Assembly: GCF_011806425.1 (NCBI RefSeq)
Contig: NZ_JAATOV010000005.1
Span: 1-64,000 of the forward strand
DNA: 64,000 nt
From: Thalassospira lucentensis
GTDB lineage: Bacteria > Pseudomonadota > Alphaproteobacteria > Rhodospirillales > Thalassospiraceae
Reading direction: 5' to 3'
Part shown: one piece after another, positions 1-64,000 of the stretch
Numbering within the stretch: position 1 is the stretch's first letter
Layout: every line of letters starts with the position of its first letter
The notes under the pieces: generated by a model
What the model saw: only the letters and a program-made list of their open reading frames with translations
The model's database searches: none
Told to the model about the DNA's origin: nothing
Position numbers and translations under genes: made by a program

Positions 1-17
1 GCAACCAACATTAAATA

Positions 18-43
18 AGCTCGCCCTTGTGGCGGGCTTTTTT
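18..43 (+). terminator. Rho-independent terminator of a gene left of the window
   Basis: An 8-bp stem (18-25 with 31-38, one G-T wobble) closes a 5-base loop and runs into six T residues at 38-43. The T tract lies on the plus strand only, so it ends a plus-strand transcript entering from outside the window. Confidence 0.75.
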
Positions 44-483
44 AATGTCTGTAGCGATGATCTTGCGCTCACGCCAGCTTCACAAAGAAACGGAAATCTC
101 CTTTGGTTGTAAGTTTATGGGTGTAATCAGAGATTGATATTGTGCGATTAAAGTGCGGATTTTCAGTTACTTTACTTAAATCTAACCAATCCTAGTTGTC
201 GCTTCTTGAAGCGCGGGTTTGGGCGCACCAAATATCTTACAGTTTCCACGTGTGCGGGTGATCCTGGTGTAACAGGCACCTTCAATGCGGACGGGTAAAC
301 CGAGATCGCCGAGGCCAGCGGCGGTGTCGCCACCCCTACAGCAGCCAAAGATGACATGCCCAGAAAAGAATGTGGCGCATGGCCAAGGTGGCCACGTGCT
401 TCTTCGGGGCTGCTTAGGGGATTCTGGCCCAATAAAAGACTGCAAATCGAATTATTTTATATTTCGTGAGGAGCGTGCCTGAG
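44..483. other. Intergenic stretch with no recognisable gene
   Basis: About 440 bases lie between the left-edge terminator and the chemoreceptor gene. Short open frames exist on both strands, but none resembles a known family or has a convincing ribosome binding site. The last 60 bases are AT-rich and presumably carry the chemoreceptor promoter, though I cannot assign -35/-10 boxes with confidence. Confidence 0.5.
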
Positions 484-1884
484 ATGAATACGCCTGACAG
501 AATTTGGCGCATAGCCTTGATTTGCAATGTTGTGAGCGTCGTTATTTTAGCGATTGGCGTTGCGACGCAGCAGGTTACCTATGCCGCGTATGCCGTTGCG
601 GCCGTATTGGTGTTTTCAGTTTTTGTCCTGAGCTATTTACGCAAGGCATACCAAGAAAAATTCCACTGGTATGAAGGTATTCTTCATGCGGTGCCGCTGC
701 CGCTTTCGGTTACGGACCTGGATATGAACTGGACGTTCGTTAACAAGGTTGTGGAAGATTTGCTGGGGAAAAAAGGCAAAGAAGTTGAAGGCATGCAGTG
801 CAGCAACTGGGGCGCAAATATTTGCAAGACAGAGAATTGCGGCGTTGCGTGTCTTCGGCGTGGGGAAGACGAGACGATGTTTAATCAGTGGTCTCGCGAT
901 TTTACCGTTAAAACCCACTACCTAAAAGATTTGCAGGGCAAAGAGATTGGCCACGTCGAAGTGGTCCAAGACGTTACCGAGGTCAAAGCGCTTAGCGCGC
1001 TGATGGAGAAGATGAAACGTTACGTGGTGTCTTTGTTGGAGTCTTCTGAATCGCTTTCTGATAATGCGACACGTATTTCCGCCTCCAGTGAAGAAACGTC
1101 TGTTCAAGCTGGTGGTCTTGCCGCTGGTATGGAGCAAACAGCGCAGATGGTTTCTTCTATTGCCAGTGCGTCGGTTGAGGTTTCAAGTAACCTGAACAGT
1201 GTTGCCGCGGCGATGGAAGAAATGGCGCGGTCGATTGACGTGATGACGCAGAATTCTATCGAGGGTAAACGGCTTTCAGATGAGGCGACGGCATCGGCCA
1301 CGAAAGCGAACAGCATTATGCTTTCGCTGAGCAAATCTGCCGAGGAAACCGGGGAAGTTACCGGGCTGATCAAGGATATTGCAGAACAAACCAATCTATT
1401 GGCGCTGAATGCGACGATTGAAGCCGCACGTGCCGGTGAGATGGGCAAGGGCTTTGCCGTTGTGGCGAACGAAGTGAAAAACCTGGCAAATCAGAGTGCC
1501 GGTTCCGCTGATGAGATTGTTGGACGCATTTTGAGCATGCAGCATGTTTCAGAAGATGCGTCAGCAGCCATTCTGAACGTCAATACGGGGATCGAAAATG
1601 TTGCCCAAGCTGTGAATGAGATTAATGGCTCTATTGAGCAGCAAAAGCAGGCAACAGACGAGGTTTGTGCGAATATCTCGCAAGCCACCGAGGGAAGTCA
1701 TGAGGCGGCTGAGAATATTAATCAGGCCTCTGATACGATCAAAGAAATGGCAGCCAATATCCATCAGATCAGCGAAGCTGCGCAAAACAACAGCGAGTCT
1801 ATTCAGGAAATAGATAAGTCGATCAATGATCTTAAAGAGGTTGCCAGAGAGCTTAATTCGATCATCGCGCAATATGGCCGCTAG
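484..1884 (+). CDS. Methyl-accepting chemotaxis protein with PAS domain
   Basis: A membrane chemoreceptor that would signal to CheA/CheW. Two transmembrane helices lie near residues 9-28 and 33-52 with almost no periplasmic loop, so sensing is probably cytoplasmic or in the membrane. A PAS-like domain follows (about 60-165) with four clustered cysteines (106, 114, 119, 123), then a long coiled-coil signalling domain with the hallmark hairpin ([19 protein letters not shown]). Start: an in-frame GTG lies 18 bases upstream, but AGGAG at 469-473 sits 10 bases before the ATG at 484, which I prefer (466 aa). It stands alone, followed by a bidirectional terminator. The cysteine cluster suggests a redox, metal or haem-linked signal; the ligand is unknown. 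Confidence 0.9.
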
Positions 1885-1951
1885 GATCAGATAACGGCTC
1901 AGTCTTAGGCACGTGGTAGAGCAAGGGCGTTGCGGGTACCCGTGACGCGTG

Positions 1952-1982
1952 AAAAAAGCGGTCCCTTTTGGGGCCGCTTTTT
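1952..1982. terminator. Bidirectional terminator between the chemoreceptor gene and glyA
   Basis: An 8-bp GC-rich stem (1958-1965 with 1970-1977, one G-T pair) has a TTTT loop, A residues on the left and T residues on the right. It can act on both strands, fitting two convergent genes. Confidence 0.85.
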
Positions 1983-2087
1983 GTTGGTTTGAGCATCAGC
2001 AGAAAGGATTTAAATGTTACTGCGGAGCAGGGCACCCCAGACACGCTAACAATCCCACCGTTGGTGAAAGACTTTGAGACGTGGCGA

Positions 2088-3356
2088 TCACTGATCATAT
2101 ATCGGATGATCGGCACACATCTTTTTCACCTCGGCCAGAACGTCTGCTTCAAGCGATGCGTCGCCATCGGGGTTATTTGATAGCGCGTCGATGACCTTAA
2201 GGATCAAGGTGCCGACGTTGCGAAATTCGGCTTCGCCAAAGCCACGTGTGGTTCCGGCCGATGTGCCCAGACGAATGCCCGAGGTGACAAACGGTTTTTC
2301 CGGATCAAACGGGATCGCGTTTTTGTTGCAGGTGAGCCCGGCACGTTCAAGGGCGGCTTCGGCCACTTTGCCGGTGACACCTTTGGGGCGCAGATCCACC
2401 AGAACCATATGGCAATCCGTGCCACCGGAAACGATGCCAAGGCCGCCTTCGATCAAAGTGCTGGATAGTGCGCGCGCATTTGCGACGACCTGGGCGGCAT
2501 AGTCGGTAAAGCTTGGTTGCAGGGCCTCGCCAAATGCGACGGCCTTGGCGGCAATCACATGCATCAAGGGACCACCTTGGTTGCCCGGGAAGACGGCGGA
2601 GTTGAACTTTTTCGCCAGATCTTCGTCATTGGTCAGGATAATGCCTCCCCGCGGACCGCGTAGCGTTTTATGGGTGGTGGAGGTGACCACATGTGCATGC
2701 GGCACCGGGTTTGGGTAATGCCCGGCGCAAATCAAACCGGCATAGTGGGCCATATCGACCATCAGATAAGCACCAACCTCGTCGGCGATGGCGCGAAACG
2801 CGGCGAAATCAATTTCGCGCGGGTATGCGGATGCACCGGCAATGATAAGTTTTGGTTTGGTTTCACGTGCGACGCGACGGACATCATCCATATCAATCAG
2901 ATGGGTGTCTTCGCGGACTTCGTAGGAAACAACATCAAACCATTTGCCCGACATGGTCACGTGCGAGCCATGGGTGAGGTGCCCACCATGGGCAAGCGAC
3001 ATGCCCATGATCCGATCACCGGGTTGCAGCAGGGCAAGGAAAACCGCCTGGTTGGCCTGCGCCCCTGAATGGGGCTGCACATTGGCAAATTCGGCGCCAA
3101 ATAGCTGCTTTACGCGGTCAATCGCGATGCGTTCGACGTCGTCAACATGTTCACATCCGCCGTAATAGCGCCGACCCGGATAGCCTTCGGCATATTTGTT
3201 GGTCAGAACCGATCCTTGCGCGGCAAGAACGTCTTTGGAGACGATGTTTTCCGATGCGATCAACTCGATCTGGTTTTGCTGACGCGACAATTCATGATTG
3301 ATGGCATCTGCAATGGCGGTATCGGCGATGGTCGAATGGACGTTGTGCGCAGTCAT
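2088..3356 (-). CDS. glyA: Serine hydroxymethyltransferase
   Basis: A PLP enzyme that interconverts glycine plus 5,10-methylene-THF with serine plus THF in the cytosol. The protein (422 aa) is normal family length and carries the PLP-lysine motif [13 protein letters not shown] with Lys230. The frame stays open further upstream, but the ATG at 3356 (MTAHNVHST) matches family N-termini and has an AAAGGGA-like site about 8 bases before it. It is the last gene of soxBDAG-glyA, 56 bases after soxG. Here it can turn sarcosine-derived glycine and methylene-THF into serine; many sox loci carry glyA first rather than last. Confidence 0.95.
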
Positions 3357-3412
3357 GGTTCTGTCCCTTTGAAAGGTGCGGCGATGACGGACGAAGCCCC
3401 AATAAGGGCCGG

Positions 3413-3964
3413 TTATTCTGCGGCCAGTTCGCTGCAGCCGGTTTTTAGAAGCGAAATCACATGCGGGGCAAAGGAGCGCCAAAGATCAAGGCGGTATTCA
3501 TCCTTGCCATCACGCCAAAGAATGGCCGATACGCCATCAAAAATGGTGCGGCGTGCCTCGCCAACCGGGAGCATATCAGGATCGCGCGGGCAGCCGATGG
3601 TGATGAGATCGGTGGCCTTGTCGCCGGTAATCTGAATGGCGACTTCGCGGTCGGAAATCTCGGTCAGGCTGTGGGGGGCATCGCCGTAGATGCCTTCACA
3701 GGCGGCTTTGATTTTTACGGACTGATCTTTGGGCGCAAGGATCATCCATTCATCCTGACCAAGGCAGAGGATTTCAACAGAATCGTCGCGCGCACACTGG
3801 CCGATTTTGCCCGGAAGCGTTATCCCCAGCGCCTTTGACAAAGCCGCCCGTTCGCCGTCGCCCGCACGCAGGGAAAAACGTGCCACGGGATCAAGAAGCG
3901 TAACGTGGGCGGCGGAACTTGTCGCCAGGGTGCAAGCCCCGTTTAGATCGACATGTGCAGTCAT
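3413..3964 (-). CDS. soxG: Sarcosine oxidase gamma subunit
   Basis: The small third subunit of heterotetrameric sarcosine oxidase, 183 aa. The family fold is GcvT-like, and the subunit packs against the alpha subunit. Identification rests on length, position directly after soxA (43-base gap) and a C-terminal region with a [12 protein letters not shown] segment typical of SoxG. GGAG lies 9 bases before the ATG. The order soxB-D-A-G is the standard one. No catalytic residues are expected in this subunit. Confidence 0.9.
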
Positions 3965-4007
3965 TGCCGGTGTCTCCGTTCATAGGACGGTGGTCAAAGT
4001 GTAAAGG

Positions 4008-7001
4008 TTACAGCTTGAGGCGCGCACCTTCGGGGTCATAGAAAGTCGTGCTTGTGATCGTTGCTTTGATCGTTTTATCGGGCATGGGGATGTAAACTGT
4101 TTCGCCGGTTTTTCCATGGCCGCCTTCGATCAGGGCAAGGGCAATCGGGCGCCCAACCGCATCGCTGTGATAGGACGATGTGACGTGACCGACCATTTTC
4201 ATCGGGATCGGTTGGTTGGGATCAAGAACGATCTGCGCCCCTTCTTCAAGCTTGGAAACGCCGTCTTCGGTCAGAAGCCCGACCAGCTGTTTGCGGCCGT
4301 CGGCGGTTAAGTCCGGACGTTTCAGAGCGCGCATGCCGACAAAGTCGGTTTTGTTTTTGCCAATCGCCCAGCCCGCACCCGCATCATAAGGGGTTACGGT
4401 GCCGTCCGTGTCCTGACCGACAATGATAAAGCCCTTTTCCGCACGCAGAACATGCATGGTTTCGGTGCCATAGGGGCAGATGTCATATTGCTGGCCAGCT
4501 TCGAACAGGATTTCCCAAAGTTCGCGACCATGCCGCGAAGGCACGTTGATTTCAAAGCCAAGTTCGCCGGTAAAGCTGACGCGGAACAATCGGGCCGGGA
4601 AACCGGCAACCGTGCATTCGGCAATCGACATGTGCGGGAAGGCGGCATCGGAAAGATCAAGCCCCTCGACAAAGGGTTCGATCAGTTTGCGCGCATTCGG
4701 CCCATTAAGTGCAATGGTCGACCATTGTTCGGTGGTCGATGTTAGCCAGACTTTAAGGTCGGGCCATTCGGTTTGAAGGTAATCTTCCATCATGTTGAGA
4801 ACACGGGCCGCACCACCGGTGGTCGTGGTGATGTGGAAACGGTCATCGGTCAGGCGGCCAATCACACCGTCATCACGGATATAGCCATCATCGCCGAGCA
4901 ACAGACCATAACGGGTCCGCCCCGGTGCCAATTTGGTCCATGGGTTGGTGTACATGCGGTTCATGAATTCAACCGCATCAGGACCGACGACTTCGATCTT
5001 TCCAAGAGTTGACGCGTCAAACATGCCAAGCGATTTACGGGTTTCGCGGCATTCGCGACGCACCGCGGCGTCCATGTCTTCGCCGTCTTTGGGGAAGTAC
5101 CACGCACGGCGCCACAGACTGACGGGTTCAAAGACTGCGCCGTTTTCTTCGGCCCAGCTATCAATCGGGGTTTTGCGGGTAACTTCGAAATGTTCCCCCT
5201 TGTGATAGCCAGCAAAGGCGCCAAAGCTGGTTGGGGTGTAAGGGGGCCGGAAGGTGGTCAGGCCGACTTCGGGCTGTTTTTTGCCAAGGGCATCGGCGGC
5301 AATGTTCAGGCCGTTGATGTTTGACATTTTGCCCTGATCGGTGGCCATGCCGTTGGTGGTGTAGCGTTTGACATGCTCAATCGACCGCATGCCTTCGCGG
5401 ACCGCAAGACGCAAATCCTTGGCCGTGACATCGTTTTGATAATCAACGAAGGCCTTCGCCCGGCCGGGATCGCCATCGGTGGGGAGCTCGGTATGGCTTT
5501 CGCCCGTGCCGGGGCGATCGTCTTCGACCGAAATGGTTTGTGCCGTAACCGATTTTCCAAGCGCATCGGCAGCCGCCGCCCCCATGGCAGCGCCATCGTT
5601 AATGGCGGCTGAAATGCCCCAAAGACCACGGCCCGCACCGGCGATCTGGCAATCCTCGGTGATGCGGTCGGGCAGGAAGGTTTGGGTTTCGTCATCCCAT
5701 TTAAGGGAGCCCTTGGTGTGGGAAAACAGATGCAGGGTTGGCGTCCAACCGCCACTGATCAGAAGGCTGTCGCACGCGATGGTCTGCGCACCAAGTACCT
5801 TGCCATTTTCGACCTTGTTGACCCGAACCGATTTAATTCGCAGGCGGCCAGACGTCCCGGTGGCAGTATAGCCCGCAAGGACCGTGATGCCGCGTGCGTC
5901 GGCTTCTTTGACCAAATCCGCATTTGGGGTGGGGCGAGTGTCGACGATGGCTGCGATCTTTGTGCCCGCCGATGCCAGATCAAAGGCGGCGTACCAGGCG
6001 CTGTCGTGGCTTGTCACGATGACGGCGGTATCACCAACGCGCACGCCATAGCGGTTCAGATAGGTTTGTGCCGATCCGGCCAGCATGACGCCCGGTCGGT
6101 CATTGCCATCAAAGACCAGCGGTTTTTCAAGCGCACCTTGGGCCAGAATGACCTGCTTGGCGCGGACACGCCACATGCGTTCACGCGGCGCACCCTCGGC
6201 AGGGTTTTCAAGATGGTCAGTCAGTTTCTGACAAAGGCCGATCATGTTTTGATGGTAATAGCCAATCGCGGTCGTGCGGGTCATGATCCGAATGCCAAGG
6301 TCGATCAGGGCATCAAGTTCCGCACTGAGCCAATCCCAAGCGGGTTTTCCATCAATTTGGGCCTGCGGTTCGCTTAGCAGCGTGCCACCCGGTTCGGAAT
6401 TTTCATCAACAAGGGTAACGCGCAAACCAGCCGTTGCCGCCGCACGTGCGGATGCCAAACCCGCCGGACCGGCACCGACGATCAAGACATCGGTATGCAG
6501 ATAGCGCGATGCGTAATTATCCGGGTCCGGTTCGGTTGGCGAAACGCCAAGGCCGGCGGCTGCACGAATGAACGGCTCGTAATATTTGTCCCAGAAGGAG
6601 CGCGGCCACATAAAGGTTTTGTAATAGAAACCGGCCGAAAACAGCATATAGGCGCGGTCATTGATCGCACCGATGTCAAATTTCAGGCTGGGATATTTGT
6701 TCTGGCTGTTGGTTTCGAGCCCGTCCCAGATTTCCTGCACGGTGGCGCGTGTGTTGGGTTCAAAGCGCCCCTTGCCACGCCGGGTACCGATCAGGGCATT
6801 GGGTTCTTCGGAACCCGCCGCAATGGGGCCACGCGGGCGGTGATATTTAAATGAACGGCCCATCAACTGAACGCCATTGGCAATCAGCGCAGAGGCGACT
6901 GTGTCGCCCTCAAGACCCTGATAGGTCGTGCCGTCAAAGGTGAAGGAAACCGGCCGATTGTGAAGAACCCGGCCACGTCCCGGAACGCGGTAAGTGGTCA
7001 T
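4008..7001 (-). CDS. soxA: Sarcosine oxidase alpha subunit
   Basis: The large subunit (997 aa) of tetrameric sarcosine oxidase, which oxidises sarcosine to glycine, transfers the methyl carbon to THF and makes H2O2. An N-terminal region (about 1-110) with the 2Fe-2S-fold-like SoxA segment is followed by a Rossmann dinucleotide site (about 172-205, VLIVGAGPAGLASARAAATA), then a C-terminal GcvT/aminomethyltransferase half (about 600-997) for folate. Its ATG overlaps the soxD stop codon by 4 bases, indicating translational coupling. Length and domain order match characterised SoxA proteins. Confidence 0.95.
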   Translation of the reverse strand: MTTYRVPGRGRVLHNRPVSFTFDGTTYQGLEGDTVASALIANGVQLMGRSFKYHRPRGPIAAGSEEPNALIGTRRGKGRFEPNTRATVQEIWDGLETNSQNKYPSLKFDIGAINDRAYMLFSAGFYYKTFMWPRSFWDKYYEPFIRAAAGLGVSPTEPDPDNYASRYLHTDVLIVGAGPAGLASARAAATAGLRVTLVDENSEPGGTLLSEPQAQIDGKPAWDWLSAELDALIDLGIRIMTRTTAIGYYHQNMIGLCQKLTDHLENPAEGAPRERMWRVRAKQVILAQGALEKPLVFDGNDRPGVMLAGSAQTYLNRYGVRVGDTAVIVTSHDSAWYAAFDLASAGTKIAAIVDTRPTPNADLVKEADARGITVLAGYTATGTSGRLRIKSVRVNKVENGKVLGAQTIACDSLLISGGWTPTLHLFSHTKGSLKWDDETQTFLPDRITEDCQIAGAGRGLWGISAAINDGAAMGAAAADALGKSVTAQTISVEDDRPGTGESHTELPTDGDPGRAKAFVDYQNDVTAKDLRLAVREGMRSIEHVKRYTTNGMATDQGKMSNINGLNIAADALGKKQPEVGLTTFRPPYTPTSFGAFAGYHKGEHFEVTRKTPIDSWAEENGAVFEPVSLWRRAWYFPKDGEDMDAAVRRECRETRKSLGMFDASTLGKIEVVGPDAVEFMNRMYTNPWTKLAPGRTRYGLLLGDDGYIRDDGVIGRLTDDRFHITTTTGGAARVLNMMEDYLQTEWPDLKVWLTSTTEQWSTIALNGPNARKLIEPFVEGLDLSDAAFPHMSIAECTVAGFPARLFRVSFTGELGFEINVPSRHGRELWEILFEAGQQYDICPYGTETMHVLRAEKGFIIVGQDTDGTVTPYDAGAGWAIGKNKTDFVGMRALKRPDLTADGRKQLVGLLTEDGVSKLEEGAQIVLDPNQPIPMKMVGHVTSSYHSDAVGRPIALALIEGGHGKTGETVYIPMPDKTIKATITSTTFYDPEGARLKL

Positions 7002-7318
7002 TTGGAAGGCTCCTTCACGTCCGAATTTTTAACCAACACGGCAAGGTCAGGGCGCGGTGCGTCGGCCTTATAGGTTGTCAGGAAACGGTCGGAAACCGTA
7101 TCGCGTACCGCATTAAAGAACCGGCCACAGCCATGGGAATGGCGCCAGCGTTCGAAATGTGGGCCTTTGACATTGGTGCGGATGAACAGGAAATCGCGCC
7201 ATTCATCATCGGTTTTATCCGCCGGGTTTTCCGGACGGGCGATGTGGGCCTCGCCGCCATAGGTGAATTCCAGTTCCGGAAGCGTTTCATCGCAATAAGG
7301 GCAATGGATGAGAAGCAT
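6998..7318 (-). CDS. soxD: Sarcosine oxidase delta subunit
   Basis: The zinc-binding small subunit (106 aa) of tetrameric sarcosine oxidase. The family zinc ligands are visible as Cys6, Cys9, His60 and Cys64. GAGGAG lies 7 bases before the ATG. It sits 11 bases after soxB and overlaps soxA by 4 bases. Confidence 0.93.
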   Translation of the reverse strand: MLLIHCPYCDETLPELEFTYGGEAHIARPENPADKTDDEWRDFLFIRTNVKGPHFERWRHSHGCGRFFNAVRDTVSDRFLTTYKADAPRPDLAVLVKNSDVKEPSK

Positions 7319-7329
7319 GTTCGTTCTCC

Positions 7330-8583
7330 TCAGTGTGCGACAGCGGCAGCCGCCGCTTCGTCAATCAAACGGCCGGTCCGGAAACGGTCCAGCGTGAAGG
7401 GGGCATTGATGTCATGCGGGGTGCCTTTGGCGACCGTCCATGCAAGGGTATGGGCCGCACCCGGTGTGGCCTTAAAGCCGCCTGTGCCCCAACCGCAATT
7501 GACATAAAGACCGGGAACCGGCGTGGTGCCAATGATGGGGGAGCGATCAGGTGTTACATCGACAATGCCGCCCCATTTGCGCAACATCCGCATGCGGTTA
7601 AAGATCGGGAAAATCTCGCAGATGGCAGCGACGGTATGTTCAATCAGCGGCAAACCGCCACGCTGTGAATAACTGGTATATTGATCGGTGCCCGATCCAA
7701 TAACCAACTCGCCTTTGTCAGACTGGCTGATATAGGCATGCACGGTGTTGGACATGACCACACATGGGAAAATCGGTTTGACCGGTTCAGATACCAGTGC
7801 TTGCAGGGGATAGCTTTCAAGAGGCATGCGCACGCCCGCTGAGTCCATCACAACGCTGGTGTGACCGGCTGCAGAGACCGCGACTTTTTTCGCACGGATA
7901 AAGCCCTTGGCGGTTTCGACCCCCTCGACCGCGCCATCAGGACCGCGACGGATGGCGGTGACCGGGCAGTTTTGGATGATATCGACACCGCGTTGGGATG
8001 CACTGCGCGCATAGCCCCAGGCAACCGCATCGTGGCGTGCTGTACCGGCGCGCATTTGAAGCGCGCCGCCCATGACAGGGTAGCGGGCATTGGGCGAAAT
8101 GTTGAGCGGCGGACAGAATTCTTGTGCTTCTTGTGGGGACAGCCAGCGGTTATCGACACCGTTTAAGCGGTTGGAATGAATGTGACGCTGGAACGACTGC
8201 ACATCATGAACATTGTGCGCCAGCATCAAAACACCGCGGCGCGAAAACATGACGTTATAGTTCAGGTCCTGACTGAGCCCTTCCCACAGATCAAGTGCGT
8301 GGTCATAAAGCTTGGCACTTTCATCATAGAGATAGTTTGACCGGATGATCGTGGTGTTACGCCCGGTATTGCCGCCACCAAGCCAACCTTTGTCGATCAC
8401 GGCAACATTGGTGATGCCGTGTTCCTTGGCGAGATAGTGCGCGGCACCAAGTCCATGGCCACCCGCCCCGACAATAACGACGTCATATTCCGACTTGGGT
8501 TGACTGTCTGGCCATTGTGCCTGCCAGTTTTTTTGTCCTGTCAGAGCATTCTTTAACAGCGACAAAGCAGAAAAATGCGTCAT
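7330..8583 (-). CDS. soxB: Sarcosine oxidase beta subunit
   Basis: The flavin subunit (417 aa) that oxidises sarcosine. It has an N-terminal FAD site (residues 34-65, DVVIVGAGGHGLGAAHYLA), and His184 in a GTARHDAVAWG segment corresponds to the histidine that covalently holds FMN in this family (equivalence inferred from motif). A GTG 15 bases upstream is in frame, but GGAG 9 bases before the ATG at 8583 and the usual length of about 416 aa favour this start. First gene of soxBDAG-glyA, divergent from a GlxA-family regulator. Confidence 0.95.
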   Translation of the reverse strand: MTHFSALSLLKNALTGQKNWQAQWPDSQPKSEYDVVIVGAGGHGLGAAHYLAKEHGITNVAVIDKGWLGGGNTGRNTTIIRSNYLYDESAKLYDHALDLWEGLSQDLNYNVMFSRRGVLMLAHNVHDVQSFQRHIHSNRLNGVDNRWLSPQEAQEFCPPLNISPNARYPVMGGALQMRAGTARHDAVAWGYARSASQRGVDIIQNCPVTAIRRGPDGAVEGVETAKGFIRAKKVAVSAAGHTSVVMDSAGVRMPLESYPLQALVSEPVKPIFPCVVMSNTVHAYISQSDKGELVIGSGTDQYTSYSQRGGLPLIEHTVAAICEIFPIFNRMRMLRKWGGIVDVTPDRSPIIGTTPVPGLYVNCGWGTGGFKATPGAAHTLAWTVAKGTPHDINAPFTLDRFRTGRLIDEAAAAAVAH

Positions 8584-8706
8584 GTGCGGCGGCTCCACAA
8601 AGGGTCAGTAATGTGAACGATTAGAAGCTATTTCATAAAATTATGATTGGATATTTGCGTCATAATCGTTGTAACTATTTGCCATGTTCGCAAAGGAGGC
8701 AGATGC
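8584..8706. promoter_or_regulatory. Divergent promoter region of soxB and the GlxA-family regulator
   Basis: Between the two divergent starts lies a perfect palindrome TCATAA-AA-TTATGA (8633-8646). A pair of inverted heptamers, AACGATT at 8616-8622 and AATCGTT at 8664-8670, has its centre almost on the same point. The symmetry suggests a regulator site controlling both directions. Which protein binds is not shown by sequence. Confidence 0.5.
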
Positions 8707-9699
8707 ATGCAGCCAAACACGCCGAAACTTAGGGTAGGGTTCATTTTAGCCCCGCATTTCACCATTTCGGCCTTTGCCAGTTTTCTGGATGTGTTGCGTT
8801 TGGCGGCGGACGACGGTGATCAGTCGCGTCAAATCAATTGCGAATGGCATATTCTATCTCATAACGGCGAACCCGTGCGATCTAGTTCTGCGGTTGAGGT
8901 GCGCCCCGATGCCCCTTTGGCCCGTCCAAAGGACTATGATTATATCGTGGTTGTCGGCGGGCTTTTAAAAGAACAGGTGAAAATCGGCCCGGAATATACG
9001 CGGTTTTTGCGTGCGGCGGCAGATCAGGGCGTGCCGCTTGTTGCGTTATGTACCGCTGTTTTCTTGCTGCACGAGGCGGGGCTTTTGGATGGGTATAAAT
9101 GCTGTGTCAGTTGGTTTCATCACGACGATTTTCTTGAAACCTTTGAGGGCATGGTGCCAATTTCCGATCAGATCTTTGTCGTCGATCGGGATCGGCTGAC
9201 CTGTTCGGGGGGGACCAGTTCGGCACATTTGGCGGCCTTTTTGGTGGAACGGCACGTGGGCCGTGCAGCCGCGCAAAAAAGCCTGCACATCATGATCATT
9301 GATGAATTTCAGGTGGCGGAAAAACCACAGCCTGGCTTGCCGCTTGAACTTTCGACACGTGATCCGTTGGTCAGCCGTGCGCTGCGGCGTATTCAACAAC
9401 GCCTTGATGCGCCAGAACCCGCCGAAAACCTTGCCAAGGCGCTTGGTGTCAGTAAGCGAAAACTTGAACGGCATTTTCAAAAGGCGCTGAACCTGACACC
9501 GTCGAATGCGGCGATGCGCATTCGCTTGGCACAGGCAAAGATGATGATTGAACGCACCGACAGAACGATTGTCGATATCGCCAACTCGACCGGGTTTTGT
9601 GACGCGTCGCATTTCAGCCGCGTGTTTTCCAAACAAGAAGGGACCGCTCCGGCCGCCTATCGGCAGGCAGTGCGTCAAATAACGTCCGACGGGCGTTGA
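8707..9699 (+). CDS. GlxA-family transcriptional regulator (DJ-1/PfpI plus AraC), copy 1
   Basis: A transcription factor with an N-terminal DJ-1/PfpI-like (class I glutamine amidotransferase fold) sensor domain (about 8-190, including ALCTAVFLLHEAGLLDGY) and a C-terminal AraC-type double helix-turn-helix (about 235-325, ending ASHFSRVFSKQEGTAPAAYR). GbdR and CdhR, which control betaine and carnitine catabolism in Pseudomonas, share this architecture. AGGAGG at 8694-8699 lies 7 bases before the ATG at 8707, giving 330 aa; a longer frame upstream lacks support. It is divergent from soxBDAG-glyA and upstream of fdhA, so it likely activates dimethylglycine/sarcosine genes. It is strongly similar to the second copy at 16980-18026. 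Confidence 0.9.
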   Translation: MQPNTPKLRVGFILAPHFTISAFASFLDVLRLAADDGDQSRQINCEWHILSHNGEPVRSSSAVEVRPDAPLARPKDYDYIVVVGGLLKEQVKIGPEYTRFLRAAADQGVPLVALCTAVFLLHEAGLLDGYKCCVSWFHHDDFLETFEGMVPISDQIFVVDRDRLTCSGGTSSAHLAAFLVERHVGRAAAQKSLHIMIIDEFQVAEKPQPGLPLELSTRDPLVSRALRRIQQRLDAPEPAENLAKALGVSKRKLERHFQKALNLTPSNAAMRIRLAQAKMMIERTDRTIVDIANSTGFCDASHFSRVFSKQEGTAPAAYRQAVRQITSDGR

Positions 9700-10004
9700 T
9701 CAATCGTACATTCGTAGGGCGTTTCTTTTCCAATAAGCTTTTAAACAGCGCGGCATAGGGATACGAATCATATCGTTGCGCAAATATGGCACGGTGGGAA
9801 ATGCGCAATGGTACTGCGCAACTGTCGTATTCGTTCACTCGTGGGTCTTATGGTTTCGTTACTATCCTTTATTGCAATCATAAGGTGGTCTTCTGTTTCT
9901 GGTTTTCGAAGCACCTGCTTGGAAGGCACATTTTCGGGACCGACGCATGATTGGAAAGTCCGGGGATCATAATCCCGGAACCATATAATCGGAGGAGGAA
10001 ACGA
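9700..10004 (+). promoter_or_regulatory. fdhA upstream region with three TGCGCA elements
   Basis: No gene is seen in these 305 bases. TGCGCA, itself palindromic, occurs at 9777-9782, 9802-9807 and 9815-9820, all within 45 bases and 185-230 bases before fdhA. An imperfect inverted repeat around CCGGGGAT/AATCCCGG (9960-9979) lies just before the fdhA ribosome binding site and could form a leader hairpin. Confidence 0.4.
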
Positions 10005-11195
10005 ATGAGCTGCAACAGAGGTGTGGTGTATGTCGGCCCCGGTAAAGTCGAGGTCCAAGATATCGCCGATCCGGTGATGGCAGCGCCAAATGGGCGCAAA
10101 CTTGATCATGCCGTCATTCTTAAAGTGATCACCACCAACATTTGCGGATCCGACCAGCATATGGTGCGCGGACGTACCACAGCAGAAGCCGGTTTGGTTC
10201 TGGGCCATGAGATTACCGGGGAAATCATCGAAAAGGGCAGTGACGTCGAATTGCTTGATATAGGTGATATCGTGTCTGTCCCATTCAATGTGGCGTGCGG
10301 GCGGTGCCGGTGCTGTAAATCGCAAGATAGCGGCGTTTGCCTGACGGTGAACCCGGATCGTGCGGGTGGGGCGTATGGGTATGTGGATATGGGCGGCTGG
10401 ATCGGTGGTCAGGCCCGCTATGTCATGGTGCCTTATGCCGACTACAATCTGTTGAAGTTCCCCGATCGGGATCAGGCAATGGATAAAATCCACGATTTGA
10501 CCATGCTGTCAGACATCTTGCCGACCGGCTTCCACGGTGCGGTTCAGGCCGGTGTTGGCGTTGGGTCGATTGTGTATGTTGCCGGTGCTGGTCCGGTTGG
10601 CATGGCGGCGGCGGCATCTGCCCGCATTCTTGGTGCGGCGGTTGTGATGGTGGGTGATTTCAACAAAGAACGGTTGGCTCATGCATCGAAAATGGGGTTT
10701 GAGGCGGTTGACCTTTCGAAAGGGGATCGACTGGGGGAAATGATTGCCGACATTACCGGCAGCCCGGAAGTCGATAGTGCAATCGATGCGGTCGGCTTTG
10801 AAGCCCGTGGACATAGCGGCGGCGAACAACCGGCCATTGTTTTGAACCAGATGATGGAAATCACACGTCCGGCCGGGGCAATTGGCATTCCGGGGCTTTA
10901 TGTGACGGAAGATCCCGGTGCCGTCGATGACGCCGCGAAGCACGGTAATCTGTCCTTGCGGTTTGGTTTGGGTTGGGCAAAGGCGCAATCGTTCCATACC
11001 GGGCAGACGCCGGTGATCAAATATAACCGCCAACTGATGCAGGCGATTTTGCATGGCCGGCTGAACATCGCTGATATCGTCAATGCGCAGGTGATTTCGC
11101 TTGAAGATGCGGCGAAGGGTTATGAAAGCTTTGATCAGGGGGCGGCCAAGAAGTTCGTCCTTGATCCGCACAATGTGCTGGCGAAAACGGCGTGA
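10005..11195 (+). CDS. fdhA: Formaldehyde dehydrogenase, glutathione-independent
   Basis: A zinc- and NAD-dependent dehydrogenase that oxidises free formaldehyde to formate. It is 396 aa, close to the 399 aa Pseudomonas putida enzyme, with catalytic zinc ligands Cys47 and His68 and structural zinc cysteines 98, 101, 104 and 112 (CGRCRCC...C). The Rossmann NAD site lies near 185-220. GGAGGAGG at 9991-9998 sits 6 bases before the ATG. Formaldehyde is released by betaine monooxygenase and by folate-free sarcosine or dimethylglycine oxidation, so its place among these genes fits detoxification. It ends at a strong bidirectional terminator. Confidence 0.93.
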   Translation: MSCNRGVVYVGPGKVEVQDIADPVMAAPNGRKLDHAVILKVITTNICGSDQHMVRGRTTAEAGLVLGHEITGEIIEKGSDVELLDIGDIVSVPFNVACGRCRCCKSQDSGVCLTVNPDRAGGAYGYVDMGGWIGGQARYVMVPYADYNLLKFPDRDQAMDKIHDLTMLSDILPTGFHGAVQAGVGVGSIVYVAGAGPVGMAAAASARILGAAVVMVGDFNKERLAHASKMGFEAVDLSKGDRLGEMIADITGSPEVDSAIDAVGFEARGHSGGEQPAIVLNQMMEITRPAGAIGIPGLYVTEDPGAVDDAAKHGNLSLRFGLGWAKAQSFHTGQTPVIKYNRQLMQAILHGRLNIADIVNAQVISLEDAAKGYESFDQGAAKKFVLDPHNVLAKTA

Positions 11196-11220
11196 TCAGT
11201 TAACTTGTTGATTACGAACG

Positions 11221-11253
11221 AAAAATCGGGAGCCAGATGCTCCCGATTTTTTT
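11221..11253. terminator. Bidirectional terminator between fdhA and the dimethylglycine dehydrogenase gene
   Basis: A perfect 9-bp stem (11225-11233 with 11239-11247) has a 5-base loop, five A residues on the left and seven T residues on the right. It can end the two convergent transcripts. Confidence 0.92.
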
Positions 11254-11303
11254 GTTTGCTCGTGTTTGCTCGTGTTTGTTTTGTTTGTTGAACCGAACTG
11301 GCC

Positions 11304-13865
11304 TTAGCTACGTGGCTTAAGGTTTTCCGGATCATATAGCGGTTTGTAGCCAATCCCGACGACTTCGACAGGATAAATCTCGTCAAAATAGGATACGGTC
11401 AGTTTGCGACCTTCTTGGCAATAATCCCATGGCAGATAGGCCAGTGCGATGTTTTTGCCGACACTCGGACCAAACGCGATGGAGGTCGTATAGGACCGGC
11501 GGCCAAGCTCATCGACCAGGGTTTTTCCGGTTTCGGGATCCATCACCGGCAGATTGCCAACCGGGTAACGCGCCACACCCTGGGCATCGATATTGTCGGT
11601 CATGACAAGGGTGCACAGCATGGCGGGTTGATGATCGCGTTCGCGGTATTCAACATGCTTTGCCTTGCCGCAGAAATCGGCTTCTTTGACCTTTGGGCGG
11701 GCAAGGGCGGCTTCGAGCAGGTTATATTGGGTGTGCAAATCAGCGTTTTGCAGGCGCAGTGATTTTTCCAAACGCCGCGAGTTGGCATAGGTTTCCACAC
11801 CAACCGCCATCACGCCGATATCGCGCAAGGCGTCCCAGACGGCGAGGCCATCTTCATAACGCATGTGCAGTTCCCAGCCCTGTTCGCCGACATAGGAAAT
11901 GCGAAACGCGGTTACGGTTTTGCCTGCAATCTGGATTTGACGGATGGCCGCGAACGGGAAGTTTTCCGTGCTGAGTTCATCGGGGTTTTCGACAACTTTT
12001 TGCAGGTTTTCGCGCGCATTCGGGCCCCAGATACCGATGGTGGTGAATTTTTCCGTGACATCGGTGATGGTGACATCAAGGCCGCGATCCATCGCAACGC
12101 GACGCATATGGATCAGATCACGCGGGCCGGCATCGGCACCGTTGACCAAACGGCACCGGTCGGCCATGCGAAATACGGTGAAGTCGGCACGGACATTGCC
12201 TTCTTCATCAAGCATGTGGGTATAAATCCCCTTGCCGATATTTCCATCACCGCCAATTTTTGCCGCGCAAAGCCATTCCATCAGTTCGACATGATCTGGG
12301 CCTTCGATTTCGGTCATGTGGAAGTGCGACAGGTTGATGATGCCGCAATCGTCACTCATGGCGAGCTGTTCGGCGTTGGAGACACGCCAGAAATGGCGGG
12401 TATCCCATTCATTTTCACGCACCGGCACGCGGTCGGCGTATTTTTCAAGAAGATGTTCGTTGGACGCATAGCCATGCGCACGTTCCCAGCCGCCCAATTC
12501 CATGAAATAGCCGCCAAGTTCGACTTCGCGTTCATAGAATGGCGATCGGCGGATACCGCGCGCCTTCGAGAACGGCTCACGCGGGTGGACCGGCGGGTTA
12601 TAGATCTTTTTCGCTGTTTCCCAGCAACGATCATAAATGTAGTTTTCATCAAGCTGGAATTCGTTGAAACGCGCGAAATCAACCGCATGGTGATCAACAT
12701 GGGTGCGGCCATGAGTCATCCAATCGGCAATCAGTTTGCCCATGCCCGGTCCGTCTTTGATCCAGATGCCAACTGCGTACCAAAGACCGCGCAGTTTCTG
12801 GCTTTCGCCCATCGACGGGCCACCGTCGGCGGATGATTGCAGCAGCCCGTTGAAAGAATGGCTTTCGTTAAAGCCAAGCTCGGTCAGGATCGGGGTCAGT
12901 TCCATCGCGCGTTCAAGCGGTTCCATCACGTCTTCAAGTTCAAGGTCGCGCTGGGACGGGGACAGGCGTGCCTGATCCTTTTCCAGAATGTCGCGCGGAT
13001 GCACAAGACGCGGGTTTTCTTCGTAATAATAGCCCCACTCGATCTGGCCACCTTCGGTACTTTTGGGATCGCCGGTATCGCGCATATAGGCCGAGTTGCC
13101 CTGATCGCGCAAAAGCGGATAGCCGATTTCAACACCGGTTCCTTCGAACTGGTTATACGGCCCAAAGAAAGTCAGTGGGTGATCAACCGGCATGACGGGC
13201 AAATCTTCACCGGCCATTTCGGCAATCAAGCGGCCCCAAAGACCGGCACAGACAACCACATGGTTGGCATGGATTGTACCGCGTTCGGTTTTAACCCCGA
13301 CGATGCGGCCATTTTCGGTAATCAGATCAAGGGCGGACGTATTGGCAAACATTTGAAGTTTGCCCGATGCGGCGGCCTGATCGATCAGTTTACCCGCAAC
13401 TGTTTGCGATCGCGGGGTGACAAGACCCGCATCCGGGTCCCACAGTGCGCCTTGAATTTGGTCTTCTTCGAGAAGGGGGAATTTTTCCTTGGCTTCGGCG
13501 GCGCTGATGATTTTGACATTGGTGCCAAATGCCTTGCCGGAATCAACGCGGCGTTTGAGTTCGGCCATGCGTTCATCATCGCCAACCCGGGCAACTTCGA
13601 TGCCGCCGATACGTGCATAATGGCCCATCTTCTCGTAGAAATCCATCGAGTACATGGTCGTCCAGCAGGTCAGCAAATCGTGGCTCGTCGCATAGCAGAA
13701 ATCAGATGCGTGCGCCGTTGACCCGACATCGGTCGGGATGCCTGATTTGTCGATGCCGACAATATCGTCCCATCCGTTCTCGATCAGGTGATGGGTGACC
13801 GAGGCCCCCACGATCCCGCCGAGGCCGACGATGACGACGTTAGCCTTTTGTGGAAATGCGGCCAT
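11304..13865 (-). CDS. GcvT-type dimethylglycine dehydrogenase (FAD)
   Basis: An FAD-dependent amine oxidoreductase fused to a folate-binding GcvT domain (853 aa), the architecture of mitochondrial dimethylglycine and sarcosine dehydrogenases. The FAD site is at residues 8-40 (ANVVIVGLGGIVGASVTHHL). His52 in GSTAHAS lies where these enzymes attach FAD covalently (inference). The DAO/FAO middle region is followed by GCV_T and its C-terminal barrel from about 425. AAGGA lies 9 bases before the ATG at 13865; an ATG three codons earlier has no spacing. It is the last gene of etfB-etfA-purU-dmgdh, so dimethylglycine to sarcosine is the likely reaction, with ETF as electron acceptor. A sarcosine dehydrogenase role is the main alternative. 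Confidence 0.85.
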   Translation of the reverse strand: MAAFPQKANVVIVGLGGIVGASVTHHLIENGWDDIVGIDKSGIPTDVGSTAHASDFCYATSHDLLTCWTTMYSMDFYEKMGHYARIGGIEVARVGDDERMAELKRRVDSGKAFGTNVKIISAAEAKEKFPLLEEDQIQGALWDPDAGLVTPRSQTVAGKLIDQAAASGKLQMFANTSALDLITENGRIVGVKTERGTIHANHVVVCAGLWGRLIAEMAGEDLPVMPVDHPLTFFGPYNQFEGTGVEIGYPLLRDQGNSAYMRDTGDPKSTEGGQIEWGYYYEENPRLVHPRDILEKDQARLSPSQRDLELEDVMEPLERAMELTPILTELGFNESHSFNGLLQSSADGGPSMGESQKLRGLWYAVGIWIKDGPGMGKLIADWMTHGRTHVDHHAVDFARFNEFQLDENYIYDRCWETAKKIYNPPVHPREPFSKARGIRRSPFYEREVELGGYFMELGGWERAHGYASNEHLLEKYADRVPVRENEWDTRHFWRVSNAEQLAMSDDCGIINLSHFHMTEIEGPDHVELMEWLCAAKIGGDGNIGKGIYTHMLDEEGNVRADFTVFRMADRCRLVNGADAGPRDLIHMRRVAMDRGLDVTITDVTEKFTTIGIWGPNARENLQKVVENPDELSTENFPFAAIRQIQIAGKTVTAFRISYVGEQGWELHMRYEDGLAVWDALRDIGVMAVGVETYANSRRLEKSLRLQNADLHTQYNLLEAALARPKVKEADFCGKAKHVEYRERDHQPAMLCTLVMTDNIDAQGVARYPVGNLPVMDPETGKTLVDELGRRSYTTSIAFGPSVGKNIALAYLPWDYCQEGRKLTVSYFDEIYPVEVVGIGYKPLYDPENLKPRS

Positions 13866-13953
13866 GTGTTTCATTCCTTCTTTTCGAGACGCTTATCGTT
13901 GGTCGGCATGGGCGTTTTTCGGGTGCGTTGGCGTCACCCGATGATGATGTGGC

Positions 13954-14811
13954 TTATAGAGTGAAGACAACGGTTCGATGGTTGTTGAGCATCACCCGAC
14001 CTTCAAGGTGGTATTTCACCGCACGGGCCAGAACGCGGGCTTCGATATCGCGCCCGGTGGCAACGAAATCCTCGGCGGACATGGCGTGGTTTACCCGTTC
14101 GGTTTCCTGTTCAATGATCGGGCCTTCGTCGAGATCCGGGGTGACATAATGCGCGGTCGCGCCAATCAGCTTTACGCCGCGGTCATAGGCCTGATGATAG
14201 GGTTTTGCGCCCTTGAACGACGGCAGGAACGAGTGGTGAATATTGATGATCATGCCGTAAAATTGGCTTGAAAGCTCGTTGGTCAGCACCTGCATATAGC
14301 GCGCCAAAATAACCAGTTCGGAATTGGTCTGTTTGATCAGGTCGGCCAGTTTGGCTTCTTGTTCGACCTTGTTGTCCTTGTTCACCGGCATGTAGTGGAA
14401 GGGAATGCCTTCTTGCTCGGCAATTTTGCGGGCAGTTTCATGGTTGGACACGATGGCGGCGACTTCGGCGTCAAGCCAGCCGACCTTGATTTGATACAAA
14501 AGATGCAGCATGGCGTGATCGAACTTTGACACCATGATGATGATCTTTGGCCGACGCGATACGTCATCGACTTTTAGCTTCATGTTAAAGCGATCAACCG
14601 AAGGGTTGAGCGTTAACACAAGGGAATCTTTATCGATGTCTGAAGGTGTGCTGATCCCGACGCGCAAAAAGAACTGGTTCGTGTGACGATCCCAGAACTG
14701 ATTTGATTCGATGATATTCGCACCGCGCGACGCCAAAGCGGATGTGACCGTCGCAACAATTCCCGGTTGGTCGTCACAGGCGATGCGCAGGATATAAGAA
14801 TTTTCGCTCAC
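13954..14811 (-). CDS. purU: Formyltetrahydrofolate deformylase
   Basis: Hydrolyses 10-formyl-THF to THF and formate. The 285-aa protein has an N-terminal ACT domain (about 5-85, starting SYILRIACDDQPGIVATVTSAL) and a formyltransferase-fold domain with INIHHSFLPSF and the later GATAHYVTPDLDEGPII segment, covering the family's Asn-His-Asp centre. It lies 35 bases after etfA and 88 bases before the dimethylglycine dehydrogenase gene. In this context it recycles folate loaded with one-carbon units during methyl-group oxidation and feeds formate to formate dehydrogenase. Confidence 0.95.
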   Translation of the reverse strand: MSENSYILRIACDDQPGIVATVTSALASRGANIIESNQFWDRHTNQFFLRVGISTPSDIDKDSLVLTLNPSVDRFNMKLKVDDVSRRPKIIIMVSKFDHAMLHLLYQIKVGWLDAEVAAIVSNHETARKIAEQEGIPFHYMPVNKDNKVEQEAKLADLIKQTNSELVILARYMQVLTNELSSQFYGMIINIHHSFLPSFKGAKPYHQAYDRGVKLIGATAHYVTPDLDEGPIIEQETERVNHAMSAEDFVATGRDIEARVLARAVKYHLEGRVMLNNHRTVVFTL

Positions 14812-14846
14812 TGGATCAGTTCCGTTTCAATGGGTTTAAGGTGCGA

Positions 14847-15785
14847 TCAGAGCTGACCTTCCAGCTCGGGCAGGACATCAAACAGATCAGCGACAATGCC
14901 GTAATCTGCGACCTGAAAGATCGGGGCGTCTTCGTCAGTGTTGATCGCAACGATGATCTTTGAATCTTTCATGCCCGCCAGATGCTGGATCGCGCCGGAA
15001 ATGCCGCAGGCGATATAAAGATCAGGTGCGACCACCTTGCCGGTTTGCCCCACCTGAAGGTCGTTGGGGGCATATCCGGCATCAACGGCGGCACGGGATG
15101 CGCCGACGGCTGCGCCAAGCTTATCGGCAAGTGGGGTCATGACGGCCTTGAACTTTTCTTCGGATCCAAGGGCACGACCACCCGACACAATGATTTTGGC
15201 CGATCCAAGTTCCGGACGATCATTTTGCGACAGGATGTTTTCAACGAATGATGATTTGCCAGCATCGCTTGCATGATCATCGACGTTTTTAATCTCGGCG
15301 GTGCTGGTGCCGTCTTCGGTGGCGGCAAAGCTTGATGTGCGGATGGTCATGACCTTTGTCGCATCGGTCGTTTGTACGACTTCAACCGCATTCCCGGCAT
15401 AGATCGGGCGTTTGAAGGTGTCGGCATCGACAACATCCATCACCTCGGAAATTTGCATGACGTCGAGCAGGGCGGCGACGCGCGGCATGATGTTTTTACC
15501 GTTTGCGGTGGCCGGGGCCAGAATGGTGTCATATTCACCACTTAGCGACACGATCAGTTCGGCGGCATTTTCCGCCAGCTGATTTTCCAGTGCGTCACTT
15601 TTGGCAACCAAGACGGTGCGGATACCAGAAAGTTTGGCACTGGCTTGGGCAACCCCATCAAGATCATTGTTGCCGGCCACCAGAATATCGATGTCGCCAC
15701 CGATTTTAAGGGCGGCGGTCAGTGCCTTGGCGGTCTGATCCGAAAGGGCGGTATTGTCATGCTCGGCAAAAAGAAGGATAGGCAT
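14847..15785 (-). CDS. etfA: Electron transfer flavoprotein alpha subunit
   Basis: The FAD-carrying subunit of ETF, 312 aa as usual. The C-terminal FAD domain shows [30 protein letters not shown] and [13 protein letters not shown], with [15 protein letters not shown] near the end. It is translated 20 bases after etfB. Because the pair shares an operon with the dimethylglycine dehydrogenase, it probably carries electrons from that flavoenzyme to the quinone pool; no ETF:quinone oxidoreductase gene lies in the window. Confidence 0.93.
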
Positions 15786-15805
15786 AATTTCAATCTCCGC
15801 TTGGT

Positions 15806-16555
15806 TCAGATGACGCCAGCTTCGTTTTTGAGTTTGTCGGCCAGCTCTGCGACCGTGGCGACCTTGACACCCGCCTGACGGACAGGGGGCTCTTCCACCC
15901 GAATGACCCGAAGGCGCGAGGCAATTGTCACACCGAAATCATCGGGTGTTTTCGTCTCGAGCGGTTTTTTCTTGGCCTTCATGATGTTGGGAAGCGACGC
16001 ATAGCGTGGCTCATTCAGGCGCAAGTCGGCGGTGACAATGGCCGGAAGGCTGATGTTGATTGCCTGAAGGCCGCCATCGACCTCACGGGTTACTTTTGCA
16101 CTGTCGCTGCCAAGTTCAAGCTTGGAGGCGAAGGTTGCCTGCGACCACCCCAAAAGGGCCGACAGCATTTGACCTGTCTGATTGGCGTCATCATCAATGG
16201 CCTGTTTGCCAAGGATCACAAGGCCCGGTTCTTCGTCCTTCACAACACCGGCAAGAATTTTTGCGACGCTGAGCGGTTCGGTCACACCATCCACCGTGAT
16301 CAGGATGGCGCGATCCGCCCCCATGGCAAGGGCGGTGCGAAGAGTTTCCTGTGCTTGCGCCGGGCCAATGGAAACCGCAACAATTTCGTCGGCCTGACCG
16401 TTTTCTTTCAGGCGCACGGCCTCTTCGACGGCAATCTCGTCAAACGGGTTCATCGACATTTTGACATTGGCAAGATCAACGCCCGTGCCATCCGCCTTCA
16501 CGCGAATTTTCACGTTGTAATCGACGACGCGTTTCACAGGTACGAGTACCTTCAT
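15806..16555 (-). CDS. etfB: Electron transfer flavoprotein beta subunit
   Basis: The AMP-binding subunit of ETF, 249 aa, typical length. The N-terminus [20 protein letters not shown] is the family signature, and the frame extension upstream is not family-like. GGAGAGG lies just before the ATG at 16555. First gene of etfB-etfA-purU-dmgdh, divergent from a GlxA-family regulator gene. Confidence 0.94.
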
Positions 16556-16979
16556 GATGATCCTCTCCATCGAAGCCCCGAACAAAATTCTTTGTCCCAG
16601 GACGACCAGCGCATCAAACGCGGTCTGTGTTGCTTTTTCAAAGATGGGAAGCGTTACGTGCAGTGACACTTCCGAAGGTGACGCCGGTCTTTGTTATGTG
16701 TTCTGTTTTGATGCTGCGTTTCCAAAGCCGGGGCTGATCAACATGATGAACATCACATCTTAGGGGCGCGAATATTCTGTTTGAAAGTTTGCGCTTTAAG
16801 ATCACGTATCTTAAGTTCAATACGTCGAGTCCAAAGTGTTTCTCTTGGTTTCCCGGTTTGGTTGGCGAAATCACAGTTGATAATCTGGCGACTTTTTGCG
16901 CCACAAAATAGAATGTTTGCGTCAAACTGAGATTACCGCTACGACAAAAGAAGAAACCTTGTCTGTATCGGAGGGACCG
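16556..16979. promoter_or_regulatory. Divergent promoter region of etfB and the second GlxA-family regulator
   Basis: No gene is supported in these 424 bases. A perfect 7-5-7 palindrome, TTAAGAT-CACGT-ATCTTAA, occupies 16796-16814, roughly 165 bases before the regulator start and 240 before etfB. The nonamer TTTGCGTCA at 16916-16924 also occurs before the first regulator copy (8654-8662), at a similar distance from its start. Confidence 0.45.
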
Positions 16980-18026
16980 GTGCTTACGAATGCGAAATTT
17001 GGTAATCAAAACACGCCCCGCCTGAGTGTCGGATTTATTCTGGCCAACCGGTTCACGCTGTGCGCATTTGCAAACTTTGTCGATGTGCTAAGGCTGGCCG
17101 CAGACGAGGGGGATCGCAGTCGTCCGATCCTGTGTAACTGGACGGTTTTATCCGAGCGCATGGACCCGATAACGTCCAGTAGTGGCATTACCGTGCAGCC
17201 CAAAGAACGGCTTGGCGATCCCAGACGGTTTCATTACATCGTCGTGGTTGGTGGCTTAATGGACGAAGCCCCGAACCTGAGCCCCGCCTATCAGAAGTTT
17301 TTGCATGAAGCGGCCGCTGCGGGTGTGCCACTTGTCGGGGTTTGTACGGGCGCGTTTTTGCTGCACGAGGCCGGATTGCTTGATGGGTATCGCTGTTGCA
17401 TCAGCTGGTTCCATCATTCCGAAGTTGTCGATCAATTTGAGGGACTGGACCCTGTCACAGAACAAATTTTCGTTGTTGATCGCGATCGGTTGACCTGTTC
17501 GGGTGGGGTGAGTTCCGCGCATTTGGCGGCCTATCTTGTTGATAAGCATGTCGGGCGCGCACATGCCAACAAAAGCCTGCATATCATGATCATTGATGAT
17601 GCGCTTCAGGCCGAAAAACCACAGCCGGGCATCCCACTTGACCTTAAGACACAAGACCCGATTGTGCAGCGGGCCTTGCTGATCATGCAGCAAAACATTG
17701 ATATGCCGATTTCCGTTCAGGAGATCGCGCAACGCATGGGCAACAGCAAGCGACAGATCGAGCGGCATTTTCGCATGAGCTTGGACACATCGCCGCAGGT
17801 TGCATTTTTGAATATCCGCCTTGATTTGGCCCATCACCTGATCGAGAAAAGCCAAAAGTCCGTTGCCCAGATCGCGGTGGATTGCGGGTTCTGTGACTCT
17901 TCGCACCTTAGTCGGATGTTCCGCCGCCGTTATGGTTGTACACCGCAAGCCTTGCGGCGTCCGGTGACGTCCGAAGTGGAATTTTTGGGCGAGGACACAC
18001 AGCCAGAGGTCACACTGAACGGATAA
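16980..18026 (+). CDS. GlxA-family transcriptional regulator (DJ-1/PfpI plus AraC), copy 2
   Basis: A paralogue of the protein at 8707-9699 with the same order: DJ-1/PfpI-like sensor (about 15-200, GVCTGAFLLHEAGLLDGY) and AraC helix-turn-helix (about 245-335). Large blocks such as QIFVVDRDRLTCSGG, KSLHIMIID and AEKPQPG are identical or nearly so, implying duplication. Start is uncertain: I use GTG at 16980 with GGAGGG 4 bases upstream (348 aa); TTG starts at 16959 or 16896 are possible. It is divergent from etfB-etfA-purU-dmgdh and near gbcAB, so it probably controls the first steps of betaine catabolism. Confidence 0.85.
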   Translation: MLTNAKFGNQNTPRLSVGFILANRFTLCAFANFVDVLRLAADEGDRSRPILCNWTVLSERMDPITSSSGITVQPKERLGDPRRFHYIVVVGGLMDEAPNLSPAYQKFLHEAAAAGVPLVGVCTGAFLLHEAGLLDGYRCCISWFHHSEVVDQFEGLDPVTEQIFVVDRDRLTCSGGVSSAHLAAYLVDKHVGRAHANKSLHIMIIDDALQAEKPQPGIPLDLKTQDPIVQRALLIMQQNIDMPISVQEIAQRMGNSKRQIERHFRMSLDTSPQVAFLNIRLDLAHHLIEKSQKSVAQIAVDCGFCDSSHLSRMFRRRYGCTPQALRRPVTSEVEFLGEDTQPEVTLNG

Positions 18027-18153
18027 TCCGAACGTTGCATGCAGATGCCGTCCGCGTGCGGTTCGCACCCAGTAACGTGACGCCTTATGTGCGGATGGGA
18101 TATTCGTATCGTGATTGGGGCGCCGGTTTGATGCAGCGCCCCAAGTCAGGATT

Positions 18154-19287
18154 TTACAGTTCGACTTCCACATCCGAAAGCGGGGTCGAGCAACAGATCA
18201 GGATTTTGCCCTGATCGATTTCGCGTTGGCGGATGCCGCCGCCATGCTGCATGTCGACCTCGCCAGAGTTCAGCTTGGATTTGCAGGTGCCACAAATGCC
18301 GCGCTGACAGGATGATACCGGCAGAAGCCCCGCTTCGCGTGCCGCCGAAAGGATCGTCATCCCCGGACTGCATTCAACAACATGCCCGGTTTTGCTGAAA
18401 CTGACCCGGAAGGTCTGGTCGCTGATTTCTGGTGCGACAGAGCTGTGTTCTTCAAGGGTACCTGCGGTTTCTGCCCCGAAATCGAAGCTTTCCTCATAGT
18501 ACTTGTCCATGTCGAAACCGGCTTCGCGCAGCATGTTGCGCACCCCCTCCATGAACCGTCCCGGTCCACAGCAGAAAACTTTGCGGTCTTTGAAGTCTGG
18601 CGACATCAGCGACAGCATCGGTAGGCTGAGACGGCCACAAAAGCCTGTCCAGCTGTGGCTGGCCAATGTGCTGTCGCAGGTCAGGGATACTTTAAGTCCC
18701 GGGTTCTGTGCGGCCAGAAGTGACAGTTCATCGCGAAAAATTAGGTCCGACGGGGTGCGGGCCGCATGGACAAAATGCAGATCGGTCGGTTCGGACAAAT
18801 CACATGCGGTACGTGTCATTGACATCATCGGTGTGATGCCGCTGCCCGCAGAAATAAACAGCAATTTTTCATCGCTGGTGGCATCGGTGGTAAATTCGCC
18901 ACCCGGGCCAGACACATTTACTTCTTTGCCAGGCACCATGTAATCATGAAGCCAGTTGGACGCCGGGCCACCGGGAACGCGTTTGACCGTAATTTCAATT
19001 CGGTACGGACGTGCCGCCGATGCAGAAATGGTGTAGCAGCGCGTGACCATGCCTTCGACCGGAAGTTCGAACGTCATGAACTGTCCGGGCGAGTAGCGAA
19101 AATCGCGCGGTTCGCGTCCGGAAAACACGAATGTTTTCACATCATGGGTTTCCTGACGTACTTGCCGACAGACAAGTACGTCATCATTTTCGGGATCCCA
19201 AAGCGGAACACGGGTTGCTTCGGTCAGGATTTCCTCACCGGGCTTTGTGCCACCTTGTCCGTTCGCAGTTGTGTTGTTCGCGGTCAT
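18154..19287 (-). CDS. gbcB: Glycine betaine monooxygenase reductase component
   Basis: A flavin/NAD(P)H reductase with a C-terminal plant-type 2Fe-2S ferredoxin domain that supplies electrons to GbcA. The 377-aa protein has an FAD-binding barrel (about 30-135, with RCYTISASAARP), an NAD-binding domain (about 140-270, SAGSGITPMMSM) and cluster cysteines 327, 332, 335 and 365. Its ATG overlaps the gbcA stop by 4 bases, which sets the start at 19287 rather than 60 bases upstream. Adjacency to gbcA makes the betaine assignment likely; the family also serves other Rieske oxygenases. Confidence 0.88.
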   Translation of the reverse strand: MTANNTTANGQGGTKPGEEILTEATRVPLWDPENDDVLVCRQVRQETHDVKTFVFSGREPRDFRYSPGQFMTFELPVEGMVTRCYTISASAARPYRIEITVKRVPGGPASNWLHDYMVPGKEVNVSGPGGEFTTDATSDEKLLFISAGSGITPMMSMTRTACDLSEPTDLHFVHAARTPSDLIFRDELSLLAAQNPGLKVSLTCDSTLASHSWTGFCGRLSLPMLSLMSPDFKDRKVFCCGPGRFMEGVRNMLREAGFDMDKYYEESFDFGAETAGTLEEHSSVAPEISDQTFRVSFSKTGHVVECSPGMTILSAAREAGLLPVSSCQRGICGTCKSKLNSGEVDMQHGGGIRQREIDQGKILICCSTPLSDVEVEL

Positions 19288-20558
19288 TCTGCGGCAATCC
19301 TGGCTTTGGTGGTGGCAAAGTGATCTTCCAGGCGCTTGATGTACCAATCACAGAAAGCTTCGACATGCGGTTCTGTGTAGGTGGAATACGGGCCTGGCTC
19401 GTAAGCAGGTTGCTGACTGCCGATCTGGGCAAGACGGACAAGTTCGGCATCCTGTACGTTGGTCATGTTCCAGACATGGGTCAGGTTATCAACGGTGTAA
19501 TCTTCGTTTTCACGGGCATTTTTATTCACGAGCCACGTGGTGCGGACAAGGGTCCGATCCGGGCCAAGCGGCAAGGTGCTAAAGGTGACGATATGGTCAC
19601 TCATGAAGTGATGCCACGAATTTGGATGGGTCCAGAAACTAAGCCCACCCAGCTTGGCGTCGGTAAAGTTGCCAAGCAGCTTTTTAGAGGCAACCTTGGT
19701 ATCAAGCGTATGCGATTCCCCATCACGCATGAGCGGCAGGCGCATGGTGCGGAAACCGGTCACATTGGAAAGCTGATCTTCTTCTGCCGAGGGCAGGCCA
19801 CATGATTCCCAACGGGCGTGGTCTTTTTCAATGGCAGAAAGATAGTTTTTCACCTCGTCAGAGCGACGCTCATCCATTTCATCGGGCGAGAAGCCAAAGC
19901 CAAATGCGGACAATGGTACGGTGAGCTGCGGGTGGTTGCCATCACAGTGATAGCATTCCCGGTTATTCTCCATCGTCAGCTTCCAGTTGCCTTCTTCGAT
20001 CAGCTCAGACGTATGGGCGACTTTGCAGTTGGCAATATCATGGGGGGCCAAGTAGGGCTCCATCACGCGGGCCATTTCATCGATATCGCTTGGCGCATCT
20101 TTGGCAAGGCAGATAAAGATGAGCCCCGCGATTGAGCGCACATGCACGGTTTTAAGGCCGTGGCATTCCTTGTCAAAGCCCGCCCCCATATGTTCGGCAA
20201 GGATGAGTTCGCCATCCTCGTTATAGGTCCAGCCGTGATAGCGACACACGATGTTGCCGATTGTGGTTGCGGGTTCGTCAATCAGCTTGGCACCGCGGTG
20301 GCGACACACATTGTGGAAGCCGCGAATTTCCATATCATCACCGCGCAACAACAACACCGATGTTTTGTCCACATCCACCGTGATGCAATCGCCCGGTTCC
20401 GGAAGTTCCGGTTCGACCGCGACGAAAATCCAGTGCTGGCCAAAGATCACCTTGATATCAAGATCAAGAATTTCGGGTGAGCTATAGAAGGGTGCTTCGA
20501 GGCTTTTGCCTTTTTCGCGACGGGCAACAAGGTTTTGAATGTCTGATGATGAACGCAT
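19284..20558 (-). CDS. gbcA: Glycine betaine monooxygenase oxygenase component
   Basis: A Rieske non-haem iron oxygenase alpha subunit (424 aa) that demethylates glycine betaine to dimethylglycine, releasing formaldehyde. Rieske ligands are Cys85-x-His87 and Cys105-x2-His108. The catalytic iron site is in NRECYHCDGNHPQL with His204 and His209. The start ATG at 20558 gives a family-like N-terminus. It forms a two-gene operon with gbcB, and a long upstream region holds two related palindromes. Related carnitine and stachydrine oxygenases are alternatives, but the whole downstream pathway is present nearby. Confidence 0.88.
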   Translation of the reverse strand: MRSSSDIQNLVARREKGKSLEAPFYSSPEILDLDIKVIFGQHWIFVAVEPELPEPGDCITVDVDKTSVLLLRGDDMEIRGFHNVCRHRGAKLIDEPATTIGNIVCRYHGWTYNEDGELILAEHMGAGFDKECHGLKTVHVRSIAGLIFICLAKDAPSDIDEMARVMEPYLAPHDIANCKVAHTSELIEEGNWKLTMENNRECYHCDGNHPQLTVPLSAFGFGFSPDEMDERRSDEVKNYLSAIEKDHARWESCGLPSAEEDQLSNVTGFRTMRLPLMRDGESHTLDTKVASKKLLGNFTDAKLGGLSFWTHPNSWHHFMSDHIVTFSTLPLGPDRTLVRTTWLVNKNARENEDYTVDNLTHVWNMTNVQDAELVRLAQIGSQQPAYEPGPYSTYTEPHVEAFCDWYIKRLEDHFATTKARIAAE

Positions 20559-21249
20559 GGTCGGGTACCTCGGCTTCTAAATGGTGCCTGGATGGAAGCC
20601 TGTGCAGGACGCAATATCTGCAGCAGGGAGTTAGCGTCTTTTGCAGCAAGTCGTTGGTCGTTTTAGCTGTCCCACCGGATATCTGATCCGGACGGAATGC
20701 GCGTATGACAGTCCAATTGGCCGAGGTAATTGACAGACAGATAATGCGGTTGCTGACCTTTCTGATGACAATGACTGACCACGCCCCATATATCCAAACA
20801 TGATGCGGGTATTCGCCGTGTTCAAGGATGTCCTTGCACGGATATGATCAGTCACCTGCCAAGCAGGTTCAGCGTCGCGGGCTGTCAGTTGCACCCAAAT
20901 TCTCCCTAATCGTCGTCGGCAGGTAACCTGCTCTTGTATCGTCGTCTTTAGATATTTGACGATTTGAAAATCTATTTCGGATTGATGACAATTTGGCAGA
21001 AAGCTTAAGTCAAAAAGACAGTAGGTTTGCGACGCAGCGCTGTATTGTGTGATCCAAAACTATTGCGATGACCAAAACACCGTCGTTTCACACTGATCAG
21101 ACAGCTTTTGGGGGCGCTGGGGAACCGTTTATGGGGGCGGTTGAAGTCGTCCAAAACGCATATCGGGACGGCGGAAAAATCTCAGCCGTCCCGATTGGGA
21201 TACATTGCGCCAAAAAACGATGAAATTGGATGCGGGCGTTCTTTTTAGA
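20559..21249. promoter_or_regulatory. Long gbcA upstream region with two ACCTGC/GCAGGT palindromes
   Basis: No gene is supported in these 691 bases. ACCTGC-CAA-GCAGGT lies at 20854-20868 and GCAGGT-A-ACCTGC at 20919-20931, with centres 64 bases apart, so the same hexamer occurs four times. CGTCGTC flanks the second palindrome on both sides. They stand about 300-370 bases upstream of gbcA. The right part holds the terminator of the 21250-23208 gene. Confidence 0.5.
21162..21195 (-). terminator. Stem-loop terminator after the FadB-like gene
   Basis: A perfect 11-bp GC-rich stem (21162-21172 with 21185-21195) has a 12-base loop and sits 55 bases after the stop of the minus-strand gene. On that strand it is followed by a short TTTT run. 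Confidence 0.7.
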
Positions 21250-23208
21250 TTATGACTTTTGGGTCAAGAACATTGGACCACCTTTGTGGCGCGGGAAGCC
21301 ATATCCGTTGACCATGACAACATCGATCGCATCCGCGTTCATTGCGATGCCTTTGGCCAGAATGGCGTCGCCTTCGCGGCGCATGGCATCAAGGATGTTG
21401 TCCATGATTTCCGCGTCGGTGAAATCGCGGCGTGTGATGCCCTTTTTTTCAGATTCGGCAATTACAAGCGCATCAACATCCGGGTCCGGGTGGGCTTTGC
21501 CATTTTCATCATAGCGATACCAGCCAAGGCCGTTCTTTTTACCAAACCGGTCCATTTCACACAGGTAATCACCCAGCGCGACATATCGTTCGCTTGGATC
21601 GCGAAATGGCGCAAGGCGTTTGCGGGTTGCCCATGAAATTTCAAGCCCCGCCATGTCCTGCATGGCAAACAGCCCCATCGGGAAACCAAATTTTACCATG
21701 GCGTTGTCAATTTGATGGGGAAGCGCGCCATCTTCGAGCATGTATTCACACTGCTTGCGATAGGCCGACATGATGCGATTGCCAATAAAGCCATCGCAGA
21801 CACCGCACGGGACGGCGATTTTGCCAAGTTTGCGGGCAAACTGCATGGCGGTGGCAAGGGTCGTGGCATCGGCCTGATCGGTACGAACCACTTCAAGCAG
21901 CTTCATGACATGGGCAGGGGAAAAGAAATGAAGCCCAATCACCCGTTCTGGATGGGCGCATTGGGCGGCAATGTCATTGATATCAAGATAGGACGTGTTC
22001 GATGCCAAAACCGCATCAGACTTGCAATGTTGGGACAATTTGCCAAACACATCATGTTTGACAGACATGTCTTCGAACACGGCTTCGATCACGAGGTCGC
22101 AATTGGCAAGGGCCGCGTAATCCGTGCTGCTGATCAGGTCGCCCAGAAGATGATCATGCTTGGTCTGATCAATAAGGCCGCGTTTAAGGGATCCGCCCAG
22201 ATGATGGCGCACATTGGCAATGCCGCGTTCGCAAGCATCGTCGTCGCGTTCGATCATCACGACGGCATAGCCAGCCAACAGCGCGGCGGTGGCGATCCCG
22301 GCCCCCATGATGCCGCCGCCAATGACGCCGATTTCATGAAGCGGGCGTGGTGCTACCCCAGACAGTTCTGGCAGCTTGCCAACCGATCGCTCGGCAAAGA
22401 AAATATGACGCAGGGCCTTGGACTGGTCACTGTCGCGGAGCACGACGAACTTTTCGCGCTCGTGCGTAAGGCCTTCGGATGCGCCTTGTTCAATGCCGCA
22501 TTGGATGGCCTGAACCGCGATCATTGGCGCGATTTGGCCGCGGGCCTTTTTGCGCACGGTTGCCTCGATCTCCTCCCACTGGTCACCATTTGGGACATCA
22601 ACGGGACTTTGACGCAGCAGTTCGATGGGGCGCGGGCGATCCATAACGGTGCGGGCAAAATCCAGCGCCGCATCGCGAAGATCCCCATGGCAAACAGCAT
22701 CCAACAGACCGATTTCATTGGCCCGGTTTGCCGAAACCGGCTTGCCGCCGGTGATCATGGTCACCGCGTCTTTGACGGGGACAAGGCGCGGAAGGCGCAC
22801 AGTGCCGCCGGCACCCGGGATAAGCCCCAGATTAACTTCGGGCAGGCCAAGTTTGGCCCCCTTGTCAGCGATGCGATAATGACAGCCAAGGGCAACTTCC
22901 AAGCCCCCGCCCAAGGCATGGCCGTGAATGGCGGCAATGACTGGTTTGAGGGTGGTTTCAAGTCGCTTGATAACGTCGGGCAGGATCGGGTCCATTGGCG
23001 GTTTGCCAAATTCCGACACGTCAGCCCCGGCGATAAATGTTTTCCCGGCACAGATCAGAATGGCGACCTTAATCGCGGGATCAGCATCAATCTGATCAAG
23101 GGCCGTGACGATGCCTTGCCGAATACCATGGCTGGTGGCGTTGATCGGCGGATTGTCGATGGTGATAATGGCAATGTCGTTTTCAGTGCTTAGACTGACG
23201 GTCGACAT
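21250..23208 (-). CDS. FadB-like enoyl-CoA hydratase / 3-hydroxyacyl-CoA dehydrogenase
   Basis: A bifunctional beta-oxidation enzyme (652 aa). The N-terminal crotonase domain (1-190) keeps both catalytic glutamates (GGGLEVALGCHYRIA and LGLPEV). A 3-hydroxyacyl-CoA dehydrogenase domain follows, with NAD site IGVIGGGIMGAGIATAAL near 290 and a C-terminal substrate domain. GGAGG precedes the ATG, which starts one base after the formamidase stop. It is about 50-60 residues shorter than typical FadB and is co-transcribed with a kynurenine formamidase gene, divergent from the aminobenzoyl-CoA operon. A role in oxidising the opened ring product is inferred. Confidence 0.88.
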   Translation of the reverse strand: MSTVSLSTENDIAIITIDNPPINATSHGIRQGIVTALDQIDADPAIKVAILICAGKTFIAGADVSEFGKPPMDPILPDVIKRLETTLKPVIAAIHGHALGGGLEVALGCHYRIADKGAKLGLPEVNLGLIPGAGGTVRLPRLVPVKDAVTMITGGKPVSANRANEIGLLDAVCHGDLRDAALDFARTVMDRPRPIELLRQSPVDVPNGDQWEEIEATVRKKARGQIAPMIAVQAIQCGIEQGASEGLTHEREKFVVLRDSDQSKALRHIFFAERSVGKLPELSGVAPRPLHEIGVIGGGIMGAGIATAALLAGYAVVMIERDDDACERGIANVRHHLGGSLKRGLIDQTKHDHLLGDLISSTDYAALANCDLVIEAVFEDMSVKHDVFGKLSQHCKSDAVLASNTSYLDINDIAAQCAHPERVIGLHFFSPAHVMKLLEVVRTDQADATTLATAMQFARKLGKIAVPCGVCDGFIGNRIMSAYRKQCEYMLEDGALPHQIDNAMVKFGFPMGLFAMQDMAGLEISWATRKRLAPFRDPSERYVALGDYLCEMDRFGKKNGLGWYRYDENGKAHPDPDVDALVIAESEKKGITRRDFTDAEIMDNILDAMRREGDAILAKGIAMNADAIDVVMVNGYGFPRHKGGPMFLTQKS

Positions 23209-23209
23209 G

Positions 23210-24046
23210 TTATGTATCCTCCGGATTAATCGGGTTCAGCAGGCAGGCTGTTAAATCGGATTCTGGTTCGGCCAGATCGGCGATGACGTTGAAATGGTGT
23301 TTATCCGGGGCATGGACCGCACGGGTTGATGCACCAAGCCCGGTCCAGATATTGGCCAAAAGATCGTTCTGGCGAACAAATTCCGGACGTTCCTCCGCAC
23401 CAACCCAACAGGTCAGCGAACAGGGAAGTGCCGGGTTCAAAAGGGCTGCACTTTCCTGCAACGCTTCTTGATCATCGAGACCCAAAACATCATTCATCGC
23501 CGTTTTCAAAAGCGGGCGCAGGTCATGCAGCCCCGAAATCGAGACGGTATTTTTTACCCGCGCTAGGGTCGCAGGTGAGAGGGGACTTGTATTGCTGATC
23601 ATACGGCTGACAAGATGGCCACCGGCGGAATGGCCGGTCAAATGGATCGGCCCTTCAATCTTGGTGGCGGCGTGATCAATTGCCGCGCCAATTTGTTGGG
23701 TGATTTTTGACAGGCGCGCATCCGGGGCCAAGGTGTAGCTTGGCATGCATACCGCCCACCCCTTGGCGACCGGGCCATTGGCAAGATGTGACCAAACCGA
23801 TTTATCAAAGGCCTTCCAATACCCGCCATGGACAAACACCACCAATCCCTTGGGCGCATTTTCGGGCAGAAACAGATCGTATTTTTCGCGATCTTCTGCG
23901 CCATAGGAAACGTCAAGTTCCGCACGCTTGGCGGTGATCAGCGTTTCACGAAATGCTGCTGCCTGTTCGGACCACATGCCCGGATATGAGTTTGCATCGG
24001 CAATATGGTCGCCATTAGCATATGCGTCGTCCCAGTCGGTAATCAT
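23210..24046 (-). CDS. Alpha/beta hydrolase, probable kynurenine formamidase
   Basis: A 278-aa alpha/beta hydrolase. HGG (73-75, in FVHGGYWKAF) is the oxyanion motif of the hormone-sensitive-lipase/AFMID type and GHSAGGH carries the nucleophile Ser140. Animal and some bacterial N-formylkynurenine formamidases have this form, different from the metal-dependent KynB fold. The ATG at 24046 gives MITDWDDAYANG, a family-like start; an upstream extension is unsupported. It lies next to tryptophan dioxygenase and kynureninase genes and no other formamidase is in the window, so hydrolysis of N-formylkynurenine to kynurenine plus formate is the best guess. A general esterase remains possible. Confidence 0.8.
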   Translation of the reverse strand: MITDWDDAYANGDHIADANSYPGMWSEQAAAFRETLITAKRAELDVSYGAEDREKYDLFLPENAPKGLVVFVHGGYWKAFDKSVWSHLANGPVAKGWAVCMPSYTLAPDARLSKITQQIGAAIDHAATKIEGPIHLTGHSAGGHLVSRMISNTSPLSPATLARVKNTVSISGLHDLRPLLKTAMNDVLGLDDQEALQESAALLNPALPCSLTCWVGAEERPEFVRQNDLLANIWTGLGASTRAVHAPDKHHFNVIADLAEPESDLTACLLNPINPEDT

Positions 24047-24164
24047 GTGGTGTGTTTTCCTTATTGTCGGTTGGTCGGTGATGCGCGACGGCTGTTTTGC
24101 ATCAATACCGTATCCTGTTATCGCAGCGCGGGCAGCCAACGCAAATTCTAGGCAATTTTAGAGA

Positions 24165-24197
24165 TATTTCAAACTCAAAATATTTATGCTTGAAATA
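24165..24197. promoter_or_regulatory. Candidate operator between the formamidase gene and the aminobenzoyl-CoA operon
   Basis: Inverted octamers TATTTCAA (24165-24172) and TTGAAATA (24190-24197) flank an inner palindrome AAATATTT (24178-24185) with nearly the same centre. The AT-rich symmetric site lies between two divergent starts and suits a MarR dimer, such as the one encoded three genes downstream. Confidence 0.5.
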
Positions 24198-24266
24198 AAT
24201 ATAAACGGGGCGTACCGTTTTGACAGTTTCCCAAAACAACCAAATAAATCAGGAAGGGAAAAGCTG

Positions 24267-26561
24267 GTGAAAGTAGCTTGTCTGGGTGGCGGTCCTGCGG
24301 GGCTTTATTTTGCGATATCGATGAAATTGCGTAATCCGGCCCACGAGGTCGTGGTGTTTGAACGCAACAAGCCCGACGATACGTTTGGTTGGGGCGTTGT
24401 GTTGTCTGATGAAACTCTGACAAACCTTGCCCAGAATGATCCGAAAAGCGCGGAAGCCATTCGCGATCATTTTTCCTATTGGGATGATGTCGCGGTTCAT
24501 TATCGCGGGGCCAAGACGGTATCGACCGGGCATGGATTTTGCGGCATTGGCCGAAAACAGCTTTTGATCTTGCTTCAGCAGCGTGCCCGCGAACTGGGTG
24601 TTGATCTGCGTTTTGAAACCGAAGTCCACAGTGCGGCAGACTATCGCAAGGACTATGATCTTGTTGTTGCCTGCGATGGGCTAAATTCCAAAACCCGCCT
24701 TGAATATGAACAGCATTTCCAACCTGATATCGATACGCGCAAATGCAAATTTGTCTGGCTGGGGACCCATCAGAAATTTGATGATGCTTTTACCTTTATC
24801 TTTGAAGAAACCGACAAGGGTTGGGTATGGGCGCATGCCTATCAGTTTGATGATGAAACGGCGACCTTCATTGTCGAATGTTCGCAGGAAACCTGGGACG
24901 CATATGGCTTTGGCGAGATGACCAAAGAAGAATCCATCGCCACCTGCGAGGATATCTTTAAGGATCATCTTGATGGTCACAGCCTGATTAGCAATGCGCA
25001 TCATGTGCGCGGTTCGGCGTGGCTGAGCTTCCCGCGTGTTTTGTGCAAAAGCTGGTCGCATGAAAATATCGTTTTGATGGGTGATGCGGCGGCAACAGCG
25101 CATTTTTCCATCGGGTCGGGTACCAAGCTTGCGCTTGAAAGTGCGATTGCGCTGGCAAATTACCTGCATTCTGAACCTGATTTGAAGTCGGCCTTTGGTA
25201 AATACGAAGATGAACGCCGTCTTGAAGTTTTGCGCCTGCAATCAGCGGCGCGCAATTCGATGGAATGGTTCGAAGAAATTGAACGCTATTTCGATTTTGA
25301 TCCGGTTCAGTTTACCTATTCGCTTTTGACCCGGTCCCAACGCATCAGCCACGAAAACCTGCGGCTTCGCGATGCCAAATGGCTTGGCCAGGCAGAGGGC
25401 TGGTTCCAGGAACAGGCCGGGGTTCCGGTGCGTGATGGTGCGCGCCATCCGATGTTTGTGCCGTTCAAACTGCGCGATATGGATCTTAAAAACCGGATCG
25501 TTGTTTCCCCAATGGCGCAATATAAGGCGGTGGATGGCTGCCCGACCGATTGGCATTTGGTGCATTACGGTGAACGGGCCAAGGGCGGTGCCGGACTGGT
25601 TTATACGGAAATGACCTGTGTGTCGGCGGATGGTCGCATTACGCCCGGATGTCCGGGGATGTATGACGATGCGCATGAACAATCCTGGAAACGGATTGTT
25701 GATTTCATCCATACCGAAACCGAGGCCAAGCTGTGCATGCAGATCGGGCATGCCGGGCGCAAGGGATCAACCCAGCTTGGCTGGGATGAAATGGATGCGC
25801 CGCTTGCAGATGGGAACTGGCCGCTTTTGTCAGCGTCTGAAGTCAAATGGTCGGACCGCAATCAAGCGCCAAAGGCCATGACGCGTGATGATATGGACAC
25901 GGTGCGTGATCAGTTTGTCGAAAGTGCCAAAATGGCCGATCGCGCCGGGTTTGACATGATCGAAGTCCATGCGGCACACGGGTATCTTTTGTCATCCTTC
26001 ATCAGTCCGGTCAGCAATGTGCGTGACGATGAATATGGCGGGTCGCTTGAAAACCGCATGCGTTATCCGCTTGAAGTTATTAAGGCAGTACGGACTGCTT
26101 GGCCTGCGAACAAGCCGCTTTCGGTGCGTATTTCGGCCAGTGATTGGGTCGGGGACGCGGGGGTAACCCCCGAAGAAGCGGTTGAAATCGCCCGTATGCT
26201 TAAGGCCAATGACGTTGATATCTGTGACGTGTCGGCGGGGCAAACAACCATTGATGCCCGCCCGGTTTATGGGCGGATGTTCCAAACCCCGTTTTCCGAT
26301 CAAATTCGCAACGAAGCCAATATCGCGACCATGGCGGTTGGCAATATTTACGAACCCGATCATGTCAATTCGATCCTGATGGCCGGGCGTGCGGACCTTG
26401 TGTGTTTGGCGCGCCCGCATTTGGCCAATCCGTATTGGACGCTGCATCAATCAGTTGCCCTTGGCAATGACACCGAAAACTGGCCGGCACCCTATTATGC
26501 CGGGCGTGATCAGATGGTCCGTTTGGCGGAACGTGCTGATGTCATGACGGGAAAGGTATAA
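24267..26561 (+). CDS. 2-aminobenzoyl-CoA monooxygenase/reductase-type bifunctional flavoprotein
   Basis: A fusion of an FAD aromatic hydroxylase (about 1-385, [19 protein letters not shown] and [18 protein letters not shown]) with an old-yellow-enzyme-like FMN reductase (about 394-760, [21 protein letters not shown]). Automated pipelines often call this salicylyl-CoA 5-hydroxylase. Azoarcus evansii 2-aminobenzoyl-CoA monooxygenase/reductase has the same fusion and both hydroxylates and reduces the ring. The start is GTG at 24267 with AGGAAGGG 8 bases upstream (764 aa). As first gene of an operon with 2-aminobenzoate-CoA ligase and kynureninase, the aminobenzoyl-CoA substrate is favoured. Confidence 0.88.
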
Positions 26562-26567
26562 GCAATT

Positions 26568-27326
26568 ATGGCCGATCTTGCTGTTGGGCGCGCATTGATT
26601 ACCGGGGGTGGTTCAGGTGTTGGGGCCGTGATGGCCCGCATGCTGGCCGATGCCGGGGTTAAGGTTGCCGTATCGGGGCGTCGGGGCAATGTTTTGGCCG
26701 ACGTCGCCCAACATGAAAACATCACCGCCATCGTTGCCGATGTGACCGACGAGACATCGGTGCGCGACATGTATGCGACGATGGTTGGCCAGATCGGTGC
26801 GCCGGATCTTGTGATTGCCAATGCCGGAATGGCCGAAAGTGCGCCAATTGGCAAAACATCGACCGATCTGTGGCGCCAAACCATGGATGTGAATTTGACC
26901 GGTACGTTCCTGACCTTCCGCGAAGGATTGGCCGTGATGGACAAAAACAAGCCCGGTCGTTTGATCTCGATTGCCTCGACCGCCGGGCTTAAGGGCTATG
27001 CCTATGTCAGCGCGTATTGCGCGGCGAAACATGGTGTGGTCGGGCTGGTCAAAGGCATGGCGGCCGAACTTGCCAGCAGTGCGATAACCGTCAATGCGGT
27101 TTGTCCGGGCTTTATGGAAACACCGATGCTTGAAAAGTCGGTTGAAAACATCGTTGCCAAAACCGGGATGAGTTCGACCGATGCCCGCGCAAGCCTTGCC
27201 AAAATTAATCCCCAAAACCGCTTCATCGCGCCAGAAGAAGTAGCCAATACCGTCATGTGGCTTTGCAGCCCACAGGCGGCATCCATGACCGGACAGACGA
27301 TTTCTGTATCGGGAGGAGAAATATGA
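26568..27326 (+). CDS. SDR-family oxidoreductase
   Basis: A short-chain dehydrogenase (252 aa) with cofactor motif TGGGSGVG (12-19) and catalytic Ser137, Tyr150 and Lys154. Resembles 3-hydroxyacyl-CoA dehydrogenase-type SDRs and probably oxidises or reduces a ring-derived CoA intermediate. It starts 6 bases after the monooxygenase stop, and its stop overlaps the MarR gene start by 4 bases. The exact substrate cannot be read from sequence. Confidence 0.85.
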   Translation: MADLAVGRALITGGGSGVGAVMARMLADAGVKVAVSGRRGNVLADVAQHENITAIVADVTDETSVRDMYATMVGQIGAPDLVIANAGMAESAPIGKTSTDLWRQTMDVNLTGTFLTFREGLAVMDKNKPGRLISIASTAGLKGYAYVSAYCAAKHGVVGLVKGMAAELASSAITVNAVCPGFMETPMLEKSVENIVAKTGMSSTDARASLAKINPQNRFIAPEEVANTVMWLCSPQAASMTGQTISVSGGEI

Positions 27327-27820
27327 ATATGAATCATTCCGATGACCAGCGCGACCAGATGGACAATGAAACATCTGATCTTTCCAAGGCACGTCTGCGC
27401 GCATGGCTTCAGATTTTAAAGGTATCGCGCAAGATCGAAGGCGAATTGCGTGAAAAAATGCGCATCGAATTCGGATCGACCTTGCCGCGTTTTGATGTCT
27501 TGGCCGCCCTGTACCGGGAACGCGACGGCATGCGCATGAGCGAACTTTCAAAATCATTGATGGTGTCGAACGGCAATGTCACCGGGATTGTGGATCGGCT
27601 TGTTAGCGAAGGATTGCTGGTGCGGGTGCCGGTCGAAAATGATCGCCGCGCATCGATTGTCCGCCTGACCGAAGCGGGTGAGAAGGATTTTGCCGAACGT
27701 GCGCTTGTCCATGAAGCTTGGGTGTCGGAGCTGTTTTCCGATCTTTCGGCCCGTGATGCCGATGGTTTGATCCGTATCCTGCGTACCATTTCCCATCATA
27801 ACGAGGCGCCCCATGACTAA
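27323..27820 (+). CDS. MarR-family transcriptional regulator
   Basis: A winged-helix regulator of 165 aa. The DNA-binding core reads [24 protein letters not shown] followed by [20 protein letters not shown], with the wing residues [15 protein letters not shown], all classic MarR features. The SDR gene's terminal GGAGGAGAA supplies its ribosome binding site and start and stop codons overlap (ATGA). MarR proteins in aromatic-CoA loci usually repress and release on binding the CoA thioester. The symmetric site at 24165-24197 is the obvious candidate operator. Confidence 0.9.
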
Positions 27821-28625
27821 AATGGCCAACATCAAACCGACCCATTTTAACTGGCGCATGGAAGGCGACGTTGCGGTTATTTCGCTGGATCGTCCTGATC
27901 GTAAAAACCCGCTGACGTTTGAAAGCTATGCCGAACTTCGCGATACGTTCCGCGATCTGGTCTATGCCGATGATGTTAAGGCGGTGGTGTTTGGATCAAA
28001 TGGCGGCAATTTCTGTTCAGGCGGGGATGTGCATGACATTATTGGTCCGCTGATTGCCAAGGACATGAAGGGGCTTTTGGAATTCACCCGCATGACCGGC
28101 GATTTGGTCAAATCGATCATTGGCTGTGGCAAACCGGTGATTGCGGCGGTCGACGGCGTGTGTGTCGGGGCCGGGGCGATTATTGCCATGGCGTCCGACC
28201 TTCGATTGGCGACGGAAGCATCGAAAACAGCGTTTCTGTTTACCCGTGTCGGGTTGGCCGGCTGTGACATGGGGGCATGTGCCATTCTGCCGCGTATTAT
28301 CGGGCAGGGCCGTGCGGCAGAACTTTTATATACCGGGCGTTCCATGTCCGCCGAAGAAGGCGAACGTTGGGGATTTTATAACCGTCTGGTCGATGCCGAC
28401 GTGCTGGAGGCAGAGGCCATCGCCCTTGCCACCCGGATTTCGCAAGGCCCGAATTTCGGTCACATGATAACCAAGACCATGCTGGCCCAAGAATGGAATA
28501 TGTCGATCGAACAGGCGATCGAGGCCGAAGCACAGGCGCAAGCGATCTGTATGCAGACCGAAGATTTCAATCGCGCCTATAAGGCCTTTGTCGCCAAAGA
28601 AAAACCGGTATTTGAGGGCGATTGA
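27813..28625 (+). CDS. Crotonase-family protein lacking both canonical hydratase glutamates
   Basis: An enoyl-CoA hydratase/isomerase-fold protein (270 aa) with the oxyanion segment [10 protein letters not shown]. Aligned by eye to rat enoyl-CoA hydratase using the conserved Asp129 and Gly147, the two catalytic glutamate positions are Ile123 and Phe143. Asp152 lies in a GLAGCDMGA segment close to where MenB/BadI-type crotonases keep a catalytic aspartate. It is therefore probably not a plain hydratase; hydrolytic ring opening of a 2-oxocyclohexane-type CoA ester is one possibility. It overlaps the MarR gene by 8 bases and has GAGG 7 bases before the ATG. Confidence 0.85.
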
Positions 28626-29779
28626 TGGCAGATACATCCTTCCTTGATTGGCCGTTTTTCGAAGACCGCCACCGTGAATTGGCGGTAAAGCTTGATCAAT
28701 GGGCGGCATCGAACCTTGGCGGTATTGATCACAGTGATGTCGATGATGCCTGCCGCGATTTGGTCGGGCGGTTGGCCGATGGCGGATGGTTAAAGCATGC
28801 GGCGATTGATCCCAATGATGATGGATCAAAACTGGATGTCCGATCCCTGTGTCTGATCCGCGAAACTTTGGCGCGGTACGACGGATTGGCCGATTTCGCC
28901 TTTGCCATGCAAGGCTTGGGGAGCGGCGCGATCTCTTTGTTTGGAACCGAAGCCCACCGGGGGGATTGGCTTTCGAAAGTACGTTCTGGCACGGGGATCG
29001 CCGCCTTCGCCCTGACCGAGCCGCAATCGGGGTCCGATGTTGCCAATATCGCCCTTGATGCCCAGCGTGATGGTGATTTTTTTGTTCTAAACGGCGAAAA
29101 AACCTGGATTTCCAATGGCGGGATTGCCGATTTTTACTGCGTCTTTGCCCGTACTGGCGAAGCCCCGGGTGCCAAGGGATTATCGGCCTTTGTCATTTCG
29201 GCGGACACACCGGGGTTGGAGATTGCTGAACGGCTGCACACGATTGCGCCGCATCCGCTTGCACGGTTGAAATTCACCGATTGCCGTATCCCCAAAGATG
29301 CCCTGATCGGTTCGGGTGGGGATGGTTTTAAAATTGCGATGTCGGTTTTGGATGTTTTCCGGTCAACCGTTGCCGCCGCGGCCCTTGGCTTTGCGCGCCG
29401 GGCGCTTGATGAAACAATCAAACGGGTTCAGCAACGCGAACTTTTTGGTGCGCCGCTTTTTGATCTGCAAATGGTTCAGGGCCATGTTGCCGATATGGCG
29501 CTTGATATCGATGCATCGGCCCTTTTGGTTTATCGCGCGGCGTGGCTTAAGGACAGTGGCGCCCCACGTGTGAGCCGTGAAGCGGCCATGGCAAAACTTT
29601 ATGCAACCGATCATGCACAAACCGTCATTGATAAGGCGGTGCAAATTCATGGCGGCGATGGTGTGCGCAGTGGGCACATCATTGAACTGCTGTATCGGGA
29701 AATTCGCGCCCTTCGTATTTATGAAGGCGCATCAGACGTCCAAAAAATAATCATCGCACGGCAAACGCTGGCGGAATAA
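28625..29779 (+). CDS. Acyl-CoA dehydrogenase
   Basis: A flavin acyl-CoA dehydrogenase (384 aa) with FAD-contact motifs [13 protein letters not shown] and [11 protein letters not shown]. The C-terminal catalytic base is Glu367 in RIYEG. Its ATG shares one base with the previous stop codon (TGATG); an in-frame TTG one codon earlier is less likely. In this operon it would desaturate a ring-derived or ring-opened CoA ester and pass electrons to ETF, possibly the ETF encoded in the betaine region. Confidence 0.9.
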
Positions 29780-29801
29780 TGGCTTTATCAGGGGCTTTAC
29801 A

Positions 29802-31427
29802 ATGCTTGGACCGACTGCACATACGGACCACTTCACGCGCGACAATCTGCCGCCAACGGCAGACTGGCCAGAGTTCAATTTGGACCAGTTTGCCTATCCC
29901 GACTATTTGAATGCCGGGGTCGAACTGACCGATAAAATGGTCGAACAGGGATTTGGCGATAACACCGCCCTGATCGGCAATGGCCGCCAGCGCACCTATA
30001 AGGAACTGGCAGACTGGACAAACCGGATTGCGCATGCGCTGGTCGAAGATTACGGGGTGAAACCGGGCAACCGGGTTTTGATCCGTTCGGCGAATAATCC
30101 GGCCATGGTGGCGTGCTGGTTGGCAGCGACCAAGGCAGGGGCGGTTGTGGTCAATACCATGCCGATGCTGCGATCTGGGGAACTGTCGCAGATTGTCGAT
30201 AAGGCAGAAATCGAATTTGCCCTGTGTGATACGCGCTTGATGGATGAAATGGTGGCCTGTGCCAAGGACAGCGCGTTTCTGAAAAAGGTCATCGGATTTG
30301 ACGGCACAGCCAATCACGATGCCGAACTTGATCGCATTGCCCTGACAAAATCGGTCAAGTTCGAGGCGGTTAAAACCGGCCGCGATGACGTGGCGTTGCT
30401 TGGCTTTACATCCGGCACTACGGGAAGCCCAAAGGCGACCATGCATTTCCATCGTGATCTTTTGATCATTGCTGATGGCTATGCCAAGGAAGTGCTTAAT
30501 GTGACGCCGGATGATGTGTTTGTTGGGTCGCCGCCGCTTGCCTTTACGTTTGGTTTGGGGGGGCTTGCGATTTTCCCGCTGCGTTTTGGGGCGACGGCGA
30601 CGTTGCTTGAAAAGGCATCCCCGCCCAACATGATTGAAATCATCGAAAAATATAAGGCGACCGTTTGCTTTACCGCACCGACGGCCTATCGCGTGATGTT
30701 GTCGGCCATGGAAGACGGGGCGGATTTGTCATCGCTGCGTGCGGCGGTCTCAGCCGGGGAAACTTTGCCAGCACCGGTATATGATGCCTGGATGAAAAAA
30801 ACCGGCAAGCCGATGCTAGATGGCATCGGGGCGACCGAAATGCTGCATATCTTTATTTCCAACCGATTTGGCGACAGTCACCCTGCGTGTACCGGGCGTC
30901 CGGTGGGCGGCTATGAAGCCAAGATCGTGGATCATGACATGAACGAAGTTCCGGTTGGTACGGTTGGGAAACTGGCCGTGCGCGGGCCGACGGGGTGCCG
31001 GTATCTTGATGATGTGCGCCAATGCACCTATGTGCGCGATGGCTGGAACCTGACCGGGGATGCGTTCTTTGTGGATGAAGACGGCTATTACCATTTTGCC
31101 GCGCGCAATGACGATATGATCGTCTCGGCCGGGTATAATATCGCCGGGCCAGAGGTCGAAGCCGCCCTTCTTTCCCATCCAAATGTTGCCGAATGTGCAG
31201 TGATTGGTGCCCCCGATGAAGATCGCGGCACAATTGTCGAGGCACATGTGGTTCTGACAACCGATGTGCATCCATCACCAGAGATGGCCAAACTATTGCA
31301 AGATCATGTAAAAGCGACGATTGCGCCTTATAAATATCCGCGCTCTGTCGTGTTTATCGAGGCCCTGCCAAAAACGGCAACTGGAAAAATCCAGCGCTTT
31401 AGACTGAAACAGGAAATGTCTGCATGA
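29802..31427 (+). CDS. 2-aminobenzoate-CoA ligase (benzoate-CoA ligase family)
   Basis: An AMP-forming acyl-CoA synthetase (541 aa). The P-loop-like motif GFTSGTTGSPKATMHFHRD is at 201-219, and the C-terminal catalytic lysine lies in KTATGKIQRFRLKQ. The family covers benzoate, 4-hydroxybenzoate and 2-aminobenzoate CoA ligases. Position directly before kynureninase (4-base overlap), which releases anthranilate, points to 2-aminobenzoate as substrate. Confidence 0.88.
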   Translation: MLGPTAHTDHFTRDNLPPTADWPEFNLDQFAYPDYLNAGVELTDKMVEQGFGDNTALIGNGRQRTYKELADWTNRIAHALVEDYGVKPGNRVLIRSANNPAMVACWLAATKAGAVVVNTMPMLRSGELSQIVDKAEIEFALCDTRLMDEMVACAKDSAFLKKVIGFDGTANHDAELDRIALTKSVKFEAVKTGRDDVALLGFTSGTTGSPKATMHFHRDLLIIADGYAKEVLNVTPDDVFVGSPPLAFTFGLGGLAIFPLRFGATATLLEKASPPNMIEIIEKYKATVCFTAPTAYRVMLSAMEDGADLSSLRAAVSAGETLPAPVYDAWMKKTGKPMLDGIGATEMLHIFISNRFGDSHPACTGRPVGGYEAKIVDHDMNEVPVGTVGKLAVRGPTGCRYLDDVRQCTYVRDGWNLTGDAFFVDEDGYYHFAARNDDMIVSAGYNIAGPEVEAALLSHPNVAECAVIGAPDEDRGTIVEAHVVLTTDVHPSPEMAKLLQDHVKATIAPYKYPRSVVFIEALPKTATGKIQRFRLKQEMSA

Positions 31428-32617
31428 TCGACTTCGCTGCCACCAAATCCCTTTTTCATATTCCCGACGGGGTCATTTACCTTGACGGAAACTCGCTTGG
31501 TATGATGCCAAAATCGGCGGCAAACCGCGCCAAGGCGATGATCGAAGAAGAATGGGGTGAAATGCTGATCCGGGGCTGGAACGATGCCAAATGGATGGCG
31601 CAGCCCGAACGTGTTGGCAATCTTGTTGCGCGTTTGATTGGGGCGGCACCGGGCACGGTGGTGATGGGCGATACCTTGTCGATCAAGGTGTATCAGGCGC
31701 TGGCCAGTGCGTTGGAACTTCGGCCTGATCGCAAGGTGATTGTGTCAGATAACGGCAATTTCCCGACCGATCTTTATATCGCCGAGGGACTGATCAAAAG
31801 CCTTGATAAGGGGCATGTCCTTAAAACGCCAAACCCCGAAGACGTCGAAAGCCTGATTAACGAAGACCTTGCTGTGTTGATGTTGACCCAGGTCGATTAT
31901 CGCACCGGGCGCATGTATGACATGAAACGCATCACGGATCTTGCCCATGCGGCGGGGGCGATTGTGATTTGGGATTTGGCCCATTCGGCGGGGGCCGTTC
32001 CGATTGATCTGGCAGGATGCAATGCCGATTTTGCGGTGGGCTGTACCTATAAGTACCTCAACGGTGGTCCGGGTGCGCCGGCGTTTATTTATGCGCGCCC
32101 CGATCATGCCAAAACCGTGCGTCCGGCCCTTTCGGGTTGGTTGGGCCACGCGCAGCCATTTGCCTTTGATCGTGATTATACCCCGGCACCTGATGTTTCG
32201 CGGATGCGGGTGGGCACGCCACCGGTTATTCAAATGACGGTCCTGGAAGAAGCGATGAAAGCGTGGGACGGCATTGAAATGGCCGATATCCGCAAACGTA
32301 GTATTGAGCTGTGCGAACAGTTTATTGCCGGGGTTGAGGCAACCTGTCCGATGCTTGAACTTGCCAGCCCGCGCGATGCGCAACACCGCGGGTCACAGGT
32401 GTCGTTCAAGTTTGATCAGGGCTATGCCGTGATGCAGGCACTGATCGCGCGCGGTGTGATTGGTGATTTCCGAGCACCTGACATCATTCGTTTTGGGTTT
32501 ACCCCGCTTTATATCGACAACAATGATGTCGATGGCGCGGTTAAAATTCTGGCCGAGATCATGGAAACCAAATCCTGGGATAAGCCAGAATTCCATAAAC
32601 GCAATGCGGTGACTTGA
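31424..32617 (+). CDS. kynU: Kynureninase
   Basis: A PLP enzyme that cleaves kynurenine to anthranilate and alanine. The protein is 397 aa with PLP lysine Lys210 in [16 protein letters not shown] and Asp184 in [10 protein letters not shown]. Start and stop overlap by 4 bases with the ligase gene. No kynurenine 3-monooxygenase is present, so the anthranilate branch rather than 3-hydroxyanthranilate is served. Confidence 0.95.
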
Positions 32618-32619
32618 TC

Positions 32620-33483
32620 ATGTCTGAGCAAAGCAAAAAAAACAACCAAACCAAACCATACGATCCCAGCACCGAGGGCGCGTGCACGGATTTTTCCGAT
32701 CAGATGTCCTATGGGGATTACCTGTCGCTTGATGCGATCCTGACGGCTCAGCATCCAAAATCCGATGCCCATGACGAGTTGTTGTTTATCATTCAGCATC
32801 AGACGTCGGAACTTTGGATGAAGCTTGCGATCCGTGAAATCAGTGCGGCCCGCACCACCATGCAGGCCGGTGATTTGCGCCCGGCATTTAAAATGTTGGC
32901 CCGCGTTTCACGTATTTTCGAGCAGCTTAATAATGCATGGGACGTTCTGCGCACCATGACGCCAAGCGACTATACGACGTTTCGCGATGCGTTGGGCCCG
33001 TCATCGGGTTTTCAATCCTATCAGTATCGTCAGATCGAATTCATGCTGGGCAACCGTAATCCTGCAATGTTGCGTCCGCATGAGCACCGCGAAGACATTC
33101 TGGAAATGCTCAAACAAGAATTGGCAACGCCCAGCTTGTATGACGCGGCGTTGGGGCTTTTGGGTGGTGCTGGCATTGACGTGCCCGATCATATCCTCCG
33201 CCGTGATGTGTCGCAGCCTTATACGCCAGATGATGGGGTGATTGCGGCCTGGCACAAGGTTTACAGCGATACGTCCAAATATTGGTCGCTCTATGAACTG
33301 GCGGAAAAGCTTGTGGATTTTGAAGACTATTTCCGTCGCTGGCGCTTTAACCATGTGACCACTGTCGAACGCGTGATTGGTTTTAAACGCGGAACAGGGG
33401 GCACGGGGGGTGTCAGTTACTTAAAGAAAATGCTCGAAGTTGAACTGTTCCCGGAACTTTGGCGGGTGCGCACGGCGCTTTGA
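32620..33483 (+). CDS. kynA: Tryptophan 2,3-dioxygenase
   Basis: A haem dioxygenase that opens the indole ring of L-tryptophan to N-formylkynurenine. The protein (287 aa) shows the family signatures [31 protein letters not shown] and [20 protein letters not shown] at 32620 follows the kynU stop by 2 bases; an in-frame TTG two codons earlier is unlikely. It is the last enzyme gene before the transporter block, from which it is separated by 136 bases. Confidence 0.95.
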
Positions 33484-33619
33484 GGATGGACGGGCATGAT
33501 GCAAATACTGCAAGATCAGGGGCAGGCATCATGTGCGTTAAAACCGTAACGTAAAACGAATAATAATTGCGGAAACAACGTGTTGCTAAATCGAAAAAAA
33601 CATAAACACGGAGGCTTAA

Positions 33620-34759
33620 ATGAAGGGCATTAAGACAACCATTGCAGCTGTTGCTGCCTTGTTTGTTGCTGGGGCGGCGCAGGCCGATCCGGTAAAGGTT
33701 GGCATGATCACCACACTTTCGGGCGGTGGTGCCAGCTTGGGGATTGATGCACGTGACGGCTTTATGCTGGCGGTCAAACAGGCAAACAATCCCGATCTGG
33801 AAGTCGTGATCGAAGATGACCAACGCAAACCGGACGTTGCTGTTCAGCTTGCTGATAAAATGATTCAGCAGGAAAAGGTTGATGTTCTGACCGGTATTAT
33901 CTGGTCGAACCTTGCGATGGCGGTGGTGCCGTCCGCGGTTGCACAAGATAAATTCTATCTGTCGGTTAATGCCGCCCCGTCGCAATTGGCGGGCAAAGGC
34001 TGCAACGCGAACTATTTCAGCATTTCCTATCAGAACGATAACCTGCACGAAGCAGCCGGCGGCTATGCATCAAGTGCGGGATATGAAAACGCGTTTATCT
34101 TGGCGCCGAACTATCCGGCGGGCAAAGATTCTCTGGCAGGCTTTAAGCGGTTCTTTATGGGCGAGATTTCTGGTGAAGTTTACACCAAACTTGGTCAAAC
34201 CGATTATGCAGCAGAAATCGCAGAAATCCGTGCTTCTGGTGCGGATAGTGTGTTCTTCTTCCTGCCGGGCGGTATGGGCATCGCGTTCATGAAACAGTAC
34301 GCCCAGTCGGGTGTGGATATTCCGTTGATCGGTCCGGCATTCTCGATGGATCAGGGGATCCTTGGCGCGGTTGGTGATGCGGCACTTGGTGTGAAAAACA
34401 CCGCCAACTGGTCAAAAGACATCGACAACGCCACCAACAAGGCGTTCGTTGAAACGTTCCAGGCCGAATATGGCCGTTTGCCGTCAATCTATGCGTCTTA
34501 TGGCTTTGACACGGCGAACCTTTTGCTGTCGGCGATGGACAAAGCAAATGTGTCGGACAAGGAAGCATTCCGCGATGCGTTGCGCGCAGCCGATTTTAAT
34601 TCGGTCCGTGGCAAGTTTGTCTTTGGCCCGAACCAGCATCCGGTTCAGGACATTTATGTCCGTGAAGTCATCAAAGAAGGCGACGTTTTGACCAACAAAA
34701 TTGTTGGTGTTGCCCTTAAAGATCATGCCGATGCGTATGCGTCGGACTGCTCGATGTAA
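33620..34759 (+). CDS. Liv-type ABC transporter substrate-binding protein
   Basis: A periplasmic binding protein (379 aa) of the branched-chain amino acid/aromatic class. The N-terminal signal peptide MKGIKTTIAAVAALFVAGAAQA is probably cleaved after residue 22. GGAGG precedes the ATG by 6 bases. It starts a five-gene importer set in the kynurenine/anthranilate locus. Tryptophan, kynurenine, anthranilate or a related aromatic acid are the likely ligands, but the pocket cannot be read by eye. A 136-base gap upstream may hold its own promoter. Confidence 0.9.
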   Translation: MKGIKTTIAAVAALFVAGAAQADPVKVGMITTLSGGGASLGIDARDGFMLAVKQANNPDLEVVIEDDQRKPDVAVQLADKMIQQEKVDVLTGIIWSNLAMAVVPSAVAQDKFYLSVNAAPSQLAGKGCNANYFSISYQNDNLHEAAGGYASSAGYENAFILAPNYPAGKDSLAGFKRFFMGEISGEVYTKLGQTDYAAEIAEIRASGADSVFFFLPGGMGIAFMKQYAQSGVDIPLIGPAFSMDQGILGAVGDAALGVKNTANWSKDIDNATNKAFVETFQAEYGRLPSIYASYGFDTANLLLSAMDKANVSDKEAFRDALRAADFNSVRGKFVFGPNQHPVQDIYVREVIKEGDVLTNKIVGVALKDHADAYASDCSM

Positions 34760-34776
34760 TTACGGGCAAACAAGAC

Positions 34777-34815
34777 GGCGGGGGCCGTTATCCATATCGG
34801 TTTCGGTCCCCGACC
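34777..34815 (+). terminator. Intercistronic hairpin after the binding-protein gene
   Basis: A GC-rich imperfect stem (34777-34787 with 34804-34815, one bulge, one mismatch) lacks a T tract. Such structures often partly end transcription or protect upstream mRNA, giving more binding protein than permease. Confidence 0.5.
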
Positions 34816-34839
34816 ACCTTGTGACGGAGTTTCCTAATA

Positions 34840-35757
34840 ATGTTTACGCTTTTTCTGGAGCAGCTCTTAAACGGCCTTCAGTCTGGGGTGATGCTGTTTT
34901 TAATGGCATCGGGGCTGACGCTTGTTTTTGGTGTGATGGGGCTGATTAATCTGGCCCATGGGTCGCTCTATATGGTGGGTGCGTTTGCCTGTGCGGCGGT
35001 GGCGGCATGGACCGGGTCATTTTGGCTTGGCCTTGTTGCCAGCTTGATGGCGGCGGCCATTGCCGGTGCGCTGGTTGAAATATTGATTATTCGCCGTCTT
35101 TATAACCGTGATCATTTGGATCAGGTGTTGGCGACATTTGCCCTTATTTTGATTTTTTCCGAAGGGACCCGCTGGATATTCGGATCCTTCCCATTGTTTT
35201 TAAGTGTCCCGGAATTTCTGACCGGCACGGTCATGATGCCCGGTGAATTCCAATACCCGCTGTTCAGACTTGCGATCATTATTGCCGGTTTTGTCGTGGC
35301 GGTTGGATTGTTCTTGTTGATTGGCAAAACCCGCCTTGGCATTCGTATTCGCGCGGGCGAAGCCGATCGCGGCATGATCGCGGCATTGGGTGTCGATATT
35401 GATCGTCTTTACACGATTGTCTTTGCCCTTGGTGCGGCCTTGGCCGGTCTTGCCGGTGCGTTTGTTGGCACCACCCAGTCGGTTCAGGTCGGCATGGGTG
35501 AACCGGTTCTTATTCTGGCATTTGTTGTGATCGTGATTGGGGGGATCGGGTCGATCAAGGGGGCCTTGATCGGATCGCTTTTGGTTGGGTTTACCGACAC
35601 GATGGGGCGTTTTTTATTGCCGCACGCATTCGCGACATTCCTTGATCCGGCAAGTGCGACCGCGATTGGGTCGGCCCTTGCATCCATGTTGATTTATATC
35701 GTTATGGCGCTGGTCTTGTTCCTGCGGCCAAGCGGTTTGTTCGGGACGGAAGCCTGA
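34840..35757 (+). CDS. Branched-chain amino acid-type ABC permease LivH
   Basis: A membrane permease of 305 aa with about eight hydrophobic helices and the family pattern GLINLAHGSLYMVGA near residue 36. Second subunit gene of the importer, just before the LivM-type gene with one base between stop and start. Substrate follows that of the binding protein. Confidence 0.92.
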   Translation: MFTLFLEQLLNGLQSGVMLFLMASGLTLVFGVMGLINLAHGSLYMVGAFACAAVAAWTGSFWLGLVASLMAAAIAGALVEILIIRRLYNRDHLDQVLATFALILIFSEGTRWIFGSFPLFLSVPEFLTGTVMMPGEFQYPLFRLAIIIAGFVVAVGLFLLIGKTRLGIRIRAGEADRGMIAALGVDIDRLYTIVFALGAALAGLAGAFVGTTQSVQVGMGEPVLILAFVVIVIGGIGSIKGALIGSLLVGFTDTMGRFLLPHAFATFLDPASATAIGSALASMLIYIVMALVLFLRPSGLFGTEA

Positions 35758-35758
35758 T

Positions 35759-36745
35759 ATGACCATGAACCGCGAAACACTTATCAATTCGATCCTTGGC
35801 TTGGCCTTGGTGGCGGTCCCATTGATCGCCCTTGGCATGGACGAGCCGTTTATCATTACCTTGGCAACCAAGGTGGCGATCTTTGCCATGGCTGGTGTCG
35901 GGCTTAACCTTGTTCTGGGGTATGGCGGGCTTGTGTCGTTTGGCCATGCTGCGTTTTTTGGCATAGGTGGCTATGCGGCGGGTATCCTTGCCAGTCATGC
36001 GCTGAATTACGAACCGATCATGACATGGCCGTTTGAGGTCGAAGGCACCACCCAGATGATTGTTATCTGGATTGTCGCCTTGGTGGCATCGGCGCTGATT
36101 GCCTTGGCGATTGGGGCGATCACACTGCGCACAAGTGGTGTCTATTTCATCATGATCACCTTGGCCTTTGCGCAGATGATTTATTACTTCGCGATTTCCT
36201 GGCCGGCTTATGGCGGGGAAGACGGGCTATCGATCTATGTGCGGAATGGGTTCCCGGGGCTTAATACCCTTGATCCGATCAGTTTCTTTGCGCTGTGTGC
36301 GGTGATGCTGGGTCTTGCGATGGCATTTTCCGCCGTTCTGATCCGGTCGCGCTTTGGTCTTGCGTTACAAGGTGCGCGGCAAAACAGTCAGCGGATGACA
36401 GCGGTTGGCATTGCGCCATTTCGCATTCGTCTGGTGGCGTTTGTGATTTCGGCGATGATCACCGCATTGGCCGGTGCGCTTTATGCCGATCTTAACCGGT
36501 TTGTCAGCCCGACAATGATGTCTTGGCATATGTCGGGTGAAATCATGGTGTTTGTCATTCTGGGCGGTGTTGGGCGCCTGTTTGGGCCGTTGGCCGGGGC
36601 GGGGCTTTACATCATTTTAGAACATCTGTTGGGCAGTTCGTTCGAATATTGGCAATTGCCGTTGGGTGTGTTGCTGCTGATCGTGGTTTTGTTCGCGCGC
36701 GGTGGTCTTGTGGGTGTCTTGGCGGGGGAACGCAAACATGCCTGA
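35759..36745 (+). CDS. Branched-chain amino acid-type ABC permease LivM
   Basis: A second membrane permease (328 aa), multi-helix, with the LivM motif GYGGLVSFGHAAFFGIGGYAAG near residue 60. Its end overlaps the ATPase gene by 8 bases. Confidence 0.92.
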   Translation: MTMNRETLINSILGLALVAVPLIALGMDEPFIITLATKVAIFAMAGVGLNLVLGYGGLVSFGHAAFFGIGGYAAGILASHALNYEPIMTWPFEVEGTTQMIVIWIVALVASALIALAIGAITLRTSGVYFIMITLAFAQMIYYFAISWPAYGGEDGLSIYVRNGFPGLNTLDPISFFALCAVMLGLAMAFSAVLIRSRFGLALQGARQNSQRMTAVGIAPFRIRLVAFVISAMITALAGALYADLNRFVSPTMMSWHMSGEIMVFVILGGVGRLFGPLAGAGLYIILEHLLGSSFEYWQLPLGVLLLIVVLFARGGLVGVLAGERKHA

Positions 36746-37487
36746 AGCCATTCTTTCGCTATCACATATCACCAAGCAATTCGGGTCGCTTCTTGCCAGT
36801 GACGATGTGACGCTTGATCTGCGCGCGGGGGAAATTCACGCGCTGATCGGGCCAAACGGGGCGGGGAAATCCACCCTGATCAAACAGATCGCGGGCGAGC
36901 TTAAATCCGACCGCGGTGACATTCATTTCAACGGCCAAAACATCAATGGTCTTGATGCGGTTGCCCGCACGCGCATGGGCCTTGCCAGAACGTTTCAGGT
37001 GTCATCCTTGATGCCGGAATTCTCGGTTCTGCAAAATGTGATGCTGGCGCGCCAGTCGGTCAGCGGCAAGGTGTTTCGGTTCTTCCGCCCGGTGTTAAGC
37101 GACGCGTCGCTTGTCGATCCGGCGATGGCGCAGCTTGAACGGGTTGGACTTGCAGACCGCGCGCAGATGCGTGCGGCCGATATTTCCCACGGCGAACGTC
37201 GCCAGTTGGAAATGGCGGTTGCCCTTGCCCTTGAACCACGGGCGTTTTTATTGGACGAGCCGATGGCCGGCATGGGGCCCGAGGGTTCCAAACGCCTGAC
37301 CGGTTTTTTGGATGGATTGCGCGCACAAGCACCGATCCTTTTGGTCGAACATGACATGGACGCGGTATTTGCCTTGGCCGACCGGATTTCGGTTTTGGTC
37401 TATGGCCGGGTGATTGCCACGGGCACCGTCGATGACATCCGTGGAAATGACGATGTCAAACGCGCCTATCTCGGGGAGGAAGCATAA
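36738..37487 (+). CDS. Branched-chain amino acid-type ABC ATPase LivG
   Basis: A cytoplasmic ATPase (249 aa) with Walker A GPNGAGKST (38-46), a signature of the form SHGERRQLE and Walker B AFLLDEPMAGM. ATG at 36738 lies within the last codons of the livM-like gene and gives a family-like N-terminus; the longer frame upstream is the livM shadow. Confidence 0.92.
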   Translation: MPEAILSLSHITKQFGSLLASDDVTLDLRAGEIHALIGPNGAGKSTLIKQIAGELKSDRGDIHFNGQNINGLDAVARTRMGLARTFQVSSLMPEFSVLQNVMLARQSVSGKVFRFFRPVLSDASLVDPAMAQLERVGLADRAQMRAADISHGERRQLEMAVALALEPRAFLLDEPMAGMGPEGSKRLTGFLDGLRAQAPILLVEHDMDAVFALADRISVLVYGRVIATGTVDDIRGNDDVKRAYLGEEA

Positions 37488-37488
37488 T

Positions 37489-38178
37489 ATGACGGCACTT
37501 CTCGAACTTTCTGGTGTGACGGCGTTTTACGGCGCATCACAGGCATTGTTTGGCATTGATTTGTCCCTGAACGAAGGCGAAGCCGTCGCCCTTATGGGGC
37601 GCAATGGCATGGGCAAAACAACGACCATTAAAACCATTTGCCGCATGATGGATCACCGCGATGGCACCGTGCATTTTGCCGGACAGGATTTGGCGAAGCT
37701 GCCGTCACACAAAGCGGCACGCTTGGGGCTTGGCCTTGTGCCCGAAGGTCGGCGCTGCTTTGCGCGGCTCAGCGTGATGGAAAATCTGGTCGCCGCAGCC
37801 CGTCCGGGGGAATGGGATTTTGACCGGGTCGCGGGCCTATTTCCGCGCCTTGCCGAACGGCGCGATCAAAAGGCCATGACGCTTTCGGGTGGGGAGCAAC
37901 AAATGCTGGCGATTGGCCGTGCATTGATGACCAATCCGCGTCTGTTGATTTTGGACGAAGCCACCGAGGGTCTGGCACCGGTTGTCCGTCAGGAAATCTG
38001 GGCGGCGATCAATCAGCTTAAGCAATCTGGTTTGACCATTTTGGTGGTGGATAAATCGCTTAAGGAATTATCGGGTGTCGCAGATCGCTATGTGATTGTC
38101 GAAAAGGGTGTCACCGCCTGGAGTGGTGCGGTTAACGAACTGACCGATGCCCTTGCTGATCGTTATTTGGGGGTCTGA
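37489..38178 (+). CDS. Branched-chain amino acid-type ABC ATPase LivF
   Basis: The second ATPase of the importer (229 aa) with Walker A GRNGMGKTT, signature LSGGEQQMLAIGRAL and Walker B LLILDEATEGL. It starts one base after the LivG-type stop, with GGGGAGGA upstream. The next gene (thioesterase) begins one base after its stop, so the transporter and metabolic genes form one unit. Confidence 0.92.
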   Translation: MTALLELSGVTAFYGASQALFGIDLSLNEGEAVALMGRNGMGKTTTIKTICRMMDHRDGTVHFAGQDLAKLPSHKAARLGLGLVPEGRRCFARLSVMENLVAAARPGEWDFDRVAGLFPRLAERRDQKAMTLSGGEQQMLAIGRALMTNPRLLILDEATEGLAPVVRQEIWAAINQLKQSGLTILVVDKSLKELSGVADRYVIVEKGVTAWSGAVNELTDALADRYLGV

Positions 38179-38179
38179 C

Positions 38180-38611
38180 ATGGCGGTGTTTACCTATCGG
38201 CAAAAAGTCCTGTTTCAGCATTGCGATCCGGCCGGGATTGTTTTTTATCCCCGCTATTTCGAGATGGTGAATGCCACGGTCGAAGAATGGTTCGATGTGG
38301 TCATTGGATGTGGTTTTCCAACCATGCATGGCCCGATGCAGGTCGCGGTCCCCACGGCGGGGCTGACGGTTGCGTTTACCGCGCCCAGTATGCTGGGCGA
38401 TCAATTGGAATTTCGTCTGATCCCCATTCGGATTGGGCGATCCAGTCTGGAACTGGACATCACCGCACATGCGGGCGACGAGCAACGTCTGAAAACGACG
38501 GTAACATTGGTCTTTACGAAAAAAGGGGCAGGGAAGTCAGTGGCGTGGCCAGATGATTTACGTGCCAAAATCGAAAAAGAAATCAATCAAGTGGTAGAAA
38601 AAAATGCATAA
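38180..38611 (+). CDS. 4-hydroxybenzoyl-CoA thioesterase-family protein
   Basis: A hot-dog-fold acyl-CoA thioesterase (143 aa). The catalytic motif is FQHCDPAGIVFYPRYFE, with Asp16 as the family's active-site aspartate. Within an aromatic-CoA operon it probably frees CoA from dead-end thioesters or from a pathway product; its substrate is unproven. It overlaps the next gene by 8 bases. Confidence 0.9.
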   Translation: MAVFTYRQKVLFQHCDPAGIVFYPRYFEMVNATVEEWFDVVIGCGFPTMHGPMQVAVPTAGLTVAFTAPSMLGDQLEFRLIPIRIGRSSLELDITAHAGDEQRLKTTVTLVFTKKGAGKSVAWPDDLRAKIEKEINQVVEKNA

Positions 38612-38999
38612 AATCGTTCAGCCAGACGGATGGAAAGAGCCCAAGGGATATGCAAACGGTGTATTGGCAGAAGGTGCAACGTTGTATATCGGCGGACAGA
38701 TCGGTTGGAACGCCGATCAGGTTTTTGTTGCCAAGGATTTCGTCGGTCAGATGGAACAGGCGCTGATCAATATCCGTGATGTTCTTGAGGCCGGCGGCGG
38801 CAGCCCGGAACACCTGACGCGATTGACATGGTATGTCACCGATAAGCAGGAATACCTCGCCAAACAGCGCGAAGTTGGTCAGGCCTATCGCCGCGTTCTT
38901 GGCAAACATTTCCCGGCAATGACCATGGTTGTGGTCAGCGCATTGGTCGAAGACGAGGCCATGATCGAGATCGAAGCAACGGCCGTGATCCCGAATTAA
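38604..38999 (+). CDS. Rid-family (YjgF/YER057c/UK114) protein without the catalytic arginine
   Basis: A 131-aa chorismate-mutase-like trimer-forming family protein. Archetypal RidA enzymes hydrolyse reactive enamines/imines using an arginine in an FPAR segment; here that segment reads FPAMTM with Met106, while IEIEA near the C-terminus is kept. It therefore belongs to an arginine-less Rid subgroup of unclear activity. The pathway intermediate expected from the monooxygenase/reductase is itself an enamine CoA ester, so handling of it is an attractive but untested role. Last gene of the operon, followed by a strong hairpin. Confidence 0.88.
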   Translation: MHKIVQPDGWKEPKGYANGVLAEGATLYIGGQIGWNADQVFVAKDFVGQMEQALINIRDVLEAGGGSPEHLTRLTWYVTDKQEYLAKQREVGQAYRRVLGKHFPAMTMVVVSALVEDEAMIEIEATAVIPN

Positions 39000-39040
39000 A
39001 CCGGTTTTGTGAACGGCGCTGCGGATATGGCAGAAAAGAC

Positions 39041-39067
39041 AAAGGGCAGCATCACGTGCTGCCCTTT
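39041..39067. terminator. Perfect hairpin between convergent operons
   Basis: An uninterrupted 11-bp stem (39041-39051 with 39057-39067) has a 5-base loop and short A/T ends. It lies between the Rid gene (plus) and the permease gene (minus) and can serve both strands. Confidence 0.8.
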
Positions 39068-39103
39068 GATGTATCAGATCAGTTGGCCCAGTACGGGGGC
39101 AGA

Positions 39104-40321
39104 CTAGTTGCCTTCCGATCCCCGCAAGTTTTGTGGCGCAAAGATACCATTTGCCCCACCAAACGGGTTGGATGCGGGGGCGGAGCTGTCTGAACCTGCA
39201 CCATTTTCATCCCCGCCTTCATTCCCGCCTTCATCCCCGCCAAGTGGCCCCAATGATGGCATGGACGGCACTGTTGAGGATGGTGCGCTTTGGGTAGGTG
39301 TTGGTGTGTCCAGCGATTGCTGTTCCATCAGCTGTTGCTGCAAGGCGCGCTTTTCTTCAAGGATTTGCGCCGTGCAGGCATTGGAATCATAGTTCTGAAT
39401 AAACAAAACCGCCCCAATCGCCAGCACCCCTAAAATACCCGCAACCGTGCCCGGATGGGTGGCAACTTTAAGGGCAGGGCGCTCGGCAATGACCAAAGCC
39501 CAGCCCTTTGAGTTGTATCGGTTACGAACTTCAAAAATGATCGCCCCAATTAGGGTGATCGAAATGATAATCACCGCAACCGCCGAGATCGATGGATCAA
39601 GCCCATAGCGGACCTTTGACGACAACACTGTGGTAAAGGTGCTGCTTGATACGATGGTGAATACAGTGGTGTTGTAGTTTTCAAGCGATGCCAGAAACGC
39701 CAAGACGGTGGCCGATCCGATGGCAGGTGCCATGAAAGGCAGCAGCACCTTGACGAACGCCTGTGTCGGCGTGGCCCCCATATCAAGGGCCGCCTCGGTC
39801 AGGGTGTGATCAAAGCGCTGAATACGCGATAAAAACACCAGCATCGAATAGGCGGCAATAAACGTCACCTGACCAAAGATCGTCAGAAACGTGCCGTCAT
39901 AGAAAAAGCTTTCATAAGGCGCGTTAAAAAACGTGCCGATACGATCCCAAAAGATCAGGGTCGACAGACCAATCACCACACCGGGTACCAAGATCGGTGC
40001 GATAAAGATGGTGTAAAGTGACGCCCGCAATTTCGGGCCGACTTGCGATAGCATGATCGCGGCGGCAAGGCCGATGGGAATGGCAACAACCACCACACCG
40101 ATCCCGATGATCAGGGAATTCCCGATGCCTTCGATCAAGGCATCATCCGCAACCAATTTGCCAAACCAATCGGTGGTAAAGCATTCCCATGGGCTGACAC
40201 GGGGGAAGTTTGACGAATTAAATGCCGTGATCACCATGATGATCAACGGGCCGAACAAATAGGCAAAGAACAGTGTTAGATACAAACCCGGTATCATTGC
40301 CTTTGGGGATTTCATCTTCAT
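39104..40321 (-). CDS. PotC-type ABC permease with an extra helix and long acidic/glycine-rich C-terminal tail
   Basis: An inner-membrane permease of the spermidine/putrescine (binding-protein-dependent) type. The core (about 1-270) has the usual six helices and an EAA loop (TEAALDMGATPTQAFVKVLLP). The protein is 405 aa, some 130 longer than PotC. The extra part holds a seventh helix (about 290-308), one cysteine, a charged coiled-coil-like segment (QILEEKRALQQQLMEQQ) and a roughly 75-residue Pro/Ser/Gly/Asp-rich tail. If topology is standard, the tail faces the periplasm. It overlaps the preceding permease gene by 4 bases and belongs to the operon 43643-39104. Confidence 0.88.
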   Translation of the reverse strand: MKMKSPKAMIPGLYLTLFFAYLFGPLIIMVITAFNSSNFPRVSPWECFTTDWFGKLVADDALIEGIGNSLIIGIGVVVVAIPIGLAAAIMLSQVGPKLRASLYTIFIAPILVPGVVIGLSTLIFWDRIGTFFNAPYESFFYDGTFLTIFGQVTFIAAYSMLVFLSRIQRFDHTLTEAALDMGATPTQAFVKVLLPFMAPAIGSATVLAFLASLENYNTTVFTIVSSSTFTTVLSSKVRYGLDPSISAVAVIIISITLIGAIIFEVRNRYNSKGWALVIAERPALKVATHPGTVAGILGVLAIGAVLFIQNYDSNACTAQILEEKRALQQQLMEQQSLDTPTPTQSAPSSTVPSMPSLGPLGGDEGGNEGGDENGAGSDSSAPASNPFGGANGIFAPQNLRGSEGN

Positions 40322-41238
40322 CGTTTGATCTCCCCGATCGATACCTTAAAGATCCGCATGGTCAGCAGCACAAGGGTAATACAGACCAGCAACAGGATCA
40401 TGGCGTAGGCCGATCCACGTGGCCAGTTGCCTCCGGAATTGAACCATTGATAGACAAGCTGCGTGAACCAAAGGTTCGATGGCCCGCCAAGGATTTGCGG
40501 CGCGGCAAGCGCACCGGATGTCAGCATGAACACCATGGTCATGCCTGATGCGATGCCCGGTTTGGCATAGGGAATGACAACCTTGGCATGAACCTGCCAC
40601 CAGCTGGCCCCCATGTCTTGGGCGGCTTCGATCTGATTGCTGTCCAAACTTTCAATCGCGTTATAAAGCGGAAAGATCATCAGCAGGATGTAGGCATAAG
40701 CCAACCCAGCATAGAGCGCGACGTCTTCGCGGATGAAATCAATCGGACTGTCAAAAAGACCAAGCCCCATGCCGACTTCGTTGATGACACCGGTGCTGCC
40801 AAACAAAATGCGAAAGGCAAATGCGCGCAGGATTTCATTGATCCAATAAGGGACAATCAGCGCCAGAACCAAAAGGCGCGCCTTGGCGCCGCTGGATGAT
40901 TTGGCCAAAATAAACGCCACCGGATAACAGATGATCAGATCAAAAACGGTGACAAAAACTGCAGAAAACAGCGTTTTGAACAAAATACCGATATCAAGCG
41001 CGTTAAAGCCGCCCGATGATCCGCCGCCTTGGAAGAAGTATTTAAATTGTTCAATGGTATAGACGTCTTCGGGGCCGCCAATTTTGGCCGGTGGCAAGTT
41101 AAAGCGGAACGAATAATCCAACATGGTCAGCTGCGGCAGGATGATGAGTAAGAATACCCAAACACTGACCGCGAGCATCAAATAGATGGCAACCGCCATG
41201 CCATTGCGCCGCACGAGGTCGTAAAATAGATCACGCAT
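40318..41238 (-). CDS. PotB-type ABC permease
   Basis: An inner-membrane permease (306 aa) with six main helices and the EAA-type loop EAAQDMGASWWQVHAKVVIPYAKPG. It pairs with the PotC-type permease. It starts 16 bases after the ATPase gene and overlaps the next gene by 4 bases. Confidence 0.9.
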   Translation of the reverse strand: MRDLFYDLVRRNGMAVAIYLMLAVSVWVFLLIILPQLTMLDYSFRFNLPPAKIGGPEDVYTIEQFKYFFQGGGSSGGFNALDIGILFKTLFSAVFVTVFDLIICYPVAFILAKSSSGAKARLLVLALIVPYWINEILRAFAFRILFGSTGVINEVGMGLGLFDSPIDFIREDVALYAGLAYAYILLMIFPLYNAIESLDSNQIEAAQDMGASWWQVHAKVVIPYAKPGIASGMTMVFMLTSGALAAPQILGGPSNLWFTQLVYQWFNSGGNWPRGSAYAMILLLVCITLVLLTMRIFKVSIGEIKR

Positions 41239-41254
41239 GAGATCATCCCCCTCG

Positions 41255-42352
41255 TTATGCGCTGGCCAATTCGCCGGGTTTCAGCGCAATGCCAAGGTTT
41301 GGCGCGAAATCAAGTTTGACCGGGGCATTCGCCCGGATGGCGTTTGTCCCGTCATTGATCAACGACAGTTTCAGTTTCTTGCCCTGCGCATCCAGAACGA
41401 TGTGGCGCATGTTGCCTTCGAATTCTTCGCTGACAAATTTGCTTTCAAATTGATTGATGCCGCTATCATCTTTCGCAAGGTGAAGCGCCTCTGGGCGGAC
41501 AAACAACTGGCACACATCGCCCGGTGCCAAGGCCGGGCCGCCGGCGGGATGGTTCTCCACCTTGAACGCGGCCCCCAGCCCGGCGTCAATTGTCATCATC
41601 TTGCCGTCATTGGTTAACACCGTGCCGTCCATGACGTTGTTTTCGCCAACAAAGGACGCGACAAAGCTGCTGGTGGGGTGATCATAAATCGTACGGCCAT
41701 TGCCGATCTGTTCGACCTTGCCCTTGTTCATCACGGCAATGCGGTCGGACATGGTTAAGGCTTCGCCCTGATCGTGGGTGATGTAAATGAAAGTCAGGCC
41801 GACTTGTTTTTGAATGGCGCGCAGTTCCGTACGCATATGTTGGCGCAGCTTCAAATCAAGGGCCGAAAGCGGTTCATCAAGCAGCAAAATATCGGGCTCC
41901 ACCGCCAGCGCACGGGCAATCGCCACGCGTTGTTTTTGCCCGCCTGAAAGTTCGCTTACTTTTTTATCGCCTTGTCCCGGAAGGGCGATCAGTTCAAGCA
42001 GCTCATCGGCGCGTTTGCGCCGGGTTTTCTTATCAACACCGCGCACTTCGAGCGGGAAGGCAATGTTATCGGCAATGGATCGCAGCGGGAAAAGGGCAAG
42101 GTTTTGGAAAATAAGCGCGGTGGGACGTTTGTTGGGGCCGACCCCCTTCATGTCGTTACCACCGATGCGGACCACGCCACGTGTCGGGTCTTGAAATCCG
42201 GAAATACAGCGCAGCAACGTTGTTTTGCCGCAGCCAGACGGGCCTAAGAATGAAAAGAACTCGCCACCAGCGATGTTCAGGTTTGCTTTCTGGACGGCGG
42301 TGAATTCACCAAATTCGACCCAGACATGCTCAAGCGAAATTTCTTTGGTCAT
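41255..42352 (-). CDS. PotA-type ABC ATPase
   Basis: A cytoplasmic ATPase (365 aa) with Walker A GPSGCGKTT, signature LSGGQKQRVAIARAL, Walker B ILLLDEPLSALD and a C-terminal TOBE domain. The ATG at 42352 (MTKEISLEHVWVEFGEF) is family-like; the upstream extension is not. It serves the two Pot-type permeases downstream. Confidence 0.92.
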   Translation of the reverse strand: MTKEISLEHVWVEFGEFTAVQKANLNIAGGEFFSFLGPSGCGKTTLLRCISGFQDPTRGVVRIGGNDMKGVGPNKRPTALIFQNLALFPLRSIADNIAFPLEVRGVDKKTRRKRADELLELIALPGQGDKKVSELSGGQKQRVAIARALAVEPDILLLDEPLSALDLKLRQHMRTELRAIQKQVGLTFIYITHDQGEALTMSDRIAVMNKGKVEQIGNGRTIYDHPTSSFVASFVGENNVMDGTVLTNDGKMMTIDAGLGAAFKVENHPAGGPALAPGDVCQLFVRPEALHLAKDDSGINQFESKFVSEEFEGNMRHIVLDAQGKKLKLSLINDGTNAIRANAPVKLDFAPNLGIALKPGELASA

Positions 42353-42494
42353 AAACGTACCAACCCCTGAAAATGTCTTTTGCCCTGCGCACCCGGTATC
42401 CGGGCGACAGGTCATTGATCCGACAATGAAAAGTAAGGAAGTGGACAGCACGCCACATAAGTCGGACGTGCTGCCCTGATGCCTTCAGCGCCGC

Positions 42495-43643
42495 TTAGGA
42501 GCTGGCACTTTCAAAGCGGTTCGCATATTCGGTACGAATATCGGCGTACCATTGCGGCTCAGACGGCCAAGGGTTGAGGTTATCAAGCGCATCGCCCGGA
42601 TAGGCATCGGCAAAGTTCATGGCGTAATCTTCGCCAGCATATTTGTCGGCCCCCAGAACGGGCGAGTTATAGCCGTGATGGTCGATTGCCTCACCTGCCA
42701 GTTCCGGCATGAAGGCGTATTTGATGAACTCGTAAACCTGTTCGGTATTGGCCGCACCAACCGGCATTGCCATGCCATCGACCCACGCCATCGCACCTTC
42801 TTTTGGTGCGCGGTACATGACAGGTTCCCCAGCGGTTTTAAGCGCAAGCGGCGGGCCATCCCATGTTTGGCCGACAATCACGCCTTCGTTCAAGAGGCCG
42901 TTTTTCTGGGTGTCGGCATCGTTCCAGATCAGTTTGATGTTGCCTTTGCGCGCAATGCACCATGCCGAAACCTTGTCCCAGACAGGGCGCATGGCTTCTT
43001 CGGAACCGTATGCGGCCCACATGGAACCCGGTTCAAGTTCGCCGATGGTTTCCATATAAAGACCGGCACCGAGCATCATCGAATGCGCACGGCCCATGGT
43101 TTTACCTGCATTTTCTTCGGCCCAGACATCGCCATAAGACGGGAAAGTCCCATCAGGTTTGAACATGTCGGTCCGCCATGCCATGCCTTCGGTGCCCCAG
43201 ATGTGCGGCAACCAATACGTATCACCGGCGGTAAAGCCCCAATCGGTGCTGCCGATTTTACCCATGGATGGATTGACGGCCTCAATCTTGATCTTGGTCA
43301 TGTCGAACGGCTGAAGCAGTTCCAGTGCCTTCCACTGAAGGGCACGGTTGTTGGTCGGCGAAACAATATCAAAGCCGCGACCTTTGGATGCTTTTAGCTT
43401 GTTGATGATTTCTTCGTTCGACCCGATACCGGTGTAATTGACCTTAATGCCGGTGGCATCGGTAAAAGATTTAAGGAATGTTTCGGGCAGATAGTCCGAC
43501 CACATCAGAATGTTGATCTCGCCCGACGAGGCAAGTGCTTTTTTGCTGATGATGGCGGGCATTGCCAACGCGGAACCAGCCGCCAGTGACCCCTTAAGAA
43601 CTGTACGCCGAGTAACTTTGGGGCCGGAATTGAACTTGGTCAT
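42495..43643 (-). CDS. PotD-type periplasmic substrate-binding protein (Tat-exported)
   Basis: An extracellular solute-binding protein (382 aa) of the polyamine type. It carries a twin-arginine signal (VTRRTVLKGSLAAGSALAMPAI), so it is probably folded before export. GGAG lies 9 bases before the ATG at 43643. It heads the importer operon and is divergent from a MocR-type regulator gene. Pot-type importers also move amino acids, taurine-like compounds and betaines, so polyamine is not certain. Confidence 0.88.
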   Translation of the reverse strand: MTKFNSGPKVTRRTVLKGSLAAGSALAMPAIISKKALASSGEINILMWSDYLPETFLKSFTDATGIKVNYTGIGSNEEIINKLKASKGRGFDIVSPTNNRALQWKALELLQPFDMTKIKIEAVNPSMGKIGSTDWGFTAGDTYWLPHIWGTEGMAWRTDMFKPDGTFPSYGDVWAEENAGKTMGRAHSMMLGAGLYMETIGELEPGSMWAAYGSEEAMRPVWDKVSAWCIARKGNIKLIWNDADTQKNGLLNEGVIVGQTWDGPPLALKTAGEPVMYRAPKEGAMAWVDGMAMPVGAANTEQVYEFIKYAFMPELAGEAIDHHGYNSPVLGADKYAGEDYAMNFADAYPGDALDNLNPWPSEPQWYADIRTEYANRFESASS

Positions 43644-43763
43644 CCGTATGTCTCCTGATAGCCGGGATTTTTTCCCTTTTTTGCGGCGCACCATGCGCCT
43701 CCCTGGTGGACATATTCTCCCTGGAGTGACCGCGCTTTAGAGACGGTTCTTATTCCTGCGTTA

Positions 43764-43809
43764 TGTCATTGACAAAATGGTATAACTCCCGGTTACTCTA
43801 GTAATAGAG
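43764..43809. promoter_or_regulatory. Palindromes between the binding-protein gene and the MocR gene
   Basis: TGTCA-T-TGACA (43764-43774) and CTCTA-GTAA-TAGAG (43796-43809) lie in the divergent promoter region; the second overlaps a TTAC-TCTA-GTAA palindrome at 43793-43804. They are candidate operators for the adjacent MocR regulator. Confidence 0.4.
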
Positions 43810-43879
43810 CCACGCGGCAAAAACTATGGTGCCAGCGCTGCTAAATTGTTGCAGTGCCAAATTAAACCGGTGACGGTGT

Positions 43880-45394
43880 ATGCTTGATATCAGACTGGAA
43901 GACCCGGCAATCAGCGGTCAGACCCTGCAACAGCAGCTTCATCAGGGGCTGGTTGATGCGATTCTTGAAGGTCGTTTGCCATCCCACGAACCGTTGCCAT
44001 CAACCCGTGATTTAGCCGCCGCCCTTAAGGTGTCACGCAATACGGTTGTGCTGGTCTATCAGCGGTTGCTTGATGATGGATATTTAACTGCGGTCTGGCG
44101 GCGTGGGCATTTCGTCAACGAGCAGTATATTCGCCAGCAACTACGCCTTAGTGTTGATACCCGAACAGCATCGTTATTTTCGCCCCAACGTGATCCGGAA
44201 TTATGGAACCGCCATTTGCGGTTTCGCCCGTCTGTGGCGCGCAATATCGTCAAACCCGCCAATTGGCGTGATTTTCCCTATCCGTTCATTTATGGGCAGG
44301 TGACGGCCGATAAGGCGACCATATCGCGGTGGCGGGATTCCATGCGCCTTGCGGGCAGTTTGGCCCATTCGCAAAGCTGGGTCGGTGATCAGGTCGATGC
44401 CGATGATCCGCAACTGCTGGAACAAATCATCACCCGCATTTTGCCCCATCGCGGATTGCGCGCCCATCCCGAACAATTGTTGATCACCATCGGGGCGCAA
44501 AATGCCCTGTTTTTGGTGGGCCAATTGCTGGCCGGGCCGGGGCGCACGGTTGGGGTGGAAAATCCGGGATATGTCGATGCGCGCAATATTTTCGGCGCGA
44601 CCGGTGCCGATATCATGCCGCTTCCGATTGACAGCGAAGGTTTAGCAAATTCCAAACAACTGGCGGATTGCGACATGGTCTATACCACGCCGTCGCACCA
44701 ATGCCCGACCAGTGTCACCATGTCGCTGGATCGGCGGTTGCAGATTGTTGAACGCGCGCGTGCAGATGATTTTATTCTGGTCGAAGACGATTACGAACAT
44801 GAACTGAACTATCTTGGCCATCATCGTGCGGCGCTGAAAAGCTATGATAACTCTGGCCATATCATCTATATCGGCAGCCTGACCAAACTGATGTTTCCCG
44901 GTCTTCGCATTGGTTACATCCTGGCCGATAGTGAACTGATCAAAGAACTGCGTGCGCTGCGCCGGTTAAATTACCGCCATCCATCCAGTCAGGATCAACG
45001 CGCCATGGCCTTGTTCATCGGCGAGGGGCATCTTGATTCCCACCTGCGCCGGACCCGGGATCGCCTGTCGGAAAAATGGCAGATCATGCAAACCGAATTA
45101 TCACGCCAATTACCCGAAATTCATGTGACGGCCACCACCGGTGGATCGGCGGTCTGGATCGTGCTGCCCGATGGGGTGGATGCATGGTCGGTGCACCGCG
45201 AAGCCGCAAGGCGGGGTGTTTTGGTCGAACCGGGGGATGTGCATTACCTTGACGAGGCCAATGCACCGCGTAACCGTTTGCGACTTGGCTTTGCTGCGAT
45301 TGATAAAAGCCAAATTCCAGCCGGGATCGCCCAATTGCGCGATGCAATTATGGCGGCCATGGCCCAAAAAGACAAAGAGACCGCCGCGCCCTAA
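43880..45394 (+). CDS. MocR-type (GntR plus aminotransferase domain) transcriptional regulator
   Basis: A GntR winged helix (about 10-75, LPSTRDLAAALKVSRNTVVLVYQRLLDDGYL) is fused to a class I aminotransferase-like PLP domain with Lys336 in GSLTKLMFPGLRIGY; total 504 aa. Members include GabR, PdxR and TauR. It is divergent from the Pot-type importer and convergent with a class III aminotransferase gene, an arrangement typical of amine or taurine uptake and transamination loci. Confidence 0.92.
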   Translation: MLDIRLEDPAISGQTLQQQLHQGLVDAILEGRLPSHEPLPSTRDLAAALKVSRNTVVLVYQRLLDDGYLTAVWRRGHFVNEQYIRQQLRLSVDTRTASLFSPQRDPELWNRHLRFRPSVARNIVKPANWRDFPYPFIYGQVTADKATISRWRDSMRLAGSLAHSQSWVGDQVDADDPQLLEQIITRILPHRGLRAHPEQLLITIGAQNALFLVGQLLAGPGRTVGVENPGYVDARNIFGATGADIMPLPIDSEGLANSKQLADCDMVYTTPSHQCPTSVTMSLDRRLQIVERARADDFILVEDDYEHELNYLGHHRAALKSYDNSGHIIYIGSLTKLMFPGLRIGYILADSELIKELRALRRLNYRHPSSQDQRAMALFIGEGHLDSHLRRTRDRLSEKWQIMQTELSRQLPEIHVTATTGGSAVWIVLPDGVDAWSVHREAARRGVLVEPGDVHYLDEANAPRNRLRLGFAAIDKSQIPAGIAQLRDAIMAAMAQKDKETAAP

Positions 45395-45452
45395 CGCGCT
45401 GCACGGTCCCTTTGCTGGGTGTTATTTTCGCCGACAGGTGAGGCTTGGCGTC

Positions 45453-46769
45453 TTACGGCTGGCTGCCAAGAACCTTTTGCAGGATGGCCACCATGTCATC
45501 GATGTTTTCTTCGGTGCTGACCAAGGCCGGGGCGAAAATGATCGCATCGCCGGTTGCCTTGATATGCAGGCCTTCTTTGAACAGTTCGCGTTGTGCCCAG
45601 CTGCCTTTTTCACCGGGCATTGATCCCGGTGTAAGTTGAATGCCCGACATCATGCCATAGCCGCGAAGGTCACTGACATGGGGTAGGTTGCGCAGGCCAA
45701 ATACGGCATCCAGAAAATGCCCGGACATTGATTTCGCCCGGTCAAACAAACCATCATTGGTATAGATATCAAGCGTGGCAATCCCCGCCGCACAGGCCAC
45801 CGGATGGGCGGAATAGGTATAGCCATGGAAGAATTCCGGGCGGTCACCCTTGGCGGCTTCGAACACGGCACCTTGAATTTCGGCACTGGTGGCAACCGCA
45901 CTCATGGGGATGGCGCCATTGGTCAGGGCCTTGGCCATCGTGATCAGATCCGGTTTGACGGCAAATTCCTGCGATGCAAAGGCCGATCCCGTGCGGCCAA
46001 AACCGGTGATGACTTCATCAAACACCAGAAGAATGCCGTATTTATCGCAAATCGCACGCAGTTTTTGCAGATAACCGATTGGCGGCACGATGGTGCCAAT
46101 TGATCCGGCAATCGGTTCGACAAACACCGCCGCAATCGTTTCCGGGCCATAGGTTTTGCAGATTTCTTCCAGATCATCGGCAAGATCGGCATCGGTTTCT
46201 GGTTGGCCACGGGTAAAGCGCTGCTCTTCGGTCCAGGTGTGGCGCATATGCACGACATCACAGGTGACACCGGAAAAATCGCGACGGTTATTGACCATTC
46301 CGGCCAATGACGTGCCGCCAAGGTTCACACCGTGATAGCCCCACGCACGGGACACAAACCGGGTACGCTGCGCATTTCCGGTGGCACGATGATAGGCAAG
46401 GCACATCTTCATTGCGGTATCGACGGCTTCTGATCCGGACCCGGCAAAGAAAACCCGATCGAGCCCATCGGGCAGGATACCAGCAAGCTTTTCGGCCAGT
46501 TCAAACGAAACCGGTGCGGCACGTTGGAAATGGGGTGAATAATCGAGTGTCGAAAGCTGCTTATAGACCGCATCGGCGATTTCGGGCCGACCATGACCCG
46601 CCGCACAGCAAAACAGACCCGATGAACCATCCAGAATTTCCCGGCCTTCGGGCGTCCAGTATTTGACACCTTCTGCCTTGGCAAACATTTGCGGTTCTTC
46701 GCGGAACATGCGGTTATTGGTGAATGGCATCCAATGGTTGGTCATGTTCGGTTTGGAAAGTACGTTCAT
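45453..46769 (-). CDS. Class III (omega-amino acid type) aminotransferase
   Basis: A PLP-dependent transaminase (438 aa) with Asp251 in VFDEVITGFGRTG and PLP lysine Lys280 in ITMAKALTNGAIP. AGGAG lies 6 bases before the ATG at 46769. Related enzymes act on beta-alanine, taurine, putrescine or GABA with pyruvate or 2-oxoglutarate. Next to a TauE/SafE exporter and a YdfG-like reductase, a taurine:2-oxoglutarate-type role (Toa) is suggested. Beta-alanine:pyruvate transaminase is the main alternative. Confidence 0.88.
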   Translation of the reverse strand: MNVLSKPNMTNHWMPFTNNRMFREEPQMFAKAEGVKYWTPEGREILDGSSGLFCCAAGHGRPEIADAVYKQLSTLDYSPHFQRAAPVSFELAEKLAGILPDGLDRVFFAGSGSEAVDTAMKMCLAYHRATGNAQRTRFVSRAWGYHGVNLGGTSLAGMVNNRRDFSGVTCDVVHMRHTWTEEQRFTRGQPETDADLADDLEEICKTYGPETIAAVFVEPIAGSIGTIVPPIGYLQKLRAICDKYGILLVFDEVITGFGRTGSAFASQEFAVKPDLITMAKALTNGAIPMSAVATSAEIQGAVFEAAKGDRPEFFHGYTYSAHPVACAAGIATLDIYTNDGLFDRAKSMSGHFLDAVFGLRNLPHVSDLRGYGMMSGIQLTPGSMPGEKGSWAQRELFKEGLHIKATGDAIIFAPALVSTEENIDDMVAILQKVLGSQP

Positions 46770-46978
46770 GGTGGCTCCTGTCGGTATCAACCCGATGAAA
46801 TTATTCTCCTTGCTTGCTACCGCAGCTCAATTGACACAGCATAGTGCCAGAACGGGACAATATTTGGATCCAGTATTGTTTGTGGTCCCATCGAAAGCGA
46901 TTTTGTGGCTCTAACAATGATCGGCTGTTTTGGCGTAATGGGTTCTGATGACACGGGAATTTTCCCAAGGGGAACGTA

Positions 46979-47713
46979 ATGGAATTGTTTTTGCCAGGAC
47001 TGGTTGTTGCGATTGCCGCGTTGTTTCGCGGTGTGACCGGTTTTGGGTTCGCCCTGTTGGCGGCATTGGGCCTGTCATCGATGTTGCCGCCGCAAACGGC
47101 AACGCCGATCATTTTGGTGATTGATATTACGATTACGCTTTTGATTTTGCGTGATTTTGATCGGACCAAGGTCGATTGGCGGGCTTGCGCGATCTTGTTG
47201 GTGTTTGGCGTGATCGGGGCTGTTATTGGGCCATACGTCGCCGCCGAACTTAGTGACCAACACGCACGCATTGCCACCAATCTGGCGATTGCGGTGGCGG
47301 CCCTTGTTGCGATGCTTCACAATCCGCCAAGATGGATGGGGCATTTTATCATCGGTGCGGTTCTGGCCTGTGGCGTTGGTATTTTAATGTCGGGATTTGC
47401 GGTTGGCGGGCCATTGGCCGCGGCATGGTTGCTGGCAGGCGGCACACAGGATGTGCGGGTTCGCAATACGCTGGCGATTTATTTCGGCGTGGTGGACGTT
47501 TTGGGATTTGTCACCCGGGCCGGGGCAGGGATGCTGCCCGATGATTTCATCATGCAGGTCCTGCCATTGTTGGCGGTGGCGGTTCTGGCCTATTTCCCCG
47601 GCGAAATGATTTACCAGCGCATATCATCGATCTTATGGCGGCGGATTTGCGCGATCAGCCTTGTTTTCATCGCCATCGTTGGGTTTGCCCAGACCGTTTT
47701 CATCAGCTTCTGA
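46979..47713 (+). CDS. TauE/SafE (DUF81) family membrane exporter
   Basis: A small multi-helix membrane protein (244 aa, about eight helices) of the sulfite/organosulfonate exporter family, recognised from its N-terminal LFRGVTGFGFALLAALGL repeat and overall length. In taurine-nitrogen pathways a DUF81 protein (IsfE) exports isethionate. Divergent from the aminotransferase gene and followed by a YdfG-like dehydrogenase gene. Confidence 0.85.
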   Translation: MELFLPGLVVAIAALFRGVTGFGFALLAALGLSSMLPPQTATPIILVIDITITLLILRDFDRTKVDWRACAILLVFGVIGAVIGPYVAAELSDQHARIATNLAIAVAALVAMLHNPPRWMGHFIIGAVLACGVGILMSGFAVGGPLAAAWLLAGGTQDVRVRNTLAIYFGVVDVLGFVTRAGAGMLPDDFIMQVLPLLAVAVLAYFPGEMIYQRISSILWRRICAISLVFIAIVGFAQTVFISF

Positions 47714-47808
47714 CTACCAATGGGCATCATTGCCATCCACCGTAATTTTCGAATTTAACCATCCAACTTCACACACGTCTTTCACGCTTTGACCTATCGG
47801 AGAACACC

Positions 47809-48567
47809 ATGACCAAAACAGCACTTATCACCGGCGCAACATCGGGATTTGGCGCGGCCACTGCACGGCGCTTTGTCGCGGAAGGATGGAAAGTGATTGT
47901 CACCGGACGTCGGGCCGAACGGCTTGACGCGCTGGTCGCAGAACTTGGTTCGGGCGACAAAGCCCACGCATTGGTCTTTGATGTGCAAGATACCGACGCG
48001 ATCCAAAAGGCGATTGATGGTCTTCCGGCGGAATTTGCCGACATTGATCTTTTGGTCAATAACGCCGGTCTGGCTTTGGGCACAGGCGCGGCACAAGATT
48101 GCGACCTGTCTGACTGGATGACGATGATTGACACCAATACCAAGGGTTTGGTGGCGATGACGCGGATCATGCTTGATAAGCTGATTGCCCGCAAAGGCGC
48201 GATTGTTAATCTGGCGTCCATCGCATCAAATTGGCCTTATCCGGGCGGCAATGTCTATGGCGCGACCAAGGCATTTGTGCAGCAGTTTTCACTGGGGCTG
48301 CGCTGTGATTTGGCGGGAACTGGCGTTCGGGTTACATCAATTGAACCGGGGCTGTCCGAAAGCGAATTTACCCTGGTGCGGACCGGCGGCAACAAAGAAG
48401 CCTATGACAAGCTTTATGGCGGTGCCGATCCATTGCAACCCGAAGACATCGCCGAAAGCATTTTCTGGGTCGCGACCCTTCCGGCGCATGTGAATATTAA
48501 TTCGCTTGAGGTTATGCCGGTCAGCCAAAGCTGGTCGCCCTTTGCCATTCATCGCAAGGAAAGCTAA
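47809..48567 (+). CDS. YdfG-like SDR (3-hydroxy acid / sulfoacetaldehyde reductase type)
   Basis: An NADP-type short-chain dehydrogenase (252 aa) very like E. coli YdfG through TGATSGFGAATARRF, LVNNAGLALG, NWPYPGGNVYGATKAFV (Ser137, Tyr150, Lys154) and the C-terminal LPAHVNINSLEVMPVSQSW. YdfG reduces malonic semialdehyde and oxidises 3-hydroxy acids; IsfD, which reduces sulfoacetaldehyde to isethionate, is an SDR. With an omega-aminotransferase and DUF81 exporter beside it, aldehyde reduction after transamination is the likely job. Followed by a clear terminator. Confidence 0.88.
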   Translation: MTKTALITGATSGFGAATARRFVAEGWKVIVTGRRAERLDALVAELGSGDKAHALVFDVQDTDAIQKAIDGLPAEFADIDLLVNNAGLALGTGAAQDCDLSDWMTMIDTNTKGLVAMTRIMLDKLIARKGAIVNLASIASNWPYPGGNVYGATKAFVQQFSLGLRCDLAGTGVRVTSIEPGLSESEFTLVRTGGNKEAYDKLYGGADPLQPEDIAESIFWVATLPAHVNINSLEVMPVSQSWSPFAIHRKES

Positions 48568-48608
48568 GCGGCGCGGTTACGTCTTTGGCGGTTTATTGGA
48601 TTGATTCT

Positions 48609-48645
48609 AAGCCGGGCTGCATGTTGTGGCCCGGCTTTGTTTTTG
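48609..48645 (+). terminator. Rho-independent terminator after the YdfG-like gene
   Basis: A perfect 9-bp stem (48609-48617 with 48629-48637) has an 11-base loop and is followed by TTTGTTTTT. Confidence 0.85.
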
Positions 48646-48753
48646 TGCCGGGATAATGTTTGCGAAGATTACCCGCGCGCAGGTTTTGCTTTTCCATCGC
48701 GGCTGAACTAAGCTTTTACAAAATAAAAGTTATGTATCAGCGGAGAAGCATCG

Positions 48754-50184
48754 ATGAGATCGACCGCATTGGATGAAACCAATGGCGCAAAGCCGCCCGC
48801 GGGCAATGATGACAGTTTCGCTGGGCCGGGGCCGGAGTTTGGTCCGTGGTTGGAAAAGGCATCGATACTGGTTGTCGATGACGAACCGGGCATGCGCAAC
48901 TTTTTGGTCCGCACCCTTGGCGCACGTGCCAAACGCGTCGAGGAAGCCGCCGATTGCGAAGAAGCGACCAAGAAGCTTGATGAACATCATTTTGATGTCG
49001 TGATCTTAGACAACATCATGCCGGGCAAAAGCGGTGTTGAATGGCTGACCGAGCAACGCGAAATCGGCTTTTTCTCTGACGCGATTTTGATGACCGCCTA
49101 TGCCGATCTCGATACCGCGATTAAGGCGTTGCGCGCGGGTGCGGTGGATTTTGTTTTAAAACCATTTCGATCCAACCAGATCCTGAACGCGGTTGCGCGG
49201 TGTTTGGACCGGATGCGGTTGCGCCGTGAAAACCATGTGTTGCGCCATGAATTGCGCGCAACGTCCGATCACGTGTTGCTGCGTGATGAGCTGATTGGCT
49301 ATTCCCCGCAAATTCAGGAAATCCGCGAAACCATTGCCCGTGTGGCACCGCTGCCAACTTCGATCCTGATTTCCGGGCAAAGCGGTACGGGCAAGGAAGT
49401 TACCGCCCGTTCGTTGCATGCATTATCGGATCGCGCGGAAAAGCCGTTCGTGCCGATCAACTGTGCCGCCATTCCGTCTGAGATGATCGAAGCCGAATTG
49501 TTTGGCCATGTCAAAGGCGCGTTTACCGGCGCGCAATCCACACGAGATGGTCTTTTCATGCATGCGCAGGGCGGAACCCTGTTTTTGGATGAGGTCGGCG
49601 AATTGTCGCTTGCCACCCAAAGCAAGCTTTTGCGCGCGATCGAAAGCCGCCGTATCCGCCCTGTTGGGGCAGAGCGCGAAGCACCGGTCGATTTGCGGTT
49701 TGTCTTTGCCACCAATGCCGATCTTGAGGCGGAAGTCGAAGCCGGGCGGTTCCGAGCGGATCTGTTTTACCGCATCAATGTCATGCATATCGAAATGCCA
49801 CCGCTTCATGAACGCGGTGATGATGTGTTGGAACTTGCCAATCTGTTTATGGACAAATTGTCCAAACAGCTTGCCGTGCGCCAAGTCCCGATGGATGGGG
49901 CGGTGCGCGCCGGGCTGACGCGCTATGGCTGGCCGGGGAATGTGCGTGAATTGCGCAACTTGATCGAACGGACCTTGATCCTTGGCCGGTTCCCCGATGA
50001 GTTTCGCGACGATCGCGCCGAACAAGGCGCGCAAGGGGATGGCGACGAAACGCTTGATGAAATGGAACGGCGTCACATTTTGGCGATGCTGCATAAAACC
50101 GGGGGCAATCGCAATGAAGCATCCCGGCGACTTGGCGTGTCGCGCAAAACAATTGATCGCAAATGCGCAAGCTGGGATCTTTGA
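48754..50184 (+). CDS. NtrC-family sigma-54-dependent response regulator
   Basis: A three-part activator (476 aa): receiver domain (about 37-150, phosphorylated Asp86 in VILDNIMPGKSG), AAA+ domain with Walker A SGQSGTGKE and intact GAFTGA loop for sigma-54 contact, and a C-terminal Fis-type helix-turn-helix (NRNEASRRLGVSRKTIDRK). Resembles DctD. It shares its stop with the kinase start (TGATG), so the two are co-translated. A sigma-54 promoter with tandem upstream palindromes is found before the OFA transporter gene 3 kb downstream, its likely target. Confidence 0.92.
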   Translation: MRSTALDETNGAKPPAGNDDSFAGPGPEFGPWLEKASILVVDDEPGMRNFLVRTLGARAKRVEEAADCEEATKKLDEHHFDVVILDNIMPGKSGVEWLTEQREIGFFSDAILMTAYADLDTAIKALRAGAVDFVLKPFRSNQILNAVARCLDRMRLRRENHVLRHELRATSDHVLLRDELIGYSPQIQEIRETIARVAPLPTSILISGQSGTGKEVTARSLHALSDRAEKPFVPINCAAIPSEMIEAELFGHVKGAFTGAQSTRDGLFMHAQGGTLFLDEVGELSLATQSKLLRAIESRRIRPVGAEREAPVDLRFVFATNADLEAEVEAGRFRADLFYRINVMHIEMPPLHERGDDVLELANLFMDKLSKQLAVRQVPMDGAVRAGLTRYGWPGNVRELRNLIERTLILGRFPDEFRDDRAEQGAQGDGDETLDEMERRHILAMLHKTGGNRNEASRRLGVSRKTIDRKCASWDL

Positions 50185-52196
50185 TGAAGCCGTTTGGTCA
50201 CTCGGCCTCGGCGCGTCCAAAACGTACACGCTCGGTACGCTTTAAGCTGCTGGCGATTGCGTTGTTGCCGACTTTGGTGATTTTGCCATTGTTGCTTGGC
50301 GTGATGATGGTGCGGTGGAATTCAAAGTTTGACGCCCTTCTGACATCCAAGGTCAGTGGTGACCTGACGATTGCGCGGCAGTACTTCACCCATATTCTTG
50401 AAAATACCGGCGAACAAATCCAATCATTGGGGCAATCGGTTGCCTTTCGCACGGTTTTGACCGCAGGCGACCCGGATGGCGTCAGTCAATTGCTTGCGCG
50501 CCGCCAGCAGGATATGGGGCTAGATTTCCTGTATCTGATCGATGGTGCGTCTGAGGGTACGAAAAACGGGGCAGATGGCACGTCGCATTGGCCGGTTATT
50601 ACATCGGCGCTTGCCGGGCGGTCATCGACCAATATCGATATTTTCAGCAATGCCGATCTTGGCAAAATATCACCCGATTTGGCAAAACGTGCGCGCATTG
50701 ATTTGGTCGAAACGCCCAATGCGCCCGCCACCACCCGCGATGCCGAAACGCGGGGCATGGTTGTCCATTCTGCCAGTCACATTGATCTGCCTGATGGTGG
50801 GGACGGGGTTTTGGTCGGCGGTATTTTGCTTAATCAGAATTTGGCGTTTATCGATACGATCAACGATCTTGTTTACCGCCAAAGCAGCCTGCCCGAAGGC
50901 AGTCAGGGGACGGCGACCCTGTTCCTAGATGATGTGCGGATCAGCACCAATGTTCGTCTGTTTGCCGAACGCCGTGCCTTGGGTACGCGGGTTTCTGACG
51001 TGGTGCATCAAGCCGTCCTAGAAGACGGCAAGGTCTGGCTGGATCGGGCGTTTGTGGTCAATGACTGGTACATATCGGCTTATGAACCGATCAAGGACAG
51101 CTTTGGCAAGCGGGTCGGGATGCTTTATGTCGGGTTCCTTGAGGCACCTTTTGCGCAGACCAAATTTGAAACGCTGCTGATTATCATTGGGGCGTTTTTG
51201 TTTGTCGCGGTGTTGTCCGTTCCGATCTTCTTGCGCTGGGCACGGGGGATTTTCAAACCGCTGGAACGCATGACAAACACCATTGGTCGGGTGGAAGCCG
51301 GCGATTTTTCGGCACGGACCAACCTACATCAGGTGCAGGACGAAATTTCTTTGGTCGCAGAGCATCTTGATGATTTGCTTGATCAGGTGCAGGAACGCGA
51401 TAAACGCCTGCGGGCATGGAATGATCAACTGAATGCAAGGGTCGATGCACGCACACGCGAGCTTCGCGAAGCCAACCAGCAACTAGAAGCCACCACCAAA
51501 CAACTGATTATGTCCGAAAAGCTGGCGGCAATTGGTGAAATTACCGCCGGTGTGGCGCATGAAATCAACAATCCGGTTGCCGTGCTTCAGGGGAATTTGG
51601 ACCTGTTGCGTGATTTGATGGGCGAACATGGCAAGATCGCCGCGACCGAGTTCCGCCTGATTGACGAGCAAGTCAATCGCATCAACCTGATCGTCACCAA
51701 GCTTTTGCAATTTGCCAAACCCGAAGAATATGCAGGGTTCGTCGAACGTCATGTGGTCGGACAGGTGATCGATGATTGCCTGCCCCTTGTTCAGCATTTG
51801 TTGGGCAAGGCCGACATTGAAGTCATCCGAAACAGCACAGCCGCCCGTTTGGTGTTGATGAACCGTACTGAATTACAACAGGTTCTGGTCAATTTGATGG
51901 TCAATGCCCTGCATGCCATGCCCCAAAACGGCCAATTGACCCTGATGGATGCCGATGTTGATCTTGACGGCAAGCCGGGCATCGAAATCACGGTGCGCGA
52001 TACCGGCACGGGGATTGAGGCCGACGCGCTAAATCGGATTTTCGATCCGTTCTATACCACCAAACGCCGGGAGGGGACCGGCCTTGGCTTGTCGATCAGC
52101 AAAACCTTGATTGATCGACAAGGCGGGCAGATGCGCGTGGAAAGCACGCCCGGCGAAGGCACCACATTTACCATCTGGCTGCCCGAAGCAGATTAA
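50184..52196 (+). CDS. Membrane sensor histidine kinase (DctB-like)
   Basis: A transmembrane kinase (670 aa) with a first helix (about 22-44), a large periplasmic cache-like sensor (about 45-320), a second helix (about 328-350), HAMP, coiled coil, HisKA with His459 in GVAHEINNP, and an ATPase domain with NALHAMP, DTGTGIEAD and GTGLGLSISK. It partners with the response regulator encoded just upstream. DctB-type sensors bind small carboxylates outside the membrane; the ligand here is not known. Confidence 0.92.
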   Translation: MKPFGHSASARPKRTRSVRFKLLAIALLPTLVILPLLLGVMMVRWNSKFDALLTSKVSGDLTIARQYFTHILENTGEQIQSLGQSVAFRTVLTAGDPDGVSQLLARRQQDMGLDFLYLIDGASEGTKNGADGTSHWPVITSALAGRSSTNIDIFSNADLGKISPDLAKRARIDLVETPNAPATTRDAETRGMVVHSASHIDLPDGGDGVLVGGILLNQNLAFIDTINDLVYRQSSLPEGSQGTATLFLDDVRISTNVRLFAERRALGTRVSDVVHQAVLEDGKVWLDRAFVVNDWYISAYEPIKDSFGKRVGMLYVGFLEAPFAQTKFETLLIIIGAFLFVAVLSVPIFLRWARGIFKPLERMTNTIGRVEAGDFSARTNLHQVQDEISLVAEHLDDLLDQVQERDKRLRAWNDQLNARVDARTRELREANQQLEATTKQLIMSEKLAAIGEITAGVAHEINNPVAVLQGNLDLLRDLMGEHGKIAATEFRLIDEQVNRINLIVTKLLQFAKPEEYAGFVERHVVGQVIDDCLPLVQHLLGKADIEVIRNSTAARLVLMNRTELQQVLVNLMVNALHAMPQNGQLTLMDADVDLDGKPGIEITVRDTGTGIEADALNRIFDPFYTTKRREGTGLGLSISKTLIDRQGGQMRVESTPGEGTTFTIWLPEAD

Positions 52197-52266
52197 GCAC
52201 AACCCGCTTTGGTGCCAGACGGATTTTATGTGTCGATAAGCGACAAGCTCATTGCGGGGCGTGGGT

Positions 52267-52815
52267 TTAGCTTTCGCCGCGCAACCATTCCTTTTTCAGG
52301 ATGGCATATTGATAGGTGTTTTCGTATTTCGGCGTGCCGTCCGGGTTGTTGATAAAGGAAATAAATTCCACAAAGCAGCCTTCTTTGCGCATCCCAAGTT
52401 TTTCGCACAGCTTTTGTGAATTGAAATTGTCTTCCTCGACATAGGCATGAAGCCGCCGTGCGTCGCGTTGGGTAAACAAATACTTGAACAACGCACGCGC
52501 ACTTTCAGTGGCGTATCCCTTGCCTTGCACCTTTTCGTTGAAGTTCCATCCCACGGAATAGCTATCAGCTTGCTGCTTATCATCTTGATGGAGCATCAGC
52601 TCACCAATCAACGCGCCTGTATCTTTGAGGCATACGGCAAGATAAGACACATCGTCTGCGCGCTTTTTGGCTTTTTCCTTGGCCTGGGCCAATGTTGTGA
52701 CTTTATCGCACATAAAGCAATTTACCCGCGGGTTCGAGATATACTCAAACAGCTCGGCGGCATCGTCTTCTTCAAAGCGCCTGATAATCAATCGATCGGT
52801 CACGATGTGGGGCAT
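52267..52815 (-). CDS. GNAT-family (RimJ/RimL-like) N-acetyltransferase
   Basis: An acetyl-CoA-dependent acetyltransferase of 182 aa with start TDRLIIRRFEEDDAAELFEYISN and the later GWNFNEKVQGKGYATESARALFKYLF acetyl-CoA loop (split as V-Q-G-K-G-Y-A). AAGGA lies 6 bases before the ATG at 52815. Its substrate cannot be told. It is convergent with the histidine kinase gene and divergent from the transporter gene. Confidence 0.88.
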   Translation of the reverse strand: MPHIVTDRLIIRRFEEDDAAELFEYISNPRVNCFMCDKVTTLAQAKEKAKKRADDVSYLAVCLKDTGALIGELMLHQDDKQQADSYSVGWNFNEKVQGKGYATESARALFKYLFTQRDARRLHAYVEEDNFNSQKLCEKLGMRKEGCFVEFISFINNPDGTPKYENTYQYAILKKEWLRGES

Positions 52816-52950
52816 GGGATCCTTCGTTTCTGGGGCTGTCGTCAAAATACGCGCATCTGATCTTAAGGGCGTTAAAGCCAGAATGAAAATGTTATCGCCG
52901 CCAGGGTGATCCGCTTCACCGTTTGGGCTTTCGCGTTGAAATTGCTGCAT

Positions 52951-53014
52951 GTGCGAGTGGACATTTTGTCCAACTGCACTTTTTTCTAATTCAAATGTTT
53001 GGACATTTTGTCCC
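52951..53014 (+). promoter_or_regulatory. Tandem palindromic upstream activator sites
   Basis: Two copies of a palindrome lie at 52958-52972 (TGGACA-TTT-TGTCCA, perfect) and 53000-53014 (TGGACA-TTT-TGTCC). Centres are 42 bases apart, four helical turns, so both face one side of DNA. The first also has outer GTGC/GCAC arms (52951-52954, 52976-52979). They lie about 141 and 99 bases upstream of the predicted sigma-54 start, the usual place for NtrC-type activators. Confidence 0.8.
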
Positions 53015-53080
53015 GGCGCGTGCGGTGCAGCACGATGGTCCCCCGTGTAAAAATGACAGAAAATCAATCAAAACGCGCAA

Positions 53081-53096
53081 TGGCATGGCGATTGCT
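53081..53096 (+). promoter_or_regulatory. Sigma-54 (-24/-12) promoter of the OFA transporter gene
   Basis: TGGCAT-GGCGA-TTGCT matches the sigma-54 element TGGCAC-N5-TTGCW in all but one base, with GG at -24 and GC at -12 correctly spaced. Transcription would start near 53107, about 93 bases before the ATG. An AATCAA half-core like that of IHF sites lies at 53062-53067. Confidence 0.8.
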
Positions 53097-53199
53097 GCCG
53101 TCATAGTCGGACGTCTGCCCCTGTTTGCTGTGCACCATTGCACCAAACATGATGGTTCAGGCGCAACGGAAGTTATTAAGACCGGGAGGGGATAACTTT

Positions 53200-54927
53200 A
53201 TGTTTGATCGGCTCAAGAAAGAACACATCGTCGCAGGCGATGATTTTAACCGCTGGAAAGTGCCGCCAGCATCCATCGCCATTCATCTATGCATCGGTTC
53301 TGTATATGCCTGGAGTATCTTTAACCCGCCTTTGATCAAGGAATTTGGCGTGGTTGCAGCAAGCTCGGGCGATTGGGGTTTGCAGTCCGTTGTCTGGATT
53401 TTCTCTGTTGCCATTGTGTTTCTTGGTCTTGCCGCGGCATTTGGCGGCAAATGGCTTGAAGAAGTCGGTCCACGCATGGTCGGCGTTGTCGCCGCATTCT
53501 GCTGGGGCGGGGGCTTTATCATTGGCGGGCTTGGCATTGCTGCCCACCAACTTTGGCTGGTTTATCTTGGATATGGTGTGATTGGTGGCTGCGGGCTTGG
53601 CCTTGGCTATGTTTCACCGGTCTCAACCCTGATCCGTTGGTTCCCGGATCGGCGCGGCATGGCAACCGGCATGGCCATTATGGGCTTTGGCGGTGGTGCG
53701 ATGATCGCAACCCCGATCAAGGAAAGCCTGCTGTCGGTGTTCTATAAGGTGCCTGATTATCTCGGCCCGGAAAGTGCTGTAAACCTTGTCACCGAAGGCG
53801 GCAAGCGCATGGCAGAAGTCGGCGGCCAGATGGTTGAAGTCGTGGTTGCCGGTGCCGCACAGGTGGCAGCAGCCCCCGTGCCGATCGAAGAAGGTGTTTA
53901 TGTTGCCGGAACCGGTGATACCGGTGCGGCTGCGACCTTCTTTACCCTTGGTGTTGCGTATTTCATCGTCATGATTATTGCATCCTTCTCGTACCGTGTG
54001 CCACGTGAAGGCTGGCTGCCGGCTGGCTGGACGCCGCCGACCGCGGATGCCGCATCCAAACGCATGATCACGCATAACAACGTTCACATTGATCAGGCGC
54101 TTAAAACCCCGCAGTTCTATCTGCTGTGGATTGTGCTGTGCTTTAACGTGACGGCGGGCATCGGTGTGATTGGTGTTGCCAAAACCATGATGTTTGAAAT
54201 CTTTGGCACAACCTTGCCGCTGGTGGTCAACTCGGCCTTTGCGGCGACCTATGTGTTTATGATTTCGGTCTTTAACATGTGTGGCCGGTTCTTCTGGGCA
54301 TCTATTTCGGACTATATCGGGCGTAAGAACACCTACTATTGCTTCTTTATTCTCGGTATTGCGCTTTACCTGTCTATTCCGTTCTCGGCCGAACAGGTCA
54401 GCATCAATCCGGCTGTCACCTATCTTGTGATGTTCTATGCCGCGACCATGATCATCTTCACGATGTATGGCGGTGGCTTTGCAACCATTCCGGCCTATCT
54501 TGCGGATATTTTTGGCACCAAATATGTCGGTGGCATCCACGGTCGTCTTCTGACCGCATGGAGTACTGCTGGTGTTCTTGGTCCTTTGGCGATTACGCAG
54601 TTGCGTCAAAGCTCGGTCACCAGTTCGATTAAGGATCTGGCAGCCAAAATTGACCCGGCGGCGTTCCAAGCCAAATTTGGTGCGGGTATCGACCAGCTTG
54701 ACCAGTTGGTGGCGGCAAAAACCGTGACCATTGGTCGTCTGATGGAAATCGCACCGGCTGGTACGGTCGATCCGACGTCCAGTCTGTATAACACCACCAT
54801 GTATGCCATGGCGGCCCTGCTGGCGATTGCGTTGATTGCCAACAAACTGGTCCGTCCGATTCATGACAAGCATTACATGGAAACACAAGAAAGCGGTTCT
54901 GGCGCCAAAGCAGCGTCCGAAGCGTAA
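53200..54927 (+). CDS. OFA-family (oxalate/formate antiporter-type) MFS transporter with large loops
   Basis: A 12-helix major facilitator of the OFA family (575 aa). The N-terminal helix 1 SIAIHLCIGSVYAWSIFNPPL is typical of the family. It is longer than OxlT (about 420 aa): about 65 extra residues lie between helices 5 and 6 and about 60 between helices 11 and 12, both on the predicted periplasmic side. GGGAGGGG precedes the ATG at 53200. It is driven by the sigma-54 promoter upstream and ends at a hairpin. Substrate is unknown; position before the formate dehydrogenase operon hints at formate, oxalate or another small carboxylate. Confidence 0.88.
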   Translation: MFDRLKKEHIVAGDDFNRWKVPPASIAIHLCIGSVYAWSIFNPPLIKEFGVVAASSGDWGLQSVVWIFSVAIVFLGLAAAFGGKWLEEVGPRMVGVVAAFCWGGGFIIGGLGIAAHQLWLVYLGYGVIGGCGLGLGYVSPVSTLIRWFPDRRGMATGMAIMGFGGGAMIATPIKESLLSVFYKVPDYLGPESAVNLVTEGGKRMAEVGGQMVEVVVAGAAQVAAAPVPIEEGVYVAGTGDTGAAATFFTLGVAYFIVMIIASFSYRVPREGWLPAGWTPPTADAASKRMITHNNVHIDQALKTPQFYLLWIVLCFNVTAGIGVIGVAKTMMFEIFGTTLPLVVNSAFAATYVFMISVFNMCGRFFWASISDYIGRKNTYYCFFILGIALYLSIPFSAEQVSINPAVTYLVMFYAATMIIFTMYGGGFATIPAYLADIFGTKYVGGIHGRLLTAWSTAGVLGPLAITQLRQSSVTSSIKDLAAKIDPAAFQAKFGAGIDQLDQLVAAKTVTIGRLMEIAPAGTVDPTSSLYNTTMYAMAALLAIALIANKLVRPIHDKHYMETQESGSGAKAASEA

Positions 54928-54937
54928 TCAGGCCCCG

Positions 54938-54969
54938 GGAACCGACCGCTTTTATCGGTGGTCGGTTCC
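54938..54969 (+). terminator. Hairpin after the OFA transporter gene
   Basis: A perfect 10-bp stem (54938-54947 with 54960-54969) has a 12-base loop, 10 bases after the stop codon. There is no T tract, so termination strength is unclear. Confidence 0.6.
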
Positions 54970-55162
54970 GTCGGGTTGGTGACATATGTTTACCAATCCG
55001 CGCCCTGTTGCAGGAATAACCTTTTTGTTCGTAGGGACAATCGGTTATCCTGCAGCAACGCAAAAAGATTACACCATCTCGCTGTCCGGTCCTGTCCAAC
55101 AGCATTCCCAGACAGCAGACAAAGTCACAAAGCGCATCGCGTTACGCGGTGCCGGATACAAA

Positions 55163-56068
55163 ATGATCGATAAACTCGAAATGTTTATGGTGCTCGCCCG
55201 CGAGCAACATTTTGGCCATGCCGCCGAACATTGCGGTGTGACGCAACCAACTCTGTCTAGTGCATTGCGCCAGCTTGAAGACCATCTTGGTGTCGTGCTG
55301 GTCAAACGTGGATCGCGCTATCAGGGACTAACCCCCGAAGGCGAACGTGTTCTTGAATGGGCACGCCATATTGTCGGCAGTACCCGATCCATGCGCGATG
55401 AAATGCGCGCCATGCGCTTTGGCCTGACCGGGCAGGTGCAGATTGCGGTGATCCCGACGGCCCTTTCGATGGTTCATGAACTCACCACGCCGTTTCGCGA
55501 AAAGCATCCCGATGTGACCTTTGCGGTGCTCTCGCGGACATCAACCGAAATTCAGTCCTTGCTTGATAACCTGCAAATCGATGCGGGGATTACCTATATT
55601 GATAATGAACCGCTGGGGCGGGTGACATCAATTCCGCTTTATCAGGAACGGTATCATCTGGTGACGTCAAACTTGGATGACTTTGCCGACTGCGACAGCA
55701 TCACTTGGCAAGAAGCCGCCCAATTGCCGCTGTGTTTGTTGACCCCGGATATGCAAAACCGCCGGATCATTGATCAGCACCTTGATGCCGCCGGGGCCAA
55801 AGTCAGCGCGACGTTGGAAAGTGATTCGATGATTGCCCTGTTTACCCACGTTCAGACCGGAAATTGGGCAAGCATCATGCCCGAAAAAATGGTCGAAAGT
55901 TTTGGGATGCGCGACCGGGTTAAATCCATGCCGATCATTGAACCCGATGCGACACATACGGTCGGACTGATCGCCGCCAAACGCGAACCCGCGACGCCGG
56001 TTGTGTCGGCCCTGTTAAAAGAAGCCAAGCTGTTTTCCGACCGCGAACCGACCCAAAAGCCGGTTTGA
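55163..56068 (+). CDS. LysR-family transcriptional regulator
   Basis: An LTTR of 301 aa. The N-terminal helix-turn-helix (KLEMFMVLAREQHFGHAAEHCGVTQPTLSSALRQLE, here given by region 4-38) is followed by an effector-binding domain. ATG at 55163 gives the standard length; the frame runs open 177 bases upstream without family-like sequence. It lies directly upstream of fdsGBA on the same strand, as the FdsR-type regulator does in other formate dehydrogenase loci, and probably controls that operon. Confidence 0.9.
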   Translation: MIDKLEMFMVLAREQHFGHAAEHCGVTQPTLSSALRQLEDHLGVVLVKRGSRYQGLTPEGERVLEWARHIVGSTRSMRDEMRAMRFGLTGQVQIAVIPTALSMVHELTTPFREKHPDVTFAVLSRTSTEIQSLLDNLQIDAGITYIDNEPLGRVTSIPLYQERYHLVTSNLDDFADCDSITWQEAAQLPLCLLTPDMQNRRIIDQHLDAAGAKVSATLESDSMIALFTHVQTGNWASIMPEKMVESFGMRDRVKSMPIIEPDATHTVGLIAAKREPATPVVSALLKEAKLFSDREPTQKPV

Positions 56069-56094
56069 AATCAAATTGAACCCGTTTGATAGGT

Positions 56095-56110
56095 TTACGC
56101 TATCGCGTAA
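56095..56110 (+). promoter_or_regulatory. Palindrome upstream of fdsG
   Basis: TTACGC-TATC-GCGTAA is a perfect 6-4-6 inverted repeat 105 bases before the fdsG start. It is a candidate site for the adjacent LysR protein, though it does not show an exact T-N11-A core. Confidence 0.5.
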
Positions 56111-56214
56111 CGGGATGGCTTTATTGAACACCCGGTGTGTTTGACCGACACTAATAAAAATAACAAACCAAAAGAACAAAGAATTCAATAGACTGCTAAG
56201 TGAGAGAGGCTTGC

Positions 56215-56688
56215 ATGTCGACTAATACCGAGGAACACAGCGTCCGCGTTGAGGCTATTTGTGACCGTATGGCGGCCCTTGAAGGTCCGCTTTTGCCGAT
56301 CCTGCATGAAGTGCAGGAAGAGTTCGGCCATATTCCCGAAGGCGCGCTTCAGACGATATCCAAGAAACTCAATCTCAGCCGGGCCGAAGTCCACGGGGTT
56401 GCCAGTTTTTATCATGACTTCCGCGAAGAAAAAGCAGGCAAGCATGTGATTAAAATCTGTCGGGCGGAAGCCTGTCAGTCGATGGGGGCCGATGATCTTG
56501 GCGATCATGCGCGTCACCGTTTGAAAGTCGATTGGGCGCAAACCACCAACGATGAAAAAGTCACCCTTGAAGCTGTGTTCTGTCTTGGCCTATGTGCCTG
56601 CGCACCGGCTGCCATGGTCGATGGCAAGGTTGTTGGTCGACTTAACAAAGACCGCATCAACCAAATTCTTGATGAGGTGGCATCATGA
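56215..56688 (+). CDS. fdsG: NAD-dependent formate dehydrogenase gamma subunit
   Basis: A NuoE-like 2Fe-2S subunit (157 aa) with cluster cysteines 82, 87, 123 and 127 (CRAEAC, CLGLC). GAGAGG lies 6 bases before the ATG at 56215; an in-frame GTG at 56200 is less likely. It overlaps fdsB by 4 bases and passes electrons toward the NAD site. Confidence 0.93.
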   Translation: MSTNTEEHSVRVEAICDRMAALEGPLLPILHEVQEEFGHIPEGALQTISKKLNLSRAEVHGVASFYHDFREEKAGKHVIKICRAEACQSMGADDLGDHARHRLKVDWAQTTNDEKVTLEAVFCLGLCACAPAAMVDGKVVGRLNKDRINQILDEVAS

Positions 56689-58241
56689 GCATCAAGGTTT
56701 ACGTCCCGATTGATTCCGGTTCTGTTGCGCTGGGTGCGGATGATGTGGCAACCGCAATTGCCAAAAAGGCCGAAAGCACCGGGGCCGACGTTAAAGTCGT
56801 TCGTAACGGTTCGTTTGGCATGTATTGGCTTGAACCGATGGTCGAAGTCGAAACCGATCACGGTCGTGTTGCCTATGGCCCGGTAAGCGCCGATGATGTC
56901 GATACCCTGTTTGCATCTGATTTTCTGACCGGTGGGGAGCATAAGCTTTATCTTGGCCGGACAGAAAACATTCCATTCCTTAAAAGTCAGACACGCCTGA
57001 CCTTCCAGCGTTGTGGCTTTATCGATCCGGTGTCGCTGGAAGATTACCGCAAATATGATGGCCTGACCGGGCTTGAAAATGCGCTTAAAATGACCGACGA
57101 GGAAATCGTCACGGCGGTCACTGATAGTGGCCTTCGCGGGCGCGGTGGGGCTGGTTTCCCTACGGGCATTAAATGGAAAACGGTGCGCGAAGCACCTGCT
57201 GATCAGAAATACATTGTCTGTAACGCCGATGAAGGCGACAGCGGCACCTTTGCCGATCGCATGATCATGGAAGGCGAGCCATTTGTTCTGATCGAAGGCA
57301 TGATCATTGCAGGTTTGGCGACCGGCGCGACCAAGGGATATGTCTATACCCGGTCGGAATATCCGGCCGCCATTCGCATCATGAACGAGGCCATCGAAGT
57401 CGCCCGTGCTGCGGGTGTTCTTGGCGATAACATCCTTGGTTCTGGCAAGGTGTTTGACATGGAAGTCCGCATGGGTGCGGGCGCCTATGTCTGTGGCGAG
57501 GAAACATCGCTTCTAAATAGTATGGAAGGCAAACGCGGCGTTGTCCGTGCCAAGCCACCATTGCCCGCCCTTGAAGGTTTCCTTGGCCGCCCGACGGTTG
57601 TTAATAATGTTATCTCGCTTTGTTCGGTGCCGGTGATCCTTGAAAAGGGGGCGCAATATTACCGTGATTTCGGTATGGGCCGGTCCCGCGGGACCATTCC
57701 CATTCAGATTGCAGGCAACGTTAAACATGGCGGTCTTTACGAGGTTGGCTTTGGCCTGACCCTTGGCGAGATTGTCGAACAGATCGGCGGCGGCACAGCC
57801 AGTGGTCGACCGGTAAAGGCCGTTCAGGTTGGTGGTCCGTTGGGGGCGTATTTCCCCAAGGAAATGTTCGATACGCCGTTTGATTACGAAGAATTTGCCA
57901 AGCGTGATGGGTTGATTGGGCATGCCGGTGTTGTTGTGTTTGACGACACGGTTGATCTGATGAAGCAGGCCCGTTTTGCCATGGAATTCTGCGCGATTGA
58001 ATCGTGTGGCAAATGTACGCCATGTCGTATCGGATCGATCCGGGGGACCGAAGTTGTCGATAAACTGGCACGCGGTGAAGACCCTGACTTGCAGATCGAA
58101 TTGCTGACCGATCTTTGTGAAACCATGAAGTTTGGTTCGTTGTGCGCCCTGGGCGGCTTTACCCCGTATCCGGTGATGAGCGCACTGACCCATTTCCCTG
58201 ATGATTTCAAGCCACGTGCGCTTGACGTAGCCGCGGAGTGA
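56685..58241 (+). CDS. fdsB: NAD-dependent formate dehydrogenase beta subunit
   Basis: A NuoF-like flavin subunit (518 aa) that reduces NAD+. It starts with a thioredoxin-like 2Fe-2S-type fold, then NAD motif RGRGGAGFPTGIKW, FMN motif CNADEGDSGTFADR, and the 4Fe-4S binding ESCGKCTPCRIGS with a later cysteine in SLCALGG. Standard length for FdsB, which combines NuoE-like and NuoF parts. Confidence 0.93.
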   Translation: MSIKVYVPIDSGSVALGADDVATAIAKKAESTGADVKVVRNGSFGMYWLEPMVEVETDHGRVAYGPVSADDVDTLFASDFLTGGEHKLYLGRTENIPFLKSQTRLTFQRCGFIDPVSLEDYRKYDGLTGLENALKMTDEEIVTAVTDSGLRGRGGAGFPTGIKWKTVREAPADQKYIVCNADEGDSGTFADRMIMEGEPFVLIEGMIIAGLATGATKGYVYTRSEYPAAIRIMNEAIEVARAAGVLGDNILGSGKVFDMEVRMGAGAYVCGEETSLLNSMEGKRGVVRAKPPLPALEGFLGRPTVVNNVISLCSVPVILEKGAQYYRDFGMGRSRGTIPIQIAGNVKHGGLYEVGFGLTLGEIVEQIGGGTASGRPVKAVQVGGPLGAYFPKEMFDTPFDYEEFAKRDGLIGHAGVVVFDDTVDLMKQARFAMEFCAIESCGKCTPCRIGSIRGTEVVDKLARGEDPDLQIELLTDLCETMKFGSLCALGGFTPYPVMSALTHFPDDFKPRALDVAAE

Positions 58242-58246
58242 GAACG

Positions 58247-61126
58247 ATGTCCTTGATCAAAGAAGTCGACTACGGAACCCCCGCCGCCAAATCCGAAAAA
58301 ACGGTTACCCTGACCATTGATGGCAACGACGTCACCGTGCCCGAAGGCACATCGGTGATGCGTGCCTCGATGGAGGCGGGCATTCAAATCCCCAAATTGT
58401 GTGCGTCCGACATGGTCGATGCATTTGGATCGTGCCGTTTGTGCCTAGTAGAGGTCGAAGGCCGCAACGGCACACCGTCATCCTGCACCACACCGGCTGC
58501 TGATGGCATGGTGGTCAAAACCCAGACAGAGCGCCTTAAGAAAATCCGCAAAGGCGTGATGGAACTGTACATTTCCGACCATCCGCTTGATTGCCTGACC
58601 TGTGCAGCCAATGGCGATTGCGAATTGCAGGATATGGCCGGGGCCGTTGGCCTGCGCGATGTGCGCTATGGCTATGACGGCGGCAACCATGTGAAGGTGC
58701 GTGATAACGGCGAAGAAAATCCGCGCTATATGGCAAAGGATGAAACCAACCCGTATTTCACCTATGACCCGTCAAAATGCATTGTGTGTTCGCGCTGTGT
58801 GCGGGCCTGCGAGGAAGTGCAGGGGACCTTTGCGCTGACCATCGAAGGACGTGGTTTTGAAAGCCGCGTTTCGCCGGGGATGCACGAAGACTTCCTTGAT
58901 TCCGAATGTGTGTCGTGTGGCGCCTGCGTTCAGGCCTGCCCAACCGCGACCTTGCAGGAAAAATCGATCATTGAAATCGGCCAGCCGGAACATTCGGTTG
59001 TCACCACCTGTGCGTATTGCGGGGTCGGTTGTTCGTTTAAGGCCGAAATGCGCGGCGAAGAATTGGTGCGCATGGTGCCGTATAAAGACGGCAAAGCCAA
59101 CCGTGGCCATTCCTGTGTTAAGGGGCGGTTTGCGTATGGTTATGCCAACCATAAAGACCGCATCCTGAACCCGATGATCCGCGAAAGTACCTCGGATCCA
59201 TGGCAGGAAGTCAGTTGGGAAGAAGCCCTTCGATATACGGCTGATAAATTCCGCGCCATTCAGGCTGAACATGGCAAGGGTGCGATTGGTGGCATTACCT
59301 CATCGCGTTGCACGAATGAGGAAACCTTCCTTGTTCAAAAACTGATCCGTGCTGGATTTGGCAATAATAACGTCGATACCTGTGCGCGTGTTTGCCATTC
59401 GCCGACCGGCTATGGTTTGAAAACCACCTTTGGGACATCTGCCGGGACGCAGGATTTTGACAGTGTCGAACATACCGATGTGGTTATTCTTATCGGGGCC
59501 AACCCGACCGACGGCCACCCGGTATTTGCATCGCGTTTGAAAAAGCGTCTGCGCGAAGGGGCGAAACTGATCGTGATTGATCCGCGGCGTATTGATCTTG
59601 TGCGCAGCCCACATATCGAGGCCGTCGCCCATGTTGCCTTGCGCCCGGGCACCAACGTTGCGGTTCTGACATCCTTGGCACATGTGATCGTGACCGAAGG
59701 CCTGTTTGACGAGGCTTTTGTTCGCGAACGCTGTGACTGGGATGAATTCCAGGATTGGGCGGCGTTTGTTTCCGATCCAAAACACAGCCCCGAAGCCATC
59801 GCCGAAATGACCGGTGTTGATCCGGAAACCATGCGCACCGCCGCCAGGACTTTTGCCACCGGTGGAAATGGCGCGATTTATTACGGGCTTGGTGTTACCG
59901 AACACAGCCAAGGTTCGACCACGGTGATGGCGATTGCCAACCTTGCCATGGCGACAGGTAACCTTGGGCGTCCGGGCGTTGGGGTTAATCCGCTGCGCGG
60001 TCAGAACAACGTGCAGGGGGCCTGTGATATGGGGTCCTTCCCGCATGAACTGCCGGGCTATCGCCATATTCAAGACAGCACCACCCGCGATATTTTCGAA
60101 GATATCTGGGGTGTCAAACTGGATGATGAGCCGGGCTTGCGTATTCCCAATATGCTTGATGCCGCCGTCGAAGGCACGTTTAAGGGGATCTACATTCAGG
60201 GCGAAGACATCCTGCAATCAGACCCCGATACCAAACATGTGGCGGCTGGTTTGGCGGCAATGGAATGCGTTGTGGTGCATGACCTGTTTTTGAATGAAAC
60301 AGCCAACCATGCCCATGTGTTCCTGCCCGGTTCGACCTTCCTTGAAAAGGATGGCACATTCACCAATGCGGAACGCCGTATCAACCGCGTCCGCCGTGTG
60401 ATGACCCCACTTAACGGGTTTGCCGATTGGGAAGTGACACAGAACCTTGCGCGCGCGATGGGTCTTGATTGGAATTATACCCATCCATCGCAGGTAATGG
60501 ACGAAATTGCCGCCACCACGCCAAGCTTTGCCAATGTGGATTATGACCTTCTTGAACGCGAAGGATCGGTTCAGTGGCCATGTAATGACAAGGCGCCAAA
60601 AGGCACCCCGGTCATGCATATTGATGGTTTTGTGCGCGGTAAGGGCAAGTTTGTGGTCACGGAATATGTCGCCACCGACGAACGTACCGGGCCGCGCTTC
60701 CCGCTTCTTCTGACCACGGGGCGTATTCTTACGCAGTACAATGTCGGGGCACAGACCCGTCGTACGGAAAATACCGCCTGGCACAAAGAAGACTTGCTGG
60801 AAATCCATCCCCATGACGCCGAACAGCGTGGTGTGCGTGATGGCGATTGGATCCGTCTGGCATCGCGATCCGGTGAAACGTCGCTTCGGGCGAAGATCAC
60901 CGACCGTGTCGCACCGGGGGTGGTTTACACAACCTTCCACCATCCGGGCACGCAGGCCAACGTGATCACCACCGACTTTACCGACTGGGCGACGAACTGC
61001 CCGGAATATAAGGTGACCGCGGTGCAGGTTTCGTCCAGCAACGGTCCAAGCGACTGGCAGGTCGAATATGATCGTCAGGCCGAACAATCGCGTCGGATCA
61101 AACCGCGCATTGATGCCGCAGAATAG
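58247..61126 (+). CDS. fdsA: NAD-dependent formate dehydrogenase alpha subunit
   Basis: The molybdenum subunit (959 aa) that oxidises formate to CO2. A NuoG-like N-terminus carries a 2Fe-2S (CASDMVDAFGSCRLCLVEVE region) and several 4Fe-4S motifs (CIVCSRCVRACEE, CVSCGACVQACP, CAYCGVGC). The active-site cysteine is Cys383 followed by His384 in CARVCHSPTG, so this is a cysteine rather than selenocysteine enzyme. GGAG lies 9 bases before the ATG at 58247; a GTG at 58238 overlapping the fdsB stop is the alternative start. Confidence 0.95.
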   Translation: MSLIKEVDYGTPAAKSEKTVTLTIDGNDVTVPEGTSVMRASMEAGIQIPKLCASDMVDAFGSCRLCLVEVEGRNGTPSSCTTPAADGMVVKTQTERLKKIRKGVMELYISDHPLDCLTCAANGDCELQDMAGAVGLRDVRYGYDGGNHVKVRDNGEENPRYMAKDETNPYFTYDPSKCIVCSRCVRACEEVQGTFALTIEGRGFESRVSPGMHEDFLDSECVSCGACVQACPTATLQEKSIIEIGQPEHSVVTTCAYCGVGCSFKAEMRGEELVRMVPYKDGKANRGHSCVKGRFAYGYANHKDRILNPMIRESTSDPWQEVSWEEALRYTADKFRAIQAEHGKGAIGGITSSRCTNEETFLVQKLIRAGFGNNNVDTCARVCHSPTGYGLKTTFGTSAGTQDFDSVEHTDVVILIGANPTDGHPVFASRLKKRLREGAKLIVIDPRRIDLVRSPHIEAVAHVALRPGTNVAVLTSLAHVIVTEGLFDEAFVRERCDWDEFQDWAAFVSDPKHSPEAIAEMTGVDPETMRTAARTFATGGNGAIYYGLGVTEHSQGSTTVMAIANLAMATGNLGRPGVGVNPLRGQNNVQGACDMGSFPHELPGYRHIQDSTTRDIFEDIWGVKLDDEPGLRIPNMLDAAVEGTFKGIYIQGEDILQSDPDTKHVAAGLAAMECVVVHDLFLNETANHAHVFLPGSTFLEKDGTFTNAERRINRVRRVMTPLNGFADWEVTQNLARAMGLDWNYTHPSQVMDEIAATTPSFANVDYDLLEREGSVQWPCNDKAPKGTPVMHIDGFVRGKGKFVVTEYVATDERTGPRFPLLLTTGRILTQYNVGAQTRRTENTAWHKEDLLEIHPHDAEQRGVRDGDWIRLASRSGETSLRAKITDRVAPGVVYTTFHHPGTQANVITTDFTDWATNCPEYKVTAVQVSSSNGPSDWQVEYDRQAEQSRRIKPRIDAAE

Positions 61127-61221
61127 GATAAAGTGCCCCGCACTGTGTTATGATTGGTTTCATGGCACCGTGCGGGGGCGCCGTCTGTAAAGAAAAGTTT
61201 ACAAGCAAAGAGTGAACACCA

Positions 61222-61446
61222 ATGGCACCTGATAAGCTTGTCTATATGGCCAATCAGATCGCGACCTTTTTTAAATCCAAACCCCACGACGAAGGGGTTG
61301 AAGGGGTTGCAGGACATATCAATGATTTTTGGGAACCGCGCATGCGCAAACAGCTGTTCGACTTGATTGCCGATGGGCATGACGGGTTCGATCCGCTGGT
61401 GCTTGAAGCCGCCCCGTCGATCCGCAAAGTCAAAGAAACCGCATGA
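61222..61446 (+). CDS. fdsD: Formate dehydrogenase delta subunit
   Basis: A small helical subunit (74 aa) of the FdsGBAD enzyme, recognised from KLVYMANQIATFFKS and the FWEPRMRKQLFDLI segment. It lies between fdsA and fdhD and overlaps fdhD by 4 bases. Some other operons have fdhD (fdsC) before fdsD, so the order is swapped here. Confidence 0.9.
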   Translation: MAPDKLVYMANQIATFFKSKPHDEGVEGVAGHINDFWEPRMRKQLFDLIADGHDGFDPLVLEAAPSIRKVKETA

Positions 61447-62252
61447 AAACCAAATCATCAGACAATTATATTGTCGATGGCCGGGACATTGATATGGCGC
61501 GCGCCGTATCACGCGATGACGGCAATGATGATGCCCCCATGGTCTTGCAGCCGGAAATCCCGGCTGCATTGACGTTTAATGGGCAATCCCATGCGGTGAT
61601 GATGGTGTCGCCCCATGACCTAGAAGATTTCATGGTTGGGTTTGCGCTGTCAGAAGGTATTGCCGATGACGTGTCGCAGATCACGCTGCGGGATGTGCGC
61701 AAAACCCTTCAGGGCTATGTGATTGAGGCGGACTTGCACGAAGACGTGTTTGATCGGCTTGAAGATCGTCAACGTACCCTTGAAGGGCGATCTGGTTGCG
61801 GATTGTGCGGTGTGCAGTCATTGGATGCGGTGTCGATGGATAAAATCGGCACGGTGACGCCGGGCAATATGGCGCAGGATATTGTGCTGCGTGCGATTGA
61901 TGCGCTGCCCGATCATCAAACCCGTAACCGCGAAGGCGGCGGGTTGTTGCATGCCAGTGCCTTTGTCGATGGTAGCGGTAACATCATCCTAACCCGCGAA
62001 GATATCGGACGGCACAACGCGCTTGATAAAGTATTGGGCGCGGTTGCGCGGCAGGGGATTGATACCACCGGCGGGTTTGTGTTGATGACCAGCCGCTGTT
62101 CATACGAAATCGTTACCAAGACCGTGCAATGTGGGGTCGGGGGGCTTGTGACCCTGTCTGGTCCCACCTTAACGGCGGTCAACTTGGCACGGAAAGCTGG
62201 ACTGACATTGATTTGCCGCGAACGGCGCGGGCTGTTTCGCCGCTTTGCCTAA
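61443..62252 (+). CDS. fdhD: Formate dehydrogenase accessory sulfurtransferase
   Basis: FdhD/FdsC (269 aa) hands sulfur to the molybdenum cofactor and is needed for formate dehydrogenase activity. The mobile loop motif GRSGCGLCG carries Cys119 and Cys122. The start overlaps fdsD by 4 bases, completing the operon. Confidence 0.94.
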   Translation: MKTKSSDNYIVDGRDIDMARAVSRDDGNDDAPMVLQPEIPAALTFNGQSHAVMMVSPHDLEDFMVGFALSEGIADDVSQITLRDVRKTLQGYVIEADLHEDVFDRLEDRQRTLEGRSGCGLCGVQSLDAVSMDKIGTVTPGNMAQDIVLRAIDALPDHQTRNREGGGLLHASAFVDGSGNIILTREDIGRHNALDKVLGAVARQGIDTTGGFVLMTSRCSYEIVTKTVQCGVGGLVTLSGPTLTAVNLARKAGLTLICRERRGLFRRFA

Positions 62253-62315
62253 CTTTGGTCGCGGCGTCACGTCCCGCGTGAACGTCGCCCAAAAGCAGGC
62301 ATGTCAAAGAAGGCA

Positions 62316-62353
62316 TGTCATGGGATGCGAAGTACGTTTCGCACTCCATGACA
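62316..62353. terminator. Long hairpin between fdhD and the CoA-transferase gene
   Basis: A 16-bp stem (62316-62331 with 62338-62353) has one A-C mismatch, one G-T pair and a 6-base loop. It lies between two convergent genes. No T tract follows on either strand. Confidence 0.65.
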
Positions 62354-62377
62354 TATCAGATGCCGGTTGGCCGCTTG

Positions 62378-64000
62378 TTAGCTTGGGATATATTCCTGGC
62401 TCCATGACTCACTCAGGTCGCCGGATTTCAGCATCATCTCAATTGCCTGATCGCCATAGCCCAATTCTTTGAGGATTGTGCGCGTTGATGTGCCAAACTT
62501 TTCCGAAGGGCTCAGGGCAACCACCTTTGAGCGTGTTGTTCGCACCGCGTATGGGTCAAGCTGAATGACCTCATGCCCGCTGGGATGATCGGGGTAGACT
62601 GAGAAGGAATAGCTTCCGCGGTCCGTACCCGGTGTCCCGTCCGCTTCGCGTGTGTTTTCCGCACGCAATGCATCAATGTTATCGCAGATCGCAGCCCCAA
62701 TATCAGCCGCATGCAGACGTTCAATCCATTCGTTTGCGGTCGTGGTCTGGAACGCTGTTGCCAGATAGATTGCCCGTTCTTCCAGCGGAATTTCAGGCAA
62801 TTCTTCAAGGCCTTCGACCTCGCGGAACCGAGGAAGATCTTCTTCATAGGCGCTTAGCAACACATAGGTGCCCGATGCCGTGCTGTAAAAGCGGTTAAGT
62901 TCATCATTGCCGTTGGTTTCCGGTCCCGACGGTTCGTCAAACAAGCCGCGTCCGCGGTAATCATAGGCAAAGGGTATTTGCAAAAGGCCGCTATTGGCGG
63001 TCAGTGATGTCCGGCCGCGCCCGATCCGACCAAACCGGTATTTCTGATACAACGCCGCCGCAACAGCCAAAGCACCGCCAAAGCCACACATGACATCGAT
63101 GGTCCCAACATGGGCGTGCTCTTCGGGGCGGTCCATGGCGCCGCCAAATCGCAACATGATGCCCGTTGCGGCCTGCACCAGATCGTCATAGCCGATATAG
63201 TCGGTACGCACGCCACGCTGAACGCCACTGAAACAATCCAGTTTGCAGAAAATGGCATTTGGATTGAGTTTGCGCAGGTTTTCCGCATCAAGACCCATCC
63301 GCTTGATCTGACTATCCGGGGCGTTCCAGATGATGACATCAACCGATTTAACCAGATCTTCGAATACCTTGCGGCCATGTTCGGATTTGATGTCTGCAAG
63401 GATCGACTTTTTGCCGCGCATTTGCGATAGGCCGTAAATGACGGTATTCCAGCTATCATAAAGCGGCACGGACGGATCCAGCTTGATGACTTCGGCGCCA
63501 AACCGTGCCAGGTAGCAGGCCGAATGCGGACCGGCAATGACGTTGCAAAGATCAAGTATCTTAACCCCGGAAAGCCAGCCTTCTTGCTCAATCGCGTCCG
63601 CTGGATCGGGAATCTCGGTCCGATGTTTTTTAAGGGTTTTAAGCGCCTCATTAAACTCTACCCAGCGACGCGGTTGGGGGTTAAGGGCTTCTTCGCCGCT
63701 TTCTTCCATCCAGACAACCGGGCCGGGCGTGGTCATTTCGCCATATTCCGGGTCCCATGTATCGATCATCAGACCGGAACCTTCAGCATATTCGTCATGA
63801 ATCCATTCCTGCAGCCAGCGCTGCGGCGCGCCCGGAATGCCGCCACGACCAAACATCTTTTTCCATTCGTGCGATGTGCGGGTCATGAAGACATCCTTCA
63901 TGCGCGCGGCAATCCTGTCCGCCCAATCTTTGGGCATCGGATAGACCCCAAGCGAGGTTTCAGACTCCCATTCGCTTTGCGGTTTGTAGGTGTCATCCTC
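62378..64000 (-). CDS. CaiB/BaiF (family III) CoA-transferase, tandem-domain, 5' end outside window
   Basis: The frame is open to the right edge, so only the C-terminal 540 residues are seen. About the first 135 look like the end of one CoA-transferase domain, then a second begins (GVKILDLCNVIAGPHSACYLARFGAEVIKLDP) and continues with GYDDLVQAATGIMLRFGG, where family III enzymes keep a catalytic aspartate. This suggests a fused two-domain protein rather than the usual 400-aa homodimer subunit. Such enzymes move CoA between carboxylic acids; the substrate is unknown. It is convergent with fdhD and separated by a hairpin. Confidence 0.85.
   Translation of the reverse strand, partial: EDDTYKPQSEWESETSLGVYPMPKDWADRIAARMKDVFMTRTSHEWKKMFGRGGIPGAPQRWLQEWIHDEYAEGSGLMIDTWDPEYGEMTTPGPVVWMEESGEEALNPQPRRWVEFNEALKTLKKHRTEIPDPADAIEQEGWLSGVKILDLCNVIAGPHSACYLARFGAEVIKLDPSVPLYDSWNTVIYGLSQMRGKKSILADIKSEHGRKVFEDLVKSVDVIIWNAPDSQIKRMGLDAENLRKLNPNAIFCKLDCFSGVQRGVRTDYIGYDDLVQAATGIMLRFGGAMDRPEEHAHVGTIDVMCGFGGALAVAAALYQKYRFGRIGRGRTSLTANSGLLQIPFAYDYRGRGLFDEPSGPETNGNDELNRFYSTASGTYVLLSAYEEDLPRFREVEGLEELPEIPLEERAIYLATAFQTTTANEWIERLHAADIGAAICDNIDALRAENTREADGTPGTDRGSYSFSVYPDHPSGHEVIQLDPYAVRTTRSKVVALSPSEKFGTSTRTILKELGYGDQAIEMMLKSGDLSESWSQEYIPS

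Follow-up and report, generated by a model that had tools for sequence, protein, structure and literature searches.

Gene organization of the locus

The window, that is, the whole stretch of 64,000 nucleotides of Thalassospira lucentensis DNA analyzed here, carries the following genes and elements in its last quarter:

48,754–50,184, + strand: NtrC-type response regulator with receiver, AAA+ sigma-54 activator and Fis-type HTH domains (Pfam Response_reg, Sigma54_activat, HTH_8)
50,184–52,196, + strand: sensor histidine kinase with TM helix, periplasmic Cache-type sensor, HAMP, HisKA and HATPase_c (Pfam)
50,937–50,987, + strand: codons for R251, T254 and T267 of the kinase, predicted to contact formate, with PacF-type spacing
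52,267–52,818, − strand: GNAT acetyltransferase, between kinase and promoter (Pfam Acetyltransf_3)
52,958–52,972, no strand assigned: distal palindrome TGGACATTTTGTCCA, regulator site predicted from position and conservation
53,000–53,013, no strand assigned: proximal palindrome TGGACATTTTGTCC, regulator site predicted from position and conservation
53,081–53,096, + strand: sigma-54 −24/−12 element TGGCAT GGCGA TTGCT
53,200–54,927, + strand: OFA-like MFS carboxylate transporter, 575 aa (NCBIfam NF049980, PDB relatives)
55,160–56,068, + strand: LysR-type regulator, before fds (Pfam)
56,200–56,688, + strand: fdsG, formate dehydrogenase gamma subunit (NF004638, 234 bits, cut-off 198)
56,685–58,241, + strand: fdsB-like NADH-binding subunit (Complex1_51K, NADH_4Fe-4S)
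58,238–61,126, + strand: fdsA, formate dehydrogenase alpha subunit (TIGR01591, 950 bits, cut-off 666)
61,443–62,252, + strand: fdhD, formate dehydrogenase accessory protein (TIGR00129, 166 bits, cut-off 141)

The regulator combines in a single protein the receiver, the GAFTGA-bearing AAA+ domain and the Fis-type HTH of NtrC-type activators, and the kinase adjoins it, its start ATG (50,184) overlapping the regulator stop codon. A preliminary description of this DNA had proposed an intact GAFTGA, which lies at residue 255, and a periplasmic sensor in the kinase, which turned out to be of the Cache type. It had also called the pair DctB/DctD-like. DctB/DctD is a sigma-54-dependent C4-dicarboxylate system, with paired sites and a sigma-54 promoter before a carboxylate transporter gene, and is expected beside a DctA-type C4-dicarboxylate transporter. 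The likeness holds at the class level, but not for the neighbour, which is an OFA-like MFS protein. The best of the 25 NCBIfam matches listed for each protein were AtoC for the regulator (382 bits, cut-off 714; 110 matches in all) and AtoS for the kinase (201 bits, cut-off 646; 90 matches in all), and no DctB/DctD family appeared among those listed, in a collection that may hold no such model.

The GNAT acetyltransferase gene is not part of the switch described below, and in several related loci the end of the kinase gene directly precedes the palindromes. For the transporter, the ATG at 53,200 was preferred as the start over the TTG (53,125) of the longest ORF, because this ATG and the GGGAGG motif just ahead of it are conserved across the 28 loci of the alignment described below.

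A conserved, predicted sigma-54 promoter before the transporter gene

Two copies of the TGGACATTTTGTCC palindrome start at 52,958 and 53,000, with a spacing of exactly 42 bp, as had been described, which is close to an integral number of helical turns. The position of the sigma-54 element implies a transcription start near 53,107, and the palindrome centres would lie around 142 and 100 bp upstream of it. On the + strand of the 4.5 Mb genome, exact TGGACANNNTGTCC was found only in this promoter pair and in one copy at 49,850, inside the regulator ORF. Of six Thalassospira loci compared, one (L156) has this third copy, which looks coincidental. The region upstream of the regulator gene (48,568–48,753) contains no palindrome, and autoregulation of the pair was rejected on this ground.

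Taken alone, the sigma-54 element is weak evidence, because the pattern with at most one mismatch gave 24 matches in the window versus 19 expected; its conservation strengthens it. When the region 52,940–53,185 was aligned in 28 Thalassospira loci, one of them that of the window, 26 of the 28 palindrome and sigma-54 positions were invariant (8/8 in the sigma-54 element, 18/20 in the palindrome half-sites) versus 10 of the 218 others, with a Fisher p of about 1e-24, a statistic that ignores shared ancestry. The genome also has a gene for RpoN, and both the sigma factor and a conserved −24/−12 element at the target are present.

Among 28 other Thalassospira genomes, the transporter was detected in 27 and a kinase ortholog in 27 (identity of at least 73%). 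The genome G002 has neither, and its locus retains fds without the regulator and the palindromes; in two more (G019 and G024) the kinase is 9–10 kb away and the sites still precede the transporter. The palindrome showed no genome-wide excess, with 3–9 sites per genome in 29 genomes versus 0–12 for a reversed-pattern control, and therefore one promoter is the likely target in Thalassospira. A genome-wide regulon was rejected, and the term "regulon", as used earlier, is too wide for this genus.

The search of related genomes for palindromes beside OFA genes, suggested in the preliminary description, covered 80 kinase loci from named genomes, under about 30 genus names. An OFA-like gene was present in 68, of which 61 combined a sigma-54 element with a pair of GGACA-N3-TGTCC sites, with no more than two mismatches in total over the whole unit and, in 43 of them, without any, whereas shuffled controls gave 0/68 in each of 20 shuffles; the full unit was missing in seven. 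The palindromes of the 61 full-unit loci are 20–24 bp apart in 49 cases and 42–43 bp in 10, and the second palindrome lies 64–69 bp from the −24 element in 53. Variants were also found: in L169 and L216 it is a Liv-type ABC transporter that follows the sites, and the gammaproteobacterial locus L218 has two palindromes 32 bp apart and no canonical −24/−12 element. As read from these sequences, the arrangement is common to many other alphaproteobacteria, root-nodule bacteria included. The promoter anatomy, the linkage, the joint absence and the distant conservation support the earlier proposal that the NtrC-type pair drives the OFA-like gene via sigma-54.

The sensor resembles formate-binding domains

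The membrane-proximal module of the kinase sensor was assigned to sCache_3_3 (Pfam), and this family and Cache_3-Cache_2 were matched by 30 of the 30 sensors aligned. Its R251, T254 and T267 (numbered from the Lys at 50,187; counting from the Met at 50,184 adds 1) show a 0/+3/+16 spacing equal to that reported for R142, T145 and T158 of PacF (PMC12501870). With a relaxed pattern, R, T and T at the PacF spacing were found in all 110 kinase loci. The model of the residues encoded by 50,250–51,200 had a pLDDT of 86, with moderate confidence near the R/T/T loop (block means of 61–83).

The sensor profile matched two solved chemoreceptor domains, 8py1 and 8py0, to both of which the R/T/T region aligned without a gap. 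One of them was solved with formate, and this domain is the best PDB sequence match of the sensor; 8py1 is a formate-bound sensor domain. In a Foldseek search with the sensor model, 39 other chains ranked above 8py1, and DctB sensors were also found (3by9, E 3e-5). In Atu0526, a chemoreceptor for formate, replacement of R115 by Ala is reported to have increased the affinity for formic acid and abolished chemotaxis, so that the arginine gives no straightforward readout of binding. These comparisons suggest that the signal of the kinase is probably formate outside the cell.

The transporter and its substrate

The preliminary description placed an OFA transporter gene downstream, and an OFA-like gene is what we found at 53,200–54,927. 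The protein scores 171 bits against TIGR00890 (OFA), below the cut-off of 374.85, and 323 bits against NF049980 (SfMCT L-lactate transporter), 3 bits over the cut-off of 320; a Bradyrhizobium relative reaches 319. Its solved relatives are the L-lactate transporter 6g9x, the nearest (E 1e-23), and OxlT 8hpj (E 1e-17). The carboxylate arginine of TM8 (OxlT Arg272) is retained, while the position of OxlT Lys355 is occupied by Trp, as it is in 108 of 109 matched OFA stretches; Arg272 and Lys355 are both described as conserved across the OFA family, and Lys355 as essential for oxalate. The OFA-like branch also occurs in small-genome alphaproteobacteria.

Downstream of the transporter lie the fds genes, and formate dehydrogenase (FDH) genes flank 52 of the 80 kinase loci. 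The substrate of the transporter is probably formate. The earlier suggestion that the sensor detects the transporter's own substrate gains indirect support, as the sensor and the transporter sides both point to formate.

With the same wiring, sensor and transporter could instead be dedicated to L-lactate, to pyruvate or to some other short monocarboxylate, in which case the FDH link would be incidental. The NF049980 score and the L-lactate transporter as nearest solved relative speak for this, as do 25 of the 80 loci, which carry the transporter with no FDH gene in the flank examined. We consider it unlikely, since the FDH linkage recurs in differing gene orders, the best PDB sequence match of the sensor was solved with formate, and a gut receptor survey describes the lactate or pyruvate domains among its sCache types as sCache_2 and one sCache_3_3 that bound formate.

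Relation to formate dehydrogenase genes

Class-wide co-occurrence of kinase and FDH was dropped as evidence: the kinase was found in only four of 289 drawn genomes, all four with FDH alpha, and this is uninformative because FDH alpha is present in 165 of the 289 anyway. No such sites are seen at the fds operon in Thalassospira, and its control probably falls to the LysR-type gene just upstream.

The pair might respond to formate chiefly in order to regulate formate dehydrogenase or general redox genes, with the transporter as one of several targets. In favour of this, a membrane FDH lies upstream of the pair in eight of the 12 OFA-less loci (in L219 the pair directly follows the FDH operon), and in Bradyrhizobium L203 and related loci the pair comes after Mo-cofactor genes. 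On the other side, no exact palindrome precedes fds within the window, fds persists in G002 without the pair, and no palindrome with a sigma-54 element was found before the membrane FDH of the eight loci in the sequence examined. This last search is a partial test, because only six of the eight loci cover 0.8–2.7 kb before the FDH alpha gene and two cover next to nothing; in those six, the sigma-54 pattern alone gave one match, with a mismatch (L223). Altogether, this explanation appears improbable.

Least likely is an oxalate system, in which the transporter would swap oxalate for formate like its homolog OxlT and the kinase would sense oxalate or the product formate: FDH neighbours would suit such a formate-yielding pathway, but the genome has no oxalyl-CoA decarboxylase above cut-off (best 197 bits versus 739) and the nearby CoA-transferase scores 87 bits against Frc (cut-off 504), on which grounds oxalate degradation was rejected, and the residue reported as essential for oxalate is replaced by Trp in the transporter.

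Proposed mechanism

We consider it likely, from the sequence comparisons above, that the locus encodes a one-promoter formate switch, in which a formate-sensing pair drives an OFA-like formate transporter via sigma-54. Formate in the periplasm would bind the kinase at its membrane-proximal sCache_3_3 module, and the kinase, as expected from the protein families, would phosphorylate its co-translated NtrC-type partner. Two regulator dimers would occupy the pair of GGACA-N3-TGTCC palindromes next to each other and oligomerise through the AAA+ domain, and the GAFTGA would touch RNA polymerase–sigma-54 at TGGCAT-N5-TTGC, as in the family, in such a way that transcription of the OFA-like gene would begin near 53,107. 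The transporter would then import formate, to be oxidised by the neighbouring NAD-type formate dehydrogenase.

On balance we also lean towards a wider reading, that this would be an undescribed two-component system dedicated to formate as a nutrient, with an alphaproteobacterial kinase family (rhizobia included) that carries a chemoreceptor-type anion-binding Arg/Thr module and acts on sigma-54 promoters of formate carriers; a few lineages would have swapped in an ABC transporter, and the cassette would have been gained or lost as a block in one Thalassospira.

Fermentation and C1 metabolism commonly yield formate. If the pair senses it as a nutrient, the signal, promoter, binding site and target are defined for direct tests, for which Thalassospira and laboratory rhizobia would be suitable. 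A function would be assigned to an unnamed kinase–regulator pair found under about 30 genus names (80 loci), and a substrate suggested for the OFA-like branch, including that of small-genome alphaproteobacteria.

Comparison with known systems

With DctB/DctD the pair shares a periplasmic Cache-type kinase, an NtrC-type regulator, paired sites, a sigma-54 promoter and a carboxylate transporter, and it differs in the sCache_3_3 sensor, the OFA-like target and the FDH neighbours. The transporter is homologous to OxlT and SfMCT of the OFA family and keeps the TM8 arginine; unlike OxlT it has Trp at the Lys355 position, and compared with both it has an additional stretch of around 60 residues that separates the aligned N-terminal half from the C-terminal one.

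In the literature searched, which omits most subscription papers, the known formate sensors are chemoreceptors and the acetate/formate kinase BarA, and no two-component formate sensor besides BarA/UvrY was recognised. The idea of a first two-component formate sensor was dropped, as the BarA/UvrY kinase is already known to respond to formate. Like the E. coli BarA/UvrY, the pair is a two-component system with a Cache-fold periplasmic domain in its kinase; BarA, however, recognises acetate or formate in the protonated form, with a pocket made up of hydrophobic and hydroxylated residues, and its output goes to the Csr system, whereas the pair described here combines an Arg/Thr set with a promoter before a transporter gene. 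The rhizobial MctS/MctR and RpuS/RpuR, with MctP, also represent two-component control of an adjoining monocarboxylate transporter; the substrates of MctP are pyruvate, lactate and alanine, a Cache2 domain is described for MctS, and RpuS is of the SLC5/STAC kind, unlike the kinase here.

The sensor itself is closest in type to PacF, McpF and the Asticcacaulis receptor 8py1, which have a Cache_3-Cache_2 or related single-Cache ligand domain, and R-x2-T-x12-T is common to PacF, 8py1 and the kinase. PacF binds its ligand at the distal module, whereas the formate-type module of the kinase is membrane-proximal, below another module; and, unlike the formate chemoreceptors, the protein described here is a histidine kinase predicted to act on transcription.

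Organization of the locus

A two-component pair (NtrC-type regulator and sensor kinase) that switches on an OFA transporter through sigma-54 had been proposed in the preliminary description. This reading of the window, which is part of a Thalassospira genome of 4,496,213 bases, stands. The palindromes, the sigma-54 element, the GAFTGA regulator, the kinase and the OFA-like gene are all present:

48754-50184, NtrC-type regulator, GAFTGA intact
50184-52196, sensor kinase, directly after the regulator in gene order
52267-52818, opposite strand, GNAT gene, between the kinase and the palindromes
52958 and 53000 (starts), two GGACA-N3-TGTCC palindromes, upstream of the transporter
53081-53095, -24/-12 (sigma-54) element, between the palindromes and the transporter
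53200-54927, OFA-like MFS transporter
Downstream of the transporter, in order: LysR gene, fdsG, fdsB, fdsA (NAD-type formate dehydrogenase, FDH) and fdhD

RpoN is also encoded in this genome. A CaiB/BaiF-type CoA-transferase gene adjoins fdhD on the opposite strand (window 62378-63937); judged by the family cut-off, its product is not a formyl-CoA transferase.

Conservation of the promoter sites

Taken alone, neither the sigma-54 pattern (24 matches against 19 expected, one mismatch allowed) nor the loose palindrome (19 against 17, two mismatches allowed) exceeded chance. The exact 12-letter palindrome is less frequent: across the genome, the plus strand has it three times, at both promoter sites and within the regulator ORF (window 49850-49863), this last copy being present in one of six Thalassospira loci and probably a coincidence. 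Transporter upstream regions of 28 Thalassospira loci, including that of the window, were aligned, and within 52940-53185 the invariant positions were 18 of 20 in the palindrome half-sites, 8 of 8 in the sigma-54 element and 10 of the remaining 218 (Fisher p about 1e-24, in a test that ignores shared ancestry). The two variable half-site positions are transitions, in 5 and 1 of the 28 loci.

In one genome the sites and the genes are also absent together. Among the other 28 Thalassospira genomes, 27 carry the transporter (split in two pieces in one, G022) and 27 an orthologous kinase (identity at least 73%); a kinase tally of 29/29 includes weaker matches to other kinases. Genome G002 lacks both, and its locus (L241, G002:C24:184000-199900) reads aminotransferase, TauE, SDR, LysR and fdsGBA. 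SDR, LysR and fds stand side by side there, and neither the two-component genes nor the transporter nor any palindrome occurs in these 15.9 kb. Thus, sensor and transporter are jointly absent from G002, as are regulator and sites at this locus, and fds, whose fdsB was found in 29/29 Thalassospira genomes, is independent of the cassette. In two other genomes the kinase lies about 9 kb (G019) and 10 kb (G024) from the transporter, and despite this distance the palindromes are still in front of the transporter (L034, L039).

Paired sites beyond the genus

In G096, a genome of the class sample with 73% identity to the window in the regulator, 67% in the kinase and 50-54% in the transporter, two palindromes and TGGCACGACCCTTGC lie between kinase and transporter. 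Searching named genomes with the aligned sensors gave at least 583 relatives, of which the best 80 are considered here as loci; they come mostly from related genera, so the counts are not independent. An OFA-like gene was present in 68 of them, FDH genes in the flank examined in 52, and at least one of the two in 77; the three with neither are L188 and L227, which both end at contig ends, and L169, which does not. The preliminary description had proposed to seek the palindrome next to OFA genes in related genomes, and there it was found: two palindromes plus the sigma-54 element, with up to two mismatches in total, occur in 61 of the 68 OFA loci (no mismatch in 43) and in 0/68 in each of 20 rounds of mononucleotide shuffling. 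The full unit is absent from L197, L199, L218, L220, L222, L225 and L229. Among the 61 loci, the palindromes are spaced by 20-24 bp in 49, 42-43 bp in 10, 19 bp in one and 13 bp in one (L185, with three palindromes), and from the start of the second palindrome down to the -24 element the distance is 64-69 bp in 53 loci, 80 bp in four and 88-90 bp in four. Palindromes set roughly two or four helical turns apart would put two regulator dimers on one DNA face. Locus L136 (alphaproteobacterium, 9406-14657) holds three tandem OFA-like genes of 572 aa each, the TAA noted in two of them being at the ORF ends.

Two loci without an OFA-like gene, L169 and L216, have a mismatch-free sigma-54 element 65-66 bp after a palindrome that is exact in L169 and has one mismatch in L216 (L169:693-774; L216:1597-1699). 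L216 has a second palindrome, with two mismatches, 87 bp before the sigma-54 element. In place of the OFA-like gene, what follows on the same strand resembles an operon for a Liv-type ABC transporter: Liv-type permeases occur in both, with a Peripla_BP_6 binding protein in L216 and a 449-aa ORF in L169.

Another eight loci lack an OFA-like gene (L212, L215, L219, L223, L224, L228, L230 and L231), and in these the pair lies behind a membrane FDH operon; in L219, FDH alpha scores 480 bits, below the TIGR01591 cut-off of 666, and FDH gamma 166 bits, above the TIGR01583 cut-off of 116. The regulator HTH is much alike in these loci, and no palindrome with sigma-54 element was seen near the operons, six of the eight having 0.8-2.7 kb before the alpha gene and two a few bases. 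Locus L190 (Roseibium) combines membrane FDH, regulator, kinase, OFA-like gene, LysR and fdsGBA.

Formate as the candidate signal

The proposal of formate as the sensor ligand is what we add to the preliminary reading. All 30 sensors matched sCache_3_3 and Cache_3-Cache_2. The formate receptors PacF and McpF are described with Cache_3-Cache_2 domains (PMC12501870) and Atu0526 with sCache_3_2 (PMC8698456), and in a gut survey formate is reported to be bound by one sCache_3_3 domain, and lactate or pyruvate by five sCache_2 domains (PMC12415202). Formate binding by PacF is reported to be affected by residues R142, T145 and T158 (PMC12501870), and the kinase has R251, T254 and T267 at the same spacing in 110/110 loci searched (104 distinct stretches). 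The arginine may serve signalling more than ligand holding, because in Atu0526 its change is described as raising affinity yet abolishing the response (PMC8698456). When a profile of the 30 sensors was compared with solved chains, only 8py1 (E 0.0018) and 8py0 (E 0.0083) were found at E up to 1, and the three residues aligned gap-free to both; 8py1 is titled 'Sensor domain of Asticcacaulis benevestitus chemoreceptor in complex with formate'. The predicted sensor model (pLDDT 86, pTM 0.81) showed moderate likeness to double-Cache sensors, with query-length TM-scores of 0.22-0.46 among the 50 matches listed. LuxQ ranked first and Tlp1, a formate chemoreceptor by its paper's title (PMC10294657), second; DctB was among them, and 8py1 ranked 40 with 25%, the highest identity among the matches listed.

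In the same best 80 of at least 583, the varied placing of FDH genes next to the pair speaks for formate. The fds genes come after the transporter in 12 loci and upstream in 11; other arrangements are Mo-cofactor genes upstream plus fdsA-type genes downstream in Bradyrhizobium (19), membrane FDH upstream without OFA (8) and fds directly downstream without OFA (one, L216); a 40% match on the opposite strand in L166 brings the FDH loci to 52. Against formate, the transporter occurs without FDH in the flank examined in 25 of the 80. FDH alpha is common in the class (165/289 genomes), so its presence in all four kinase-bearing genomes of the class sample is uninformative.

The transporter retains the TM8 arginine, carboxylate-binding in OxlT (residue numbers counted on the alignment), and has Trp at the position of OxlT Lys355, which is described as serving the second carboxylate; this argues for a monocarboxylate as the putative substrate. 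Also on the side of formate, no oxalyl-CoA decarboxylase in the genome scored above the cut-off. By regular expression, which matched 108 of 121 loci (some species being present twice), Trp was found in 108 of 109 OFA stretches and Leu in one; of the 13 unmatched, 12 lack an OFA-like gene and one, L166, is truncated. Against formate, the protein scores 3 bits above the cut-off of the NCBIfam L-lactate transporter family and far below that of the NCBIfam OFA subfamily.

Proposed mechanism and comparison with known systems

Directly observed are the order of the genes, the sites with their spacing and conservation, the joint absence, and the family and residues of the sensor. As the most likely mechanism, we propose that formate would bind the sensor, the kinase would pass phosphate to the regulator, the regulator would bind both palindromes, sigma-54-dependent transcription would start near 53107, and the OFA-like transporter would take up formate. 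DctB/DctD is a two-component pair that switches on a neighbouring carboxylate transporter, as is likewise proposed for the window pair with its adjoining gene; however, no such family was found among the matches listed, and the target here is OFA-like. MctS/MctR, as described, would also resemble the window pair as a two-component pair with a neighbouring carboxylate transporter, but has another target and a sensor, in the description given for MctS, unlike the present one, and that family was likewise not found for the pair among the matches listed. BarA/UvrY is a known formate-responsive two-component system, which differs in that it is described as answering the protonated acid, and acetate too, with the Csr system as its output (PMC8639471, PMC5770552).
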